A DNA stretch of 53,700 nt from a virus, in IMG/VR virus record IMGVR_UViG_3300027779_000038, positions 1 to 53,700 of that record. One strand, written 5' to 3'. The notes under the pieces are model-generated. The model was not told the DNA's origin and did no database searches. It worked only from the letters and a program-made list of their open reading frames with translations. Within the stretch, counting starts at the first letter, position 1; each line of letters starts with the position of its first letter. Position numbers and translations under genes: made by a program. This document shows, piece after piece, positions 1 through 53,700 of this stretch.

Positions 1-551
1 TACCCGGTACTAAGCTTTTAAAAGGAGCAGGTAAACTTATTAAATCAGGTATGAAAGCTTTTTCTAAAACAAAAAGACCTAAACTTGCATCCATAGAAGC
101 TATTGATGGGACATTTAAACCAGGTAGTGTAAATTACGATGCAGGAAAAACTTTTAAAAGAAGAAACGAAAAAGTATTTAAGGAGTTAAGTAGTATGAAT
201 CCAGGTCCAGATGATCTACATATGAATTTGCGAAGTAAAATAAAAACAAGATCAACAAAAACAGATCCAAATTATGGCCTCCCATTAAGTGAGGTTAATT
301 TGAAGCAAAAAATTGTACCGCCTAAAACTAATCCTGCGTTTAACACTAAGATAACATCTAAAAAAGATCCTAGGTATTATAAACCAGATAGAAAATTCAG
401 TGATAGAGGAGACGGATCTCTACGCGTTGATCCTATATCTAAAAAGTCTACAGTACCAAAAGAAACTAAATATACATCTATAGATAAGGGTCCAACAAAC
501 CGAAAAAATTACTTTAACTCCCCTGATAAGCCTATAAAAAAAAAAACTTAG
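1..551 (+). CDS. Basic hypothetical protein, 5'-partial, N-terminal part of a frameshifted gene
   Basis: The reading frame is open from base 3, before the first ATG at 51, and the upstream residues (PGTKLLKGAGKLIKSG) have the same Lys/Gly-rich character as the rest. I therefore take ATG 51 as internal and the gene as starting outside the window. The visible part is hydrophilic, rich in Lys, Pro and Ser/Thr, with no membrane segment and no recognisable domain. The frame stops at 549-551, directly after a run of eleven A residues (536-546). A second frame, open from 530, continues the same hydrophilic protein to 1063, so this is probably the first part of one longer protein. It lies upstream of the fibre genes and could be a minor virion protein; function unknown. 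Confidence 0.6.
   Translation, partial: PGTKLLKGAGKLIKSGMKAFSKTKRPKLASIEAIDGTFKPGSVNYDAGKTFKRRNEKVFKELSSMNPGPDDLHMNLRSKIKTRSTKTDPNYGLPLSEVNLKQKIVPPKTNPAFNTKITSKKDPRYYKPDRKFSDRGDGSLRVDPISKKSTVPKETKYTSIDKGPTNRKNYFNSPDKPIKKKT
536..546 (+). other. A11 run: possible -1 frameshift or slippage site
   Basis: Eleven consecutive A residues occur where the upstream frame reads AAA AAA AAA ACT TAG. A -1 shift here gives AAA AAC TTA GAT and continues without a stop to 1063. The zero-frame heptamer A AAA AAA permits tandem slippage of lysyl-tRNA. I saw no obvious downstream pseudoknot. Polymerase slippage, a real loss of function, or a miscounted homopolymer in the assembly would look the same. Confidence 0.55.
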
Positions 552-724
552 ATCCTAGAGGAGAAAACAATTTTTATAAACATTTTGGAGAAACAAATAA
601 TCCATCAAACCCTGGCCAAACAATTGATAATATAACTAACATAACAAGAAGTAAAGCACAACTTATAGATGGCCAAGATTTAAGTAAGGCAACTTTTACA
701 CCTTTTTCTACCAATACAGAACGC

Positions 725-1063
725 ATGGGTGTTAGTGTAAAATTTGGAAATAAAGTGGAACAAAATTATTATCTATCTAGTAGTTTAGGGAATAAAAAAT
801 TTACACAAGGTCGCTTAAAAGGGCAAGACACTTTTAATAAATGGATAGCTTTTGAAGGTAAAGCAGATTATGGAAATCCTAAAAGTAAAAATTATATCAA
901 AGATTGGTTTGTTAAAGACCAAGATTTTGAAACTGGTTATGGTAGTGAGATGAATGATTATATGTTGGATAACTTAGATAAACATATAAAACCTGATATT
1001 GCTAAAGCAGCAACCGAATCAGTTAGAGCATTTAGAAATAAATATATGAAATTTAAAAAATAA
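725..1063 (+). CDS. Hypothetical protein, C-terminal part of the frameshifted gene
   Basis: The first ATG of this frame is at 725, but the frame is open from 530. Translating back from 725 to 545 gives a plausible continuous protein (for example NNFYKHFGETNN and NITRSKAQLIDG). So 725 is unlikely to be the true start, and the segment from 545 is most simply the continuation of the gene before it. The C-terminal ~110 residues look folded, with Trp, Tyr and Phe spread through and a predicted helical, Lys-rich end. No family recognised. Its stop codon overlaps the next start (TAATG at 1061-1065), which suggests translational coupling. Confidence 0.6.
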   Translation: MGVSVKFGNKVEQNYYLSSSLGNKKFTQGRLKGQDTFNKWIAFEGKADYGNPKSKNYIKDWFVKDQDFETGYGSEMNDYMLDNLDKHIKPDIAKAATESVRAFRNKYMKFKK

Positions 1064-1167
1064 TGGCAATAGATGTAAGAATAGGTACAATAACACCATC
1101 GGCATTTGCAGTTGGAGCAACGGCAATTGGACAAGTATATTTAGGTTTAATACAAGTCTACCCATAA
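1063..1167 (+). CDS. 34-residue mini-protein
   Basis: A very short gene overlaps the previous stop by one base, and its own TAA is followed immediately by the ATG at 1168. The peptide starts MAIDVRIGTITPSAF and ends VYLGLIQVYP. It has alternating beta-forming residues and no charged tail. Similar short proteins with a 'VGAT...VYLG...QVYP' pattern occur next to fibre genes in marine viral contigs, as far as I recall. It may be a small virion or fibre-associated beta peptide. The tight spacing on both sides supports real translation; function unknown. Confidence 0.6.
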   Translation: MAIDVRIGTITPSAFAVGATAIGQVYLGLIQVYP

Positions 1168-4100
1168 ATGCCACAGTCGTTTAAATACCCACAAAGTATA
1201 CTTTTATTAAGTGACTACATAATCGGTAGCGACAGTTCCCAAGAAAATGTAACCCAAAACTTTAAAGTTAATGAGGTTGTAGCAACAATGCTACATGCTC
1301 TTGGCATAGGTACTGTTAAATCAATATCAACTGCATCATCGGATTTTATAGACACAACGGGTGGAATAATAACTAATCAAGGTACAATATCAATGGCTCT
1401 TTCTGCCACTGGACTGGGGGCAACCACAGCTATTAAAGAAACACAATATTTAAGAGGCGATGGCACCTGGGATATAACCGGAGCAGTAGCCGCATCTACA
1501 TTAAAAATACAATTTAATGGGCTAACACTAACAGATAACGTTAGTTCCATAAACTTTACTGGTAATTCCGACGCTACGGCGGCTGATTTTAACGTAGCAG
1601 TAGACATGCCGGGTGTACAAGATACATTAGATAGCGTTGTAGCAGGAACAGCAATATCTATAAACCCAACAACTGGCACAGGGGTTGTACAAATTGCAAA
1701 TAATGGAGCTATCTTGGCAAAAGCCGGTGGTTTTATTACGCTCAGTGGTGGAACAGGGGCAGTAACAGTAAATACAACTAAAAATGCAGGTACAGTAACG
1801 CTAGTAAACCAAGGTATAGGTATAGATTTAATAACTAATAACACATCAAATGCCGGTATATCTGTAGATTACACAGGAATTAACAATTACATAGATGTAA
1901 GTGAGGTAATTGTACCAATAACAGAGGTAGATGTTGTTATATACAACCAAATATCGTCATCTAATGTAAAAACAACAAGAATTGGTGTTATTGATCAATC
2001 AGATCTTGTTTTAACAAAAAAAGATATAGATGATAATGATGCTGGCTCTATAAAAAACTCAACTGACAATAATTATGAAGTTTCTAGAACAAAAAACATG
2101 GTATCTTGTACTAGTGCTGAATATAATCAATTAGTTGTTGCAGGTACCACCGATCAAAACACTTTATATTTTGTAGTTAGTTCAGGTCCAGCCCCTGAGT
2201 TCACCGTTATTCCTAGTATTGTAAACAATGCGGGTGGTGTATTGGGTCAAGACTATAACTTAATTGTTTCGCCAAGCTCTGTTACCAATATAGTAGGTAC
2301 AGAATATACTTTTACTGTCACATTAGTTCTTATTGGATCTTTTCCTCGGGGAACATTTTCAGGTGAAAACCCTCAATCATTTACAGATGTAATTGTTGGT
2401 AACCTGGGTAGTACATATGAAAAATCACTAGTTTTTAATGGCACATATACACCTCCTGCCTTACCTGTATATATATCAAAATTATCTATAAGTCTACTGG
2501 GTTCTATAAGTGCTAACCAACACAGTGATTGGCAATTTAAAGCCGCGCCCAATTCTCAACCTGGAGACGAATCCAATAATGGGATAGCTACAAACACTGG
2601 GGATTTTTTTTATAATCCTATTGTAGAATTAATAAATACAAATAAACACAAATTTGTTACTGGAGAGCCTAAATACCAAACCGAATATGATCCTATAGCC
2701 ATAGCCGACGAAAGCATTACTCCAACACTTGTTTCAGAACCTGATTATACAAGTTTAGGTAATTTTACAGGATCAAGAATTACTCAAGAGGCACAAGGCC
2801 GGCAATGGTTTACTGGTATATTTATGGATCAAAATCAAACAATACAAGCTGATTATTATCTTATACAGTATTCTGCAGCATTAACTGTAGATGTAAGTAA
2901 TGTAACTATAAGTGGTGCTGGTCATGGAACACCTCAATATGATTGGAGTATAATTTCTAGTCCTGTTACAAATAACCAAGAGGCAGTAATAAATCAAAAT
3001 GGTGGAATAATAGCAGAAGCTATTACAAACTTAAATGATGGAAGCGAATTTTCATGGATTGACCCAGCTGAACCTAACCTTGATCCAGGATATAGTTGGG
3101 GTAGCACTCCTACTTATGTATTTAATCCTACTGGACCCCAAACAATAAGTGGTGGAAATAATGGTTCTGCTACTTTAACCATAACAGGTGCCATAATATT
3201 TACACCACCAGTTGCTGGTCAAATTACTTTTACTCTTGATTCTGATGCTGTCCAGTATTCGAATGGTGCTAACTCAAGCGATTGGTCAGTTTGTCCTTCT
3301 AACAATTCAAGTAGTGGACAAGCTGCTAAATTTGCCGCATATCAAGTAGGTCCAACAGGTCTTCCTTGTAATCTATCTCCTCTAGCTCCGGGCCCCTACA
3401 TTAATACGCGTCATTACCAGTATACGTGGAGTAGTGGACCTACTTTAACTATGTTAGCAGGAGATCCTCCTTTTATGGCAAGAACTGAAGCTCAAGGAGG
3501 TATGCCTTATGGTGACTACCCCACTATTCATTATGCTGAGTATAAATTAACAGGTACTTTAGTTGGGCCACCTACAATTAGTTTTAATACAAATGTAGAA
3601 TTAGTTGCAAGTCCGATAGTTAACACCTACCATAGTCCCGGCACATTTACACGAGTTGTAGCATACCAAGTAACGTACCAATGGGGAGACTCAATTGAAA
3701 ATCAATACAACGAAAATGTTGAGGTTACTAGCGTACCTGCAGAGGACGGACCTTCACAACTAACCAATTCTACGACTTATGATAATATGCCTACTTACAA
3801 CGAAAATCCTAACAAGGGTAAAGTTAAAGTATTGGTAAATAGAATTTCTGGAGGTACCTTAGGTGCAGCTTCAAATCTTGTTCCATTCGGCGGTAGGGTT
3901 GTTGTTGAGTTTTCTAGCAATAATGTTTTACTTGATACAGTTACAGTAGAGCAGGGGCAAAGTGTTTATGACTCGGCACAATATGCATACGATAATATAG
4001 TTGAAAATGTTAATCCAGCATACCCATTAATTCAAGTTAAAATAACAGAAACAATATTTACAGCAGGAAAATTAATAGCAACTTTACTACGATGTGGTAA

Positions 4101-4632
4101 TGCTAATATTCCACTTAAACCTGATGGTTCACCTGGAGAATTTAGTATAACATTTCAAGGTGGATTTATAAGTGAAACTTATAATTGGGATTACAGCCCA
4201 ACAGCAAATCCAGATAAACAATCATTCACTTTTATAGGACCATTTAGTTTAAGTGAAACTGGTATGATAACTGCAAAACCAAATATATCTAATGTTTCTA
4301 TTTCAGAACACCACGCAAGATGGTTTACGTTTAATATACAGAATAATACACGTACAATGCCTGGAACTGGACTTCCAACCCCTATTGAAACTATGTCGGC
4401 AAATTGTACTAGTAATTTTAACTCATGTTGGGAGGTTGCAGGTGATCCTAGATTCACATTAGATATATGCCAACCGATTTACGATACTCAACCTGAATTT
4501 ACTTGCAATGACCCTTCAAATGCAGGTGATGTCTACGAGGCAACTTTTGTGTGGAGGGATTGTGATACACAAACCGGTTGTGTTTGTGGGTCACTTGGTA
4601 ACAATGGTTCAGTAACTACTTGTGGGTGTTAA
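1168..4632 (+). CDS. Large beta-rich tail fibre/structural protein with Cys-rich C-terminus
   Basis: The product has 1154 residues. The N-terminal ~330 residues (short start sequence, 'TVKSISTASSDF', 'YLRGDGTWDITG', 'DAGSIKNSTDN') are paralogous to the N-terminal halves of the next two genes, so this is probably a shared attachment or shaft module. From about 345 onwards the sequence is Thr/Ser/Asn/Gly-rich and looks like repeated Ig-like or beta-sandwich domains. The last ~80 residues contain nine cysteines, including 'TGCVCG' and the terminal 'TTCGC', which is rare in phage fibres. There is no signal peptide. Position and composition suggest a virion surface fibre or decoration protein; the receptor is unknown. 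Confidence 0.7.
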   Translation: MPQSFKYPQSILLLSDYIIGSDSSQENVTQNFKVNEVVATMLHALGIGTVKSISTASSDFIDTTGGIITNQGTISMALSATGLGATTAIKETQYLRGDGTWDITGAVAASTLKIQFNGLTLTDNVSSINFTGNSDATAADFNVAVDMPGVQDTLDSVVAGTAISINPTTGTGVVQIANNGAILAKAGGFITLSGGTGAVTVNTTKNAGTVTLVNQGIGIDLITNNTSNAGISVDYTGINNYIDVSEVIVPITEVDVVIYNQISSSNVKTTRIGVIDQSDLVLTKKDIDDNDAGSIKNSTDNNYEVSRTKNMVSCTSAEYNQLVVAGTTDQNTLYFVVSSGPAPEFTVIPSIVNNAGGVLGQDYNLIVSPSSVTNIVGTEYTFTVTLVLIGSFPRGTFSGENPQSFTDVIVGNLGSTYEKSLVFNGTYTPPALPVYISKLSISLLGSISANQHSDWQFKAAPNSQPGDESNNGIATNTGDFFYNPIVELINTNKHKFVTGEPKYQTEYDPIAIADESITPTLVSEPDYTSLGNFTGSRITQEAQGRQWFTGIFMDQNQTIQADYYLIQYSAALTVDVSNVTISGAGHGTPQYDWSIISSPVTNNQEAVINQNGGIIAEAITNLNDGSEFSWIDPAEPNLDPGYSWGSTPTYVFNPTGPQTISGGNNGSATLTITGAIIFTPPVAGQITFTLDSDAVQYSNGANSSDWSVCPSNNSSSGQAAKFAAYQVGPTGLPCNLSPLAPGPYINTRHYQYTWSSGPTLTMLAGDPPFMARTEAQGGMPYGDYPTIHYAEYKLTGTLVGPPTISFNTNVELVASPIVNTYHSPGTFTRVVAYQVTYQWGDSIENQYNENVEVTSVPAEDGPSQLTNSTTYDNMPTYNENPNKGKVKVLVNRISGGTLGAASNLVPFGGRVVVEFSSNNVLLDTVTVEQGQSVYDSAQYAYDNIVENVNPAYPLIQVKITETIFTAGKLIATLLRCGNANIPLKPDGSPGEFSITFQGGFISETYNWDYSPTANPDKQSFTFIGPFSLSETGMITAKPNISNVSISEHHARWFTFNIQNNTRTMPGTGLPTPIETMSANCTSNFNSCWEVAGDPRFTLDICQPIYDTQPEFTCNDPSNAGDVYEATFVWRDCDTQTGCVCGSLGNNGSVTTCGC

Positions 4633-4682
4633 TAGTAATTTTAGTATATAGATTAATAAAAATAACAATTTAAAAATAAATA

Positions 4683-6251
4683 ATGGCAATAATATATAGT
4701 TATCCAATAGACACAACACCAGAAACAGGTGATCTATTGATTGGAACTTCCATAGCTGATGGTAATGCCACCAAAAGTTATACAATAGCTAGTCTTGTAG
4801 GACTTACTAATACTCAGGGTGGTACAGGTACCGTGCAATCTGTATCTACCACAGATTCTACATTTATAACCATACAAGGAGGGCCAATAACTGGTGACGG
4901 TACATTGGTGGCTTTATTATCCGCAGCTGGTACACCATCTGAAACTACTTTTTTACGTGGTGATAATAAATGGATGCCAGCCACATCAACTGGAAGTGCT
5001 CAAATAACAGTATCTAATAAAGGTGACCAAATAACTTCAGATGTTGATTCAATCAATTTTACTGGTCTAGGTGTTACGGCTGAATTAACAACTGGTACTA
5101 ATGATGTTGTTGTAAATATTGAAGAAGCCACAAGTGCTGTTACATCTCTAGCACCAGTTATTCCAGGTATAGCTCTTAGTTCTACAGTTGGTAACGTAAC
5201 AATAACTAATACAGGTGTAACTTCTATAGTTGCGGGTGCAAATGTAACCATAGCATCTACAGGTGTTAGCGGAACAGGTACTGTAACTTTAAATGCAATA
5301 AATAATCCCGGTACAGTGCAAAGTGTAATAGCTGGTGATGGTTTACAGGTAACCGCTGGAACTAATACAGTTAACCCTAGTATTGGAGTTGAAACAACAG
5401 GTTCTAATAATTATATATTACGAAGTAAAGTTAATACCCCTATAATAAGTACAGATTTTATACCTTATAACCAAACATCTAGTAACAATATAAAAACAAC
5501 TACATTATCTACTATACCTATAACGGCACTTCCTTTAATAAAAACATATATAGATGCTGGTGATGCTGGCTCTATAAAAAACTCAACAGATACTTATACA
5601 TCAACAGCTGTAATAAATAACGTTGTTACAATACTAGCATCAACATACAATGCTGGTAGTTTTGTACCAAACCCTAACACTTTATATATATTAGATGCTG
5701 GGGCTGGAACAACACCAGTAACTGTTACACTGAATACTGTTAATGGTATATCCGGTGGAGTTGCTGGAACCGCATACGATATAACTGGAAATGTAACTGG
5801 AAATCAATTATCTGGTGTACCAGGAGAAGCATATACATTCACTTCTATAATAACACCAAAAGAAGATTTTTACTTTACAGTACCAGCTAGTGGTATGGTT
5901 GTACAAGGTGTATTTCCAGGAGCAAGTGCAACAGTAACTCAAAATTTAGGTGGAACAGTTGCAGCTGCACCAATCCCATCAATAACAGCTACACTTTTAG
6001 TTGTAGCAAATATACAAGGTGGACCAGCTGACGGTTCAGGATTTACAATAACTGGTAGTCAAACTAATGCAATAAGTGTTGCACCCGCAAATTCTGCATC
6101 ACTAGATGTTACAGGTTTATTTACAACAGGGTGCAGTGCAAATACCGGGTTTACTTTTCCTGTTGCACCTACAATTACACCACCTACAAATACAATAAAC
6201 GGATCACAAACAGTGGTAACAACAATAACAGGAACACTACAAGCAACTTAA
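4683..6251 (+). CDS. Beta-rich tail fibre paralogue
   Basis: The 522-residue product starts MAIIYSYPIDTTPETGD; its first 24 bases are identical to those of the gene at 6267. It shares the 'FLRGDNKW' element, a 'SINFTG' stretch and 'DAGSIKNSTD' with the preceding fibre, in the same order. The C-terminal ~170 residues are Thr/Gly/Ala-rich with the look of one or two Ig-like beta domains. Ordinary folded-enzyme motifs and membrane segments are absent. The leader (4633-4682) is A/T-rich with no Shine-Dalgarno. Likely a virion fibre or adhesin component that shares an N-terminal module with its neighbours. Confidence 0.7.
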   Translation: MAIIYSYPIDTTPETGDLLIGTSIADGNATKSYTIASLVGLTNTQGGTGTVQSVSTTDSTFITIQGGPITGDGTLVALLSAAGTPSETTFLRGDNKWMPATSTGSAQITVSNKGDQITSDVDSINFTGLGVTAELTTGTNDVVVNIEEATSAVTSLAPVIPGIALSSTVGNVTITNTGVTSIVAGANVTIASTGVSGTGTVTLNAINNPGTVQSVIAGDGLQVTAGTNTVNPSIGVETTGSNNYILRSKVNTPIISTDFIPYNQTSSNNIKTTTLSTIPITALPLIKTYIDAGDAGSIKNSTDTYTSTAVINNVVTILASTYNAGSFVPNPNTLYILDAGAGTTPVTVTLNTVNGISGGVAGTAYDITGNVTGNQLSGVPGEAYTFTSIITPKEDFYFTVPASGMVVQGVFPGASATVTQNLGGTVAAAPIPSITATLLVVANIQGGPADGSGFTITGSQTNAISVAPANSASLDVTGLFTTGCSANTGFTFPVAPTITPPTNTINGSQTVVTTITGTLQAT

Positions 6252-6266
6252 TAGAAAAACAAAAAC

Positions 6267-9014
6267 ATGGCAATAATATATAGTTATCCATCAGAGACCA
6301 ATATACAATCATCAGATTTATTAGTAGGTACTTCAACTATAGTTCAAAATGGAATAAAAGAAAACGTAACAAGAAATTTTTCTGTAGGTAATCTTGCTGC
6401 TTATTTAAATACTATAATAACATCAGTAACTCAAATAACATTTACAGCTCCACTTACTGGTGGTACTATAACTAAAACAGGCACTGTTGGTATTACTGAG
6501 GCCAATGGTACAACAGATGGTTATTTAAGTGCTGTTGATTGGACTAGATTTGATAATAAAATGTCTGGTCAATCTGGTACACCTAATAGTATACCTGTTT
6601 TTAATACTCCACAAACTACAGTTGATTCATCTCTTACAGATATAACAGCAGGCGTATTTTCAGCCAAACCTTTTTCACCTTTAACAAATGCTACTTCAGA
6701 TTTAGGTATTACAAATACAAATTCTTGGAGAAATTTATTTTTATCAGGAACAGCTAACGCTGTAGATTTTACAGGTACAAATTTAAGTTTAACTGGAACA
6801 CTCAGTGCGAACGGTACGGTTGGTACTAATGGTTTTATATTACAATCACAGGGTGTTGGACAACCAGCTGTATGGATTGCTAATGCTGTTGGTGATATAA
6901 CAGAAATTGATACTACAACTACTGCTGCTTTAAACATAACAAATGGAGCTGGTCCAGGGACTGTTACGGTTGATGCTATAACTGGAACAATAACCGGTGC
7001 TGGTACCGGTGCATTAGCTACTAGTGCTGAAATAGTAACATATTTAGCTAATAATGTTGGTACTGTTACTGATGTAATATCAAATTCGCAACAGCAATTA
7101 ACAGTTACTCAATCTCAAACTACCCCAACACTTAACGTAATTACAGGAGCAATAACAGGCACTGGTACAACTGCACTAGCAACATCAGCTGAAGTAGTAA
7201 CATATGTTACAGGCCTAGGGTATGGTGTAGGTACACTTACTGGTGTTAATGGAACTACAAATAAAATAACAATTGATAATAGTACTCCGGCTGTACCAGT
7301 AATAAATGCTGATACAAGTGGAGGTGTTGCAGCAGGTTCAGCTACATTGGCAACTGGTGATCAAATACAAACAGCTATTTCTGATGCTTTGGTAGGATTT
7401 TTAGAGTTTAAAGGTGGATTTAGAGCCGATTCTGGTATTATTACTTCAGGTGTGAATGCAGGTTCGTTTTTATATAATTGTCCTGGAGGCGCGGGTACAA
7501 GAATAGCAATAGACATTGGAGATTTTTATATAGTAGAAACAGCTGGTGGTGATTTTTATTGTTCTGCTCAAGACACTCTAGCTATAGGTGATCAAATAGT
7601 ATGTTCTACCGCCGCGGCAGCTAACGCATCTTTAATTACCTCTTGGACACAAATACAACAAAATATAGGTGTAGCAACAGCTACAGCTCTTGGTATAGCT
7701 AATTTTCCAACAGCTGGAGGATTAACTATTGCTGCTGGTGCGGTATCAGCTGTAGGTTTTGCTAGTGTAGCAATTGCTGGTAATGCTGGTTATGTACCAG
7801 ATGCTACTGGCGCGGCTGCAAATACATTTTTATCAAAAAGTGGGACTTGGACAACCGGACCTACTGTTGGTATTACAAGTGTAGCAACAGGTAATGGACT
7901 TGTTGGTGGACCTATAGACGTTGCTAGTCCAACTGGTACAATATCTCCAGATTATACGGCTAATGCTAATAATATTATTTTAGCCGCACCAAACACAATA
8001 ACAACTGTTGAGAATAATGATTCTTTATTAATTAATGATGATTCTGGCGGAGGAGTTAAGGATGTTTCTCTTAGTTCTATAAAAACTTATATTGCTGCTG
8101 GTGGCGGTACAGTTACAAGCGTTGGTCTTGCTATGCCAGCAGCTTTTACTGTTACATCTGATACCTTTAATCCAATAGTTGGACTTGGTACATTTACCGT
8201 AACGGGTGCTGGATCAAATTCTGAAGTTATATTAGGTGATGGTACTTTAGGTAATCTTACAACAGGTACTGTTACTACAAATGGTACTCCTACTGCTAAT
8301 ACAATACCTGTATTTTCAAATAGTACTACAATTGGTGATTCAATGATAGCTCAAAATGGAGCTGGAACTACAGCAACAGTGACAGGAGCATTAACAGCAA
8401 CAGGTCTTATAACTGGTGCTAATTTAACTTCTCAGGGTACTTTAATAGCTGCAACTATAACTGATAGTCTTGGTAATACAGGTGGTGCTAATGAAGTGTT
8501 AACTGCTACAGCGAGTGGAGGTTCTTTAGAATGGGATACTGCTGCCGCAAGTTATACTAATTGGAATTTAGCTGGAGATAGCGGAACACCTATAGCTATA
8601 ACAGATAGTACAACTGCAAATATAAAAGGTAGTGCAGCTGCTAGTCCTGGTGGTGCTGGTATTGTGACTGTTGTTGGTGCAACTCCTGTAAAAGGTACTA
8701 TAACAATTTCTTTAGTTGGTCAAGCAACTGCAACTGCTACAAATTTTTACAGAGGTGATGGTACTTTTGCAGCTATACCATCTAGTGCAGCAACAAGAGT
8801 AGTAAATAGAACTACAGCTGGCGCATCAACAAATAGCCACGTGTGCGGAACAGTTAGTCAAACTAATACAGATTTTATTGATGTATATGTGACTGGGGTT
8901 TATCAAAACAAAGATTTATATACCGCCGCTGTTGCTAGTGGTGTAACCACAATAACACTAACAAGTGGAACTTATCCAAATGGAGCCATAATAGAATCTA
9001 TAACAACAACATAA
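6267..9014 (+). CDS. Beta-rich tail fibre paralogue with pyocin-like repeats
   Basis: The 915-residue product starts MAIIYSYPSETNIQSSD. It is built from repeated Gly/Thr/Ala-rich segments: two copies of an 'ATSAE(I/V)VTYL/V' element (around residues 250 and 305), an 'LSKSGTWTTG' element and a late 'FYRGDGTFAAIPS' element resembling the 'RGDGTW' motif of the two preceding fibres. A central segment (about 380-460, 'LVGFLEFKGGFRAD', 'GDFYIVETAGGDF') looks like a tail-fibre globular insertion. The C-terminus (HVCGTVSQTNTDFIDVYVTG) looks like a compact capping domain. Probable receptor-binding or shaft protein. Confidence 0.7.
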   Translation: MAIIYSYPSETNIQSSDLLVGTSTIVQNGIKENVTRNFSVGNLAAYLNTIITSVTQITFTAPLTGGTITKTGTVGITEANGTTDGYLSAVDWTRFDNKMSGQSGTPNSIPVFNTPQTTVDSSLTDITAGVFSAKPFSPLTNATSDLGITNTNSWRNLFLSGTANAVDFTGTNLSLTGTLSANGTVGTNGFILQSQGVGQPAVWIANAVGDITEIDTTTTAALNITNGAGPGTVTVDAITGTITGAGTGALATSAEIVTYLANNVGTVTDVISNSQQQLTVTQSQTTPTLNVITGAITGTGTTALATSAEVVTYVTGLGYGVGTLTGVNGTTNKITIDNSTPAVPVINADTSGGVAAGSATLATGDQIQTAISDALVGFLEFKGGFRADSGIITSGVNAGSFLYNCPGGAGTRIAIDIGDFYIVETAGGDFYCSAQDTLAIGDQIVCSTAAAANASLITSWTQIQQNIGVATATALGIANFPTAGGLTIAAGAVSAVGFASVAIAGNAGYVPDATGAAANTFLSKSGTWTTGPTVGITSVATGNGLVGGPIDVASPTGTISPDYTANANNIILAAPNTITTVENNDSLLINDDSGGGVKDVSLSSIKTYIAAGGGTVTSVGLAMPAAFTVTSDTFNPIVGLGTFTVTGAGSNSEVILGDGTLGNLTTGTVTTNGTPTANTIPVFSNSTTIGDSMIAQNGAGTTATVTGALTATGLITGANLTSQGTLIAATITDSLGNTGGANEVLTATASGGSLEWDTAAASYTNWNLAGDSGTPIAITDSTTANIKGSAAASPGGAGIVTVVGATPVKGTITISLVGQATATATNFYRGDGTFAAIPSSAATRVVNRTTAGASTNSHVCGTVSQTNTDFIDVYVTGVYQNKDLYTAAVASGVTTITLTSGTYPNGAIIESITTT

Positions 9015-9017
9015 AAT

Positions 9018-11771
9018 ATGGCATTAACTAAACTCTCCACAGACGTAATAGATCTTAGTGGTAACACTGAAGCTTTACTAATACCTAAAGGTACAAGTAA
9101 TTCTACTGCATCTGTAGAATACCTTGTTGTTGCCGGCGGTGGTGGTGGAGCTGGTAATAGTTCAGGTGGAGGTGGTGGTGGTGCCGGTGGCTTATTGACC
9201 GCAACTGCTGATTTTGCTATTTCAGCTGCTTTAGATATAAGTGTAGGTGTTGGTGGAGCAGGTACAACAAATGAAACAAGTGGTGCTGTTGGTGTTAATG
9301 GTGGAGATTCTATTTTTTCGACTATAACAGCTACAGGTGGTGGTGGAGCAAAAAATACAGGCTCTGGAGGAAGTAGTTCTGATGGAGGATCTGGTGGTGG
9401 TGCTTCAGGTGGAACAAGTGTAGGTGCTGGAAGTGCAAACCCCACCGGTCAAGGAAATAATGGTGGTATAGGTTCTAATCCTAGTGATATAGGTGGAGGT
9501 GGAGGTGGAGCTGGTGGTGTAGGTCAACCAGGTGGAAATAGATCAGGTTCAACTGATGGTCAAGGTGGTGCCGCAATATCTAATAGTATAGCTGGAACTT
9601 CTTTATTATATGCTGGTGGAGGTGGTGGTGGAGTTTGTGATTTTACTTATAATAGTACGCCAGCCACTGCTGGTCTTGGAGGTGCTGGTGTTTTTGGAAC
9701 TGGAGGAAATGGTGGTCAAAGTGGAGATCAAGGAACTGATCCATATACAGCTGATGGTGGAGTTGGAGTTACTAACACTGGTGGAGGTGGTGGTGGTGGT
9801 TCTAGAAGTGCTGGTGGAACAAATGCAAACGGTGGTGCTGGGGGTTCTGGTGTTGTAATTTTAAGATACCCAACAGCAAATCCAATAACTATAAGTTCTG
9901 GTTTATATGGTAATTATGATTATGGTACAATAGGTCAATGTCATTACCCAGTAACAGCAACTGCTTTGTATAGATTAGAGAATGCCATGAGTGATACTTG
10001 TGGGACTTATAGTGGAACATCTACTAGTTCTCCGTCATATAGTAATACAGCACCTAAATATGGAACCTATAATGCTGTTTTTAATGGGACTAGTAATTAT
10101 ATAAGTACAGGAATAAATTTTTCCACGCTTACTAATGCTAAAAGTATTTCTATGTGGATAAAGTCAACTGGAAGTTCTTCTATTGGATTTGGTGGTATGG
10201 ATGGCTCAAGTGCTAATAATGGATTGTTTTCATTTGATGAATCAGCAGGCAACGTTGCTTATATTCCAGTATTTGGTGGGTATCATACTGGTGATGCAAG
10301 CACGGTTGTAACTAATCAATGGAATCATTTTGTAGTTACAGATACTAATGTTAACGGAAATGTAAAAATTTACATAAATGGTTCGGAAGTTGTTGTTACA
10401 AAGCTTAATAGTAGCTCATACGTTAATAACACCAATATGCAAATTGGTAAACAAATGAGAAATACTGGAACTGCGTTTTTTCAAACTGGTTCAATAGATC
10501 AAATTAGAATATTTCCAAGTGAATTAGATGCAGATCAAGTACAGGCTTTATATTCTGAAACTAATGAAGCTACAACCGGTACAATTGGAACAGAAACTTG
10601 GTCTCAGTTTATTGCCGGTACTGGAACTGTTAGTTTTAGTGGTACTGGTACAGGTAGACCATCCTCACCTACTGAAGGATTAATGAGGGAAAATACTACT
10701 ACAAGTAAAATGGAATTTTATGATGGATCATTATGGCAAGAGATAACAGATACAGCTAGTACATATTCAAATAGTGTAATACCATCTGCTAATTTTAATA
10801 CAGTTATATATTCAAACCCCGGACTTAGTACACCTATTTCAGTTGGTTTTGGCCCTGATATGGTTTTATTTAAAGAAAGGAATGGAATAAACAGTTGGCA
10901 ACTTTATGATACTGTAAGAGGTGATGATTATGCTCTTTATACTAATGATTCTCAAGCTCAATATAATTATAGTACCCACCCAAATGGAGACTTGTCTCCT
11001 ACAATTACATCAACTGGTTTTACTACTCCTCCTGTTACAAACAATGGTATTAATAATTCATCTAACTTTGTATCATATAGCTGGAAAGCCGGAGGCGCAG
11101 CGGTATCAAACACAGATGGTACAATAACAAGCCAAGTATCTGCTAATGTAGATGCAGGATTTAGTATTGTTGAGTGGACTGACCCAAGTGATAACTCCAC
11201 TTATACTGTAGGTCACGGATTAAGCTCAGCACCTGAACTTATTATAACTAAAGAAACCAACGATACAGGTTCTTGGTTAGTTTTTGTTAATGGTATAACT
11301 AGCATAAACCAGTATTTACTTCTTAATAGTACTGGGACAACTGGAACTCTAGCTAACGTTTGGGGAGCTGCTTTACCTAATAGCACCACTTTTGGTTTAA
11401 AATCGGGACAATCTATAACTCTAGGAAAAAATGTTATTGCTTACTGCTTCCATTCAGTAGCAGGATACAGTAAAATAGGTTTTTATGTTGGTAACGGAAG
11501 TACTACAGGACCTGAAATTTATACAGGATTTAAACCCGCATTTATAATAATGAAGAAAACAAATGCTACTTCAAATTGGTATATACATGATAATAAAAGA
11601 AATGGATCAAGTGGTAATGTTGATGGTATTTTGTTTGCTAATCTTTCCGATGCTGAAGATACAACATATAATTATATTGATTTTACTAGTACTGGCTTTG
11701 TATTAAAATTTACTAATTCAGACTATAATACAAACGGAGGAACATATATTTACATGGCAATTGCTGAATAA
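9018..11771 (+). CDS. Glycine-rich, LamG-containing tail fibre/adhesin (917 aa)
   Basis: Order of modules: a short N-terminus (MALTKLSTDVIDLSG); 'SVEYLVVAGGGGGAG' leading into a glycine-rich domain (about 35-285) that ends 'GGSGVVILRYP'; a LamG/concanavalin-like lectin domain (about 310-515) closed by 'DQIRIFPSELDADQVQALY'; a 'TTTSKMEFYDGSLWQEI' element; then a C-terminal region (about 590-917) with the 'VSYSWKAGG', 'TVGHGLSSAPELII' and 'GFKPAFIIMKKT' landmarks seen in marine phage fibre domains. Lectin-like domains suggest carbohydrate binding at the host surface. Its C-terminal domain is missing from the next two paralogues. Confidence 0.75.
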   Translation: MALTKLSTDVIDLSGNTEALLIPKGTSNSTASVEYLVVAGGGGGAGNSSGGGGGGAGGLLTATADFAISAALDISVGVGGAGTTNETSGAVGVNGGDSIFSTITATGGGGAKNTGSGGSSSDGGSGGGASGGTSVGAGSANPTGQGNNGGIGSNPSDIGGGGGGAGGVGQPGGNRSGSTDGQGGAAISNSIAGTSLLYAGGGGGGVCDFTYNSTPATAGLGGAGVFGTGGNGGQSGDQGTDPYTADGGVGVTNTGGGGGGGSRSAGGTNANGGAGGSGVVILRYPTANPITISSGLYGNYDYGTIGQCHYPVTATALYRLENAMSDTCGTYSGTSTSSPSYSNTAPKYGTYNAVFNGTSNYISTGINFSTLTNAKSISMWIKSTGSSSIGFGGMDGSSANNGLFSFDESAGNVAYIPVFGGYHTGDASTVVTNQWNHFVVTDTNVNGNVKIYINGSEVVVTKLNSSSYVNNTNMQIGKQMRNTGTAFFQTGSIDQIRIFPSELDADQVQALYSETNEATTGTIGTETWSQFIAGTGTVSFSGTGTGRPSSPTEGLMRENTTTSKMEFYDGSLWQEITDTASTYSNSVIPSANFNTVIYSNPGLSTPISVGFGPDMVLFKERNGINSWQLYDTVRGDDYALYTNDSQAQYNYSTHPNGDLSPTITSTGFTTPPVTNNGINNSSNFVSYSWKAGGAAVSNTDGTITSQVSANVDAGFSIVEWTDPSDNSTYTVGHGLSSAPELIITKETNDTGSWLVFVNGITSINQYLLLNSTGTTGTLANVWGAALPNSTTFGLKSGQSITLGKNVIAYCFHSVAGYSKIGFYVGNGSTTGPEIYTGFKPAFIIMKKTNATSNWYIHDNKRNGSSGNVDGILFANLSDAEDTTYNYIDFTSTGFVLKFTNSDYNTNGGTYIYMAIAE

Positions 11772-11779
11772 AATAAAAT

Positions 11780-14314
11780 ATGGCTACAACTAAAATAATA
11801 AATGATCTTATCGATTTAAATCAGACTGGTAATACTACGGCTTTAAAAGGTTGTGTTGGTACAAATGCTCAACAACCTACTACACCTACTATAAGTGTAG
11901 AATACTTAGTTGTAGGTGGCGGTGGCGGCGGCGGTGGATTTGGCCAAGCTGGTGGAGGCGGTGCTGGTGGTTTATCTACTGCCACAATTGGAGTTCCAAA
12001 TAATACAGATCTTAGTATAGTTGTAGGTCAGGGTGGTGCTGGTGGAACAGGTGCTTTACCAGCTACAGGAGCAAACGGTCAAGATTCAGGTTTTTATCAA
12101 ATCCAAGGCCAAGGAGGTGGTGGCAGTCAAGGGCATGAAGGTGGTGGTCTTCCTGGAGGATCAGGTGGTGGTAGTGCTACTTTATCTACGGGTAGTAATA
12201 CTGGTGGCGCTGGAGTTTCAGGGCAAGGTAATGCTGGGGGTACAGCGGTTGTAGCAAATTATGGTGCTCCACATTCAGGTTCAGGCGGTGGTGGTGCAGG
12301 TGCACCAGGCACAGGCGGTAATAATTTTGATGGTGATGGTGGTTCCGGATCAGATGCTGTAGCTTTAGGAATAATAACACAAGCAAATGCAGCAACTGCA
12401 GGTGTTGGAGAAACAAATGGTGCTGAGAGAAATTTTGCTGGAGGAGGCGGAGGTGGCGCTTATGGAGTTACATGCGGCGACGGTGGTGATGGAGGCGGTG
12501 GTGATGGAAATGTTGGTGGCGGAACCCACCCTGTAGCAAATAATGGGTATCCTGGAACAATAAACACCGGCGGTGGCGGTGGTGGAGTTGGATCATATGG
12601 ACCTGATACTAATATTGGCGGATCAGGCGGTTCAGGTGTAGTAATACTTAAATATGCAAATGCTGATGTAGGTAGTATTACAATAGGTGGAAGTTTGATT
12701 GGAGGATTAAGTACTGCAACAGAAACAGATAATGCTTATCCAATAGCAAACACAGCTTTTTATACATTGAATGGAAACTCTACAGATACTAGTAGCACTG
12801 GAAGTTATAATGGTGTTGATGGTAGTAGTATAAGTTATGCTTCTGGATATTTAAATCAAGGAGCTGTTTTTACTCAAGTAACAACCTCTAAAATAGTGAC
12901 ACCTAGTCCAATACCCACAACAACTGATAATGATTTTTCAATATCAATATGGTTTAAATATAATAGTGATTTTACTACAGGTTATATCTCATTATGTGGT
13001 GGTTCTGGTTGGGTTAGTGGAGCTTATCCTACAATATATTTACTTCTTAGATCCACTGGTATTAGTGGGGAATATACAATAAATGGCGCTAGAGGTTTTG
13101 GTGGAACTTTTTATTATGGCCCTCCCGGTAGTGCTTGTCCTTTAATGCATTCAGGAGAATGGTATAATTTAGCAAGCGTTTATACTTCTAGTAATAAAAC
13201 ATTTACTCATTATTTAAACGGATCAGTATTACCAATACCCCAAGCATTAATAAGTTCAGCATCAGGTTCTATAGTTACAAACTTCTGTTATGGTCAATAT
13301 GAGGATAGTGGAAGTTATAGTGCTTACGCATGGGACGGAATGATGGATCAAATTAGAGTATTTAATAATACTGCATTATCAGCTAGTCAAGTTTTATTAT
13401 TATATCAAGACACATTTAAGACTAAATTTGATGATAGTACAAATACAACTTTAGTATTTAAAGGTGGATCTGGAACTATTAATTTAATTGGTTCATCTGT
13501 ACTAGGACCTAAAGTAGGTGATTTAAGAACAAATACAGATCAGACATCAACTAATTACGCAGCAAGTGCAATGGAACATTATATGTCTACAGGGTGGAGA
13601 GTATTTGATAATTCAACCTTAGCTACTTGTAATTATCCTACTACAGCAACAGCTTTGTATCAATTAAATAGCGATGGTGGAACTACAAATAATGTTCCTG
13701 ATACATGCGGAACTTATGATGGTACAGCAACAAGTATTACATATACCACAGGATCAGGAGGTGAGTTTGGTGAGGCTGCAATTTTTAACGGAAGTACAAG
13801 TAAAATAGTAGTACCATCAGCAATCAGTATCTCTACAGATGCAACTGATTTTAATCGTTCTATGTGGATATATACAGATGCTGCATTTACTAGTTTTAGG
13901 GGTATTATTGGAACTAATGATTCTTATTATAATGCTCCCTCAGAACTTTATATTTCAAATGTTAGCGGAAATACCTATAATGCAACTTTTGTAAGAAGAT
14001 ACGGTGGGACTTATTATGGCTTTGCAAACACTAGTAATTTTACACTATTACCTACTACATTTTATCACCTATCTCTAAATTATAGGTATTCTCCACAATC
14101 AATTGATTTATACATTAATGAGTCATTGGTTAGTACAACAACCACAATTGCATTCACAGGTTCTCAATCCGTTTATGCGTATGAATGTCTAGGGCAATAT
14201 AATGGGAACGGGAGTTATTCATCATACGCTTGGGATGGTAGAATAGATCAAGTAAGATTTTTTAATTCAGCTTTAACAAGCGCTCAAGTAACCTTATTAT
14301 ATAACGAACAATAA
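11780..14314 (+). CDS. Glycine-rich tail fibre/adhesin with two LamG-like domains (844 aa)
   Basis: It begins MATTKIINDLIDLNQTG, like its neighbours. A glycine-rich domain (about 40-290) starts 'SVEYLVVGGGGGG' and ends 'SGGSGVVILKY'. It is followed by two LamG-like lectin modules. The first (about 315-545) ends 'DQIRVFNNTALSASQVLLLY' and the second (about 620-840) ends 'DQVRFFNSALTSAQVTLLY'. The duplication is visible as repeated 'SAYAWDG/SSYAWDG' and 'GQY.D/NGSYS' stretches. The stop overlaps the next ATG (TAATG), so the two fibres are probably made in step. Confidence 0.75.
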   Translation: MATTKIINDLIDLNQTGNTTALKGCVGTNAQQPTTPTISVEYLVVGGGGGGGGFGQAGGGGAGGLSTATIGVPNNTDLSIVVGQGGAGGTGALPATGANGQDSGFYQIQGQGGGGSQGHEGGGLPGGSGGGSATLSTGSNTGGAGVSGQGNAGGTAVVANYGAPHSGSGGGGAGAPGTGGNNFDGDGGSGSDAVALGIITQANAATAGVGETNGAERNFAGGGGGGAYGVTCGDGGDGGGGDGNVGGGTHPVANNGYPGTINTGGGGGGVGSYGPDTNIGGSGGSGVVILKYANADVGSITIGGSLIGGLSTATETDNAYPIANTAFYTLNGNSTDTSSTGSYNGVDGSSISYASGYLNQGAVFTQVTTSKIVTPSPIPTTTDNDFSISIWFKYNSDFTTGYISLCGGSGWVSGAYPTIYLLLRSTGISGEYTINGARGFGGTFYYGPPGSACPLMHSGEWYNLASVYTSSNKTFTHYLNGSVLPIPQALISSASGSIVTNFCYGQYEDSGSYSAYAWDGMMDQIRVFNNTALSASQVLLLYQDTFKTKFDDSTNTTLVFKGGSGTINLIGSSVLGPKVGDLRTNTDQTSTNYAASAMEHYMSTGWRVFDNSTLATCNYPTTATALYQLNSDGGTTNNVPDTCGTYDGTATSITYTTGSGGEFGEAAIFNGSTSKIVVPSAISISTDATDFNRSMWIYTDAAFTSFRGIIGTNDSYYNAPSELYISNVSGNTYNATFVRRYGGTYYGFANTSNFTLLPTTFYHLSLNYRYSPQSIDLYINESLVSTTTTIAFTGSQSVYAYECLGQYNGNGSYSSYAWDGRIDQVRFFNSALTSAQVTLLYNEQ

Positions 14315-16158
14315 TGGCAATAACAAAAGTAATAACACCAGATCTTATAGATCTTCCTACGACAATATCAAGTGTAGAGACCAATACAGATGGAGTAGTA
14401 TTAGCTAAAGGTTCAACTAGTGGTACCGCATCTGTAGAATACCTTGTTGTAGCCGGTGGTGGTGCTGGTGGTGGTTGGTATCGAGGAGGTGGAGGTGGAG
14501 CTGGTGAATTAAAAGAAAGTACAATAGCTGTAGATATTGGTGTTCAACTTAATTTAACTGTTGGTACAGGTGGTGGTGGTGTGTTTGTAAATAGCAGCGG
14601 TGGATCTAATGGTAACAACGGAATTAATTCTACTTTTGATAGTATAACTTCTTTAGGTGGTGGCGGTGGATCGCCTGGAAACAGTGCTTCTGGAATTATT
14701 GGATCTGACGGAGGATCTGGAGGAGGATCTGGAGGTAACTGGGTTGGAACCACTGCTAGTGGAGGATCTGCTATAGGGACTGGTTCAGGAAATAATGGAG
14801 GAAATGGAGGACCTGGATCTAGTAGTTTTCAGTGCGGTGGAGGAGGTGGTGGTGCTACTCAAGTAGGATTTAATGCTGGTGCATCAAACACTGATGGATA
14901 CGGTGGGGCTGGAAAAACATATTCAAACGTAACAAGTATAACTGGCTCTGCTTTTGACATTGCTGGTGGAGGTGGTGGAGCAAACTACGATTTAGGAAAT
15001 GTAACGCAAGGTGGAACAGGTGGTGGAGCTGCTGGAGCTTCAGGAAGTTCTCCCTATGCAAATGGGCCTTCCGCAGCAAATAACACTGGAAGTGGTGGTG
15101 GTGGTGGAAATGGAGATGTACAACCAAGTAGTGGATCAGGTGGAGCCGGTGGGTCTGGTGTTGTAATTTTAAGAACGGTAAGTACAACTACAGCTACTTT
15201 TGTTAATGCTACTACATCACTAACTCAAGTTGGTGGAGGTGCGTGGACTAGTGGTGATAAAGTTTATACAATTACAGAAACCACAGGTACTGCTACTGTA
15301 ACTTTTTCATCAACAGCTTCAGGTGGTAGACCAGTAACAGGGGGTTCATATATTTTAAAAGATGGTGAATTTAGATACAACACTACAACTAAAAAAGTAG
15401 AGTATTACGATGGAGCTAGTTGGTTTACTTTAATAAGTACAACAGCGGTTCCACAAGCAGGGACAACAGGTGCTTGTAATTATCCAACTACAGCAACTGC
15501 TTTATATCAATTTGAAGATAATGTTAATGATACTTGTCCTGGAGGATTAGACGGAACTATCACGGGAAGTTTATCTTATTCTGCAAGTGGTAAATATGGT
15601 AAAGCATTATCAGGTTTTTCTGGTAACAATTTTGTTGATTTCCCAGGCATAACAGGCGTTTTAGATAATGCTACAAATACAGATTTTACATTTTCTATAT
15701 GGGTAAAATTAAATACTATACCCTCAGTATTTTATGCTGTAACTGGTAAATCAAGTCCTTTTAGTGGAAGTGAATATCAAATGTTTGATTTAATCATATT
15801 TCCAGTATCAGGTAATACAATATCAATTCATACAAGAAGAGGTTATGGGGGTTATAATTACGATCCCTCATCATATGCCGCTACATCAACAATAGTATTA
15901 GGTAATTGGTTTAATATAACTTGTGCTTATACAGCATCAACAAAAGTTAATCAAATATATATTGATGGCACATTATCAGGTAGTGATATTTTAAGTACTC
16001 AAAGTTCAGTAAGAACAATTACATCGGGATACAATATAGGTGCTTATGATTCTACTAGTACATACGCACTTGATGGTGATGTAGATCAAATAAGAATATT
16101 CCCATCTGTATTAACAAGCGCTCAAGTAACAGCTTTAGCAGAAGAAACTGCACCATAA
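14314..16158 (+). CDS. Glycine-rich tail fibre/adhesin with one LamG-like domain (614 aa)
   Basis: N-terminus MAITKVITPDLIDLPTT, then 'ASVEYLVVAGGGAGGG' and a glycine-rich domain (about 45-290) ending 'GGSGVVILR'. A 'RPVTGGSYILKDGEFRYN' and 'KKVEYYDGASWFTL' element follows (about 330-372), a common fibre module. One LamG-like domain (about 385-610) ends 'DQIRIFPSVLTSAQVTAL'. It is the shortest of the three glycine-rich paralogues and shares 23 identical bases with the 9018 gene at the start of the glycine-rich domain (14428-14450 and 9108-9130). Probable receptor-binding protein. Confidence 0.75.
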   Translation: MAITKVITPDLIDLPTTISSVETNTDGVVLAKGSTSGTASVEYLVVAGGGAGGGWYRGGGGGAGELKESTIAVDIGVQLNLTVGTGGGGVFVNSSGGSNGNNGINSTFDSITSLGGGGGSPGNSASGIIGSDGGSGGGSGGNWVGTTASGGSAIGTGSGNNGGNGGPGSSSFQCGGGGGGATQVGFNAGASNTDGYGGAGKTYSNVTSITGSAFDIAGGGGGANYDLGNVTQGGTGGGAAGASGSSPYANGPSAANNTGSGGGGGNGDVQPSSGSGGAGGSGVVILRTVSTTTATFVNATTSLTQVGGGAWTSGDKVYTITETTGTATVTFSSTASGGRPVTGGSYILKDGEFRYNTTTKKVEYYDGASWFTLISTTAVPQAGTTGACNYPTTATALYQFEDNVNDTCPGGLDGTITGSLSYSASGKYGKALSGFSGNNFVDFPGITGVLDNATNTDFTFSIWVKLNTIPSVFYAVTGKSSPFSGSEYQMFDLIIFPVSGNTISIHTRRGYGGYNYDPSSYAATSTIVLGNWFNITCAYTASTKVNQIYIDGTLSGSDILSTQSSVRTITSGYNIGAYDSTSTYALDGDVDQIRIFPSVLTSAQVTALAEETAP

Positions 16159-16226
16159 CTTAAAAAACCAAAAAAACAAGTGATAATATATTATAAACCT
16201 ATTGTCAAACATTAAAACCAAAACCA
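16159..16226 (+). promoter_or_regulatory. A/T-rich leader with possible promoter before the chaperonin block
   Basis: This is one of the longer gaps in the + strand series. It holds an A-rich stretch, 'gataatatattataaacc' (TATA-like), and 'caaacattaaaac' at 16206-16218. The last element recurs exactly at 21715-21727, before another gene block. The repeated element and the change in gene type suggest a transcription start or a shared translation leader; no textbook -35 element is visible. Confidence 0.3.
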
Positions 16227-16514
16227 ATGACACTATTTTACCAGACTCAATCGTGGGGTAGTCAACCACAAAATTCAGAAGAAACCATTAACCTTTGGAA
16301 ACATCTTGCTAGTAAAAAACACTGGCGGATTGTTCAATTACCTAACGGTTTTTATCAAACTGAATACCAAGATCCACAAGAAGATAAATGGATTGACGTG
16401 ACCAGAAGAGAAACAATGGATGGTGCTGAAAGTGCTATCGACGCATCAGTCGAGCATTACAGCAAGAAAGTTGAATTCTTAAATGGCCCAAAAGTCGTTA
16501 AGACCTTTAAATAG
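16227..16514 (+). CDS. Conserved-looking hypothetical protein (95 aa)
   Basis: A small soluble protein, rich in Trp, Gln and Glu, with a compact pattern (LWKHLASKKHWRIVQLPNGF, then 'YQTEYQDP' and 'WIDVTRRETMDGAESAID'). It reads as a beta-hairpin followed by a helix. It uses more G/C-ending codons than the fibres before it. I recall similar proteins in marine phage contigs, but with no assigned function. It sits directly upstream of groEL behind a possible promoter, so it may be co-expressed with the chaperonin. Confidence 0.7.
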   Translation: MTLFYQTQSWGSQPQNSEETINLWKHLASKKHWRIVQLPNGFYQTEYQDPQEDKWIDVTRRETMDGAESAIDASVEHYSKKVEFLNGPKVVKTFK

Positions 16515-16545
16515 AACACTACAATATAATCAAATTTAATCAAAT

Positions 16546-18090
16546 ATGTCAGACTTAATAGTCAAGAATCTTAATTTTGGGCAAAGTGCTCAAAATCAAG
16601 TGTTTAAAGGAATTGATAAACTCACACAAGCTGTTAGCTCCACATTAGGGGCTAGCGGTAAATGTGTACTACTAGAAGATGATGCAGGTAGACCATTAAT
16701 TACAAAAGATGGGGTTACAGTTGCAAACTCAATAGTCTTATTAGATCCAGTAGAAAATATGGGGGCCACCCTTTTAAAAGAAGCAGCCCGCAAAACAGTA
16801 AATGAAGCAGGAGACGGTACCACAACCGCAACTGTATTAGCCCATGCAATTCTTAAAGAAGCATCAGAAATAGGTGTAGAAGTAAGTTCTAGGGCACTTA
16901 AAGATGGTATTAACTCAGCTACTAAGAAAGTAGTTAAGTATTTAGAGAAAAATAGCTTACCTGTTAAGGGCGATATGATAGATCATATAGCTACGATATC
17001 AACCAACAATGATCCTGAACTTGGAAAAATTATTGGTGATGCATTTAGATCTGTTGGTCAAACAGGTATAGTTATGATGGATTATTCTCCTGAAGCAGAA
17101 ACAGAAGTAGAGATAGTTGATGGGGTACAATATGATAAAGGGATGGCTAATCCTCATTTTGTAAACAATCCAGAGAAGAAATCATGTGAATTAGAAAATC
17201 CGGCAGTATTATTAATAGAATCACCGGTTGAAAACATAAGACAGATACAATCTGTTTTAGAATATGTTATTAAAAACAAAAAACCTTTACTTATTATAGC
17301 AGACGTAGAAACGCCAGTGGCCGCTACATTAGCTATGAATAAAACAAAAGGCAACATTAAAGTAAATATAATAGGTGCTCCTACTTATGGTGTAAACAAA
17401 CGAGAACAACTCGATGATTTAGCTATGTTAACCGGGGCCACAGTTATAAATGAAGATCTAGGTGATGATATGGATCTTATACAACCAGAAATGTTGGGTA
17501 CATGCTTAAGATCTACTACTACAGAAAAAGATACTGTAATACAAGTGGGTGAACCTTCAGAAGAAATCTTAAGTATTATTACCCAAATTAAAAAAGAATT
17601 ATCAGATGGGCCAATAGCCAGTAAGATAATTATGTTAGAAAAAAGACTCGCAAGACTATCAGCTAAAATAGCGATAGTAAAAGTAGGGGCTAATTCTGAT
17701 ATAGAACTTAAAGAAAAGTCCGATAGAGTAGAAGATGCTATTTGTGCTACAAAAGCAGCAATAAAAGAAGGGATTGTACCCGGTGGTGGTATTGCTCTTT
17801 TAAATGCTATGCAAAATATAAAAGCTAAAAATAAAGGTGAACAAGTATTGCTTAATGCAATTAAATCACCATTTAAAGTAATATTAGACAATGCCGGTAT
17901 TAAATTCCCGGATATATTACCAAAAATAAAAGGTGTAGGATTAAATGTAGTTACAGGTAACTCTGTAGATATGATTACAAATGGTATTATAGATCCTTTA
18001 CTTGTTACTAAAAGTGCATTAATAAATGCGGTATCTGTAGCTACAACAATATTGTCAACTGATTGTGTTATAAACAACTTAAGACAATGA
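16546..18090 (+). CDS. groEL: Phage GroEL-type chaperonin (group I)
   Basis: The 514-residue product aligns by eye with GroEL throughout. The ATPase landmarks are present: 'ITKDGVTVA' (Asp55, equivalent to E. coli Asp52), 'GDGTTTATVLA' (Asp90, equivalent to Asp87) and 'RVEDAICATKAAIKEGI' (Asp397, equivalent to Asp398), followed by 'PGGG'. It is shorter than the ~548 residues of bacterial GroEL and lacks the Gly-Gly-Met tail. The ATP-loop 'LGPKG' is 'LGASG' here. In the apical groove the E. coli 'GYLSPYF' is 'GMANPHF', so two usual aromatic substrate contacts are changed. It probably forms an ATP-driven folding ring in the host cytoplasm for virion proteins. Its stop overlaps groES (ATGA). Confidence 0.95.
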   Translation: MSDLIVKNLNFGQSAQNQVFKGIDKLTQAVSSTLGASGKCVLLEDDAGRPLITKDGVTVANSIVLLDPVENMGATLLKEAARKTVNEAGDGTTTATVLAHAILKEASEIGVEVSSRALKDGINSATKKVVKYLEKNSLPVKGDMIDHIATISTNNDPELGKIIGDAFRSVGQTGIVMMDYSPEAETEVEIVDGVQYDKGMANPHFVNNPEKKSCELENPAVLLIESPVENIRQIQSVLEYVIKNKKPLLIIADVETPVAATLAMNKTKGNIKVNIIGAPTYGVNKREQLDDLAMLTGATVINEDLGDDMDLIQPEMLGTCLRSTTTEKDTVIQVGEPSEEILSIITQIKKELSDGPIASKIIMLEKRLARLSAKIAIVKVGANSDIELKEKSDRVEDAICATKAAIKEGIVPGGGIALLNAMQNIKAKNKGEQVLLNAIKSPFKVILDNAGIKFPDILPKIKGVGLNVVTGNSVDMITNGIIDPLLVTKSALINAVSVATTILSTDCVINNLRQ

Positions 18091-18347
18091 AAGCTATAGG
18101 GAACAATATAATAATTAAAAGTGAGAAAGTAACCACTGATGAAACAAAAGGTGGTTTAATTCTTATTGAAAAAGATAGGGAGGACATAAGATATAAAAAA
18201 GCCCGTGTTGTCTCTGTTAGTAATGATATAAAAGGTCTTAAAGAAAAAGATGAAATATATTATGATAAACATGCTGGTCATGGTATAGAGTTTAACAAAG
18301 AAAAGTTTACTGTTATAAAATTACAGGATGTCGTAGTGGTATTATGA
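18087..18347 (+). CDS. groES: Phage GroES-type co-chaperonin
   Basis: An 86-residue protein. The start at 18087 overlaps the groEL stop (ATGA) and gives the expected N-terminus 'MKAIGNNIIIK'. A mobile-loop-like stretch (about 13-30) holds 'GGLIL', matching the GroES 'GGIVL' contact with GroEL. 'KARVVSVS' (compare 'GKVVAVG'), 'LKEKDEIYYDKHAG' (compare 'VKVGDIVIFNDGYG') and the closing 'LQDVVVVL' follow the Cpn10 order. A little shorter than the usual ~97 residues. It should cap the adjacent GroEL ring. The order groEL-groES is reversed relative to bacterial operons. Confidence 0.9.
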   Translation: MKAIGNNIIIKSEKVTTDETKGGLILIEKDREDIRYKKARVVSVSNDIKGLKEKDEIYYDKHAGHGIEFNKEKFTVIKLQDVVVVL

Positions 18348-18790
18348 GTAAATTAACTGCTAGCGATATTAAAGAACTTAATCTTATAAAACACTATAGA
18401 TTAATTAGAAAATGGGCTTGCAGAAATAATAGTTTAAACGATGCAGATTTAGAATTACTTATATATTTTGATTGCATGGGTTTATTTAGTAAACAAGACT
18501 TCAAAGTCGGTACTTATGCTTACAGTTGGGACAACAGACGCTGGAACAAAATGATAAAAAACGATTGGATAGTCGTGTGGAGAGAACGAAACAGAACTAC
18601 CCAGAAGTACAATATCTATAAAGTTTCTTTCAAGTGTAAACAACTAATAGCTAGAATGTACCGAATTATGTTAGGTGATGAAGATGTGCCTATTAGTAAG
18701 AGAAGGAATAAAATAATGCGAGGGGAAACCTACACAGATAAGGTTTTAATAGCAGCAATAAAAAACGTTAATAACGATAAAACAAGATGA
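18344..18790 (+). CDS. Putative winged-helix-like DNA-binding protein (148 aa)
   Basis: The start overlaps the groES stop (ATGA at 18344) and the stop overlaps the next start. The sequence is basic and aromatic, with 'LNDADLELLIYFDCMGLF' followed by 'FSKQDFKVGTYAYSWDNRRW' and 'WIVVWRERNRTTQKYNIYKV'. This is a helix-helix then beta-wing order reminiscent of a MarR-like winged helix. The Arg/Lys-rich end would suit nucleic-acid binding. It could be a regulator of the late genes or a packaging accessory. The central part uses codons richer in C and G than its neighbours. The fold assignment is by pattern only. Confidence 0.55.
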   Translation: MSKLTASDIKELNLIKHYRLIRKWACRNNSLNDADLELLIYFDCMGLFSKQDFKVGTYAYSWDNRRWNKMIKNDWIVVWRERNRTTQKYNIYKVSFKCKQLIARMYRIMLGDEDVPISKRRNKIMRGETYTDKVLIAAIKNVNNDKTR

Positions 18791-19179
18791 ACGATAAACT
18801 AGGAAGATATAAATCTATAACACCACTAGCACACAATACTGAAAATGGTGAGCAAGACAATGGTTTTTTATATGATGGTGTAGAAGATACTACAACTGGA
18901 TTAGAAGATCAAGATTCCGGAGAGTCTATTGTTGCGGATGGACCTACAACTCCAAAAATTAAACCACCTAAAGAAGAAAATCCTTTAAACCCTATAGAAG
19001 ACATAGTTAAAACATCTCAAAATGAAAGCCAAATGTATAGTCCAGCTTTAGAAGATGTTAATTATGGTCTTGGTTTAGGACCAAATTCAGGTGACCAAGT
19101 ACAAAAAAGTATAGATAATCTTCAAACTTCATATGGAAAAGGTGCTGCGTTTATGAAAAAAGGCAGATTTAGAAAATAA
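18787..19179 (+). CDS. Acidic disordered protein ending in a KKG motif (130 aa)
   Basis: Hydrophilic, with Asp/Glu, Pro and Asn throughout and no hydrophobic core, so probably largely disordered. The last residues read 'GAAFMKKGRFRK'. The 'F-x-K-K-G' part recurs three times in the 602-residue protein encoded at 19880, so this motif may be a shared docking or localisation signal. The first ATG overlaps the preceding stop. No family recognised; it may be a virion-associated or internal head protein. Confidence 0.6.
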   Translation: MNDKLGRYKSITPLAHNTENGEQDNGFLYDGVEDTTTGLEDQDSGESIVADGPTTPKIKPPKEENPLNPIEDIVKTSQNESQMYSPALEDVNYGLGLGPNSGDQVQKSIDNLQTSYGKGAAFMKKGRFRK

Positions 19180-19234
19180 ACAAAGTGACACAAAATTAAC
19201 AACGCAAAAAATTCAACACATAAAAATAATAATT

Positions 19235-19459
19235 ATGCATAACGATAAAGCACATCAAAAAGCAAGTAAAGGTCAAAAAATTGGAGTAGTAGGTGAATCT
19301 CATATATGGGATGGACCATTAAATCAAGGTGGAAGATTGCATGGATCTGGATCTAGTTCCGGTATAACAGGTATGCAAGTATCTAAGTTTCCTGAATCAA
19401 GAGCTTCAATGCAGGTAAAATACCCTGTTACTGCTTTGGCTCAAGGTAAGAAGATTTAA
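19235..19459 (+). CDS. Small hypothetical protein (74 aa)
   Basis: Starts MHNDKAHQKASKGQKIG and carries a Gly/Ser-rich middle ('GSGSSSG') with a basic, beta-prone end. Preceded by a 55-base A-rich gap (19180-19234) without a Shine-Dalgarno. No membrane segment, no Cys, no recognised domain. Its place among other small hydrophilic genes suggests a minor virion or host-takeover protein, but nothing in the sequence decides this. Confidence 0.55.
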   Translation: MHNDKAHQKASKGQKIGVVGESHIWDGPLNQGGRLHGSGSSSGITGMQVSKFPESRASMQVKYPVTALAQGKKI

Positions 19460-19468
19460 CAAATTAAA

Positions 19469-19621
19469 ATGGAAATGACAGATATAAAACTACTTGTTAT
19501 AAACGGTGTAGCGTTAGCTATAACCATGACTGAATTAGAAGTATCATTAAAAATTATACTTTTACTTGTAACTATTGGATATACAGTATTTAAATGGGTA
19601 AAACTTAAAGAAAAGAAGTAA
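19469..19621 (+). CDS. Small single-pass membrane protein (50 aa)
   Basis: A short gene starting at ATG 19469. The peptide begins MEMTDIKLLVINGVALAI and has a clear membrane helix at about residues 28-46 (ILLLVTIGYTVFKWV) ending in a Lys-rich tail 'KLKEKK'. The N-terminal half may form a second, weaker hydrophobic helix. Size, charge and topology suit a small holin or a membrane anchor. It lies far from the endolysin, next to head and fibre accessory genes. Function unproven. Confidence 0.6.
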   Translation: MEMTDIKLLVINGVALAITMTELEVSLKIILLLVTIGYTVFKWVKLKEKK

Positions 19622-19646
19622 TAATTAAACTATAATCATAAACAAA

Positions 19647-19880
19647 ATGGAAAAAGGACACTTTGGGGGTTACACCGGTAACGCTAGACATTCAAAAGTA
19701 ACATCAAGCAACGTACACGCGTCTGAACGTGACGACGCTGCTCATATATCTTATCTTAAAAGAGATGTATTAGATGATCAAAAATATGGTGGTAGCCATA
19801 AAGATGAAAATCAAACAGCTGATGAAAAACATATTTCTAAATTAGCCGGAGATATGAAATATGATAAAGATCATCACTAA
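19647..19880 (+). CDS. His-rich hydrophilic protein (77 aa)
   Basis: Begins MEKGHFGGYTGNARHSK and ends KYDKDHH. Very hydrophilic, with several His residues spread over the length and many Asp and Lys; no hydrophobic segment. The TAA overlaps the following ATG by one base (TAATG at 19878-19882). It may be disordered or metal-binding, but no motif proves either. Probably co-translated with the 602-residue protein downstream. Confidence 0.55.
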   Translation: MEKGHFGGYTGNARHSKVTSSNVHASERDDAAHISYLKRDVLDDQKYGGSHKDENQTADEKHISKLAGDMKYDKDHH

Positions 19881-21688
19881 TGAAAAAACAACCATTTTAT
19901 AAAAAAGGTAGTCCTTTAAATCAATTTCCTGATCCTATTAAATTATTAAGAACAAAATTTGGAGGTAAATCTAATCCAGGAGATTTAAATAATTCAACAT
20001 CTCCTAGAGGTGCACTTGCCTCGCATAGATATCATAATACCCCACCTACATCTTCTTTTGGAGAGCGAGTTACAAACACTATTAATAGTTTGTTTAATCT
20101 TAACAATGAAGCACCAAGAACACAAGGTAAAACTTTAGAAGTTGATACCTGGAGGAATGAAAATGTTCGCAAAGAAGAAAAAAAGCCAGTTGTTTCAGGT
20201 AATCCAGTTACTCCAGTTGTTTTAGGTAATCCAGAGAAAAAGACAGTTATCAAAAACAAAAAGCCAGTTGAATCACAATACAAAGATGAAGGTTCTGGTG
20301 GTGGTGGTGGTATTAATACATCATTCATGAAAGATTATAGCCTTGGTGAAGATTCAAATATTAAAAACGCAGGTATTAATCTTGTTAAAAATTCAGCTAA
20401 AGGTATATTAACAAGGCATGGTGGTTCTACAACGCGAGATGGTAAGCTTATGAAAACTTATGATAGTGATGTTTCTGCTAGTGGTAAAGCTGGTAGAAAA
20501 GCTAGAAAGCAAATGAAGAAAGATGATAAAATGGCTGGGCTTACTCGCCCAGAAAGAAGAGAAAGAAAACTAATGGCTAAAGCTATGGCCAGTCAAAGGG
20601 CTGCCGGTTTAAACTTTACAGCGGGTGATAATATGAGTGCTGAAATAGGTGAAGTAGGTCAAGCTATGTTATCCCCATCTCAAAGTAGTTTTACGACAGA
20701 AAGAGAAGCTGGTCTTGATTATGGTGGCAAAGCTAGAAAAAAAGGTATGAGATTGATTAATAAAACTAATCAATTTATAGATAGACAAAGAGGTCAAGTA
20801 TCTCAAGGTTCATCTATGGAGCCGGGTATAAGAAAACCACAAACAGCAACACAATCATTAACTGAAGAAATAAGTAATAGGGGTGATAATCCTACTCAAT
20901 CTATTGAAATAAATAAAATATCTAGTGCAGGCCAGAAAATTCAAGATAAAATTGCAGCAGGATCAAGTTATAAACCTACATCCCCAAAAATAAATCCAGA
21001 AGATGTTATAAATAAAATTCAGCCAGGAAGAAAAGAAATACAACTACCTGGTTCCAGTATTTCAAGGGGAGATATAGGCTCAGGAATTTATAAAACTGGT
21101 CCAATTAAAAATCTTAGTACAGGTGTAGTTAAAGGTAAAGTACCTACTCAACAAGTCAAACAAAAACAAGCTTTCTATAAAAAAGGTCCTCTTCTTCACG
21201 TAAACCCTAATGACCCTGGTCATGATCCAAGTATTAAACATAAACAAAATGTTGAGGGTGTTGATGTGGGTGGTAATGATTCTACTACATATGATTCTAA
21301 AAGTGATGGGTATGGTATAGATAATAAAGCGGTAACAAATAATCCGGCTTTTAAAAATAAAAATTTATCTGATTTTCCTATGAATTCTCAGTTGCGTAAA
21401 GACTATTATACAGCTAGAGGTCTGGCGCAAGATTATACTACTGAATTAAAAATTAATTCTGGAGGTGAAGATTCCCCGGATTCTTCCTCCCAAACCAAAA
21501 ATGTCGAAATGGAAGAAAAAAATACAGGAGTAGAGAAAGAAAATACAGAAGTGGTAGAACCACAAACAAATAAAAACACAAACCAAAAACCTAAAAAACA
21601 AAAAATGGGTCTTATATCTGAAGAACAAGCCGGTGTATTCTTTAAAAAAGGTCCATTAAATACAATTAAAAAAATAGTTAGAAGATAA
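19880..21688 (+). CDS. Large basic, mostly disordered protein with three KKG motifs (602 aa)
   Basis: Rich in Lys, Gly, Ser, Pro and Asn with few hydrophobic residues, so most of it is predicted to be disordered. The 'F-x-K-K-G' motif occurs at the N-terminus (PFYKKGSPLN, residues 5-14), the middle (AFYKKGPLLH, from 431) and near the C-terminus (VFFKKGPLN, from 586). A very basic central helix region (about 190-245, 'RKARKQMKKDDKM', 'RRERKLMAKAM') could bind nucleic acid or a negatively charged partner. No enzyme motif. Possibly an internal head protein or DNA-associated virion protein. Confidence 0.6.
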   Translation: MKKQPFYKKGSPLNQFPDPIKLLRTKFGGKSNPGDLNNSTSPRGALASHRYHNTPPTSSFGERVTNTINSLFNLNNEAPRTQGKTLEVDTWRNENVRKEEKKPVVSGNPVTPVVLGNPEKKTVIKNKKPVESQYKDEGSGGGGGINTSFMKDYSLGEDSNIKNAGINLVKNSAKGILTRHGGSTTRDGKLMKTYDSDVSASGKAGRKARKQMKKDDKMAGLTRPERRERKLMAKAMASQRAAGLNFTAGDNMSAEIGEVGQAMLSPSQSSFTTEREAGLDYGGKARKKGMRLINKTNQFIDRQRGQVSQGSSMEPGIRKPQTATQSLTEEISNRGDNPTQSIEINKISSAGQKIQDKIAAGSSYKPTSPKINPEDVINKIQPGRKEIQLPGSSISRGDIGSGIYKTGPIKNLSTGVVKGKVPTQQVKQKQAFYKKGPLLHVNPNDPGHDPSIKHKQNVEGVDVGGNDSTTYDSKSDGYGIDNKAVTNNPAFKNKNLSDFPMNSQLRKDYYTARGLAQDYTTELKINSGGEDSPDSSSQTKNVEMEEKNTGVEKENTEVVEPQTNKNTNQKPKKQKMGLISEEQAGVFFKKGPLNTIKKIVRR

Positions 21689-21759
21689 CAGAATAGAACT
21701 GTATAAAATCTAACCAAACATTAAAACAATAAAACAATAAACATTAAAACAAAAACAAA
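21689..21759 (+). promoter_or_regulatory. A-rich leader with repeated 'acattaaaac' element
   Basis: The gap carries 'acattaaaac' twice (21718-21727 and 21741-21750) and a TATA-like 'gtataaaatc' at 21701-21710. The same ten bases occur in the leader before 16227. No Shine-Dalgarno. This fits either a promoter or a translation enhancer of the A-rich kind used in Bacteroidetes. A strong start here would suit an abundant virion protein downstream. Confidence 0.35.
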
Positions 21760-22179
21760 ATGGCAAAATTTATAAAATTTCCGTGTACTAATACAGCTGT
21801 AGCGGCACCGCTATCACCTATAAATAATATATTAGTAAACGTTGAAGACATTACAACAGTTGTAGCAACAGGAGCTACAGGTGGTACTGCAAAAACTGTA
21901 GTTATCGGTTTAACTGGTAGAGCTGCTCAAGCTGCTGCTGCTGGAGGTGCTGGTGGTAGAACATTAACATTAACAGTAAGCACAAACACCGCGCTTCCAT
22001 TGGTTAATCCAACACTTAACACTGGTCAACAAAATCCATTAGTTGCAGCTGTAAGAGGAGCAATGACTGCTAATCCAGGAGGCGTTGTAACTACTTGCTC
22101 ACCGGGATTTGATGACATAGCAACTGCTGCAAATCCAAGTGGAATTAGAATGTATTGGGCTACAGCTACATATGCATAG
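21760..22179 (+). CDS. Small beta-rich virion protein (139 aa)
   Basis: Begins MAKFIKFPCTNTAVAAPLSP. Dominated by Ala, Thr, Gly and Val with an 'ILVNVEDITTVVATG' strand pair and an Ala/Gly-rich helix; no membrane segment long enough to be convincing. The composition resembles that of the major capsid protein and the protein at 23191. Proteins of this type are annotated as structural in marine phages, from memory. It is behind a repeated leader element, consistent with high expression. Possibly a head decoration or auxiliary protein. Confidence 0.6.
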   Translation: MAKFIKFPCTNTAVAAPLSPINNILVNVEDITTVVATGATGGTAKTVVIGLTGRAAQAAAAGGAGGRTLTLTVSTNTALPLVNPTLNTGQQNPLVAAVRGAMTANPGGVVTTCSPGFDDIATAANPSGIRMYWATATYA

Positions 22180-22330
22180 TAGTAAAGGTCTTGGTGATAG
22201 TATAGAGAAATTTACCACTAAAACTGGGATTAAAAGTATTGTTGACAAAGTATCGCAGGGGCTTAATGTTCCCTGCGGTTGTCAGCAAAGAAAAAATGTG
22301 TTAAACGAAATGTTTCCTTATAAAAAATAA
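22172..22330 (+). CDS. Small Cys-containing conserved protein (52 aa)
   Basis: The ATG at 22172 overlaps the end of the previous gene by 8 bases; an upstream GTG at 22139 would lengthen it deep into that gene and looks spurious. The product has an amphipathic helix (GLGDSIEKFTTKTGIKSIVD) followed by 'PCGCQQRKNVLNEMFPY'. The C-G-C pair and the Arg/Lys-Asn-Leu-Asn ending form a distinctive signature that I remember from many marine phage contigs, without known function. Too small for an enzyme; perhaps a metal-binding or partner-binding peptide. Confidence 0.65.
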   Translation: MHSSKGLGDSIEKFTTKTGIKSIVDKVSQGLNVPCGCQQRKNVLNEMFPYKK

Positions 22331-22331
22331 T

Positions 22332-22658
22332 ATGGCTTTTAAATTAAATAATCCTCCATATACAAAATTTGTAACGCCAGTTCATGAAATGGATTTAGAT
22401 GATGGTATTTTAGGTAAAGCAGATAAAAATGGAAATATATTAATAAATAAAAAAATAAAAGATCCAAAACAAAGAGAGGAAGTTATTAATCATGAAGATA
22501 TACATATACAACAAATGAAAGATGGTATATTAGATTATGATGATGATAATGTGTACTATAAAGGCAAAACATATCCTCGTTCAGAAATGAAGGAAGGTAG
22601 TCCAGCTTTAGCTTGGGAAAAAACAGCATATAAAAAAGAAAATATTAAAAACACATAA
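22332..22658 (+). CDS. Small zincin-like HExxH protein (108 aa)
   Basis: The sequence 'VINHEDIHIQQMKDG' contains a full HExxH zinc-binding motif (HEDIH). It is followed by 'LDYDDDNVYYKGKTYPR' and a possible third-ligand region 'LAWEKTAY'. The order HExxH, short beta insert, then W-E is that of a minimal metallopeptidase-like fold. It lacks a signal peptide and is much smaller than typical proteases. It could be a virion maturation or entry peptidase, or a non-catalytic zinc fold. It lies between the Cys-rich peptide and a 43-residue protein. Confidence 0.6.
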   Translation: MAFKLNNPPYTKFVTPVHEMDLDDGILGKADKNGNILINKKIKDPKQREEVINHEDIHIQQMKDGILDYDDDNVYYKGKTYPRSEMKEGSPALAWEKTAYKKENIKNT

Positions 22659-22659
22659 A

Positions 22660-22791
22660 ATGGGATACGGGAGTAAAGAAGTAACAAGTGATTCATGGAT
22701 AAAAAAACATACTCGAGATTTATATAAATATAACCCTGTTGTTAATAAAGCAAGCGCTTTAAATAAACGAGGTAATATTAATAAAAAATAG
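22660..22791 (+). CDS. 43-residue basic protein
   Basis: A short gene with ATG at 22660, directly after the zincin-like gene, and TAG at 22789. The peptide starts MGYGSKEVTSDSWIKKHTRD and ends in 'RGNINKK'. It is basic and soluble with one predicted helix. Codon use resembles that of its neighbours and it fills an otherwise empty gap, so translation is plausible. No family recognised. Confidence 0.45.
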   Translation: MGYGSKEVTSDSWIKKHTRDLYKYNPVVNKASALNKRGNINKK

Positions 22792-22797
22792 TAATAA

Positions 22798-23178
22798 ATG
22801 TTTAAATTCTTACTAGGTCTTTTAGGCAAAGGTAACGGAGATAAAACCGTTGCTGGTAACTTGGCTTGGGATATAAGAGAAGCAATAAAAGGTAAAGAGT
22901 TAGACCCTGAAAAATTAATAGAATTACAAACAAAGATCAATGCAGTTGAAGCTCAGCACCGTACATTATTCGTTGCTGGGTGGAGACCGTTTATTGGTTG
23001 GATATGTGGAGTAGCATTGGCCTATAATTTTGTCATAAGAGACTTATTTATATGGGTTACAAAAACTACCGAAGCTCCACCCGCTTTACAGATGGATCAT
23101 TTAATGACCGTATTGTTAGGTATGTTAGGCTTAGGTGGATTAAGAACTTACGAAAAAATTAAAGGAAAAGATAAATAA
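22798..23178 (+). CDS. Holin-like protein of the 3-TM family (126 aa)
   Basis: The product has a soluble amphipathic N-terminal half and then 'AGWRPFIGWICGVALAYNF', a second hydrophobic segment (about 78-88) and 'MTVLLGMLGLGGLRTYEKI'. The 'GWRPFIGW' and 'LLGMLGLGGLRTYEK' pair is characteristic of the 3-TM holin family found in gene-transfer agents and marine phages. It would insert in the inner membrane and let endolysin reach the peptidoglycan. It is ~29 kb from the endolysin, so it is not in the same cassette. No Shine-Dalgarno. Confidence 0.8.
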   Translation: MFKFLLGLLGKGNGDKTVAGNLAWDIREAIKGKELDPEKLIELQTKINAVEAQHRTLFVAGWRPFIGWICGVALAYNFVIRDLFIWVTKTTEAPPALQMDHLMTVLLGMLGLGGLRTYEKIKGKDK

Positions 23179-23190
23179 ATAAAAATAAAT

Positions 23191-23922
23191 ATGTATCAAC
23201 AAAATCAAAGTGATATGTTCACAAATGCAGTAGAAGTAGAATTAGCTGCAACATTATCAAATGTAACAATTCCTGGTGCTAGGTTTGTTGGAGCTAATAC
23301 CTCTGCAAACATAACCGCTAGCGCTTCTGCGGTAGCATACCCATCAATTGGTGCGGCTGCTGGTGGAACTTTTTTAGGTTCTGCAAGACCTAGTGTTAGA
23401 GGTGTAGGGACTGGTGAACAAAATGATCGAATAGGTGTTTCATATACACTTGTGGCAGATGCTACCGGAGTAATTACCAGTATAACTCCAGTTCAAACAA
23501 GACGTAATGGAAACATACAAGGAGCAGCAACAAGTGTACCATTAAATCCAGGTGTAGGTCCAAACATAGGACTAGGTACTATTATATTTGATACCGCATG
23601 TTTAATACAAGCTTTTGGTGCTTTAACTCCGGCTATAACAGGTTCTGTTACTTGTACAATGGTAGCAGGGGATTTTCAAGTTCCTAGAAGTGGTACAGTT
23701 GCAGGTGCAGTAGAAAGTGTCTATGAATTTGATTCACGATCAGGTGGAGATAGTTTTGGCATATGGATAGGTGTTGCCGGTACTATTAAACTAGAATTAG
23801 CAGGTGCTCCAGCTAATCAATTTGTTACCATAACAGCTCCAGTTGGACCTATGGATTTACAAGCTAGAAAAATATATATAGGAGCCAATACTACAGCAAC
23901 GGGAATACTAGCCCTTTACTAG
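23191..23922 (+). CDS. Beta-rich virion protein (243 aa)
   Basis: Begins MYQQNQSDMFTNAVEVELAA. Rich in Ala, Gly, Thr and Val with regularly spaced strands, one Arg-containing loop (QTRRNGNIQG) and two cysteines near residues 145 and 160. It has no enzyme motif and no membrane segment. The composition matches the small virion protein at 21760. It probably forms part of the head surface, as a decoration or vertex protein. Confidence 0.6.
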   Translation: MYQQNQSDMFTNAVEVELAATLSNVTIPGARFVGANTSANITASASAVAYPSIGAAAGGTFLGSARPSVRGVGTGEQNDRIGVSYTLVADATGVITSITPVQTRRNGNIQGAATSVPLNPGVGPNIGLGTIIFDTACLIQAFGALTPAITGSVTCTMVAGDFQVPRSGTVAGAVESVYEFDSRSGGDSFGIWIGVAGTIKLELAGAPANQFVTITAPVGPMDLQARKIYIGANTTATGILALY

Positions 23923-23947
23923 TAAAAATTAAATCAAATTAAATTAA

Positions 23948-24220
23948 ATGAAAAAAGTAAAATCAATAAAAGCCGAAGAGGCTAAGGTTCAAATTACAAT
24001 AGATCAATTAGCTAAAATCAAAAAACAGCAAGAAGACCTAGGTGGTCTATTAAGAGACATAGGTTATCTTGAAACTCAAAAGCATGAATTAAATCATAAA
24101 TACGCTATATTAGTTGAAGAAATTGAAAAGTTAAAAACAGAGTTAGAAAAAGAATATGGCGCTGTTAATATTAGTTTAGAAGACGGCACTTGTACTCCTA
24201 TAGATAAAAAAAGTGAGTAG
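23948..24220 (+). CDS. Coiled-coil protein (90 aa)
   Basis: From residue 10 to 70 the sequence has heptad spacing of Leu/Ile with many Lys, Glu and Gln ('LAKIKKQQEDLGGLLRDIGY', 'LETQKHELNHKYAILVEEIE'), typical of a dimeric coiled coil. The acidic tail contains 'VNISLEDGTCTPI'. I have seen this arrangement in small phage proteins just upstream of terminase genes, without known role. It may be a chaperone or assembly factor. The following gene starts within its last codons. Confidence 0.65.
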   Translation: MKKVKSIKAEEAKVQITIDQLAKIKKQQEDLGGLLRDIGYLETQKHELNHKYAILVEEIEKLKTELEKEYGAVNISLEDGTCTPIDKKSE

Positions 24221-24443
24221 TAAAGTTATAAGAAAAATCAGCATTGGTTCTGATTATAAAAATGATGCCATGCACTATGCTATAGGACAGCAAGTGTATG
24301 GTGGTCACACAATCTCTCATGTGCTATATGATGAAGAAGAATCATCTTATAATATTTTTATTAAAAAAGAAGATGAGGTATTACCATGGAAAAAATTTAA
24401 TTCCAATATGGCTATATCGGTCGAATATGATCTAGAATACTAA
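24213..24443 (+). CDS. Hypothetical protein (76 aa, GTG start)
   Basis: Starts at GTG 24213, overlapping the previous gene by 8 bases. The sequence (KVIRKISIGSDYKNDAMHYA, then 'GGHTISHVLYDEEESSYNIF') alternates strands with acidic loops and reads as a small all-beta protein. It is a recurrent neighbour of the following GroES-like gene in marine viral contigs, as I recall. The stop is adjacent to, and overlaps, the next ATG (TAATG). No known function. Confidence 0.6.
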   Translation: MSSKVIRKISIGSDYKNDAMHYAIGQQVYGGHTISHVLYDEEESSYNIFIKKEDEVLPWKKFNSNMAISVEYDLEY

Positions 24444-25060
24444 TGAACAGCATTTACCAGTTTATAATACAGCCTATTGGTAAAAGATATAATAATAAAA
24501 TAAATGTTGATGATAAAGAATTAATTATTAATTCTAGTATTTCAGATCATAAATTCATTAATAGAACTGCTAAAGTTATCGGTGTTCCACTTGGAATAAA
24601 AACTTATATTAAAAAAGGAGACATAGTTATAGTACATCATAACATATTTAGAAGATACTATGATATGAAAGGCAAATCAGTAAATGGATCTAAGTTTTTT
24701 AAAGATGATTTATACTTTGCAATGCCTTCTCAAATATATTTATATAAAAGAAATGATGAGTGGAAAACAAATGAAAATTTTTGTTTTGTAAAACCACTTT
24801 ATGAAAAGAATGAATTTAAGGATAATAAATTAAAAAAGAACATTGGTATATTAAAGTATAGTAATAGTTCATTAGAAGTGCTAGAAATAACAGAAGGAGA
24901 CGTGGTAGGATTTAAACCTAAGCGAGAATTTGAGTTTGTTATTGATAAGCAACTTTTATATTGTATGGAATCAAATGATATTGTAATTAAATATGAACAC
25001 AAAGGAAACGAAATTAAATATAATCCAAGCTGGGCAAAAAGCAGTAGAGGAATTAATTAA
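24443..25060 (+). CDS. Tandem GroES-like (Cpn10-fold) protein (205 aa)
   Basis: Two successive Cpn10-like halves can be read. Half one (about 3-103): 'YQFIIQPIG', a loop with 'KELIIN', 'RTAKVIGVP', 'IKKGDIVIVHH' and a closing 'YFAMPSQIYLYKR'. Half two (about 112-186): 'FCFVKPL', 'IGILKYS', 'ITEGDVVGFKP' and 'LYCMESNDIVIKY'. Each half has the GroES order: first strand, mobile loop, 'GKV-A-VG' strand, 'VGD-V-F' strand and last strand. It is therefore a second candidate co-chaperonin, 6.1 kb from the groES gene and three genes upstream of the portal. It may fold or hold a specific virion protein. The match is by pattern. Confidence 0.65.
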   Translation: MNSIYQFIIQPIGKRYNNKINVDDKELIINSSISDHKFINRTAKVIGVPLGIKTYIKKGDIVIVHHNIFRRYYDMKGKSVNGSKFFKDDLYFAMPSQIYLYKRNDEWKTNENFCFVKPLYEKNEFKDNKLKKNIGILKYSNSSLEVLEITEGDVVGFKPKREFEFVIDKQLLYCMESNDIVIKYEHKGNEIKYNPSWAKSSRGIN

Positions 25061-25265
25061 AGTTGCAAAAGAAAAAATTGTAGATTCAGAAGAAGATATT
25101 TCTGCTGATAGATTAAAAAATGCAGCGGCTACAAAAAAATTAGCTATCTTTGATGCTTTTGAAATACTAACACGTATAGAAGAAGAGGAAAGTATGTTAA
25201 AAGAAAGTTCTAAAAAAGATAAAGGCGCAAACTTTAAAGGTTTTGCAGAGGGGAGATCTAAATAA
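24993..25265 (+). CDS. Putative small terminase subunit (90 aa)
   Basis: Starts at ATG 24993, 68 bases inside the previous gene, and ends one base into the start of terL (TAATG). It is a helical, charged protein (VEELIKVAKEKIVDSEEDIS, 'ADRLKNAAATKKLAIFDAFE'), with helical repeats suited to oligomer assembly. The position immediately before the large terminase and the small size fit a DNA-recognition subunit. No helix-turn-helix is obvious. A packaging-accessory role is the alternative. Confidence 0.5.
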   Translation: MNTKETKLNIIQAGQKAVEELIKVAKEKIVDSEEDISADRLKNAAATKKLAIFDAFEILTRIEEEESMLKESSKKDKGANFKGFAEGRSK

Positions 25266-27496
25266 TGTATCAACAAACTCTATATAAAATTTTACCAGAC
25301 CATATTAAATCTAAAGTACTTAAAAGAAATAATAGATATAAAAAATGGGAGACAGGTTACAATGAAGAATATGATATTATTGTTATTAGTAAAACTGGTC
25401 AAATTGGTGAAGTATATGAAATACAAGGTCTCAAAGTGGCACTTCCATTAGAAAAGGACATTTATAAAAGATCAGGCAAAAAAGATGAACAATATTGGGA
25501 ATCTCATAGTTATCCATCAGAATTATCAAAAATTAAAACAGTTTTTGATTGGAATAATTATCCTTCCCTTTTTAAAGATAAATGGTATGATTACATTGAT
25601 GAAGAGTTTAAAAGACGCGATGAAGGGTTCTGGTTCTATAACAAAGGTAATCCTAGTTATATTACTGGTTCTCATTACATGTACCTGCAATGGACCAAGA
25701 TTGATGTTGGGCAACCAGATTTTAGGGAGTCAAACAGGATCTTTTACATTTTCTGGGAGGCATGCAAGTTGGACACCCGATCTTACGGATTGTGTTACCT
25801 TAAGAACAGACGTTCTGGATTTTCATTCATGGCATCTTCGGAACTTGTACACCAGGCAACCATCTCTTCGGATTCCAGATATGGGATATTATCGAAGACT
25901 GGAGCTGATGCAAAGAAGATGTTTACCGATAAAGTTGTACCCATATCAGTCAATTACCCCTTTTTCTTCAAACCGATCCAGGACGGTATGGACCGTCCCA
26001 AGACCGAACTCGCCTATAGGATCCCTGCCTCGAAACTCACACGGCGAAAACTTGATAAGAACGAACGTCCCGAGGACCTTGTCGGGTTGGACACCACAAT
26101 CGATTGGAAGAACACAGGGGACAACTCGTATGACGGTGAGAAACTTAAGATCCTTGCCCACGACGAATCCGGGAAATGGGAGCGTCCAGACAACATCCTC
26201 AATAACTGGCGTGTCACGAAAACAACGTTAAGATTAGGTAGCAGAATAATTGGTAGATGCATGATGGGTTCAACATCCAATGCACTAGATAAAGGAGGGA
26301 CTAATTTTAAAAAACTATATGATTCATCAAACGTCACAAATAGAAACCGTAATGGTCAGACTAACTCAGGACTATATAGTTTGTTCATACCTATGGAATG
26401 GAATTACGAAGGATACATCGATATGCATGGATTTCCTGTATTCGACACTCCAAAAAAACCCGTCGCCGGCATTGATGGATCCAAGATTCAGATCGGAGTT
26501 ATCTCGCATTGGGAAAACGAAGTTGATGGTTTAAAAGATGATCAAGATAGTTTAAACGAATTTTATCGTCAGTTTCCACGAACAGAAAAACATGCTTTTA
26601 GAGATGAAGCAAAACAATCTTTATTTAATTTAACTAAGATTTATGAACAAATAGATTATAATGAAGATTTAAGAAATACAAATATTTTAACACAAGGTAG
26701 CTTTCAATGGGAAGGAGGGGTTAAAGATACAAGAGTCATGTTTTATCCTAATAAAAATGGAAGATTTTTAATATCATGGATTCCACCATCGCAGTTACAA
26801 AATAAATATTTAATTAAAAATGGTATAAAATATCCAGGTAACGATCATACTGGTGCGTTTGGCTGTGATTCTTATGATATATCAGGAACAGTAGACGGTA
26901 GAGGTTCAAATGGATCTCTTCATGGTTTAACTAAGTTTTCTATGGAGGATGTTCCTCCTAATAGTTTTTTTTTAGAATACATAGCAAGACCCCAAACTTC
27001 TGATATATTTTTTGAAGAAGTATTAATGGCTTTAGTTTTTTATGGTATGCCAATATTAGCTGAAAATAACAAACCAAGATTGTTATACTACTTAAAAAGA
27101 AGAGGATACAGGGGATATTCTATAAATAGACCAGACAAAACATATAATAAACTATCTGTAACAGAAAGAGAAATAGGTGGTATACCTAATTCAAGTGAAG
27201 ATATAAAGCAAGCTCACGCAGCTGCTGTAGAGGATTATATAGAAAATTTTGTTGGTCAAGTAAACGAAGGATATGGAGACATGTATTTTCAAAGAACACT
27301 AGAAGATTGGGCTAAGTTTAATATAAATAACAGAACAAAACATGATGCGTCTATTAGTTCGGGGTTAGCAATAATGGCGTGTAATAAAAATAGATATGCA
27401 CCATATGCTGAAAGGATAATATCAAAAGTCCCAGTTGGTATTAAAAGATATGACAATAAAGGGTACAATTCAAAAATAATGAAAATAAATGGTTAA
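25265..27496 (+). CDS. terL: Terminase large subunit (ATPase-nuclease)
   Basis: The 743-residue product shows a deviant Walker A around 'LKNRRSGFS' (Lys180, Arg182, Arg183), a Walker B 'ILAHDESGKW' (Asp300-Glu301) and a coupling stretch 'RCMMGSTSN'. A RuvC/RNase-H-like nuclease region begins at 'FGCDSYDISG' (Asp535) and has a late acidic site at 'KHDASISSG'. It should drive DNA into the prohead through the portal and cut the concatemer. Two blocks in the middle (about 25676-26220 and 26385-26520) are far richer in G/C and use Arg codons CGT/CGG/CGA, unlike the rest, though the frame and motifs are intact. The last 8 bases overlap the portal gene. Confidence 0.9.
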   Translation: MYQQTLYKILPDHIKSKVLKRNNRYKKWETGYNEEYDIIVISKTGQIGEVYEIQGLKVALPLEKDIYKRSGKKDEQYWESHSYPSELSKIKTVFDWNNYPSLFKDKWYDYIDEEFKRRDEGFWFYNKGNPSYITGSHYMYLQWTKIDVGQPDFRESNRIFYIFWEACKLDTRSYGLCYLKNRRSGFSFMASSELVHQATISSDSRYGILSKTGADAKKMFTDKVVPISVNYPFFFKPIQDGMDRPKTELAYRIPASKLTRRKLDKNERPEDLVGLDTTIDWKNTGDNSYDGEKLKILAHDESGKWERPDNILNNWRVTKTTLRLGSRIIGRCMMGSTSNALDKGGTNFKKLYDSSNVTNRNRNGQTNSGLYSLFIPMEWNYEGYIDMHGFPVFDTPKKPVAGIDGSKIQIGVISHWENEVDGLKDDQDSLNEFYRQFPRTEKHAFRDEAKQSLFNLTKIYEQIDYNEDLRNTNILTQGSFQWEGGVKDTRVMFYPNKNGRFLISWIPPSQLQNKYLIKNGIKYPGNDHTGAFGCDSYDISGTVDGRGSNGSLHGLTKFSMEDVPPNSFFLEYIARPQTSDIFFEEVLMALVFYGMPILAENNKPRLLYYLKRRGYRGYSINRPDKTYNKLSVTEREIGGIPNSSEDIKQAHAAAVEDYIENFVGQVNEGYGDMYFQRTLEDWAKFNINNRTKHDASISSGLAIMACNKNRYAPYAERIISKVPVGIKRYDNKGYNSKIMKING

Positions 27497-29900
27497 CATT
27501 AACTATAACAGCACTTTTCCAAATCAGGTAGTACCTGAAGAAGAGAAAAAAACCTACAAGTATGGTTTAGCCGTTGCGCAAGCTATAGAACACGAATGGT
27601 TTAGAAACAATAGTGGACAAAATAGATTTATTGATAATTTTCAAAATTTTAATAGATTAAGATTATATGCAAGAGGCGAACAGCCAATACAAAAATATAA
27701 AGATGAGTTGTCTATAAATGGAGATTTATCTTATTTAAATTTAGATTGGAAACCAGTACCTGTTTTAGCTAAGTTTGTAGATATAGTAGTTAATGGTATG
27801 ACTGAAAAAGGTTATCAAATAAAAACTTTTGCTCAAGATCCTTTTGCTTTAAAACAAAAAACTCAATTTGCTCAAAATGCAATAAGAGATATAGAAAACA
27901 AAGAAGCTATAAATTCTTTACAATCTAAGCTAGGTCCTAATGCTAACTTATTTGCATCAGCTAATCCAGATAGTTTACCTGGAACAACAGAGGAATTAGA
28001 TTTATATTTACAATTAAACTTTAAGCAAGCTGTTGAGATAGCTGAAGAAGAAGTTTTAGAAAACATATTACAATATAATAAATTTGATGAAACTAAAAAA
28101 AGGTTAGCTCAAGATTTAACAATACTAGGTATAAGTTGTGTTAAAACAAGTTTTAATTTATCAGAAGGAGTTACAATTGATTATGTTAATCCAGCAAATA
28201 TTGTTTATTCATACACTGATGATCCTAATTTTGAAGATATATATTATGTAGGAGAAGTTAAAAGTATGACTTTAGCTGAAGTTAAAAGACAATTTCCTAG
28301 TTTAACAGACCAAGAATTAGAAAAAATTCAAAAATACCCTGGTAGAAGTTCACATACAAGTAACTTCTGGGGTCAACAAACTCAAGATCAAGTACAAATT
28401 TTGTTCTTTGAATATAAAACGTATCACGATCAAGTATTTAAAATAAAACAAACTGAGCAAGGTTTAGAAAAAACTTTAGAAAAACCAGATACTTTTAATC
28501 CACCACCTAATGATAATTTTGAAAGAATATCAAGATCTATAGAGGTTTTATATTCTGGAGCTAAGGTTTTAGGTATGGGTAGTGAAATTTTAGAATGGAA
28601 GTTATGTGAAAATATGACTAGACCCTTTGCTGATACTACTAAGGTTAATATGAATTATGTAATTTCTGCACCTAGAATGTATCAAGGAAGAATAGATTCA
28701 TTAGTAAGTAGAATAACTGGTTTTGCTGATATGATTCAAATTACTCATTTAAAATTACAACAAGTATTATCTCGTATTGTTCCAGATGGTGTTTATTTAG
28801 ATGTTGATGGTTTAGCTGAAGTAGATTTAGGTAATGGAACAAACTATAATCCTCAGGAAGCATTAAACATGTATTTTCAAACTGGTAGTATAGTTGGTAG
28901 ATCATTAACACAAGATGGGGATCCTAACAGGGGTAAAGTACCAATACAGGAACTACAAAGTTCTAATGGTATGTCTAAGGTTCAATCAATGATACAAACT
29001 TATCAATATTATTTACAAATGATAAGAGATGTCACTGGTCTTAATGAAGCTAGAGATGGAAGTTCACCAGATAAAAATGCGCTAGTAGGTTTACAAAAAA
29101 TGGCTGCTGCTAATTCTAATACAGCAACTAGACACATATTACAATCATTAATGTATTCTACAGTTAGAACTTGTGAGAATATAAGTTTAAGAGTAGCTGA
29201 TATGCTACAATTTCCAACAACTAAAGCATCGCTAATAGGTAGTATAAATGGATTTAATGTTGCTACCTTGGGCGAAATAGAAAAACTTGCTCTTCATGAT
29301 TTTGGTATATTTTTAGAATTAGAACCTGACGAAGAAGAAAAAGCACAACTAGAACAAAGTATACAAATAGCTCTTCAGCAAAAAACAATTGGGTTAGAAG
29401 ATGCAATTGATTTAAGAGAGGTCAAAAACCTCAAGCTTGCTAATCAAATGCTTAAATTTAGACAAAAGAAAAAAGAAGAAAAAGACAGGGCTCAACAATT
29501 AGAAAATATACAGGCTCAAGCTCAAGCTAATTCTCAATCAGCTGAAAAAGCAGCTATGGCTGAAGTTCAAAAAAACCAAGCATTAGCAGAAACAGAAGTT
29601 CAAATAGAACAAGCTAAATCTCAGTTTGAAATTCAAAGAATGGAACAAGAGGTTATGAATAAAAAACAATTGATGGCTGAAGAGTTTAGTTATCAAATGC
29701 AATTAGCTCAAATGGAACAACAAGGCCAAAGACAAAAAGAACAATCAGTAGAAGATCGTAAAGACAATAGAGTGCAAATACAAGGTACACAACAAAGTGA
29801 ACTTATAGACCAACGACAAAACAATTTATTACCTAAAAATTTTGAATCAAGTAATGATAGTTTAGATGGTTTTGGATTAGAGCAATTTAATCCTAGTTAA
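27489..29900 (+). CDS. Portal protein
   Basis: 803 residues, directly after terL with an 8-base overlap. N-terminal helices ('LRLYARGEQPIQKYKDELS') and 'WKPVPVLAKFVDIVVNGM' are typical of large portals from Bacteroidetes podoviruses. The middle is mixed alpha/beta. The region around 'RDVTGLNEARDGSSPDKNAL' is the usual portal 'TGLNE' signature. The last ~160 residues form a Gln/Glu/Lys-rich coiled coil, a long barrel helix that may extend into the capsid. Twelve copies should form the DNA channel at one vertex. Confidence 0.85.
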   Translation: MVNINYNSTFPNQVVPEEEKKTYKYGLAVAQAIEHEWFRNNSGQNRFIDNFQNFNRLRLYARGEQPIQKYKDELSINGDLSYLNLDWKPVPVLAKFVDIVVNGMTEKGYQIKTFAQDPFALKQKTQFAQNAIRDIENKEAINSLQSKLGPNANLFASANPDSLPGTTEELDLYLQLNFKQAVEIAEEEVLENILQYNKFDETKKRLAQDLTILGISCVKTSFNLSEGVTIDYVNPANIVYSYTDDPNFEDIYYVGEVKSMTLAEVKRQFPSLTDQELEKIQKYPGRSSHTSNFWGQQTQDQVQILFFEYKTYHDQVFKIKQTEQGLEKTLEKPDTFNPPPNDNFERISRSIEVLYSGAKVLGMGSEILEWKLCENMTRPFADTTKVNMNYVISAPRMYQGRIDSLVSRITGFADMIQITHLKLQQVLSRIVPDGVYLDVDGLAEVDLGNGTNYNPQEALNMYFQTGSIVGRSLTQDGDPNRGKVPIQELQSSNGMSKVQSMIQTYQYYLQMIRDVTGLNEARDGSSPDKNALVGLQKMAAANSNTATRHILQSLMYSTVRTCENISLRVADMLQFPTTKASLIGSINGFNVATLGEIEKLALHDFGIFLELEPDEEEKAQLEQSIQIALQQKTIGLEDAIDLREVKNLKLANQMLKFRQKKKEEKDRAQQLENIQAQAQANSQSAEKAAMAEVQKNQALAETEVQIEQAKSQFEIQRMEQEVMNKKQLMAEEFSYQMQLAQMEQQGQRQKEQSVEDRKDNRVQIQGTQQSELIDQRQNNLLPKNFESSNDSLDGFGLEQFNPS

Positions 29901-29924
29901 TTATTATTAATTTTATATTATATT

Positions 29925-31175
29925 ATGTCAAATCAAGAAACACAAATAAAAGAAAAAGAAGAGATTAAATTAGAAACTAAAAATCTTTCACCTACCAAAA
30001 CAGAAGGTGAATTTAAAATAAAGTCTGCTAAAAAGATGAAAAATCTTGGAGAAAAATCAACTCCTAAAATAATAAAAGTAGATTTAACAAAAACAAAAGA
30101 AGATGCCATTCAAACACAGGAGACAAATGATAGCAATGTTGTTGTCAAAAAACTCGAAGACAGTAAAAACAGCGAAGGATTGGTTAAGGAAATACGGACC
30201 ACCGAAGAAAAAGTAGAAGAAACATCTGATTCACCAATACAAGAAATAACTGATGAAGAAAGTAACATTGACGAGAGCGGAGTGGCAGGAAGCAATGAAA
30301 TTACCCACGCCGTATCAGAACAAAAAGAAATACCAAAGGAAGTTGAAGCACAAAAACTACCTGAAAATATAGAAAAATTAATTAAATTCATGAAAGACAC
30401 CGGTGGTGATGTGAACGATTATGCACGTTTAAACGCTGATTATACAAACATAGACAGTGAGTCTTTATTACATGAATATTACAAAACAGCTAAACCACAT
30501 CTTAATGCAGAAGAAAGAGGATTTATAATTGAAGACTCTTTCCATTTTGATGAGGAATTAGATGAGGCAAGAGACATTCGTAAGAAAAAACTTGCCTATA
30601 AAGAAGAAGTTGCAAAAGCTAAAAACTATTTAGAGGGATTGAAAACAAAATATTACGACGAAATCAAGTTGAGACCCGGCGTAACTCAAGACCAACAAAA
30701 AGCTACAGATTTTTTCAACCGATTTAATGAGGAAAAAAAAGCAGGTGATGCTAGACACGTGGAGTTTATAGCCAAAACTAAATCGCTCCTTAACGATGAT
30801 TTCAAAGGTTTTGATTTTAAAGTAGGGGACAAAAAATTTAGATATGGTATTAAAGATCCTTCAAGTGTTGCTGATAATCAAGGTGATATTTCTAATTTCA
30901 TTAAGACGTTCTTAAATGATAAAGGAGAAATAGGAGATCACAAAGGTTATCACAAAGCTTTATATGCGGCCAAGAATGCTGATACAATAGCCCAACATTT
31001 TTATGATCAAGGTAAAACTGATTCAATAAAAGATCAATTAGCTAAGTCTAAAAATATAAGTACTCAACCTAGAAAAACATCTGAAGGTAATGTATTTGTT
31101 CAAGGTTTAAAAGTAAAAGCAATTAGTGGACTTGATTCTTCACAATTAAAAATCAAAAAAAAGAAATTTAACTAA
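29925..31175 (+). CDS. Probable head scaffolding/assembly protein (416 aa)
   Basis: Lies between portal and major capsid genes, where scaffolds are usually found. The first ~145 residues are highly charged and low in hydrophobic residues (Glu/Lys/Thr-rich, 'IKEKEEIKLETKNL'), probably disordered. The rest is helical and coiled-coil-like ('KLAYKEEVAKAKNYLEGLKT'). A short basic C-terminus ('LKIKKKKFN') could bind the capsid protein. No protease motif found. Parts of the 5' half use more G/C-rich codons. Start leader 'ttatattatattatg' is identical to that of the gene at 32742. Confidence 0.6.
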   Translation: MSNQETQIKEKEEIKLETKNLSPTKTEGEFKIKSAKKMKNLGEKSTPKIIKVDLTKTKEDAIQTQETNDSNVVVKKLEDSKNSEGLVKEIRTTEEKVEETSDSPIQEITDEESNIDESGVAGSNEITHAVSEQKEIPKEVEAQKLPENIEKLIKFMKDTGGDVNDYARLNADYTNIDSESLLHEYYKTAKPHLNAEERGFIIEDSFHFDEELDEARDIRKKKLAYKEEVAKAKNYLEGLKTKYYDEIKLRPGVTQDQQKATDFFNRFNEEKKAGDARHVEFIAKTKSLLNDDFKGFDFKVGDKKFRYGIKDPSSVADNQGDISNFIKTFLNDKGEIGDHKGYHKALYAAKNADTIAQHFYDQGKTDSIKDQLAKSKNISTQPRKTSEGNVFVQGLKVKAISGLDSSQLKIKKKKFN

Positions 31176-31187
31176 AAAAATTAAAAA

Positions 31188-32669
31188 ATGAGTTTAATAC
31201 CACAATTTGGTACGATAGTACCTTCGCAAACACAACAATTATTAGCTAGTGCATATCTAGCTTTTGATGGTGCTGCTGGAGGTAACTTCGCACAACAATA
31301 TCTACCTGAGTTATACGAACAAGAAGTAGAGCGTTATGGAAACAGAACGTTATCAGGCTTCTTACGTATGGTAGGGGCAGAAATGCCTATGACATCCGAT
31401 CAAGTTATTTGGTCAGAACAAAACAGATTACACATAGCTTACACTAATTGTGTTAATAATCAAGGTGCTGCTAACCCAACAATTACTATTCCTGTAACTG
31501 CTGCTGGTGTTGTACCTGCTATTGCTAACGTAATTAGTCCAGGTCAAACAATAGTAGTAATGGATAATGCGGGTAACGAAGCAAAATGTTATGTATCTGC
31601 AAGTAATACGGCAACAGCAGGTGCTGGTGCTGGTGCTTTAACTGTACAACCATATTTAACTGCTGGTCTTCCAGCGGCTACAATGGGTGCCACTGTTAAG
31701 ATATTTGTATACGGTTCGGAATTTACTAAAGGTGCTGCTACTGCAAATGCAGGCGCGGGTGCTTTAGCAAACAACAATGCCTTACAACCACAAGTAACTA
31801 TTACTCCTACTTTTACACAATTCTCTAACTCTCCTATTATCATAAGAAACGTTTATACAATAAATGGATCTGATATGGCACAAATAGGTTGGGTTGAAGT
31901 TGCTACAGAAGATGGAACAACTGGATACTTATGGTACTTAAAAGCTGAATCTGAAACAAGATTACGTTTTGAAGATTACTTAGAAATGGTATGTGTTGAA
32001 GGTGAACAAACTGCTGCGGCATCTGGAGTTGCTGTTTTAGCAGCTGGTCTTGGTGGTACTCAGGGTTTATTCTCTGCAATTTCTGCTAGAGGTAACGTTG
32101 AAATTGGATTTGCTGGCGCAGCTGGTTTAGACGACTTTGATGAAATTCTTAAGAATTTAGATACTCAAGGAGCTATCGAAGAAAATATGCTTTTCTTAAA
32201 TAGATCAACTTCTTTAGAATTCGATAACATGCTTTCGCAAGTATCTATGGGTTCTGCTGGAGGTACTGCTTATGGATTATTTGAAAACTCTGAAGAAATG
32301 GCATTAAATCTTGGATTTAGTGGTTTTCGCAGAGGATCTTATGACTTTTATAAAACTGACTGGAAATACCTAAATGATGCATCAACTCGTGGAGCTCAAT
32401 CAGGACCATCTTCTATTGAAGGTGTTTTAGTACCTGCTGGAACTTCAACAGTTTATGACCAAATTTTAGGAACAAACATCAGACGACCATTTTTACACGT
32501 TAGATATAGAGCTTCTCAAACAGAAGACAGACGTATGAAGTCTTGGTTAACTGGTTCTGCTGGTGGTGCGTATACTTCAAATCTTGATGCTATGGAAGTT
32601 AACTTCCTATCTGAAAGATGTTTAGTAACACAGGCTGCTAACAACTTCGTTTTATTCCAAGGAGTTTAA
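31188..32669 (+). CDS. Major capsid protein
   Basis: 493 residues, placed after portal and scaffold and before connector genes. The sequence shows an N-terminal helical arm ('LYEQEVERYGNRTLSGFLRM'), Ala/Gly/Thr-rich inserted domain (about 90-215) and later strands and helices ('TRLRFEDYLEMVCVEGEQTA', 'SGFRRGSYDFYKTDWKYLND'), consistent with an HK97-like fold with an insertion. It is the only gene followed closely by a strong hairpin, which fits an abundant transcript. Identification rests on position, size and composition. Confidence 0.8.
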   Translation: MSLIPQFGTIVPSQTQQLLASAYLAFDGAAGGNFAQQYLPELYEQEVERYGNRTLSGFLRMVGAEMPMTSDQVIWSEQNRLHIAYTNCVNNQGAANPTITIPVTAAGVVPAIANVISPGQTIVVMDNAGNEAKCYVSASNTATAGAGAGALTVQPYLTAGLPAATMGATVKIFVYGSEFTKGAATANAGAGALANNNALQPQVTITPTFTQFSNSPIIIRNVYTINGSDMAQIGWVEVATEDGTTGYLWYLKAESETRLRFEDYLEMVCVEGEQTAAASGVAVLAAGLGGTQGLFSAISARGNVEIGFAGAAGLDDFDEILKNLDTQGAIEENMLFLNRSTSLEFDNMLSQVSMGSAGGTAYGLFENSEEMALNLGFSGFRRGSYDFYKTDWKYLNDASTRGAQSGPSSIEGVLVPAGTSTVYDQILGTNIRRPFLHVRYRASQTEDRRMKSWLTGSAGGAYTSNLDAMEVNFLSERCLVTQAANNFVLFQGV

Positions 32670-32684
32670 TATTAATGTAAAGAC

Positions 32685-32718
32685 AAGGGTGTCGTTTGGC
32701 ACCCTTACTTTACTATTT
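32685..32718 (+). terminator. Hairpin terminator after the major capsid gene
   Basis: The arms 'aagggtgtc' (32685-32693) and 'ggcaccctt' (32698-32706) pair over nine positions, with one T-G wobble and a four-base loop 'gttt'. The following bases are T-rich (actttactatttt). It lies 16 bases after the capsid stop. It could end most transcripts there or protect the capsid mRNA 3' end while some polymerase reads on. Confidence 0.75.
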
Positions 32719-32741
32719 TAACTATTTAATTATATTATATT

Positions 32742-33506
32742 ATGACAACAAAAACAAAAACTCAACAACAAGGTTGGGAAATAAAAGATAGAACATATTT
32801 AGTAAAAGGTGTTAATCAACCTTTAACTTTAAAAATACCATCAAGACACACAACTAAGCATGCTTTACTGTGGTTTGATGAAAAATTAAATGAGCAAAGA
32901 GAGATAAGATATGCTACAAACCAAAATTCACCATTTAAGGATGAACAAAAAGGTGAAGCCACTCTTGGTCATATAATATTTAAAGATGGTTCTTTGACAG
33001 TAAGAAAGAAAGAACAAGCTTTACAAAAAATACTATCATTATACCATCCTTTAAAAGGTAACAAGTATAATGAACTAAACGTTATAGAGGATGCTAAGGA
33101 TGAATTAGTAAATTTAGAATTAGAAATAGATGCTTTAAACATAGCTAGAGGTTTAGATGTTGACGAAGCAGAGGCAATATTAAGAGTTGAAATGGGATCT
33201 AAAGTATCAGAGATGAGTTCTAAGGAGATCAAAAGAGATTTACTTATGTTTGCTAAAGATAACGCAGAATTGTTTCTAAACTTAGCTAAAGATGATAATG
33301 TTCAATTAAGAAATTTTGCTATAAAAGCAACAGAGGCTGGAATTATTAAACTAGCTTCAGATCAAAAAACATTCCAATGGGCTACAAACGGTAAAAAGCT
33401 AATGACTGTACCTTTTGATGAACATCCATATGCTGCTATGGCTTCTTTCTTTAAAACAGATGAAGGTTTAGATATTTATAAATCAATAGAGAAAAAACTT
33501 TCTTAA
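32742..33506 (+). CDS. Head-associated hypothetical protein (254 aa)
   Basis: Lies between capsid and connector genes, bracketed by two hairpins. The first half is beta-rich ('YLVKGVNQPLTLKIPSRHTT', 'HALLWFDEKLNEQREIRYAT'), and the second half is helical. 'PSRHTTKHALLWFDE...IRYATNQNSPF' is a conserved-looking block that I remember from marine phages after their capsid genes, without an assigned job. No catalytic motif. Possibly a head-completion or decoration protein. Start leader identical to that at 29913-29927. Confidence 0.6.
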   Translation: MTTKTKTQQQGWEIKDRTYLVKGVNQPLTLKIPSRHTTKHALLWFDEKLNEQREIRYATNQNSPFKDEQKGEATLGHIIFKDGSLTVRKKEQALQKILSLYHPLKGNKYNELNVIEDAKDELVNLELEIDALNIARGLDVDEAEAILRVEMGSKVSEMSSKEIKRDLLMFAKDNAELFLNLAKDDNVQLRNFAIKATEAGIIKLASDQKTFQWATNGKKLMTVPFDEHPYAAMASFFKTDEGLDIYKSIEKKLS

Positions 33507-33519
33507 TGTGTAATACTAA

Positions 33520-33544
33520 TAAGGGAGGTGTAATGCCTCCTTTA
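33520..33544 (+). terminator. Hairpin terminator-like structure after the 254-aa gene
   Basis: The arms 'taagggagg' (33520-33528) and 'cctccttta' (33536-33544) pair over nine positions with one G-T wobble, around a seven-base loop 'tgtaatg'. The tail is 'ttataataaaa', so the U tract is weak. It is 13 bases downstream of the stop and 19 bases before the next gene, so read-through is expected. Confidence 0.6.
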
Positions 33545-33562
33545 TTATAATAAAAATAACAA

Positions 33563-34342
33563 ATGGCTATATCCGTAAATACCGTATATCAAACGGTTTT
33601 ATTAATATTAAACAAAGAACAAAGAGGTTATATAACCCCTGAAGAGTTTAATAAAATTAGTAATCAAGTGCAACTTGAAATATTTGAAAAGTATTTTGAA
33701 GATATTAATCAGCAAATAAGAGTACCGCAAACCGATACAGATTATGCTGATAGGGTTGTTAATCTTGATGAAAAAATAGCTATATTTAAAACATTTGGTA
33801 ATGCTCTTCCAACAACCCTACCTGATGGTATAACAAACTATTGGAATCTTCCTGTTGTAGATGCATTTGGAAATGATGTTCAATCGACATCTAGTACGCC
33901 TTTTTATAGACTAGGTACCGTGTTGTATAATAATGAAATAGAAGTGGAGCGAATAGATCGTTCTGATTTTTATCATGTAAATAGTTCTTTACTTACTAAG
34001 CCTACAAAAACTTATCCAGTTTATTTATATGAAAACGAAAAATTATTTGTAAAACCTAATTCTATAAATAACCCAGGAGACATACAAATTGACTTTATAA
34101 GAAAACCGGCGCCACCAATTTGGGCTTTTAGCGTAGGTTCTTTAGGTCAATATATATTTAACTCAAACGTAAAGTCAGCTGCTTTGCCTAGTGGTCATGT
34201 TGATTTTGAACTTCACAAATCTGAACAAACTAGTTTAATAATAGAAATATTAATGTATGCTGGTATAATAATAAGAGATCCTCAAATAATACAAGCAGCA
34301 GCTCAAGAATCAGCTACAAATGAACAAAACTCAAAAAGTTAA
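33563..34342 (+). CDS. Head-tail connector/ring protein (259 aa)
   Basis: The N-terminus 'ILNKEQRGYITPEEFNKISN' followed by 'QVQLEIFEKYF' is the hallmark of the first connector or ring protein in Bacteroidetes podoviruses, as I recall. The middle is beta-rich with acidic loops, and the C-terminus is helical with 'KSEQTSLIIEILMYAGIIIR'. It should attach below the portal. It is followed by another connector gene after a 6-base gap. Confidence 0.7.
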   Translation: MAISVNTVYQTVLLILNKEQRGYITPEEFNKISNQVQLEIFEKYFEDINQQIRVPQTDTDYADRVVNLDEKIAIFKTFGNALPTTLPDGITNYWNLPVVDAFGNDVQSTSSTPFYRLGTVLYNNEIEVERIDRSDFYHVNSSLLTKPTKTYPVYLYENEKLFVKPNSINNPGDIQIDFIRKPAPPIWAFSVGSLGQYIFNSNVKSAALPSGHVDFELHKSEQTSLIIEILMYAGIIIRDPQIIQAAAQESATNEQNSKS

Positions 34343-34348
34343 TAAACT

Positions 34349-35587
34349 ATGGCAACACCTAATGGAGGTTTAATAACAGAAACTAACGCTCAGTATTTCA
34401 CCGGTACACAAGTAGTAATAGCAGTTAATCCAAGCGCGGGCGTAGGACAAACTGTTTTTAAAACCACTTTTAATACAGCACTTACTTTTGGTTCCAACGA
34501 CCCAACTAATCCTCTTTATAATAATAACAACTTTAGACTGTATACAAGCACATCTGGAGCCACGGGAACTTTTACCGAATATATACAATCCTATACCGTA
34601 TTAAATAGCATTATAACTTTAGCAGCCACAATTGCTGCTGGAACCTATGTTGTTATACAATTACTTAGTGAAAGTGGTGGAAAGTTTGGAAACAAAGATG
34701 CACTAGGCACTGTAGTGGAAGAAAACTATGCTAATTACCAATACATAAAAATAAAAGATGTAGTTAATAATTTTTTAGTAGCCTATGTTGGCACTGGTAA
34801 GCTTATTTCAAGTGTAAAACGAACAGATTTAATGTTTCATGCAAAAAGAGCTTTACAGGAATTTAGTTATGATACATTAAGAAGTATTCATTCTCAAGAA
34901 CTAAATATACCAGTAAACTTAAGTGTTCCTTTACCTCAAGACTATGTAAATTATGTTAACGTTTCGTGGGTTGACGCTCAAGGCATTAAACATATTATTT
35001 ATCCTACTACATTAACCTCAAATCCTTACACAAAACCTATACAAGACGCTCAAGGAATACCAACTCAAACAAACCAAGGAGAAAACATAACAGGAACATC
35101 TTTAATTGAGGCTCGTTGGGCTTCTAATAATCTTAATATAATTAATGAAATAAGAGACGATATTGTTGGTAGACTTATAGCGGATGGATTATATGGTTTT
35201 TATGGAGAGTCTTTAGCTTATGGTCAAAGATATGGCATGCAACCAGAAATTTCTCAGATTAATGGATGGTTTACTATAAATGAAAGAGAAGGTAAAATGT
35301 CTTTTTCTAGTGATTTACAAGATAAATTAATAATATTAGAATATATATCTGATGGTTTAGCTTATGATCAAGACATGCAGGTACCTAAGCTAGCAGAAGA
35401 AGCTATATATGCCTATATTATGCATGCGGTTTTAGCTAGTAGAATAAACCAGCCTGAGTATATAATACAAAGATTGCGTAAAGAAAAAAGTGCAAAATTA
35501 AGAAATGCTAAAATAAGATTATCTAACATTAAATCTAATGAGTTTATTCAGATTATGAGAGGTAAATCTAAGTGGATTAAATCATAA
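34349..35587 (+). CDS. Tail tubular/adaptor protein (412 aa)
   Basis: The N-terminal ~140 residues are Thr/Asn-rich and beta-like, possibly an added surface domain. The rest, from 'YQYIKIKDVVNNFLVAYV' through 'AKRALQEFSYDTLRSIHSQE' and 'PLPQDYVNYVNVSWVDAQGI', matches the pattern of T7 gp11-like adaptor proteins that form the ring beneath the portal. The end is helical and basic ('RLRKEKSAKLRNAKIRLSN'). It probably bridges the connector and the stabilisation protein encoded next. Confidence 0.7.
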   Translation: MATPNGGLITETNAQYFTGTQVVIAVNPSAGVGQTVFKTTFNTALTFGSNDPTNPLYNNNNFRLYTSTSGATGTFTEYIQSYTVLNSIITLAATIAAGTYVVIQLLSESGGKFGNKDALGTVVEENYANYQYIKIKDVVNNFLVAYVGTGKLISSVKRTDLMFHAKRALQEFSYDTLRSIHSQELNIPVNLSVPLPQDYVNYVNVSWVDAQGIKHIIYPTTLTSNPYTKPIQDAQGIPTQTNQGENITGTSLIEARWASNNLNIINEIRDDIVGRLIADGLYGFYGESLAYGQRYGMQPEISQINGWFTINEREGKMSFSSDLQDKLIILEYISDGLAYDQDMQVPKLAEEAIYAYIMHAVLASRINQPEYIIQRLRKEKSAKLRNAKIRLSNIKSNEFIQIMRGKSKWIKS

Positions 35588-35592
35588 ATTAA

Positions 35593-38500
35593 ATGGCAGA
35601 AGTTAAAAACTCTTTCATTAAGTCTAAAATGAATAAAGACCTAGATGCTAGGTTGTTACCAAACGGCGAATATCGTGAAGGACTTAATATACAAGTAAGT
35701 AGATCAGAGGGTGCCGACGTTGGAGCGTTAGAAAATGTTTTAGGTAACGAAGAAATAGTTAATTTTAAAACAATAAGTGGTTGTAATCCTGTAACTAGTG
35801 GTGATTGTAATTTAAAAACAATAGGTGTATTTACAGATAAAGTAAATGATAATATTTATATATTTTTAACAGACTATACTGACTCAGGGTTTGAAACATC
35901 GATAACATATAATAATGAATCACATAATTATATTTATATACACAATGTATTAAGTAGAGAATCTAATTTATTATTAACTGGTTCTTTTTTAAACTTTTCT
36001 ACAACTAATCCTATTTATGGTATAAATATATTAGAAGGAGTGTTGTTTTGGACCGATAACAGAAATCAACCAAGAAAAATAGACGTAAGTAGGGCTTCTA
36101 CAAACTCAACAGAACAAACTTCTAATAATTATTACACAACTGAAGAACAAATTTCAGTTGCTACTTACAACCCTTATCAAACTATAGATTTATATTTTAA
36201 TAAATGGGGTAGTGGTGTTGTTAAATCTACTGTTACAGCTGGAACTACAATAAGTTTTGTTACAGATAGTTTAACAGGTATACCATCTGTAGGATCAAGT
36301 GTTGCAAAAGCTGATAACACGGTTATAGGGACCATACTATCTTTTAGTTCTTCCGGTAATTCTATTGTTGTAAGTGCAGCAACTACTTTATCCGTTGGTG
36401 ATGTTTTAAGATTTTTTGTTGCTAGTAATTTTGCCGCAAGTACTGCCACGCATTATTCAAGTATGTATAATGCTACTGATAAATTTGCAGCAGATGGCAC
36501 AACACTTAATCCTACTTTTCAAACAGCAGGACCGGATATTAATGGCAACACTGTAACCAATTATCCTGGTGATCCTGACTTTTTAAAAGATAAATTTGTA
36601 CGCTTTAGTTATAGATTTAAATTTGATGGAGGGGAAAATTCAATATTTGCTCCATTTACTCAACCTGCTTTTATACCTAAACAAGATGGTTATTTTTTAG
36701 ACAATGATTCAGCTCTTTCAGGTAATACAAAAGATGAAAATTCAACATATAGAAGTACTATTGTTGCTTTTATGGAAAATCAAGTAAATAACATATTACT
36801 TCAAATTCCACTACCTTGTCAAGCAAATGAACTTTATGATAAATTTAAAGTAATAGAAATTGATATTCTTTATAAAGAATCTGATGGTTTAGCTGTTCAA
36901 TTGGTAGATAAAATATCTAGAGATGGTATTGAAGGTTTTGAACAATTAGGTGGTACTGATAATGTAGTTGTTTACAACTATCAAGGCGATAAACCATATA
37001 GAACACTTCCCTCCGCTGACTTAATAAGAGTATTTGATAAGGTACCTGTTAGAGCTTACGGTCAAGAAATAATAGGTAATAGAATTGTATATAGTAATTT
37101 TCAAACACAACATACTCCTCCTGAATCTTTAAATTATAACGTAGGTATATATGATAAAAATGCTTTTTCATTAGCCACCAGCGATGATGAGGCAGTACCA
37201 AGCTCTAGTATAGTAGAATATCCTATGCATACTGTTAAACAAAACAGAAATTACCAAGTTGGTGTTGTTTTATCTGATAAGTTTGGTAGACAGTCAACAG
37301 TATTACTTTCTTCGGCTGTTGTACAAAATTTTGAATCTGGAAATATAAATGCTTTTGGTGGATCTACTGTTTATTTTCCTTATAGAAAAGATAAAGGAAC
37401 CACTAATAATGATATTAACTCTTGGCCCGGTGATTCAATAAAAATATTATTTAATCAAGCTATAGGCACCACTGGTATTTATGCTGGTAATGCTGCTAAT
37501 TTTATTAATGGATGGCCTGGTATTTACAATGGAGATATTACTAATGCTGATTATAATCCTTTAGGTTGGTATTCATATAAAGTTGTTATTAAACAGCAAG
37601 AACAAGAATACTATAACGTTTATTTACCAGGTATATTAAACGGTTATCCTAATAATCCAGCTACCCCACCAGACCCTCAAGATACTGTGGCTTTTATAAC
37701 TTTATTAGGTGATAATATAAATAAAGTTCCTAGAGACCTTACAGACGTGGGGCCGGTACAAGTACAGTTTAGAAGTTCAGTACCAATATTTGGTAGAGTA
37801 ACTCCTCAACAAACTGCACCTGGAACCGTTCCGGTATTCAATACGCAATTTTATCCTACTATAGAGCCTGATGTTGTTAATACTATAGGCGTAGAAGATA
37901 ATCTATTAGGAACAAATATTGCCTACAGTGACATTTATCAAACAGAAAGTAATCCAAACATGGGTAGGGTGTCTCAATCTTCAATCACTAATCCTATAGG
38001 CTCTGGTCCTTTAGCTAGTGGTACTTATAATTTTTTATTAGGTATATATGAAACAGCGCCAGTAGATTCAAGATTAAATATATTTTGGGAAACATCTACA
38101 TCTGGTCTTATATCTGATTTAAATTTAGCTATAGAGCAAGAAAGTCCAGGTATAAAAGGTTTTACAACTGCTCCTGGACAAAATACTACTTGGACTTATT
38201 CTCAAAATGAAAATATGACCACAGGCACTGGTGTTGCTAAGAATTTTTATCCTTATCAACAAACAGTAACAAATGGTCCTATGGTTCAAGTTGATAATTC
38301 TATAATTGATAATTGGTGGGTGGAAGATGGAGAAGGTGCTACTAGAACAAATGATTTTACTTTAACTAAACAAGAAGGCTCTCCAGATACATATACTATT
38401 TCCACAGCTAATACTTTTTATTTTGGTAGTAATGCTTCTACAAAAGAAAGTTATCAATTTTTCTTTGAAGTAATTAATGAAGATACTAGTATAATTAGTG

Positions 38501-40590
38501 TTGTTACAGCAAGTGGTTTGTTAGAAAATTCTAAACCAATTATAACAAATTGTCCTAGCAATATAAATCCAGCGGCTGGAGCGGCGGTTTTGTTTACTTA
38601 CCAAGGAAGTAATGGAAGTGTTGATTCTGAGGGTAAGACTTTAGATTTAACTTGGTCTATTGCAAGTCAAGATTCAACAAATCCTAACAACCCAGAATTA
38701 ACAATAGTAAAAATAGAAGATTTAAATCAAGAATCAAGAGCAGAATTAAGAGATGATACTGGTAGCTTAAATGGTACAATAAGTGTGGTTGTTAAACTTG
38801 AAGATGCCAATGGTTCTGTACAAAGTTTATCTTCAACGTGCGAAACTGGGGCGGATGGTAGCCAAGCATATAACACCACATCAACTAACGGTAGTTGGTA
38901 TAATGGGGAAAAACAAATTAATGAAGGACCAGAATCTTCTGGTTTTTACTGGAGTACTGATAAAACTAATGAAGTTACATCAACACCTTTACCGGAAGTT
39001 ACTAGAGCACCTATTGATGGTCAACCTACCCCAAATCCCATAATAGGCCAATCTGGATCACAAACAGCTTCATTAGATGCAGAAGGTGTCTGTGGTTCGG
39101 GCGATTTTACTTGGATCTGGAAAAACTCAAATAGAAATGCTTTATCTATGGGCTCGTCAAACACAAATCCTAGTGGCTTAACAGCTGGTACTGGTTACAT
39201 AATGGTTGATTTTGAGTTTGATTTATCGAATCTTACATCGCCTCAGAATGATAATCCATCTTTAATATATCCTGCATATTTACAATATAGAAATACAAAT
39301 AATGGAAACTATCCTAATAACTGGACAACTGCAATTGATATAGAAGGACAGGTTATAAAATTTGGAGGTACATCTATTAATAATTATGATATATCTAATA
39401 ATAACCTACTTGATTTTACTAGCACGGGCATTACAGACAAAGCAAATACGGCTACTTCTGAAACTGACAATGGCTATAATAACACAGATGCTATTCAAGT
39501 TAAAACAGCAACCATAACATCACAAAACCAAACACCACTACTGTCTGTAAAAGGTACAAGAATATTTGCTTTTGGTAAAGATCAAGGTTATTCCACAACA
39601 CCAGATTATTTTGGCGATTACAGGTTAATTGTTAGATATCCTTATGGTGACAATACAAGTGATAAACCCATACCCGTATTAACTAGTACCAGTTGTCCAC
39701 CTATAGACTCCGTATATAACAACTACTTTGCAGGTATGAGTCAAAAAGTAAAATTAACATACGGTGATTTTTATAAACCTTTAATGGATGGCGCTAACCC
39801 TCCAAGCTATTTTGGATATTTTATAAGCAGCAATGGTAATGTTGATATAGAAAATGCTAAACTTGTTGTACCTGAAAACCCAGTTTATGCTAGAGAGTGG
39901 GCTCTTAGATATGTAACACAATTTTATACTAATCCAGAAATGACCACTAAATATACTGATACGGTTAATAATCAGTATTACTCTTATTCTTCTTCATCAA
40001 ATGATGATTTAAATGCAAAATATGGTAATGAAAATTCTAATAGTGCAAAGTATCAAAAACCTAATGGAGAAAGTGTTCCAGAGTTTGGGAGCACAAATAA
40101 AAACAGAAAATGGGTTGGTAAGTTTAATAGTGAAGGCCAAAAAATAAAAGGAACGGCACAGCCTACTACATATACCGCCGGTCTACCCTTACCACCACCT
40201 ACGCCTAATCACCCAGATGGAGTTATAATGACTGGGGTTAGTGCAAGGATTATTGATGGCCAAAGGATTCAGCTCCTAAATGAAACTTTTAGGAACACTT
40301 CTGAAGCTGGTGAATGGGTAAATAAAATAGCTCAAAACTTTACTAATCGCCCTGGTCCTCAAGAAAATATTCCGTTTGAAGGTACATTTTTAAAGTTTTA
40401 TTCAACTGATTCACCATACAACCTAGTTTATCAAGTGCAAGCAATCCCTAGTCCCTTCATTTCTAGTGTGTCTTCGTATGCTTATTATAATACTGGAAAG
40501 GTTGTAATATCAAATATTGATTGGAGGAATTCCGGATTTCCAAACACCCTTGGAGTGGGTGACTATTATTATAACTGGGATGTGGTGTAA
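35593..40590 (+). CDS. Tail stabilisation/tubular protein, N-terminal section (1665 aa)
   Basis: Starts 'MAEVKNSFIKSKMNKDLDAR' and continues 'LLPNGEYREGLNIQVSRSEG', the entry signature of T7 gp12-like stabilisation proteins (the 'muzzle') in crAss-like and marine podoviruses. The first ~800 residues look like beta-propeller or nozzle sequence ('FTQPAFIPKQDGYF', 'YSNFQTQHTPPESLNYNVGI'). From about 980 there is a Ser/Asn/Thr-rich region with Cys residues, probably inserted Ig-like domains. The expected C-terminal part of the family is not here but in the next gene. Confidence 0.7.
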   Translation: MAEVKNSFIKSKMNKDLDARLLPNGEYREGLNIQVSRSEGADVGALENVLGNEEIVNFKTISGCNPVTSGDCNLKTIGVFTDKVNDNIYIFLTDYTDSGFETSITYNNESHNYIYIHNVLSRESNLLLTGSFLNFSTTNPIYGINILEGVLFWTDNRNQPRKIDVSRASTNSTEQTSNNYYTTEEQISVATYNPYQTIDLYFNKWGSGVVKSTVTAGTTISFVTDSLTGIPSVGSSVAKADNTVIGTILSFSSSGNSIVVSAATTLSVGDVLRFFVASNFAASTATHYSSMYNATDKFAADGTTLNPTFQTAGPDINGNTVTNYPGDPDFLKDKFVRFSYRFKFDGGENSIFAPFTQPAFIPKQDGYFLDNDSALSGNTKDENSTYRSTIVAFMENQVNNILLQIPLPCQANELYDKFKVIEIDILYKESDGLAVQLVDKISRDGIEGFEQLGGTDNVVVYNYQGDKPYRTLPSADLIRVFDKVPVRAYGQEIIGNRIVYSNFQTQHTPPESLNYNVGIYDKNAFSLATSDDEAVPSSSIVEYPMHTVKQNRNYQVGVVLSDKFGRQSTVLLSSAVVQNFESGNINAFGGSTVYFPYRKDKGTTNNDINSWPGDSIKILFNQAIGTTGIYAGNAANFINGWPGIYNGDITNADYNPLGWYSYKVVIKQQEQEYYNVYLPGILNGYPNNPATPPDPQDTVAFITLLGDNINKVPRDLTDVGPVQVQFRSSVPIFGRVTPQQTAPGTVPVFNTQFYPTIEPDVVNTIGVEDNLLGTNIAYSDIYQTESNPNMGRVSQSSITNPIGSGPLASGTYNFLLGIYETAPVDSRLNIFWETSTSGLISDLNLAIEQESPGIKGFTTAPGQNTTWTYSQNENMTTGTGVAKNFYPYQQTVTNGPMVQVDNSIIDNWWVEDGEGATRTNDFTLTKQEGSPDTYTISTANTFYFGSNASTKESYQFFFEVINEDTSIISVVTASGLLENSKPIITNCPSNINPAAGAAVLFTYQGSNGSVDSEGKTLDLTWSIASQDSTNPNNPELTIVKIEDLNQESRAELRDDTGSLNGTISVVVKLEDANGSVQSLSSTCETGADGSQAYNTTSTNGSWYNGEKQINEGPESSGFYWSTDKTNEVTSTPLPEVTRAPIDGQPTPNPIIGQSGSQTASLDAEGVCGSGDFTWIWKNSNRNALSMGSSNTNPSGLTAGTGYIMVDFEFDLSNLTSPQNDNPSLIYPAYLQYRNTNNGNYPNNWTTAIDIEGQVIKFGGTSINNYDISNNNLLDFTSTGITDKANTATSETDNGYNNTDAIQVKTATITSQNQTPLLSVKGTRIFAFGKDQGYSTTPDYFGDYRLIVRYPYGDNTSDKPIPVLTSTSCPPIDSVYNNYFAGMSQKVKLTYGDFYKPLMDGANPPSYFGYFISSNGNVDIENAKLVVPENPVYAREWALRYVTQFYTNPEMTTKYTDTVNNQYYSYSSSSNDDLNAKYGNENSNSAKYQKPNGESVPEFGSTNKNRKWVGKFNSEGQKIKGTAQPTTYTAGLPLPPPTPNHPDGVIMTGVSARIIDGQRIQLLNETFRNTSEAGEWVNKIAQNFTNRPGPQENIPFEGTFLKFYSTDSPYNLVYQVQAIPSPFISSVSSYAYYNTGKVVISNIDWRNSGFPNTLGVGDYYYNWDVV

Positions 40591-40619
40591 CAATATAAAT
40601 AAATAAGTAATAATAAATT

Positions 40620-42110
40620 ATGGCAGCATTAATAGAAGTTAAGTATTTTAACAGTTTTATTTTACGCAAAACCCTTAATGATAATACAGGAGGAGAAGCT
40701 GTGTGGAATGGATCTAGAGGTAATAATACTTATCCAAAAACAGCTGTTGCTAACGACAATAATTGGGCCATAGAAGAAGCGAGAATAAGAGGTGGATATA
40801 ATAATGTATCTACTGATTACGGCGCTAAAGCATATGTAGTTGACGATAATCCTATTGCTTCTATTAGAAAAAACTCTTTAATATATTCTGGTATATTTAA
40901 CTCAAGAACAAGCATAAATGATACTAATGTATTTTCAGTAGGTACAGACATAACAAGAAGTGTAGATCCTATAAATGGTTCAATTCAAAAATTATTTGCA
41001 GAAGATACAAATTTAATTATTTTTCAAGAGAAAAAAGTTAGTAACGCTTTAATAGATAAAGATGCTATATATACAGCTGAAGGTCAATCTTTAACAACTT
41101 CAGGCACACAAGTTATAGGTCAAGTAAGAGCTTACGCTGGTAACTTTGGTATAAGTAAAAATCCAGAAAGTTTTGCTGTATATGGTACTAGAAAATATTT
41201 TACTGATAAAGATAGAAATGCAGTACTTAGATTATCACAAGATGGAATAACAGAAATATCTAACTATGGTATGATTGATTTTTTTAGAGATCAATTTGGT
41301 AGTTTAAATGGCGGAAAATTAATAGGTGGTTGGGATATATATAACAAACAATATGTAGTTTCTATTCAACCTAAATCTACAACTCTTCCATATAAAACAT
41401 TATCATTTGACGAAATGGTGCAGGGTTGGACAAGCTTATATAGTTACAAGCCAGCAACTATGCTTAGTTTAAAAAGTAAATTTTACAGTAGTGGTCCAAC
41501 AACCAAAGAAGCTAATGATTCAGGTTCTTTATACCAACACTATGTTGCTACACAGCCTAGATCTTATTTTTATGGGGGACAATATGGTTCTAGTGTAGAA
41601 TTTGTGTTTAATCCTAAAGTTAGTATGTCTAAAGTATTTAAGACTGTTAACTATGAAGGTAGTAATGGCTGGCAAATTGATTCATTTGTTTCTGATTTTA
41701 CAGGTATTGGTTATCCTAACACAGATTTTGAATTATATCAAACCGTTAATACTCAAGATAAAACAGGTGAAAAAATACCATCTGTATTAAGTTATAATGA
41801 AGGTACATATGATAGTTCTAATCCCGCACAAGAGTTTGCAAATATAAATACAATACCTTTTACACAAAAAAATGTTACTTTAGTTCCACCTTTATTTCAT
41901 GCTGGATTTACTAGAAAAGAAAATAAATATATGGCAAACTTGGTTAACACAAGTGTTGCTGCACCTGGAGAAGTTATATTTGGTAATAAAATGACAGGTA
42001 TAAAAGGTTATTTTGCTACAGTAAAAATATCAACAGACACTTTAACTGATCCTGGAGGAATGAAAGAATTATTTGCAGCATCTTCAGATTATGTAGAATC
42101 TGCATATTAA
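40620..42110 (+). CDS. Tail stabilisation/tubular protein, C-terminal section (496 aa)
   Basis: Sequence such as 'IRKNSLIYSGIFNSRTSIND', 'DITRSVDPINGSIQKLFAED', 'TNLIIFQEKKVSNALIDKDA' and 'VYGTRKYFTDKDRNAVLRLS' follows the second half of single-chain stabilisation proteins in related phages, from memory. It follows the 1665-residue gene after 29 bases, has its own ATG, and no frame joins them. The two products probably assemble together as the tail nozzle. The 3' end has four ATTAA repeats (42106-42125) before the next start. Confidence 0.7.
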   Translation: MAALIEVKYFNSFILRKTLNDNTGGEAVWNGSRGNNTYPKTAVANDNNWAIEEARIRGGYNNVSTDYGAKAYVVDDNPIASIRKNSLIYSGIFNSRTSINDTNVFSVGTDITRSVDPINGSIQKLFAEDTNLIIFQEKKVSNALIDKDAIYTAEGQSLTTSGTQVIGQVRAYAGNFGISKNPESFAVYGTRKYFTDKDRNAVLRLSQDGITEISNYGMIDFFRDQFGSLNGGKLIGGWDIYNKQYVVSIQPKSTTLPYKTLSFDEMVQGWTSLYSYKPATMLSLKSKFYSSGPTTKEANDSGSLYQHYVATQPRSYFYGGQYGSSVEFVFNPKVSMSKVFKTVNYEGSNGWQIDSFVSDFTGIGYPNTDFELYQTVNTQDKTGEKIPSVLSYNEGTYDSSNPAQEFANINTIPFTQKNVTLVPPLFHAGFTRKENKYMANLVNTSVAAPGEVIFGNKMTGIKGYFATVKISTDTLTDPGGMKELFAASSDYVESAY

Positions 42111-42125
42111 ATTAAATTAAATTAA

Positions 42126-42530
42126 ATGGAATTAAAAGTCAGACAAATAAAGTCTAGTGATTGGGAGATGCTTGTTAGTTGGTGGAAAGGTCATAATTGG
42201 TCTATAATAAACAAAGATGCATTACCAGATAATGGCACCGGTGGTTTTATTGTAGAAGAAAATAATAAACCAGTTTTAGCTGGATTTTTATTTCAAACCA
42301 ACTCTAAAGGATGTTGGTTAGAATTTATAATATCTGATCCTAAATATAAAAAAGACAGAAAAAAAATAATAGAAAAACTTGTAAATACAGCGCAAGACTT
42401 GGCTATTAAACTAGGTTATAAATATATGTTGTTTATAGGTAAAAGTAATGGACTTAGAAAAGTAATGAAAGAATTAGGTTGGTTTGAAGATCCAACCCCA
42501 ACGTTTGAATTAATGAAAAAAATAAATTAA
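42126..42530 (+). CDS. GNAT-like acetyltransferase (134 aa)
   Basis: The pattern 'MELKVRQIKSSDWEMLVSWW' then 'VLAGFLFQTNSKGCWLEFII', 'KDRKKIIEKLVNTAQDLAIK', and 'LGYKYMLFIGKSNGLRKVMK' followed by 'ELGWF' is the order of strands and helices in the GNAT fold (N-acetyltransferase using acetyl-CoA). The usual R/Q-x-x-G-x-G/A loop is not plain, so activity is uncertain. Small GNATs lie among tail and internal protein genes in other marine phages. Substrate unknown; possibly modifies a virion or host protein. Confidence 0.6.
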   Translation: MELKVRQIKSSDWEMLVSWWKGHNWSIINKDALPDNGTGGFIVEENNKPVLAGFLFQTNSKGCWLEFIISDPKYKKDRKKIIEKLVNTAQDLAIKLGYKYMLFIGKSNGLRKVMKELGWFEDPTPTFELMKKIN

Positions 42531-42531
42531 T

Positions 42532-43365
42532 ATGGGAGTAATAACAACTGGTGTGATGTTGGGCGCCGCGGCTATAGGTGCTGCGGGAACTATAGCTAGT
42601 ACCGCAATAGCAACAAGTGCTGCGGGTAAAGCAGAAAAAAGAGCTAGAAGAGATAAAGAAGGTTTAATGATTCAATTAGAAGGATTAGAAGACGAGAGGC
42701 AAAATGTTATAAACCCTTACGAAGGAATAACAGATTTATCAGGAATGATAGAAGGTTTAGGTGATAGTTTTTCTGATACATCTCAAGATCTTAGCAATCC
42801 TTTTGCTAATTTAAGTGTAGCTACTTCAGCTGCTGAATTTCAAGCAGAAGAACAAGATATATCACTAGCAAACACATTAGACACTTTAATGGCTAGTGGC
42901 GCTAGCGCTGGTGGAGCCACGGCTTTAGCTCAAGCAGCATTACAAGGCAAAAGAGGCATAAGTGCTAGTATACAGCAGCAAGAGTCTAGCAATGAAAAAA
43001 TGAGGGCACAAGGTGAAGTAGGATTAATGCAAGCTAAACAAGCTGAAGCTATTAGATTACAAAACGCAGATTATGGTGAAGGGTTACGTATGCAAGAAAA
43101 CCTAAGAGGTGAGGCAGAAAGAATGCAAAATGCTGATGTATTAGGTAAAGAATTTGTGTTTGACGCAACTGAAAGAAGACAAACAGCAGAAATGAATAGA
43201 GTGCAATCTAGTATAAATCAAAGTGCATATCAAGAAGCATCAGCTAGTCAAGCTAAAACATCCGCTTTAACAAGTGGTATAAGAGGTCTATCAAATATTG
43301 GTATTGGGATGATGAACTCTTCAACTACAAAACCCCCAGGTGGTAATGTTTTAACCGGACCCTAA
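42532..43365 (+). CDS. Internal virion/ejection protein (277 aa)
   Basis: Starts with a hydrophobic Ala/Gly-rich segment (residues 3-30, 'GVMLGAAAIGAAGTIASTAI') and continues with long Gln/Glu/Ala-rich helices ('QQESSNEKMRAQGEVGLMQA'). This is the architecture of T7 gp14-like internal proteins, which leave the head with the DNA and form part of the channel across the cell envelope. No enzyme motif. It is the first of three such genes in a row, and the next starts 15 bases later. Confidence 0.7.
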   Translation: MGVITTGVMLGAAAIGAAGTIASTAIATSAAGKAEKRARRDKEGLMIQLEGLEDERQNVINPYEGITDLSGMIEGLGDSFSDTSQDLSNPFANLSVATSAAEFQAEEQDISLANTLDTLMASGASAGGATALAQAALQGKRGISASIQQQESSNEKMRAQGEVGLMQAKQAEAIRLQNADYGEGLRMQENLRGEAERMQNADVLGKEFVFDATERRQTAEMNRVQSSINQSAYQEASASQAKTSALTSGIRGLSNIGIGMMNSSTTKPPGGNVLTGP

Positions 43366-43380
43366 TTAACAAAATAGATC

Positions 43381-45120
43381 ATGGCAGAACAAAGAAAATC
43401 TAGATATCAATCTAGAAATTTACCAAGATTTGGTAATAAAAAATATGATACAAAGATTTATGAACAAGGAGGACCTGACTTATCTTCTTTCACTAGGCAA
43501 CAAGGTAGAGACTTTGCTGCTATAACATCACAAGCTGCAGCTAATACTCAAAAAGCTTTTGATAATCTTGAAGCTCAAAAAACAGCTAGGCAAGAAAAAA
43601 GTCAAGCCTACATGGATTGGACTATGGCTTTTCAAATTCAAAACACAGATGCGGTTACTCAGTTAGTATCAAAGTCTGGAGCTAATAACCCTCAATTAGC
43701 AGAAGCTGCTATGTGGCAACTTGATGGACTTAACATGGCGGGTGAAGCTGCTAAAAGAGCTGAAACACCTGAAGAGCAAAGAATTGCATTAAAACAATTA
43801 CAAGGGTTTAAAACTAGAATTTCAAGTTTAGGTGTGAATATTGATCGTCAAAATATCTCTATAAAACAATTTGCAGAAGACGCTCAAGCTAGGTTACTTA
43901 ACACACAAGGGGGATTAAACTTAAATAGTCCAAAAGGGCTAGTATACGGAAAACAAATGGCAATTACCGTTGGTATGAATCCAGGTGAAATGACTTGGTT
44001 AGTAGACGAAGATGGTGATTGGGCTGTTAGGCATGATGGTCCTTTAATGGATGAACCTACAATAACTAAAGCTTCTACTTTTTTTGAAGAAGAACCAGGT
44101 ATAATACCAGAAAGCAATAAAGCTATTCAAAAAATAATGCAAGATAGTTTAGGTTTAATAGATGATAAAGGAAGAGTTATTGATGATTTTGTTTTAGGAA
44201 ATAAATCAAAGTTGGTTTCTATAGGTCAAGGAATGATGCAAGAACAAACAGTAACTAATGAAGCTCTTATTGCTCAAAGAATGCAACCATATCTTAAGTC
44301 TTATGCTTTAAGTTATGCTTCTAATTATGATACGGCTGAAGCTTATTGGGATAGTTTACCTGAAAATATAAGAACAGATGTTAGAAATTTAATGAAAGAG
44401 CAAGGGCTTGAAGATCCAGGTGATGATTTAACCCCAGGTTTAATAACAGTTGGTTCATCTTCTTTACAAGTAAATAAAAATTCTTGGTTTGCTATGGAAA
44501 ATGCTTTATACGCACAAGCTAAAGCAATGGTACCTAAGGTTAGAAAAGGTAGAATAATGCAAGATAAAAATTACATTAAATCTGGAAGTAGTTCTAATGG
44601 CTTAGGTGGTCAAAACGATATGTTTAGTATGTTGAAAAATATAGTTGATCTACCTCCACAGCAACAATTAGACATGTTAAAACTCAATGCTAATGATTCA
44701 CAGAGTTTTAAATATAACCCACCTAGCGCTAATGATTTAAAAATAAACCCTCAAGCAAAAGGAGTTATAACTATTGAAACAAAAAGAGATGCTAACATAG
44801 ATCCACCAAATCAAGAAAAAATGATTGGATTTGAAAATTCAGTAGGATTTATAAAAGGAGGAAGTCCAGGAGATGAAGGTTATGATGAACAAATTGCAAA
44901 TGCTAACATAATGGAAGTATTTAATTTAAGTGAACGTGATAGCAAGGGTGAAACTGGTGGATTAAATGCTTGGTATAATAGAATAGCTGATCTTTATTTA
45001 GGTAATACTGCTGCTGATAGAAAAGTTAGAGCACGATTTCAAGCATTTTTAACAGATGGAAGAGGTCAAGGAAACTCAAGTGCTCCTGCTGTTGAAAGAG
45101 GATTTTTAAATGTAAATTAA
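43381..45120 (+). CDS. Internal virion/ejection protein (579 aa)
   Basis: Very hydrophilic Gln/Ala-rich N-terminus ('TRQQGRDFAAITSQAAANTQ') with predicted long helices and no membrane segment. A beta-type block around residues 205-225 ('MTWLVDEDGDWAVRHDGPLM') interrupts them. The stop overlaps the next ATG (TAATG at 45118-45122), a coupling typical of consecutive ejection proteins made in fixed ratio. By size and order it corresponds to T7 gp15, though no direct similarity was judged. Probably packaged in the head and ejected. Confidence 0.65.
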   Translation: MAEQRKSRYQSRNLPRFGNKKYDTKIYEQGGPDLSSFTRQQGRDFAAITSQAAANTQKAFDNLEAQKTARQEKSQAYMDWTMAFQIQNTDAVTQLVSKSGANNPQLAEAAMWQLDGLNMAGEAAKRAETPEEQRIALKQLQGFKTRISSLGVNIDRQNISIKQFAEDAQARLLNTQGGLNLNSPKGLVYGKQMAITVGMNPGEMTWLVDEDGDWAVRHDGPLMDEPTITKASTFFEEEPGIIPESNKAIQKIMQDSLGLIDDKGRVIDDFVLGNKSKLVSIGQGMMQEQTVTNEALIAQRMQPYLKSYALSYASNYDTAEAYWDSLPENIRTDVRNLMKEQGLEDPGDDLTPGLITVGSSSLQVNKNSWFAMENALYAQAKAMVPKVRKGRIMQDKNYIKSGSSSNGLGGQNDMFSMLKNIVDLPPQQQLDMLKLNANDSQSFKYNPPSANDLKINPQAKGVITIETKRDANIDPPNQEKMIGFENSVGFIKGGSPGDEGYDEQIANANIMEVFNLSERDSKGETGGLNAWYNRIADLYLGNTAADRKVRARFQAFLTDGRGQGNSSAPAVERGFLNVN

Positions 45121-48100
45121 TGGAAGAATTATATACTATTTTAAACGAAAGAGGGGATTATGTTGGTAGTTTTGAAGAATTTGAAAAAGATTATGCTAAA
45201 GATAATTATAAAACTCTTCACAAAAAACTAGCTCAAGCTGAATATTATACAAATCCCTATGAGGATTTTGTTCAAGATTATAAACCAGTAAAGAGCTCAA
45301 CCACAACGCCGGATACGGTTGTGGAGACAGAAGAAATCGTGTCCGATCCTTTAAAATCTTCGGATACAGAATCTGCATTAGTAAGCAATGTAATAAGCAA
45401 AGTTACTCCTAAAGGTAAAGAAGACGAAGGTATATTTGCTTCAAGTTTAAGATCTTTTATGCAGGGATTAGAAGGCGTAGAACTAGGCCAAGAGTCAGCT
45501 GAATTAATGCAAGCTTTTGAAGACGGCACTTTATCTAAAAGAGATTATCAAGAATATATAGCAGCAAATAATAACGTACAAGATAATAAAGAAATTGCTA
45601 GTATTGGTCGATATGAAAAAGCATATTCACAATATATAGCAAAAGGTGAAAATGGAACCATAGCAACATTGAAAGCTTTATGGGATAATCCAGATGCTGG
45701 GTTTCCAATGGCTATGAATTCTATTGCAACTGTTGGTAGCGCTCCTTTTCTTTCGAAAGCAGTTGGAAAAGCAGCACTTAAATATGGCGCTGCTGGTGCT
45801 ACTGCTGGAGCGGGTGTTTCTGCTGCGGCTGGTGCTTTAGGTGGGCCAGTTGGAAGTGCCGTAGCTGGTCTCACTGGTGGTGTTTCAGGTGGAATTAATG
45901 GTTTAATGTTTGGTGCTATGAAACAACTTGAAACTCAATTGTTTTTTAGTGAAGAATTAAACAATGGAATTAAAGGTGAGCTAACAGAAGAAAAAATAAG
46001 TAGGTTTTTTAGCAATAAAAAAAATGTAGAAGAAATAATAAACAACGCTGAATTAAGAGGTATTGGTGTTGCTGCTATAGAAACAATGTTTAAAATGCTA
46101 CCTGTAAAAGCGGGTGGTGCAGCATTAAAAATGATAAGTAAACGAACCGGCGCTGGTGTTGCTGGCAAGGTTGTTGCTGTTGCAGGAGGAGCTGTTGCCG
46201 CAGCTGGAACAGAAGCAGCTGTAGGTATGACCGGTGAAGCTACTGGTATGATTATGTCAGGTAAAGAGCTTGATGCTAAACAAATAATTGAAGAAGGTAT
46301 TTTAGGTCCTTACGGTAAAGTTGTTGGGGTTGCTGGTTATATAGGAAAAGTAAGAATGATGCAAGATGAAGTTAAAGCTTCTAGTTTGTTAAAAAATTCT
46401 AACTTAGATTCAAGTGCAGCTAAAGCATTTGACCCAAATCTAAAAGTAGGAGAAGCTCAAGTTGGTATATCTAAACTTAAAAATGGTCAAAAAATAGTAG
46501 ACTACGAGGTAGATAGGATGGTTAATAGAAGTGACATATCAGAACAAGAAGGCAAAGATATAAAACAAAATTTTAGAGATGTACAGGGTGGCTCAAACAG
46601 ATTAAAAAGTTTAAAACTTGACAATGCGGCAGAAGCAGAGGCTATAAATAAATTAAGAATTATTAATAAGCTTAAGCAGGATATAAAAGAAATAGATAAT
46701 AAGGCTTTATCTGCACAAAAACAAGCACAATTAGATACATTAAATGAAGAATTAAACACAAGTGATAGTGAATTATTTAATGTTATTAAAAAAGACGCCG
46801 CACAAAAAGTAGAAAAAGATGTAAGTTTTGTAAAAAAAGCAGCAGAAGCATTAAAATTTAAAGTTGTAGATAATTTATCAACTACAGAAATATTACAAAA
46901 ATTTGGAAAAAAAGAAGCTGCCGCTAATGGATTTTTTAGAGATGGCACTATATATATAAACAAAGAAGTTGCTGCTGAAACAAGAGCCGTAACTGTTGGT
47001 AGTCACGAATTATTGCACGGTATATTAGCTAATGCAGCTAAAATAGATGAAAAAATAATTGAACAGTTTAAAAGTAAACTAACTGAAGATCAAATTAAGT
47101 TAGTTGATAAAAAACTTACAGATAATTATGAAGCTGATTATATAAAAGATAATCCTGATGAGTTTATAACACAATTTTCTGATCTTATAGCTGAAGATAA
47201 AATTAAATACAATGATACTTTAGGAACAATGTTATTAGATGTAGTAACTCCTATACTTAGAGCAGCTGGTTTTAAAAATATTAAGTTTGATAGTGGTGAA
47301 CAAATATATGATTTCATGCGAGAATACAGTAAAAGCATGAAGTCAGGTAATTTAAGTGGTGCTATAATAAAAGCAGTACCAGGTGGTGTTAAAATAAAAG
47401 ATACAAAAACTACTGAATCAAGATCTAAACGCTTTGATACTAAAGAAATATTAAGTACTAATACTGATACTATAAATGAATTAGCTACTGAAAATAAAAC
47501 TACTCCATTTAAACAAAACTCTACACAAGAAAAAGATTTATTAAGACAATATACTAATGTTGCTTTAAAAGCTTTAGGTTATAGAAAAGGAGCAGGTACT
47601 ATAGCGCCGCAAGAGGCGGTAAGCTTTGTTAATTCTAAGTTTAAAGGCATAATGAATAGGTTTAATCCTAAAGAATCTAAGTTTTCTACGTGGGTTACTA
47701 GTAATATTACTCCTAAACGAATGGAATTCTATGACAGTCAAATAGGTGATGCCGCTGTAACAACTAGCATAGATGATGAAAGAGCAGGTCAAATAGCGGA
47801 TATACCTACTGAAACTAAAACAAATAAAAAAAGAGATGTTAAGCCTACTACAAATCCTTTAAAATTATTTGGTTCAGATGATAAAGCTAGGGAGTCTTTT
47901 ATAAAAAATACTATAGATAAAATAAAAGAGCTAGGTTCATTAGATTTAATTAACTCTGTATTTGGCTTAGGTTTGCCTTCAAATATAGATAACTTAACAT
48001 ATAAAACATTAAAAACTTTAGACGAGCAGGGTATTGCAGATCTAACTGGTATACCTGTTAATAAAATATTTCAAAAAGCAGATAATTTAAATCAAGACGC

Positions 48101-51100
48101 TATAAACGCTTTGATGTATATTAATAAAAATGCTCAAGCAATATTAAACATGCTTCCTGATAGTCACACTGAAATAAAAAGTGTTGTATCAAAATCAAAT
48201 CCTAACAAAATGGTTAAGATTGGTGGAGAATCAACCGGTGTGCCTCAAAATGTTCTTAATAAATTTTATGATAAGGGCAAAAGAGTTGGTAATAACACAC
48301 AGTGGACAAAAAAACCAAACTTAACTGTTGAAAAGCTTAGGGATGAATTAGGTATGGAGGGCACTATTAAAGACCCTACATTTAAAGCTAGAACAAATAC
48401 ATCACAATCATTAAAAGGCATACTAGAATTAGTTGGTAGAGGTATGACTAATACTGTTGCTAGAAATTATTTAGAGTCTATAGGATATAACCCATTGGTT
48501 ATAAACAATATAGCAGAGGGTAAAAATCCTTCTATGTTTAGTACCACTAAAGTAAAAGAAATAAGTGGTATAAATATATTTCAGCAAGCTGCTTTAGAAT
48601 CTGCTAAAGATGATTTTAATAGTTTTAATACTTCATCTTGGAAACCTTTTTATGATAAAATGGGTGTTAGTCCTCTTGATCCTAGTAGTTGGGCTGATAA
48701 AATGGAAATGGTAGATTTCTTTCAAAAGGTTTTACCACAATATTTACCACAAGAAATAATAGCATTACTTGGACCTACTATGACAAATGGTCCTGCTAGT
48801 TATTACAAAGCTAATAGTGATAAATTTAATGAAGCTGCAAAAGCAAATCCTAAAAAATACCCTACACAAATATTAAACTCTAATGAAGAGTTAGTAAATA
48901 ATGACAAACTAAGAGCTGCTAGTAAAGAAAAGTTTGTATTAGAAGCACTAGGCATAAAAAATATTGATGAGACTGTAGATTATAAAAAAGCAGACTGGAG
49001 CAAAATAAGTAATAGTGAGTCTTTCTTTTTTAAAGATTCTAAACAGGCGGGCAATGAAGGAGCAAAATATCAAGCTAAAAAAGATCATAAAAGTCCAACT
49101 GTGTCTAAACAACAACTAGCAGACATGAAAGTTATGTTTTATAAGCAAGGTTTTACTTCTGGTAAAGGAAACAAAAGAACCGTACAGAATAAGTTTTTAG
49201 AAACATTATGGCAAAGCAACGAGCTTAAAGCGCAAAACGCAGCTAAGTTAAGAGGTTTAAAGGCTATGTTTGAAGTGTTTGAACAAATGATGAAAGATGA
49301 TTCTAAAAATGCTAAATATATCATTGGTATTTTATCTAAAACTAGTGGTCATCAAAATGGTTTTGTTAGAGTTTCAGCTCCTATGAAGTTTATAGCTAAA
49401 AATATACTTGGTGTAGAGATAGTAGAAGAACACACACTACCAGCTTCTTTAGCTGCTAAATATTTATTTCAACAAGCCGTTAGTGGAACAGTTAATAAAA
49501 ACTTCAAAGGTATAGAAAGAAATTACATGCAAGGTATTTTATCTAAACTTGATGATAATAAATTAAAAGGTATAGGTATTGATGGAAAACCTTTTAATTA
49601 CATAAAAAGTACCCCAGAAGGTTTTACTTTAAATGATAATATATGGGCTAGGTATTTTAATCTTAATGTAGCTACTATTGAAAACGGATTTGGTATTGAT
49701 CCTAATAATTTAGAATTAGAAACAGGTAAAACTGTTGCAGAAACTTTTGGTGTAAATAATGCTGGTGCGGATATTGCAGGTATAAAAAGTGTTGAAAGAC
49801 TTAAAGCGGAATACAATAAAAAAATAGGTCCTGCTATTGTACCTCAAGAAGTACAAGAAGAATCGTTATATAGTAAGTCACCTAAATTTTCTACTAGTGA
49901 AATATTAAATAATTTTAATTTAATTGATAAGTTTAATAATAAACAAGAATCAAATTTTACTAATTCATTGAGTCTTGATAAAGATTTTAACGATATAATT
50001 GAAAATAAAACTGGTATTGCATCAGAAAAAACATACTCTAAAGTTAAAGCAGAAGTAGTAGGCTCTAGTAAAGGTAAGTTTGATTGGTTTATACCACCAT
50101 CAGCTGAAGATTTTGTAGGTTTATTATATAAAACACTAGGTAAGGGTAAAATAGGTGATAGTCAAATGGCTTGGTATAAAGCTCATTTATTAAATCCATT
50201 TTCAAGAGCAATGGATAATATATCAAGATCTAGAGTTGCGCTTGGTAATGATTTTAAAGCTCTTAAAAATAAATTAAATGTTGTACCTAAAACATTAAAG
50301 AAAAAATTACCTGGTGAAAATTTTACACAAGAACAAGCTATTAGAGTTTACATATGGAATAAGCAAGGTACAAATATTCCAGGTATGTCTGAAACAGATA
50401 TAAAAGAACTTAAAAATTTTATAGAAAATAATAATGAATTAAGATCTTTTGCAGATGAACTAATGCAACTACAAAAAGGTGATCAATATGCAAAACCTAG
50501 CGAAAGTTGGTTAGCTGGTAATATTACTACAGACTTAATGGAAGGTATTAATACTATTAAAAGAGCTAAGTTTTTAGAGCAATGGCAACAAAACGTTGAT
50601 AAAATATTTACCGAAGCTAATTTAAACAAACTAGAGGCTGCTTATGGTAAGTCTTATCGTAATGCTTTAGAAAGTAGTTTACAAAGAATGAAAACTGGTA
50701 AAAACAGATCATTTGGCGGTGATACTTTAACAGGTAGAGTTACAGACTGGTTAACAAACTCTATTGGTGCTATTATGTTTTTTAACACTAGATCAGCTGT
50801 ACTTCAAACTATATCAGCAATTAACTTTATAAACTTTGGAGATAATAATATATATGCAGCTGGTAAAGCTTTTGCTAATCAAAAACAATATTGGTCTGAT
50901 TTTAAGAAATTATTTAACTCAGACTTTTTAGTTGAAAGACGTGATGGTTTAAAACTTAACGTAAACGAAGCTGATATAGCCGAAATGGCTAAAAAAGGTG
51001 GACCAAAAGGGGTTATTGCTGGTTTACTTAGATTAGGATTTTTACCTACACAAATAGCAGATAGTTTTGCTATAGCTTCAGGAGGTTCTACTTTTTATAG

Positions 51101-51956
51101 AAACAGATTGGAAGCTTTAGAAAAACAAGGTATGTCTAAAAAAGATGCTGAAACTCAGGCTTTTCAAGATTTTAGAGAGACCGCAGAAGAATCTCAGCAG
51201 TCTAGTAGACCTGATAGAATTAGTCAACAACAAGCTGGTCCGCTAGGGCGTATTATACTAGCCTTTGCTAACACTCCAGCTCAGTATGCTAGATTAATAA
51301 AAAAAGCTGCTATTGATCTTAAGAATCGGCGAGGTGATGCTAAAACAAACATATCTAAAATAATATACTATGGTATTGCACAGAATTTAATATTTAATGC
51401 TATGCAGCAAGCTTTGTTTGCTTTAGCTTTTGAAGATGAAGATGAAGATGAAAAAGAAAAAAGAGCTGTTAACGTAGCTAACGGTATGGCTGATAGTGTT
51501 CTACGTGGTACAGGACTTGCTGGTGCTGTTGTTTCAGTGTTAAAAAATGTAGCTTTAAGATTAAATCAAGAATCAGGTAAAAAATCGCCTAAGTATCAAG
51601 ATGTGTTACAAAAAGAGATTTTACAAATATCACCACCTATATCTTCTAAAGTAGGTAAATTAAGATCAGCGGGTCGGTCATTCTCATGGAATAAAAAAGA
51701 TATGATGACAAAAGGTTGGTCTATTGAAAATCCAGCATATCTTGCTGCCGGTCAAATAATAGCCGCAACAACTAACGTTCCTTTAGATAGAGTAATTAAG
51801 AAAATAAATAATATTAAAAATTCAAGTGATTCAAAACTACAGGTTTGGCAAAGAATAGCATCTTTAGCTGGTTGGTCTGAGTGGGAGCTTGGTATACAAA
51901 AATCTAAACAAAGAAAAACTAAAATAAAAAAATATAAAGTTAAAAAAAGAGTTTAA
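45120..51956 (+). CDS. Giant multidomain internal virion protein with zinc-peptidase motif (2278 aa)
   Basis: At 2278 residues this is the largest gene here, in the place of T7 gp16. Order seen: 'LNERGDYVGSFEEFEKDY' N-terminus; Ala/Gly-rich hydrophobic segment (about 197-275) like an inserting helix; HELLH zinc motif at His629-His633 with a candidate third ligand Glu681 in 'NPDEFITQFSDLI'; a stretch at about 836-885 ('IMNRFNPKESKFSTWV', 'SIDDERAGQIADI') that resembles sigma-70 region 2 then 3; two copies of an 'F-x-T-x-E-I-L' motif (from 771 and 1589); a helical C-terminal third with hydrophobic patches (near 1880-1905) and an end rich in Lys. It fits the 'polyvalent' proteins that are ejected with phage DNA. 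The individual activities are inferred. Confidence 0.75.
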   Translation: MEELYTILNERGDYVGSFEEFEKDYAKDNYKTLHKKLAQAEYYTNPYEDFVQDYKPVKSSTTTPDTVVETEEIVSDPLKSSDTESALVSNVISKVTPKGKEDEGIFASSLRSFMQGLEGVELGQESAELMQAFEDGTLSKRDYQEYIAANNNVQDNKEIASIGRYEKAYSQYIAKGENGTIATLKALWDNPDAGFPMAMNSIATVGSAPFLSKAVGKAALKYGAAGATAGAGVSAAAGALGGPVGSAVAGLTGGVSGGINGLMFGAMKQLETQLFFSEELNNGIKGELTEEKISRFFSNKKNVEEIINNAELRGIGVAAIETMFKMLPVKAGGAALKMISKRTGAGVAGKVVAVAGGAVAAAGTEAAVGMTGEATGMIMSGKELDAKQIIEEGILGPYGKVVGVAGYIGKVRMMQDEVKASSLLKNSNLDSSAAKAFDPNLKVGEAQVGISKLKNGQKIVDYEVDRMVNRSDISEQEGKDIKQNFRDVQGGSNRLKSLKLDNAAEAEAINKLRIINKLKQDIKEIDNKALSAQKQAQLDTLNEELNTSDSELFNVIKKDAAQKVEKDVSFVKKAAEALKFKVVDNLSTTEILQKFGKKEAAANGFFRDGTIYINKEVAAETRAVTVGSHELLHGILANAAKIDEKIIEQFKSKLTEDQIKLVDKKLTDNYEADYIKDNPDEFITQFSDLIAEDKIKYNDTLGTMLLDVVTPILRAAGFKNIKFDSGEQIYDFMREYSKSMKSGNLSGAIIKAVPGGVKIKDTKTTESRSKRFDTKEILSTNTDTINELATENKTTPFKQNSTQEKDLLRQYTNVALKALGYRKGAGTIAPQEAVSFVNSKFKGIMNRFNPKESKFSTWVTSNITPKRMEFYDSQIGDAAVTTSIDDERAGQIADIPTETKTNKKRDVKPTTNPLKLFGSDDKARESFIKNTIDKIKELGSLDLINSVFGLGLPSNIDNLTYKTLKTLDEQGIADLTGIPVNKIFQKADNLNQDAINALMYINKNAQAILNMLPDSHTEIKSVVSKSNPNKMVKIGGESTGVPQNVLNKFYDKGKRVGNNTQWTKKPNLTVEKLRDELGMEGTIKDPTFKARTNTSQSLKGILELVGRGMTNTVARNYLESIGYNPLVINNIAEGKNPSMFSTTKVKEISGINIFQQAALESAKDDFNSFNTSSWKPFYDKMGVSPLDPSSWADKMEMVDFFQKVLPQYLPQEIIALLGPTMTNGPASYYKANSDKFNEAAKANPKKYPTQILNSNEELVNNDKLRAASKEKFVLEALGIKNIDETVDYKKADWSKISNSESFFFKDSKQAGNEGAKYQAKKDHKSPTVSKQQLADMKVMFYKQGFTSGKGNKRTVQNKFLETLWQSNELKAQNAAKLRGLKAMFEVFEQMMKDDSKNAKYIIGILSKTSGHQNGFVRVSAPMKFIAKNILGVEIVEEHTLPASLAAKYLFQQAVSGTVNKNFKGIERNYMQGILSKLDDNKLKGIGIDGKPFNYIKSTPEGFTLNDNIWARYFNLNVATIENGFGIDPNNLELETGKTVAETFGVNNAGADIAGIKSVERLKAEYNKKIGPAIVPQEVQEESLYSKSPKFSTSEILNNFNLIDKFNNKQESNFTNSLSLDKDFNDIIENKTGIASEKTYSKVKAEVVGSSKGKFDWFIPPSAEDFVGLLYKTLGKGKIGDSQMAWYKAHLLNPFSRAMDNISRSRVALGNDFKALKNKLNVVPKTLKKKLPGENFTQEQAIRVYIWNKQGTNIPGMSETDIKELKNFIENNNELRSFADELMQLQKGDQYAKPSESWLAGNITTDLMEGINTIKRAKFLEQWQQNVDKIFTEANLNKLEAAYGKSYRNALESSLQRMKTGKNRSFGGDTLTGRVTDWLTNSIGAIMFFNTRSAVLQTISAINFINFGDNNIYAAGKAFANQKQYWSDFKKLFNSDFLVERRDGLKLNVNEADIAEMAKKGGPKGVIAGLLRLGFLPTQIADSFAIASGGSTFYRNRLEALEKQGMSKKDAETQAFQDFRETAEESQQSSRPDRISQQQAGPLGRIILAFANTPAQYARLIKKAAIDLKNRRGDAKTNISKIIYYGIAQNLIFNAMQQALFALAFEDEDEDEKEKRAVNVANGMADSVLRGTGLAGAVVSVLKNVALRLNQESGKKSPKYQDVLQKEILQISPPISSKVGKLRSAGRSFSWNKKDMMTKGWSIENPAYLAAGQIIAATTNVPLDRVIKKINNIKNSSDSKLQVWQRIASLAGWSEWELGIQKSKQRKTKIKKYKVKKRV

Positions 51957-51957
51957 T

Positions 51958-52335
51958 ATGGAAAATGAAAAAAAAGAAATGCGTCATTACATCGGTGCGG
52001 CCGGTATATTTACTTTAATCATATTATTATTAATGTTTTTAAGTTATGTAGAAATACCACCAGTTAATAAAGACTTATTCGTGGCGATCGTGGGAACTTT
52101 AGTTTCCAGTTTAGGAATCGTCGTTTATGTCATAATTGGACAACAGCCGGATGAAGTTACTAAATTACAAAAGAAAAACGAGTCATTAGAATCAATAACT
52201 CATCAAATGGAAAAACGTAATGATCAACTTGAAGAAATGATCATTGAAATGCAAGCAAAGATGATACAAAAATTAACTTTTTTTGGTGATCAATGTTCTT
52301 GCGGGAAAGATAATTGTGATTGTAAAACTAAATAA
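51958..52335 (+). CDS. Two-TM membrane protein with coiled coil and Cys cluster (125 aa)
   Basis: Two hydrophobic helices (about 12-30, 'IGAAGIFTLIILLLMFL', and 41-61, 'LFVAIVGTLVSSLGIVVYVI') are followed by a charged coiled coil ('LQKKNESLESITHQMEKRND') and a C-terminal 'CSCGKDNCDC' cluster. Size, topology and place two genes before the endolysin suggest a holin or spanin-like lysis protein. The four closely spaced Cys residues could bind metal or respond to redox state. It begins one base after the giant protein's stop. Confidence 0.7.
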   Translation: MENEKKEMRHYIGAAGIFTLIILLLMFLSYVEIPPVNKDLFVAIVGTLVSSLGIVVYVIIGQQPDEVTKLQKKNESLESITHQMEKRNDQLEEMIIEMQAKMIQKLTFFGDQCSCGKDNCDCKTK

Positions 52336-52341
52336 CTAAAT

Positions 52342-52422
52342 ATGACATCAAATGAAATTACTATAGTAATATTGATTGTTATTATAGTTGGTTTTTTAGT
52401 TGGAATTAAACTAAATAAATAA
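52342..52422 (+). CDS. 26-residue membrane peptide
   Basis: A 27-codon gene with ATG at 52342 and TAA at 52420-52422, overlapping the endolysin start. The peptide is MTSNEITIVILI followed by 'VIIVGFLVGIKLNK', one complete membrane helix with a short polar N-terminus and a Lys-containing C-terminus. Its place between the two-TM protein and the endolysin suggests a lysis or holin partner. The tight overlap favours real translation. Confidence 0.6.
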   Translation: MTSNEITIVILIVIIVGFLVGIKLNK

Positions 52423-52775
52423 TGCAATATTTTAACATAACAGAATTTGATAGTCCAGATCACCTAGGTAGTGGTAAGGCTATGAAGCAGCATGTATTAG
52501 ATATGTTGGATGAAGCTCGTGGAAAGTTTGACAAAGCTATAGTTATAACCTCAGGTTATAGAACTAAATCTCATAATGAGAAAGTTGGTGGAGTAAAAAA
52601 TAGCGCTCACCTTGGTGGATGGGCTGCTGATATTTCTTGTAGAACTTCAAGAGATAGATATCATTTAGTAAATTGCTTACTAGACGTTGGGTTTAATCGT
52701 ATAGGGGTAGCGGGTACATTTATTCATGTTGACGCAGACCCAGATAAAGACCCAGACATAATGTGGACATATTAA
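52422..52775 (+). CDS. M15-family peptidase endolysin (117 aa)
   Basis: The motif order of zinc D-Ala-D-Ala carboxypeptidases and L-Ala-D-Glu endolysins (family M15) is clear: 'ITSGYRTKSHNEKVGG', then 'SAHLGGWAADI' (His and Asp zinc ligands, about residues 63 and 70), and 'FIHVDAD' with the second His. It should cut the peptide stems or cross-links of host peptidoglycan at the end of infection. It lacks a signal peptide, so it needs the membrane proteins encoded just before it. It is the last + strand gene before the terminator. Confidence 0.85.
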   Translation: MQYFNITEFDSPDHLGSGKAMKQHVLDMLDEARGKFDKAIVITSGYRTKSHNEKVGGVKNSAHLGGWAADISCRTSRDRYHLVNCLLDVGFNRIGVAGTFIHVDADPDKDPDIMWTY

Positions 52776-52823
52776 ATAAGGAACACGAAAAAATGGGCTT
52801 CCACCCCCAAAAGTTCCTGCAAT

Positions 52824-52860
52824 TGAAGGGAGATCATAACGGTCTCCCTTCATTATTTTT
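52824..52860 (+). terminator. Strong intrinsic terminator of the + strand late genes
   Basis: Arms 'tgaagggagatc' (52824-52835) and 'ggtctcccttca' (52841-52852) form a 12-pair stem with one T-G wobble and a five-base loop 'ataac', followed by 'ttattttt'. It lies 48 bases after the endolysin stop, in the gap before the convergent minus-strand gene. The minus-strand stop codon begins in the T tract, so the region separates two converging transcripts. Confidence 0.9.
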
Positions 52861-53700
52861 ACCCGTCACAGGACAAACACTCTTCGTCCATCGCAGCAGC
52901 CGCTATGTCACCTCTAAGGACAGATTCTGTCCTCATATAGTATAAGGTCTTAATACCTTTTTTCCATGCATCTAAGTGTACCTTATTGATCCATTTAGGT
53001 GTAGCCTCTGAAGGAAAAGCTAGGTTTAAACTAACAGACTGATCTATATACTGTTGCCTAATTCCTGCTTGATTTACTAATTCTAATTGATTTATCTCTT
53101 TAAATGTTTTAAATACATCTTTAGCTGGGACATCATTAGTAAATGTAAGATCATTTAGTTCTTTTATACCTTGAACTGATCCACCATCTCTTAATATCTT
53201 ATCCCATATTTTTTCAGTATTTAATTTATGTTTACGTAAAAACTTAACTAAAGTAGGATTCTTTCTAATAAAAGTACCTTTAGCTGATTGCTCTGTAAAT
53301 ACATTAGCTGCCCAAGGCTCTATACCGGGTGATATATTACCAGACAACTTACTGTTACTAACTGTAGGTGCTATAGCTCTTAAATGAGTGTTACGCATAC
53401 CAGTGCCTGTACACCACAGCGGTTCACCGTAAGTATCACCTAGGTTTCTACTAGCTCTATCAGACTCTATCTTGATCTGACTAAATATTCTACGCGTTTC
53501 ATACTGTGACAATAGCCCTTCAAATGGTATACCTTTTTCTTGTAAGTATGTGTGCCATCCTAAAACTCCCAAGCCTACAGCTCTACCTTTTTGAGCAGAT
53601 CTAACAGCATTTTCAAATCCCCGTAATCCTTTAGCTCTATGTATAAACTCTTCCATAACTCCATCTAAAAACCATATGCTATAATAAATAAGATTAGTGT
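52859..53700 (-). CDS. nrdA: Ribonucleotide reductase class I large subunit, C-terminal part (5' truncated)
   Basis: The frame is open to the window edge (reading through 'IYYSIWFLDGVMEEFI' before ATG 53656), so only the last ~280 residues are seen. Recognisable features include 'GLGVLGWHTYLQ', 'SNSKLSGNISPGIEP', 'LVNQAGIRQQYIDQSVSLNL' and 'KTLYYMRT', which holds the Tyr pair of the radical path. The C-terminus is 'EECLSCDG', a Cys pair that would reduce the active site. It makes dNTPs for phage DNA synthesis. It is the only gene on the minus strand here and starts the opposing arm of the genome. Confidence 0.9.
   Translation of the reverse strand, partial: TNLIYYSIWFLDGVMEEFIHRAKGLRGFENAVRSAQKGRAVGLGVLGWHTYLQEKGIPFEGLLSQYETRRIFSQIKIESDRASRNLGDTYGEPLWCTGTGMRNTHLRAIAPTVSNSKLSGNISPGIEPWAANVFTEQSAKGTFIRKNPTLVKFLRKHKLNTEKIWDKILRDGGSVQGIKELNDLTFTNDVPAKDVFKTFKEINQLELVNQAGIRQQYIDQSVSLNLAFPSEATPKWINKVHLDAWKKGIKTLYYMRTESVLRGDIAAAAMDEECLSCDG

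Follow-up and report, generated by a model that had tools for sequence, protein, structure and literature searches.

Genes read in two frames across a homopolymer are known from several recoding systems. According to PMC3711429, sites of transcriptional recoding frequently consist of homopolymers at least 8 nt long, and singleton frameshift genes occur at homopolymers in prokaryote genome records. PMC5009743 describes how slippage along nine A's or T's adds bases to the mRNA, as in programmed transcriptional realignment of the dnaX type. Polymerases vary in this respect: in PMC6260861, E. coli RNA polymerase does not slip on fewer than eight A's and slips little on poly(A), and the T7 polymerase slips much more. 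At the ribosome, programmed -1 frameshifting takes place at A AAA AAN, as set out in PMC4066793. A further precedent is the tail-assembly chaperone pair G/GT, a short and an extended product, which sits between the major tail protein and tape-measure genes of long-tailed phage (PMC5009743).

The locus described here opens the window, by which we mean the whole of IMG/VR record IMGVR_UViG_3300027779_000038, 53,700 bases long. It represents part of the genome of a marine, flavophage-like phage. Its terminase matches 87 phage records, mostly Flavobacterium and Cellulophaga phages, the closest being MW202828.1 at 63.9% identity, deposited as a podovirus (Podoviridae); a portal protein is also encoded. 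The window is cut off at both ends: its left edge falls inside a split gene, here called gene X, and a ribonucleotide reductase gene is interrupted at its right edge. An earlier note on this DNA had described a first frame stopping at 551, a -1 frame open from 530 to 1063 and eleven A's where the two join, and the sequence confirms all three. It had also let the gene begin at position 1, which we correct: gene X continues past the left end of the contig, and its start codon is therefore not contained in the window.

Gene X shares features with each of these systems. Like the singletons of PMC3711429, it has one coding signal in two frames and no homologues, but it lies in a metagenome virus contig, near the contig edge. 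With dnaX-type realignment it has in common a run of more than nine bases at the frame transition, but no homologue sharing that run was found. It likewise carries the zero-frame A AAA AAA of ribosomal frameshifting at A AAA AAN, yet without a stimulator upstream or downstream. The likeness to the chaperone pair, proposed in the earlier note because a short and an extended product would result, is rejected on gene neighbourhood. In contrast to the G/GT pair, gene X has no recognised tape-measure or major-tail neighbour and occupies a slot before a mini-gene and tail-fibre-like genes; the relatives, including the closest annotated one, are deposited as podoviruses.

Table 1. Positions of gene X, its neighbours and the start-less frame changes compared with it; positions without a locus prefix refer to the window.
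Feature	Position	Strand	Remarks
Gene X, upstream part	1..551	+	182 codons open from contig edge to TAG 549-551; frame 3, open from base 3
A11 tract, frame transition point	536..546	+	zero frame contains A AAA AAA
Gene X, downstream part, -1 frame	530..1063	+	ends TAA 1061-1063
Conserved mini-gene	1063..1167	+	34 codons (MAIDVRIGTITPSAFAVGATAIGQVYLGLIQVYP); ATG overlaps gene X stop by 1 nt (TAATG)
First tail-fibre-like gene of cluster	1168..4632	+	directly after mini-gene
GroEL, phage-encoded	16546-18090		PHROG 5725, E 2.8e-132
Start-less frame change	L130:17151-17591		at G6 run; 26-base ORF overlap
Start-less frame change	L156:5191-6315		75 start-less codons, strong coding score; upstream coding ORF in another frame; not at homopolymer
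Start-less frame change	L072:14251-14655		upstream ORF ends directly at preceding stop; not at homopolymer

By gene order, gene X occupies an optional slot upstream of the mini-gene and the tail-fibre genes. The mini-gene stands in the same place in all 12 syntenic loci, nine of them distinct (L084/L086, L089/L090 and L092/L096 are duplicates); a sequence pattern finds it in 11 of the 12, with L088 read by eye, and in the loci matched it is 34-43 residues long. A slot gene precedes it in five of the nine distinct loci (L087, L089, L092, L094 and L095), and the slot is empty in the other four (L084, L085, L088 and L091). In all five distinct insert-bearing relatives the slot gene ends 2-5 nt before the mini-gene ATG. 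The stop at 1063 is thus where a slot gene would be expected to end, which speaks for the -1 frame being the genuine 3' part of gene X. The slot genes of four loci encode short lysine-rich proteins beginning MKKQPPFYKTG or similar. The slot of L087 (L087:3-1926) holds three genes, two lysine-rich ones followed by a methyltransferase-like one (Methyltransf_25, E 8.5e-05, below its cutoff).

An aligned leader ending TGTAARTATA-3-AGTATACAC precedes the slot gene in four loci or, where the slot is empty, the mini-gene in four loci, and this element may be a late promoter. The leader element (GTAARTATANNNAGTATACAC plus flanks) is seen at L084:7176, L085:1728, L088:632, L091:7283, L089:3631, L094:6745 and L095:865. 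Scanning viral_contigs for the leader returned 13 stretches, 11 of them on contigs of known syntenic loci and two (L170, L173) without this neighbourhood. On the far side of the mini-gene, the N-terminal part of the first tail-fibre-like protein resembles that of the protein at 4683-6251, and both match the same places in relatives; for the former, relatives were found neither by pattern scan nor in the phages database. The mini-gene itself is weakly similar (E 0.5) to minor tail proteins of Mycobacterium phages.

Codon usage carries the case for a single gene. With 19 long ORFs of the window as training set, a log-odds score is positive before the run in the zero frame, which encodes a lysine-rich, hydrophilic product, and beyond the run in the -1 frame; a single switch fits best at 531-549. 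Across the tract the zero frame reads CCT ATA AAA AAA AAA ACT TAG. The -1 frame has no ATG, GTG or TTG between 530 and 725, where its first in-frame ATG lies; its first near-start codon is ATT 623. The 58 start-less codons of this frame (551-724) score 36.7, compared with a mean of 39.9 for true-frame windows (sd 13.9, n 1344), 41% of which score lower. None of 2688 off-frame windows, 32 of them stop-free, reaches that value (maximum 4.5), and 58 off-frame codons would stay open by chance with a probability of about 0.0013. Taken by itself the score is no proof of strand, since 111 of 4032 antisense windows reach the same value, as do 59 of the 234 without a stop. On the + strand of the window, a scan found two ORFs with a coding-like stretch of at least 25 codons before any start, namely the -1 frame of gene X and 53175-53387, the latter antisense to the reductase gene. 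Given a frame switch within 531-549 and the coding score of the 58 start-less codons, the two frames form one gene joined at A11. This conclusion is well supported and upholds the earlier note on the same point: the signal switches at the run, no start precedes 725, and the stop falls where the slot gene of relatives ends. In an annotation, positions 1-1063 should accordingly appear as a single partial gene whose frame is broken rather than as a pair of genes.

The A11 tract is the longest homopolymer of the window, followed by one T9, five A8 and one T8. A first-order Markov estimate predicts about one run of at least 11 A's in the window, so the run alone is unsurprising; the surprising point is its coincidence with the frame change. 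Runs of at least nine A's were compared across 2.10 Mb, made up of the window and 161 loci that overlap in part, with duplicates discarded on the basis of their flanks. With enough flank to be classified were 78 runs, and 17 of these have coding sequence free of stops on both sides. Eight lie within one gene in the loci and keep the frame in every case, one of them being an A11, and nine show a frame change. Eight of the nine belong to relatives and have a new-frame ATG 2-31 nt after the run, as ordinary gene junctions do. At the A11 of the window the new-frame ATG comes only 178 nt after the run, making it the sole start-less frame change among the 17.

These figures also bear on a reading in which 3..551 is one gene and a second gene of 112 codons starts at ATG 725. 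The first part does end in a lysine cluster, like several slot genes in relatives, and the three genes in the slot of L087 offer a precedent for more than one. However, the relatives' eight A-run junctions have their ATG close by, and the 174 nt ahead of ATG 725 carry full coding signal in the same frame with no start codon. A separate gene at 725 is disfavoured by that signal, and we regard it as very unlikely.

How often coding frames change without a start was gauged by scanning 163 sources (the window and 162 loci; 2.09 Mb) for coding stretches of at least 25 codons lacking one, with L001, L003 and ten re-fetched loci left out as duplicates. The scan gave 12 candidates, four of them with a coding ORF upstream: that of the window and those of L130, L156 and L072 (Table 1). 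In L130 the frame change may reflect either a lesion or a site of frameshifting. Four such changes in 163 sources indicate that these breaks are rare and sporadic, without an evident programme.

We consider it probable that the frame of gene X was broken at A11 by a non-programmed change in tract length, be it a miscount or a real allele. The switch at the run, the start-less coding codons, the conserved 3' junction, the sporadic breaks elsewhere and the lack of downstream structure all count for this reading, and one coding signal in two frames, sporadic and at a homopolymer, is the picture given by an indel-broken gene or a miscount. Against it count the seven other window runs of at least eight bases, all inside intact ORFs, the eight of eight locus runs that stay in frame, and the presence of a good slippery site. 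Since homopolymer runs elsewhere are in frame, nothing points to miscounting of homopolymers in general, and a general homopolymer error in the contig is unsupported. The earlier note had called a miscount or decayed gene equally possible; the reading is kept and the equal weight dropped, since it is likelier than programmed slippage.

The change in tract length may have arisen as a miscount in the metagenome contig, whose edge is some 540 bases away from the tract, or this virus may carry a genuine allele produced by slipped replication. The two are not separable here, because a pattern scan for the flanks of gene X with 8-16 bases between them found 0 copies in viral_contigs. In either case the unbroken gene, lying in the optional slot between leader and mini-gene, would encode a single lysine-rich accessory protein longer than 350 residues, perhaps a virion or early accessory factor. 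The tract length would then serve no maintained purpose. Were the allele real, a little full-length product would still arise through slippage of RNA polymerase on A11.

Slippage with a function would have the polymerase slip on A11, or the ribosome shift by -1 at A AAA AAA, and would yield two products from one DNA sequence, the short 'KKKT' form and a long trans-frame form. We judge this unlikely, although the site itself is suitable. The A11 tract holds two zero-frame A AAA AAA heptamers (536-542 and 539-545) at the switch point, exceeds the length of about eight A's associated with transcriptional slippage, and accords with what PMC3711429, PMC6260861 and PMC5009743 report for homopolymers of at least eight bases or for nine A's; polymerase slippage, moreover, needs only the tract. 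On the other side, three downstream stretches fold no better than shuffled sequences (z +0.69, +1.19 and +0.99; pseudoknots lie outside this folding), and none of the Shine-Dalgarno-like motifs listed in PMC4066793 stands 6-17 nt upstream. None of the 16 other coding-flanked runs of at least nine A's is a start-less frame change, and gene X is an orphan in the databases searched. The motif DxD[GIAS]D is absent from five large window proteins except for DEDGD in that at 43381-45120. From the programmed slippage of the earlier note, with its short and long products, the slippery heptamer is what remains; stable downstream structure, an upstream stimulator and a homologue were not found.

A more specific version, which we rate as less likely still, has polymerase slippage on A11 producing a short and a long accessory protein, with TAATG coupling translation of the mini-gene to that of the long form alone. 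If true, this would link polymerase slippage to translational coupling in a phage. Alternatively, the length of the A tract could vary by slipped-strand replication and switch the C-terminal part on and off in the virus population. Such a contingency locus would suit the longest tract of the window, placed at a frame transition beside tail-fibre-like genes. Yet viral_contigs contained no second tract length (0 matches), and the slot genes of relatives are not detectably homologous and so offer no tract for comparison; we hold a contingency locus to be highly improbable.

Homology searches with gene X were negative throughout. The two halves and the joined product had no homologue in viral_contigs, phages, genome_contigs or 50 whole records, and none among the loci by tblastn or phmmer. 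PHROGs gave no homologue (second half against phrog_38775, E 0.014, a family matched by 0 of the 50 records), nor did Pfam (Retrotran_gag_4 at E 0.049, below its cutoff); NCBIfam gave nothing, and the best PDB sequence stood at E 1.9. A model of 545-1063 built from the single sequence had a mean pLDDT of 37.5 and no PDB match at E <= 0.001, and was not used. Among the loci, the second half aligned with L108:3-908 over 64 columns (phmmer E 0.033; 0 of 500 shuffles as good). The product of that ORF looks by eye primase-type, and the match is taken as chance, though it is the strongest sequence resemblance for gene X. The first half resembles L087:698-1321 weakly at best (14 of 500 shuffles as good) and does not stand out from shuffles against the slot gene of L089 (175 of 500 as good).

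As a by-product, the comparison outlines a small conserved flavophage architecture of leader, optional hypervariable slot, mini-gene of 34-44 residues and tail-fibre-like genes. Elsewhere in the window, very large proteins without a significant Pfam match are encoded at 35593-40590 (1665 residues) and 45120-51956 (2278 residues). The phage-encoded GroEL gene adjoins the fibre cluster, as it also does in syntenic relatives.
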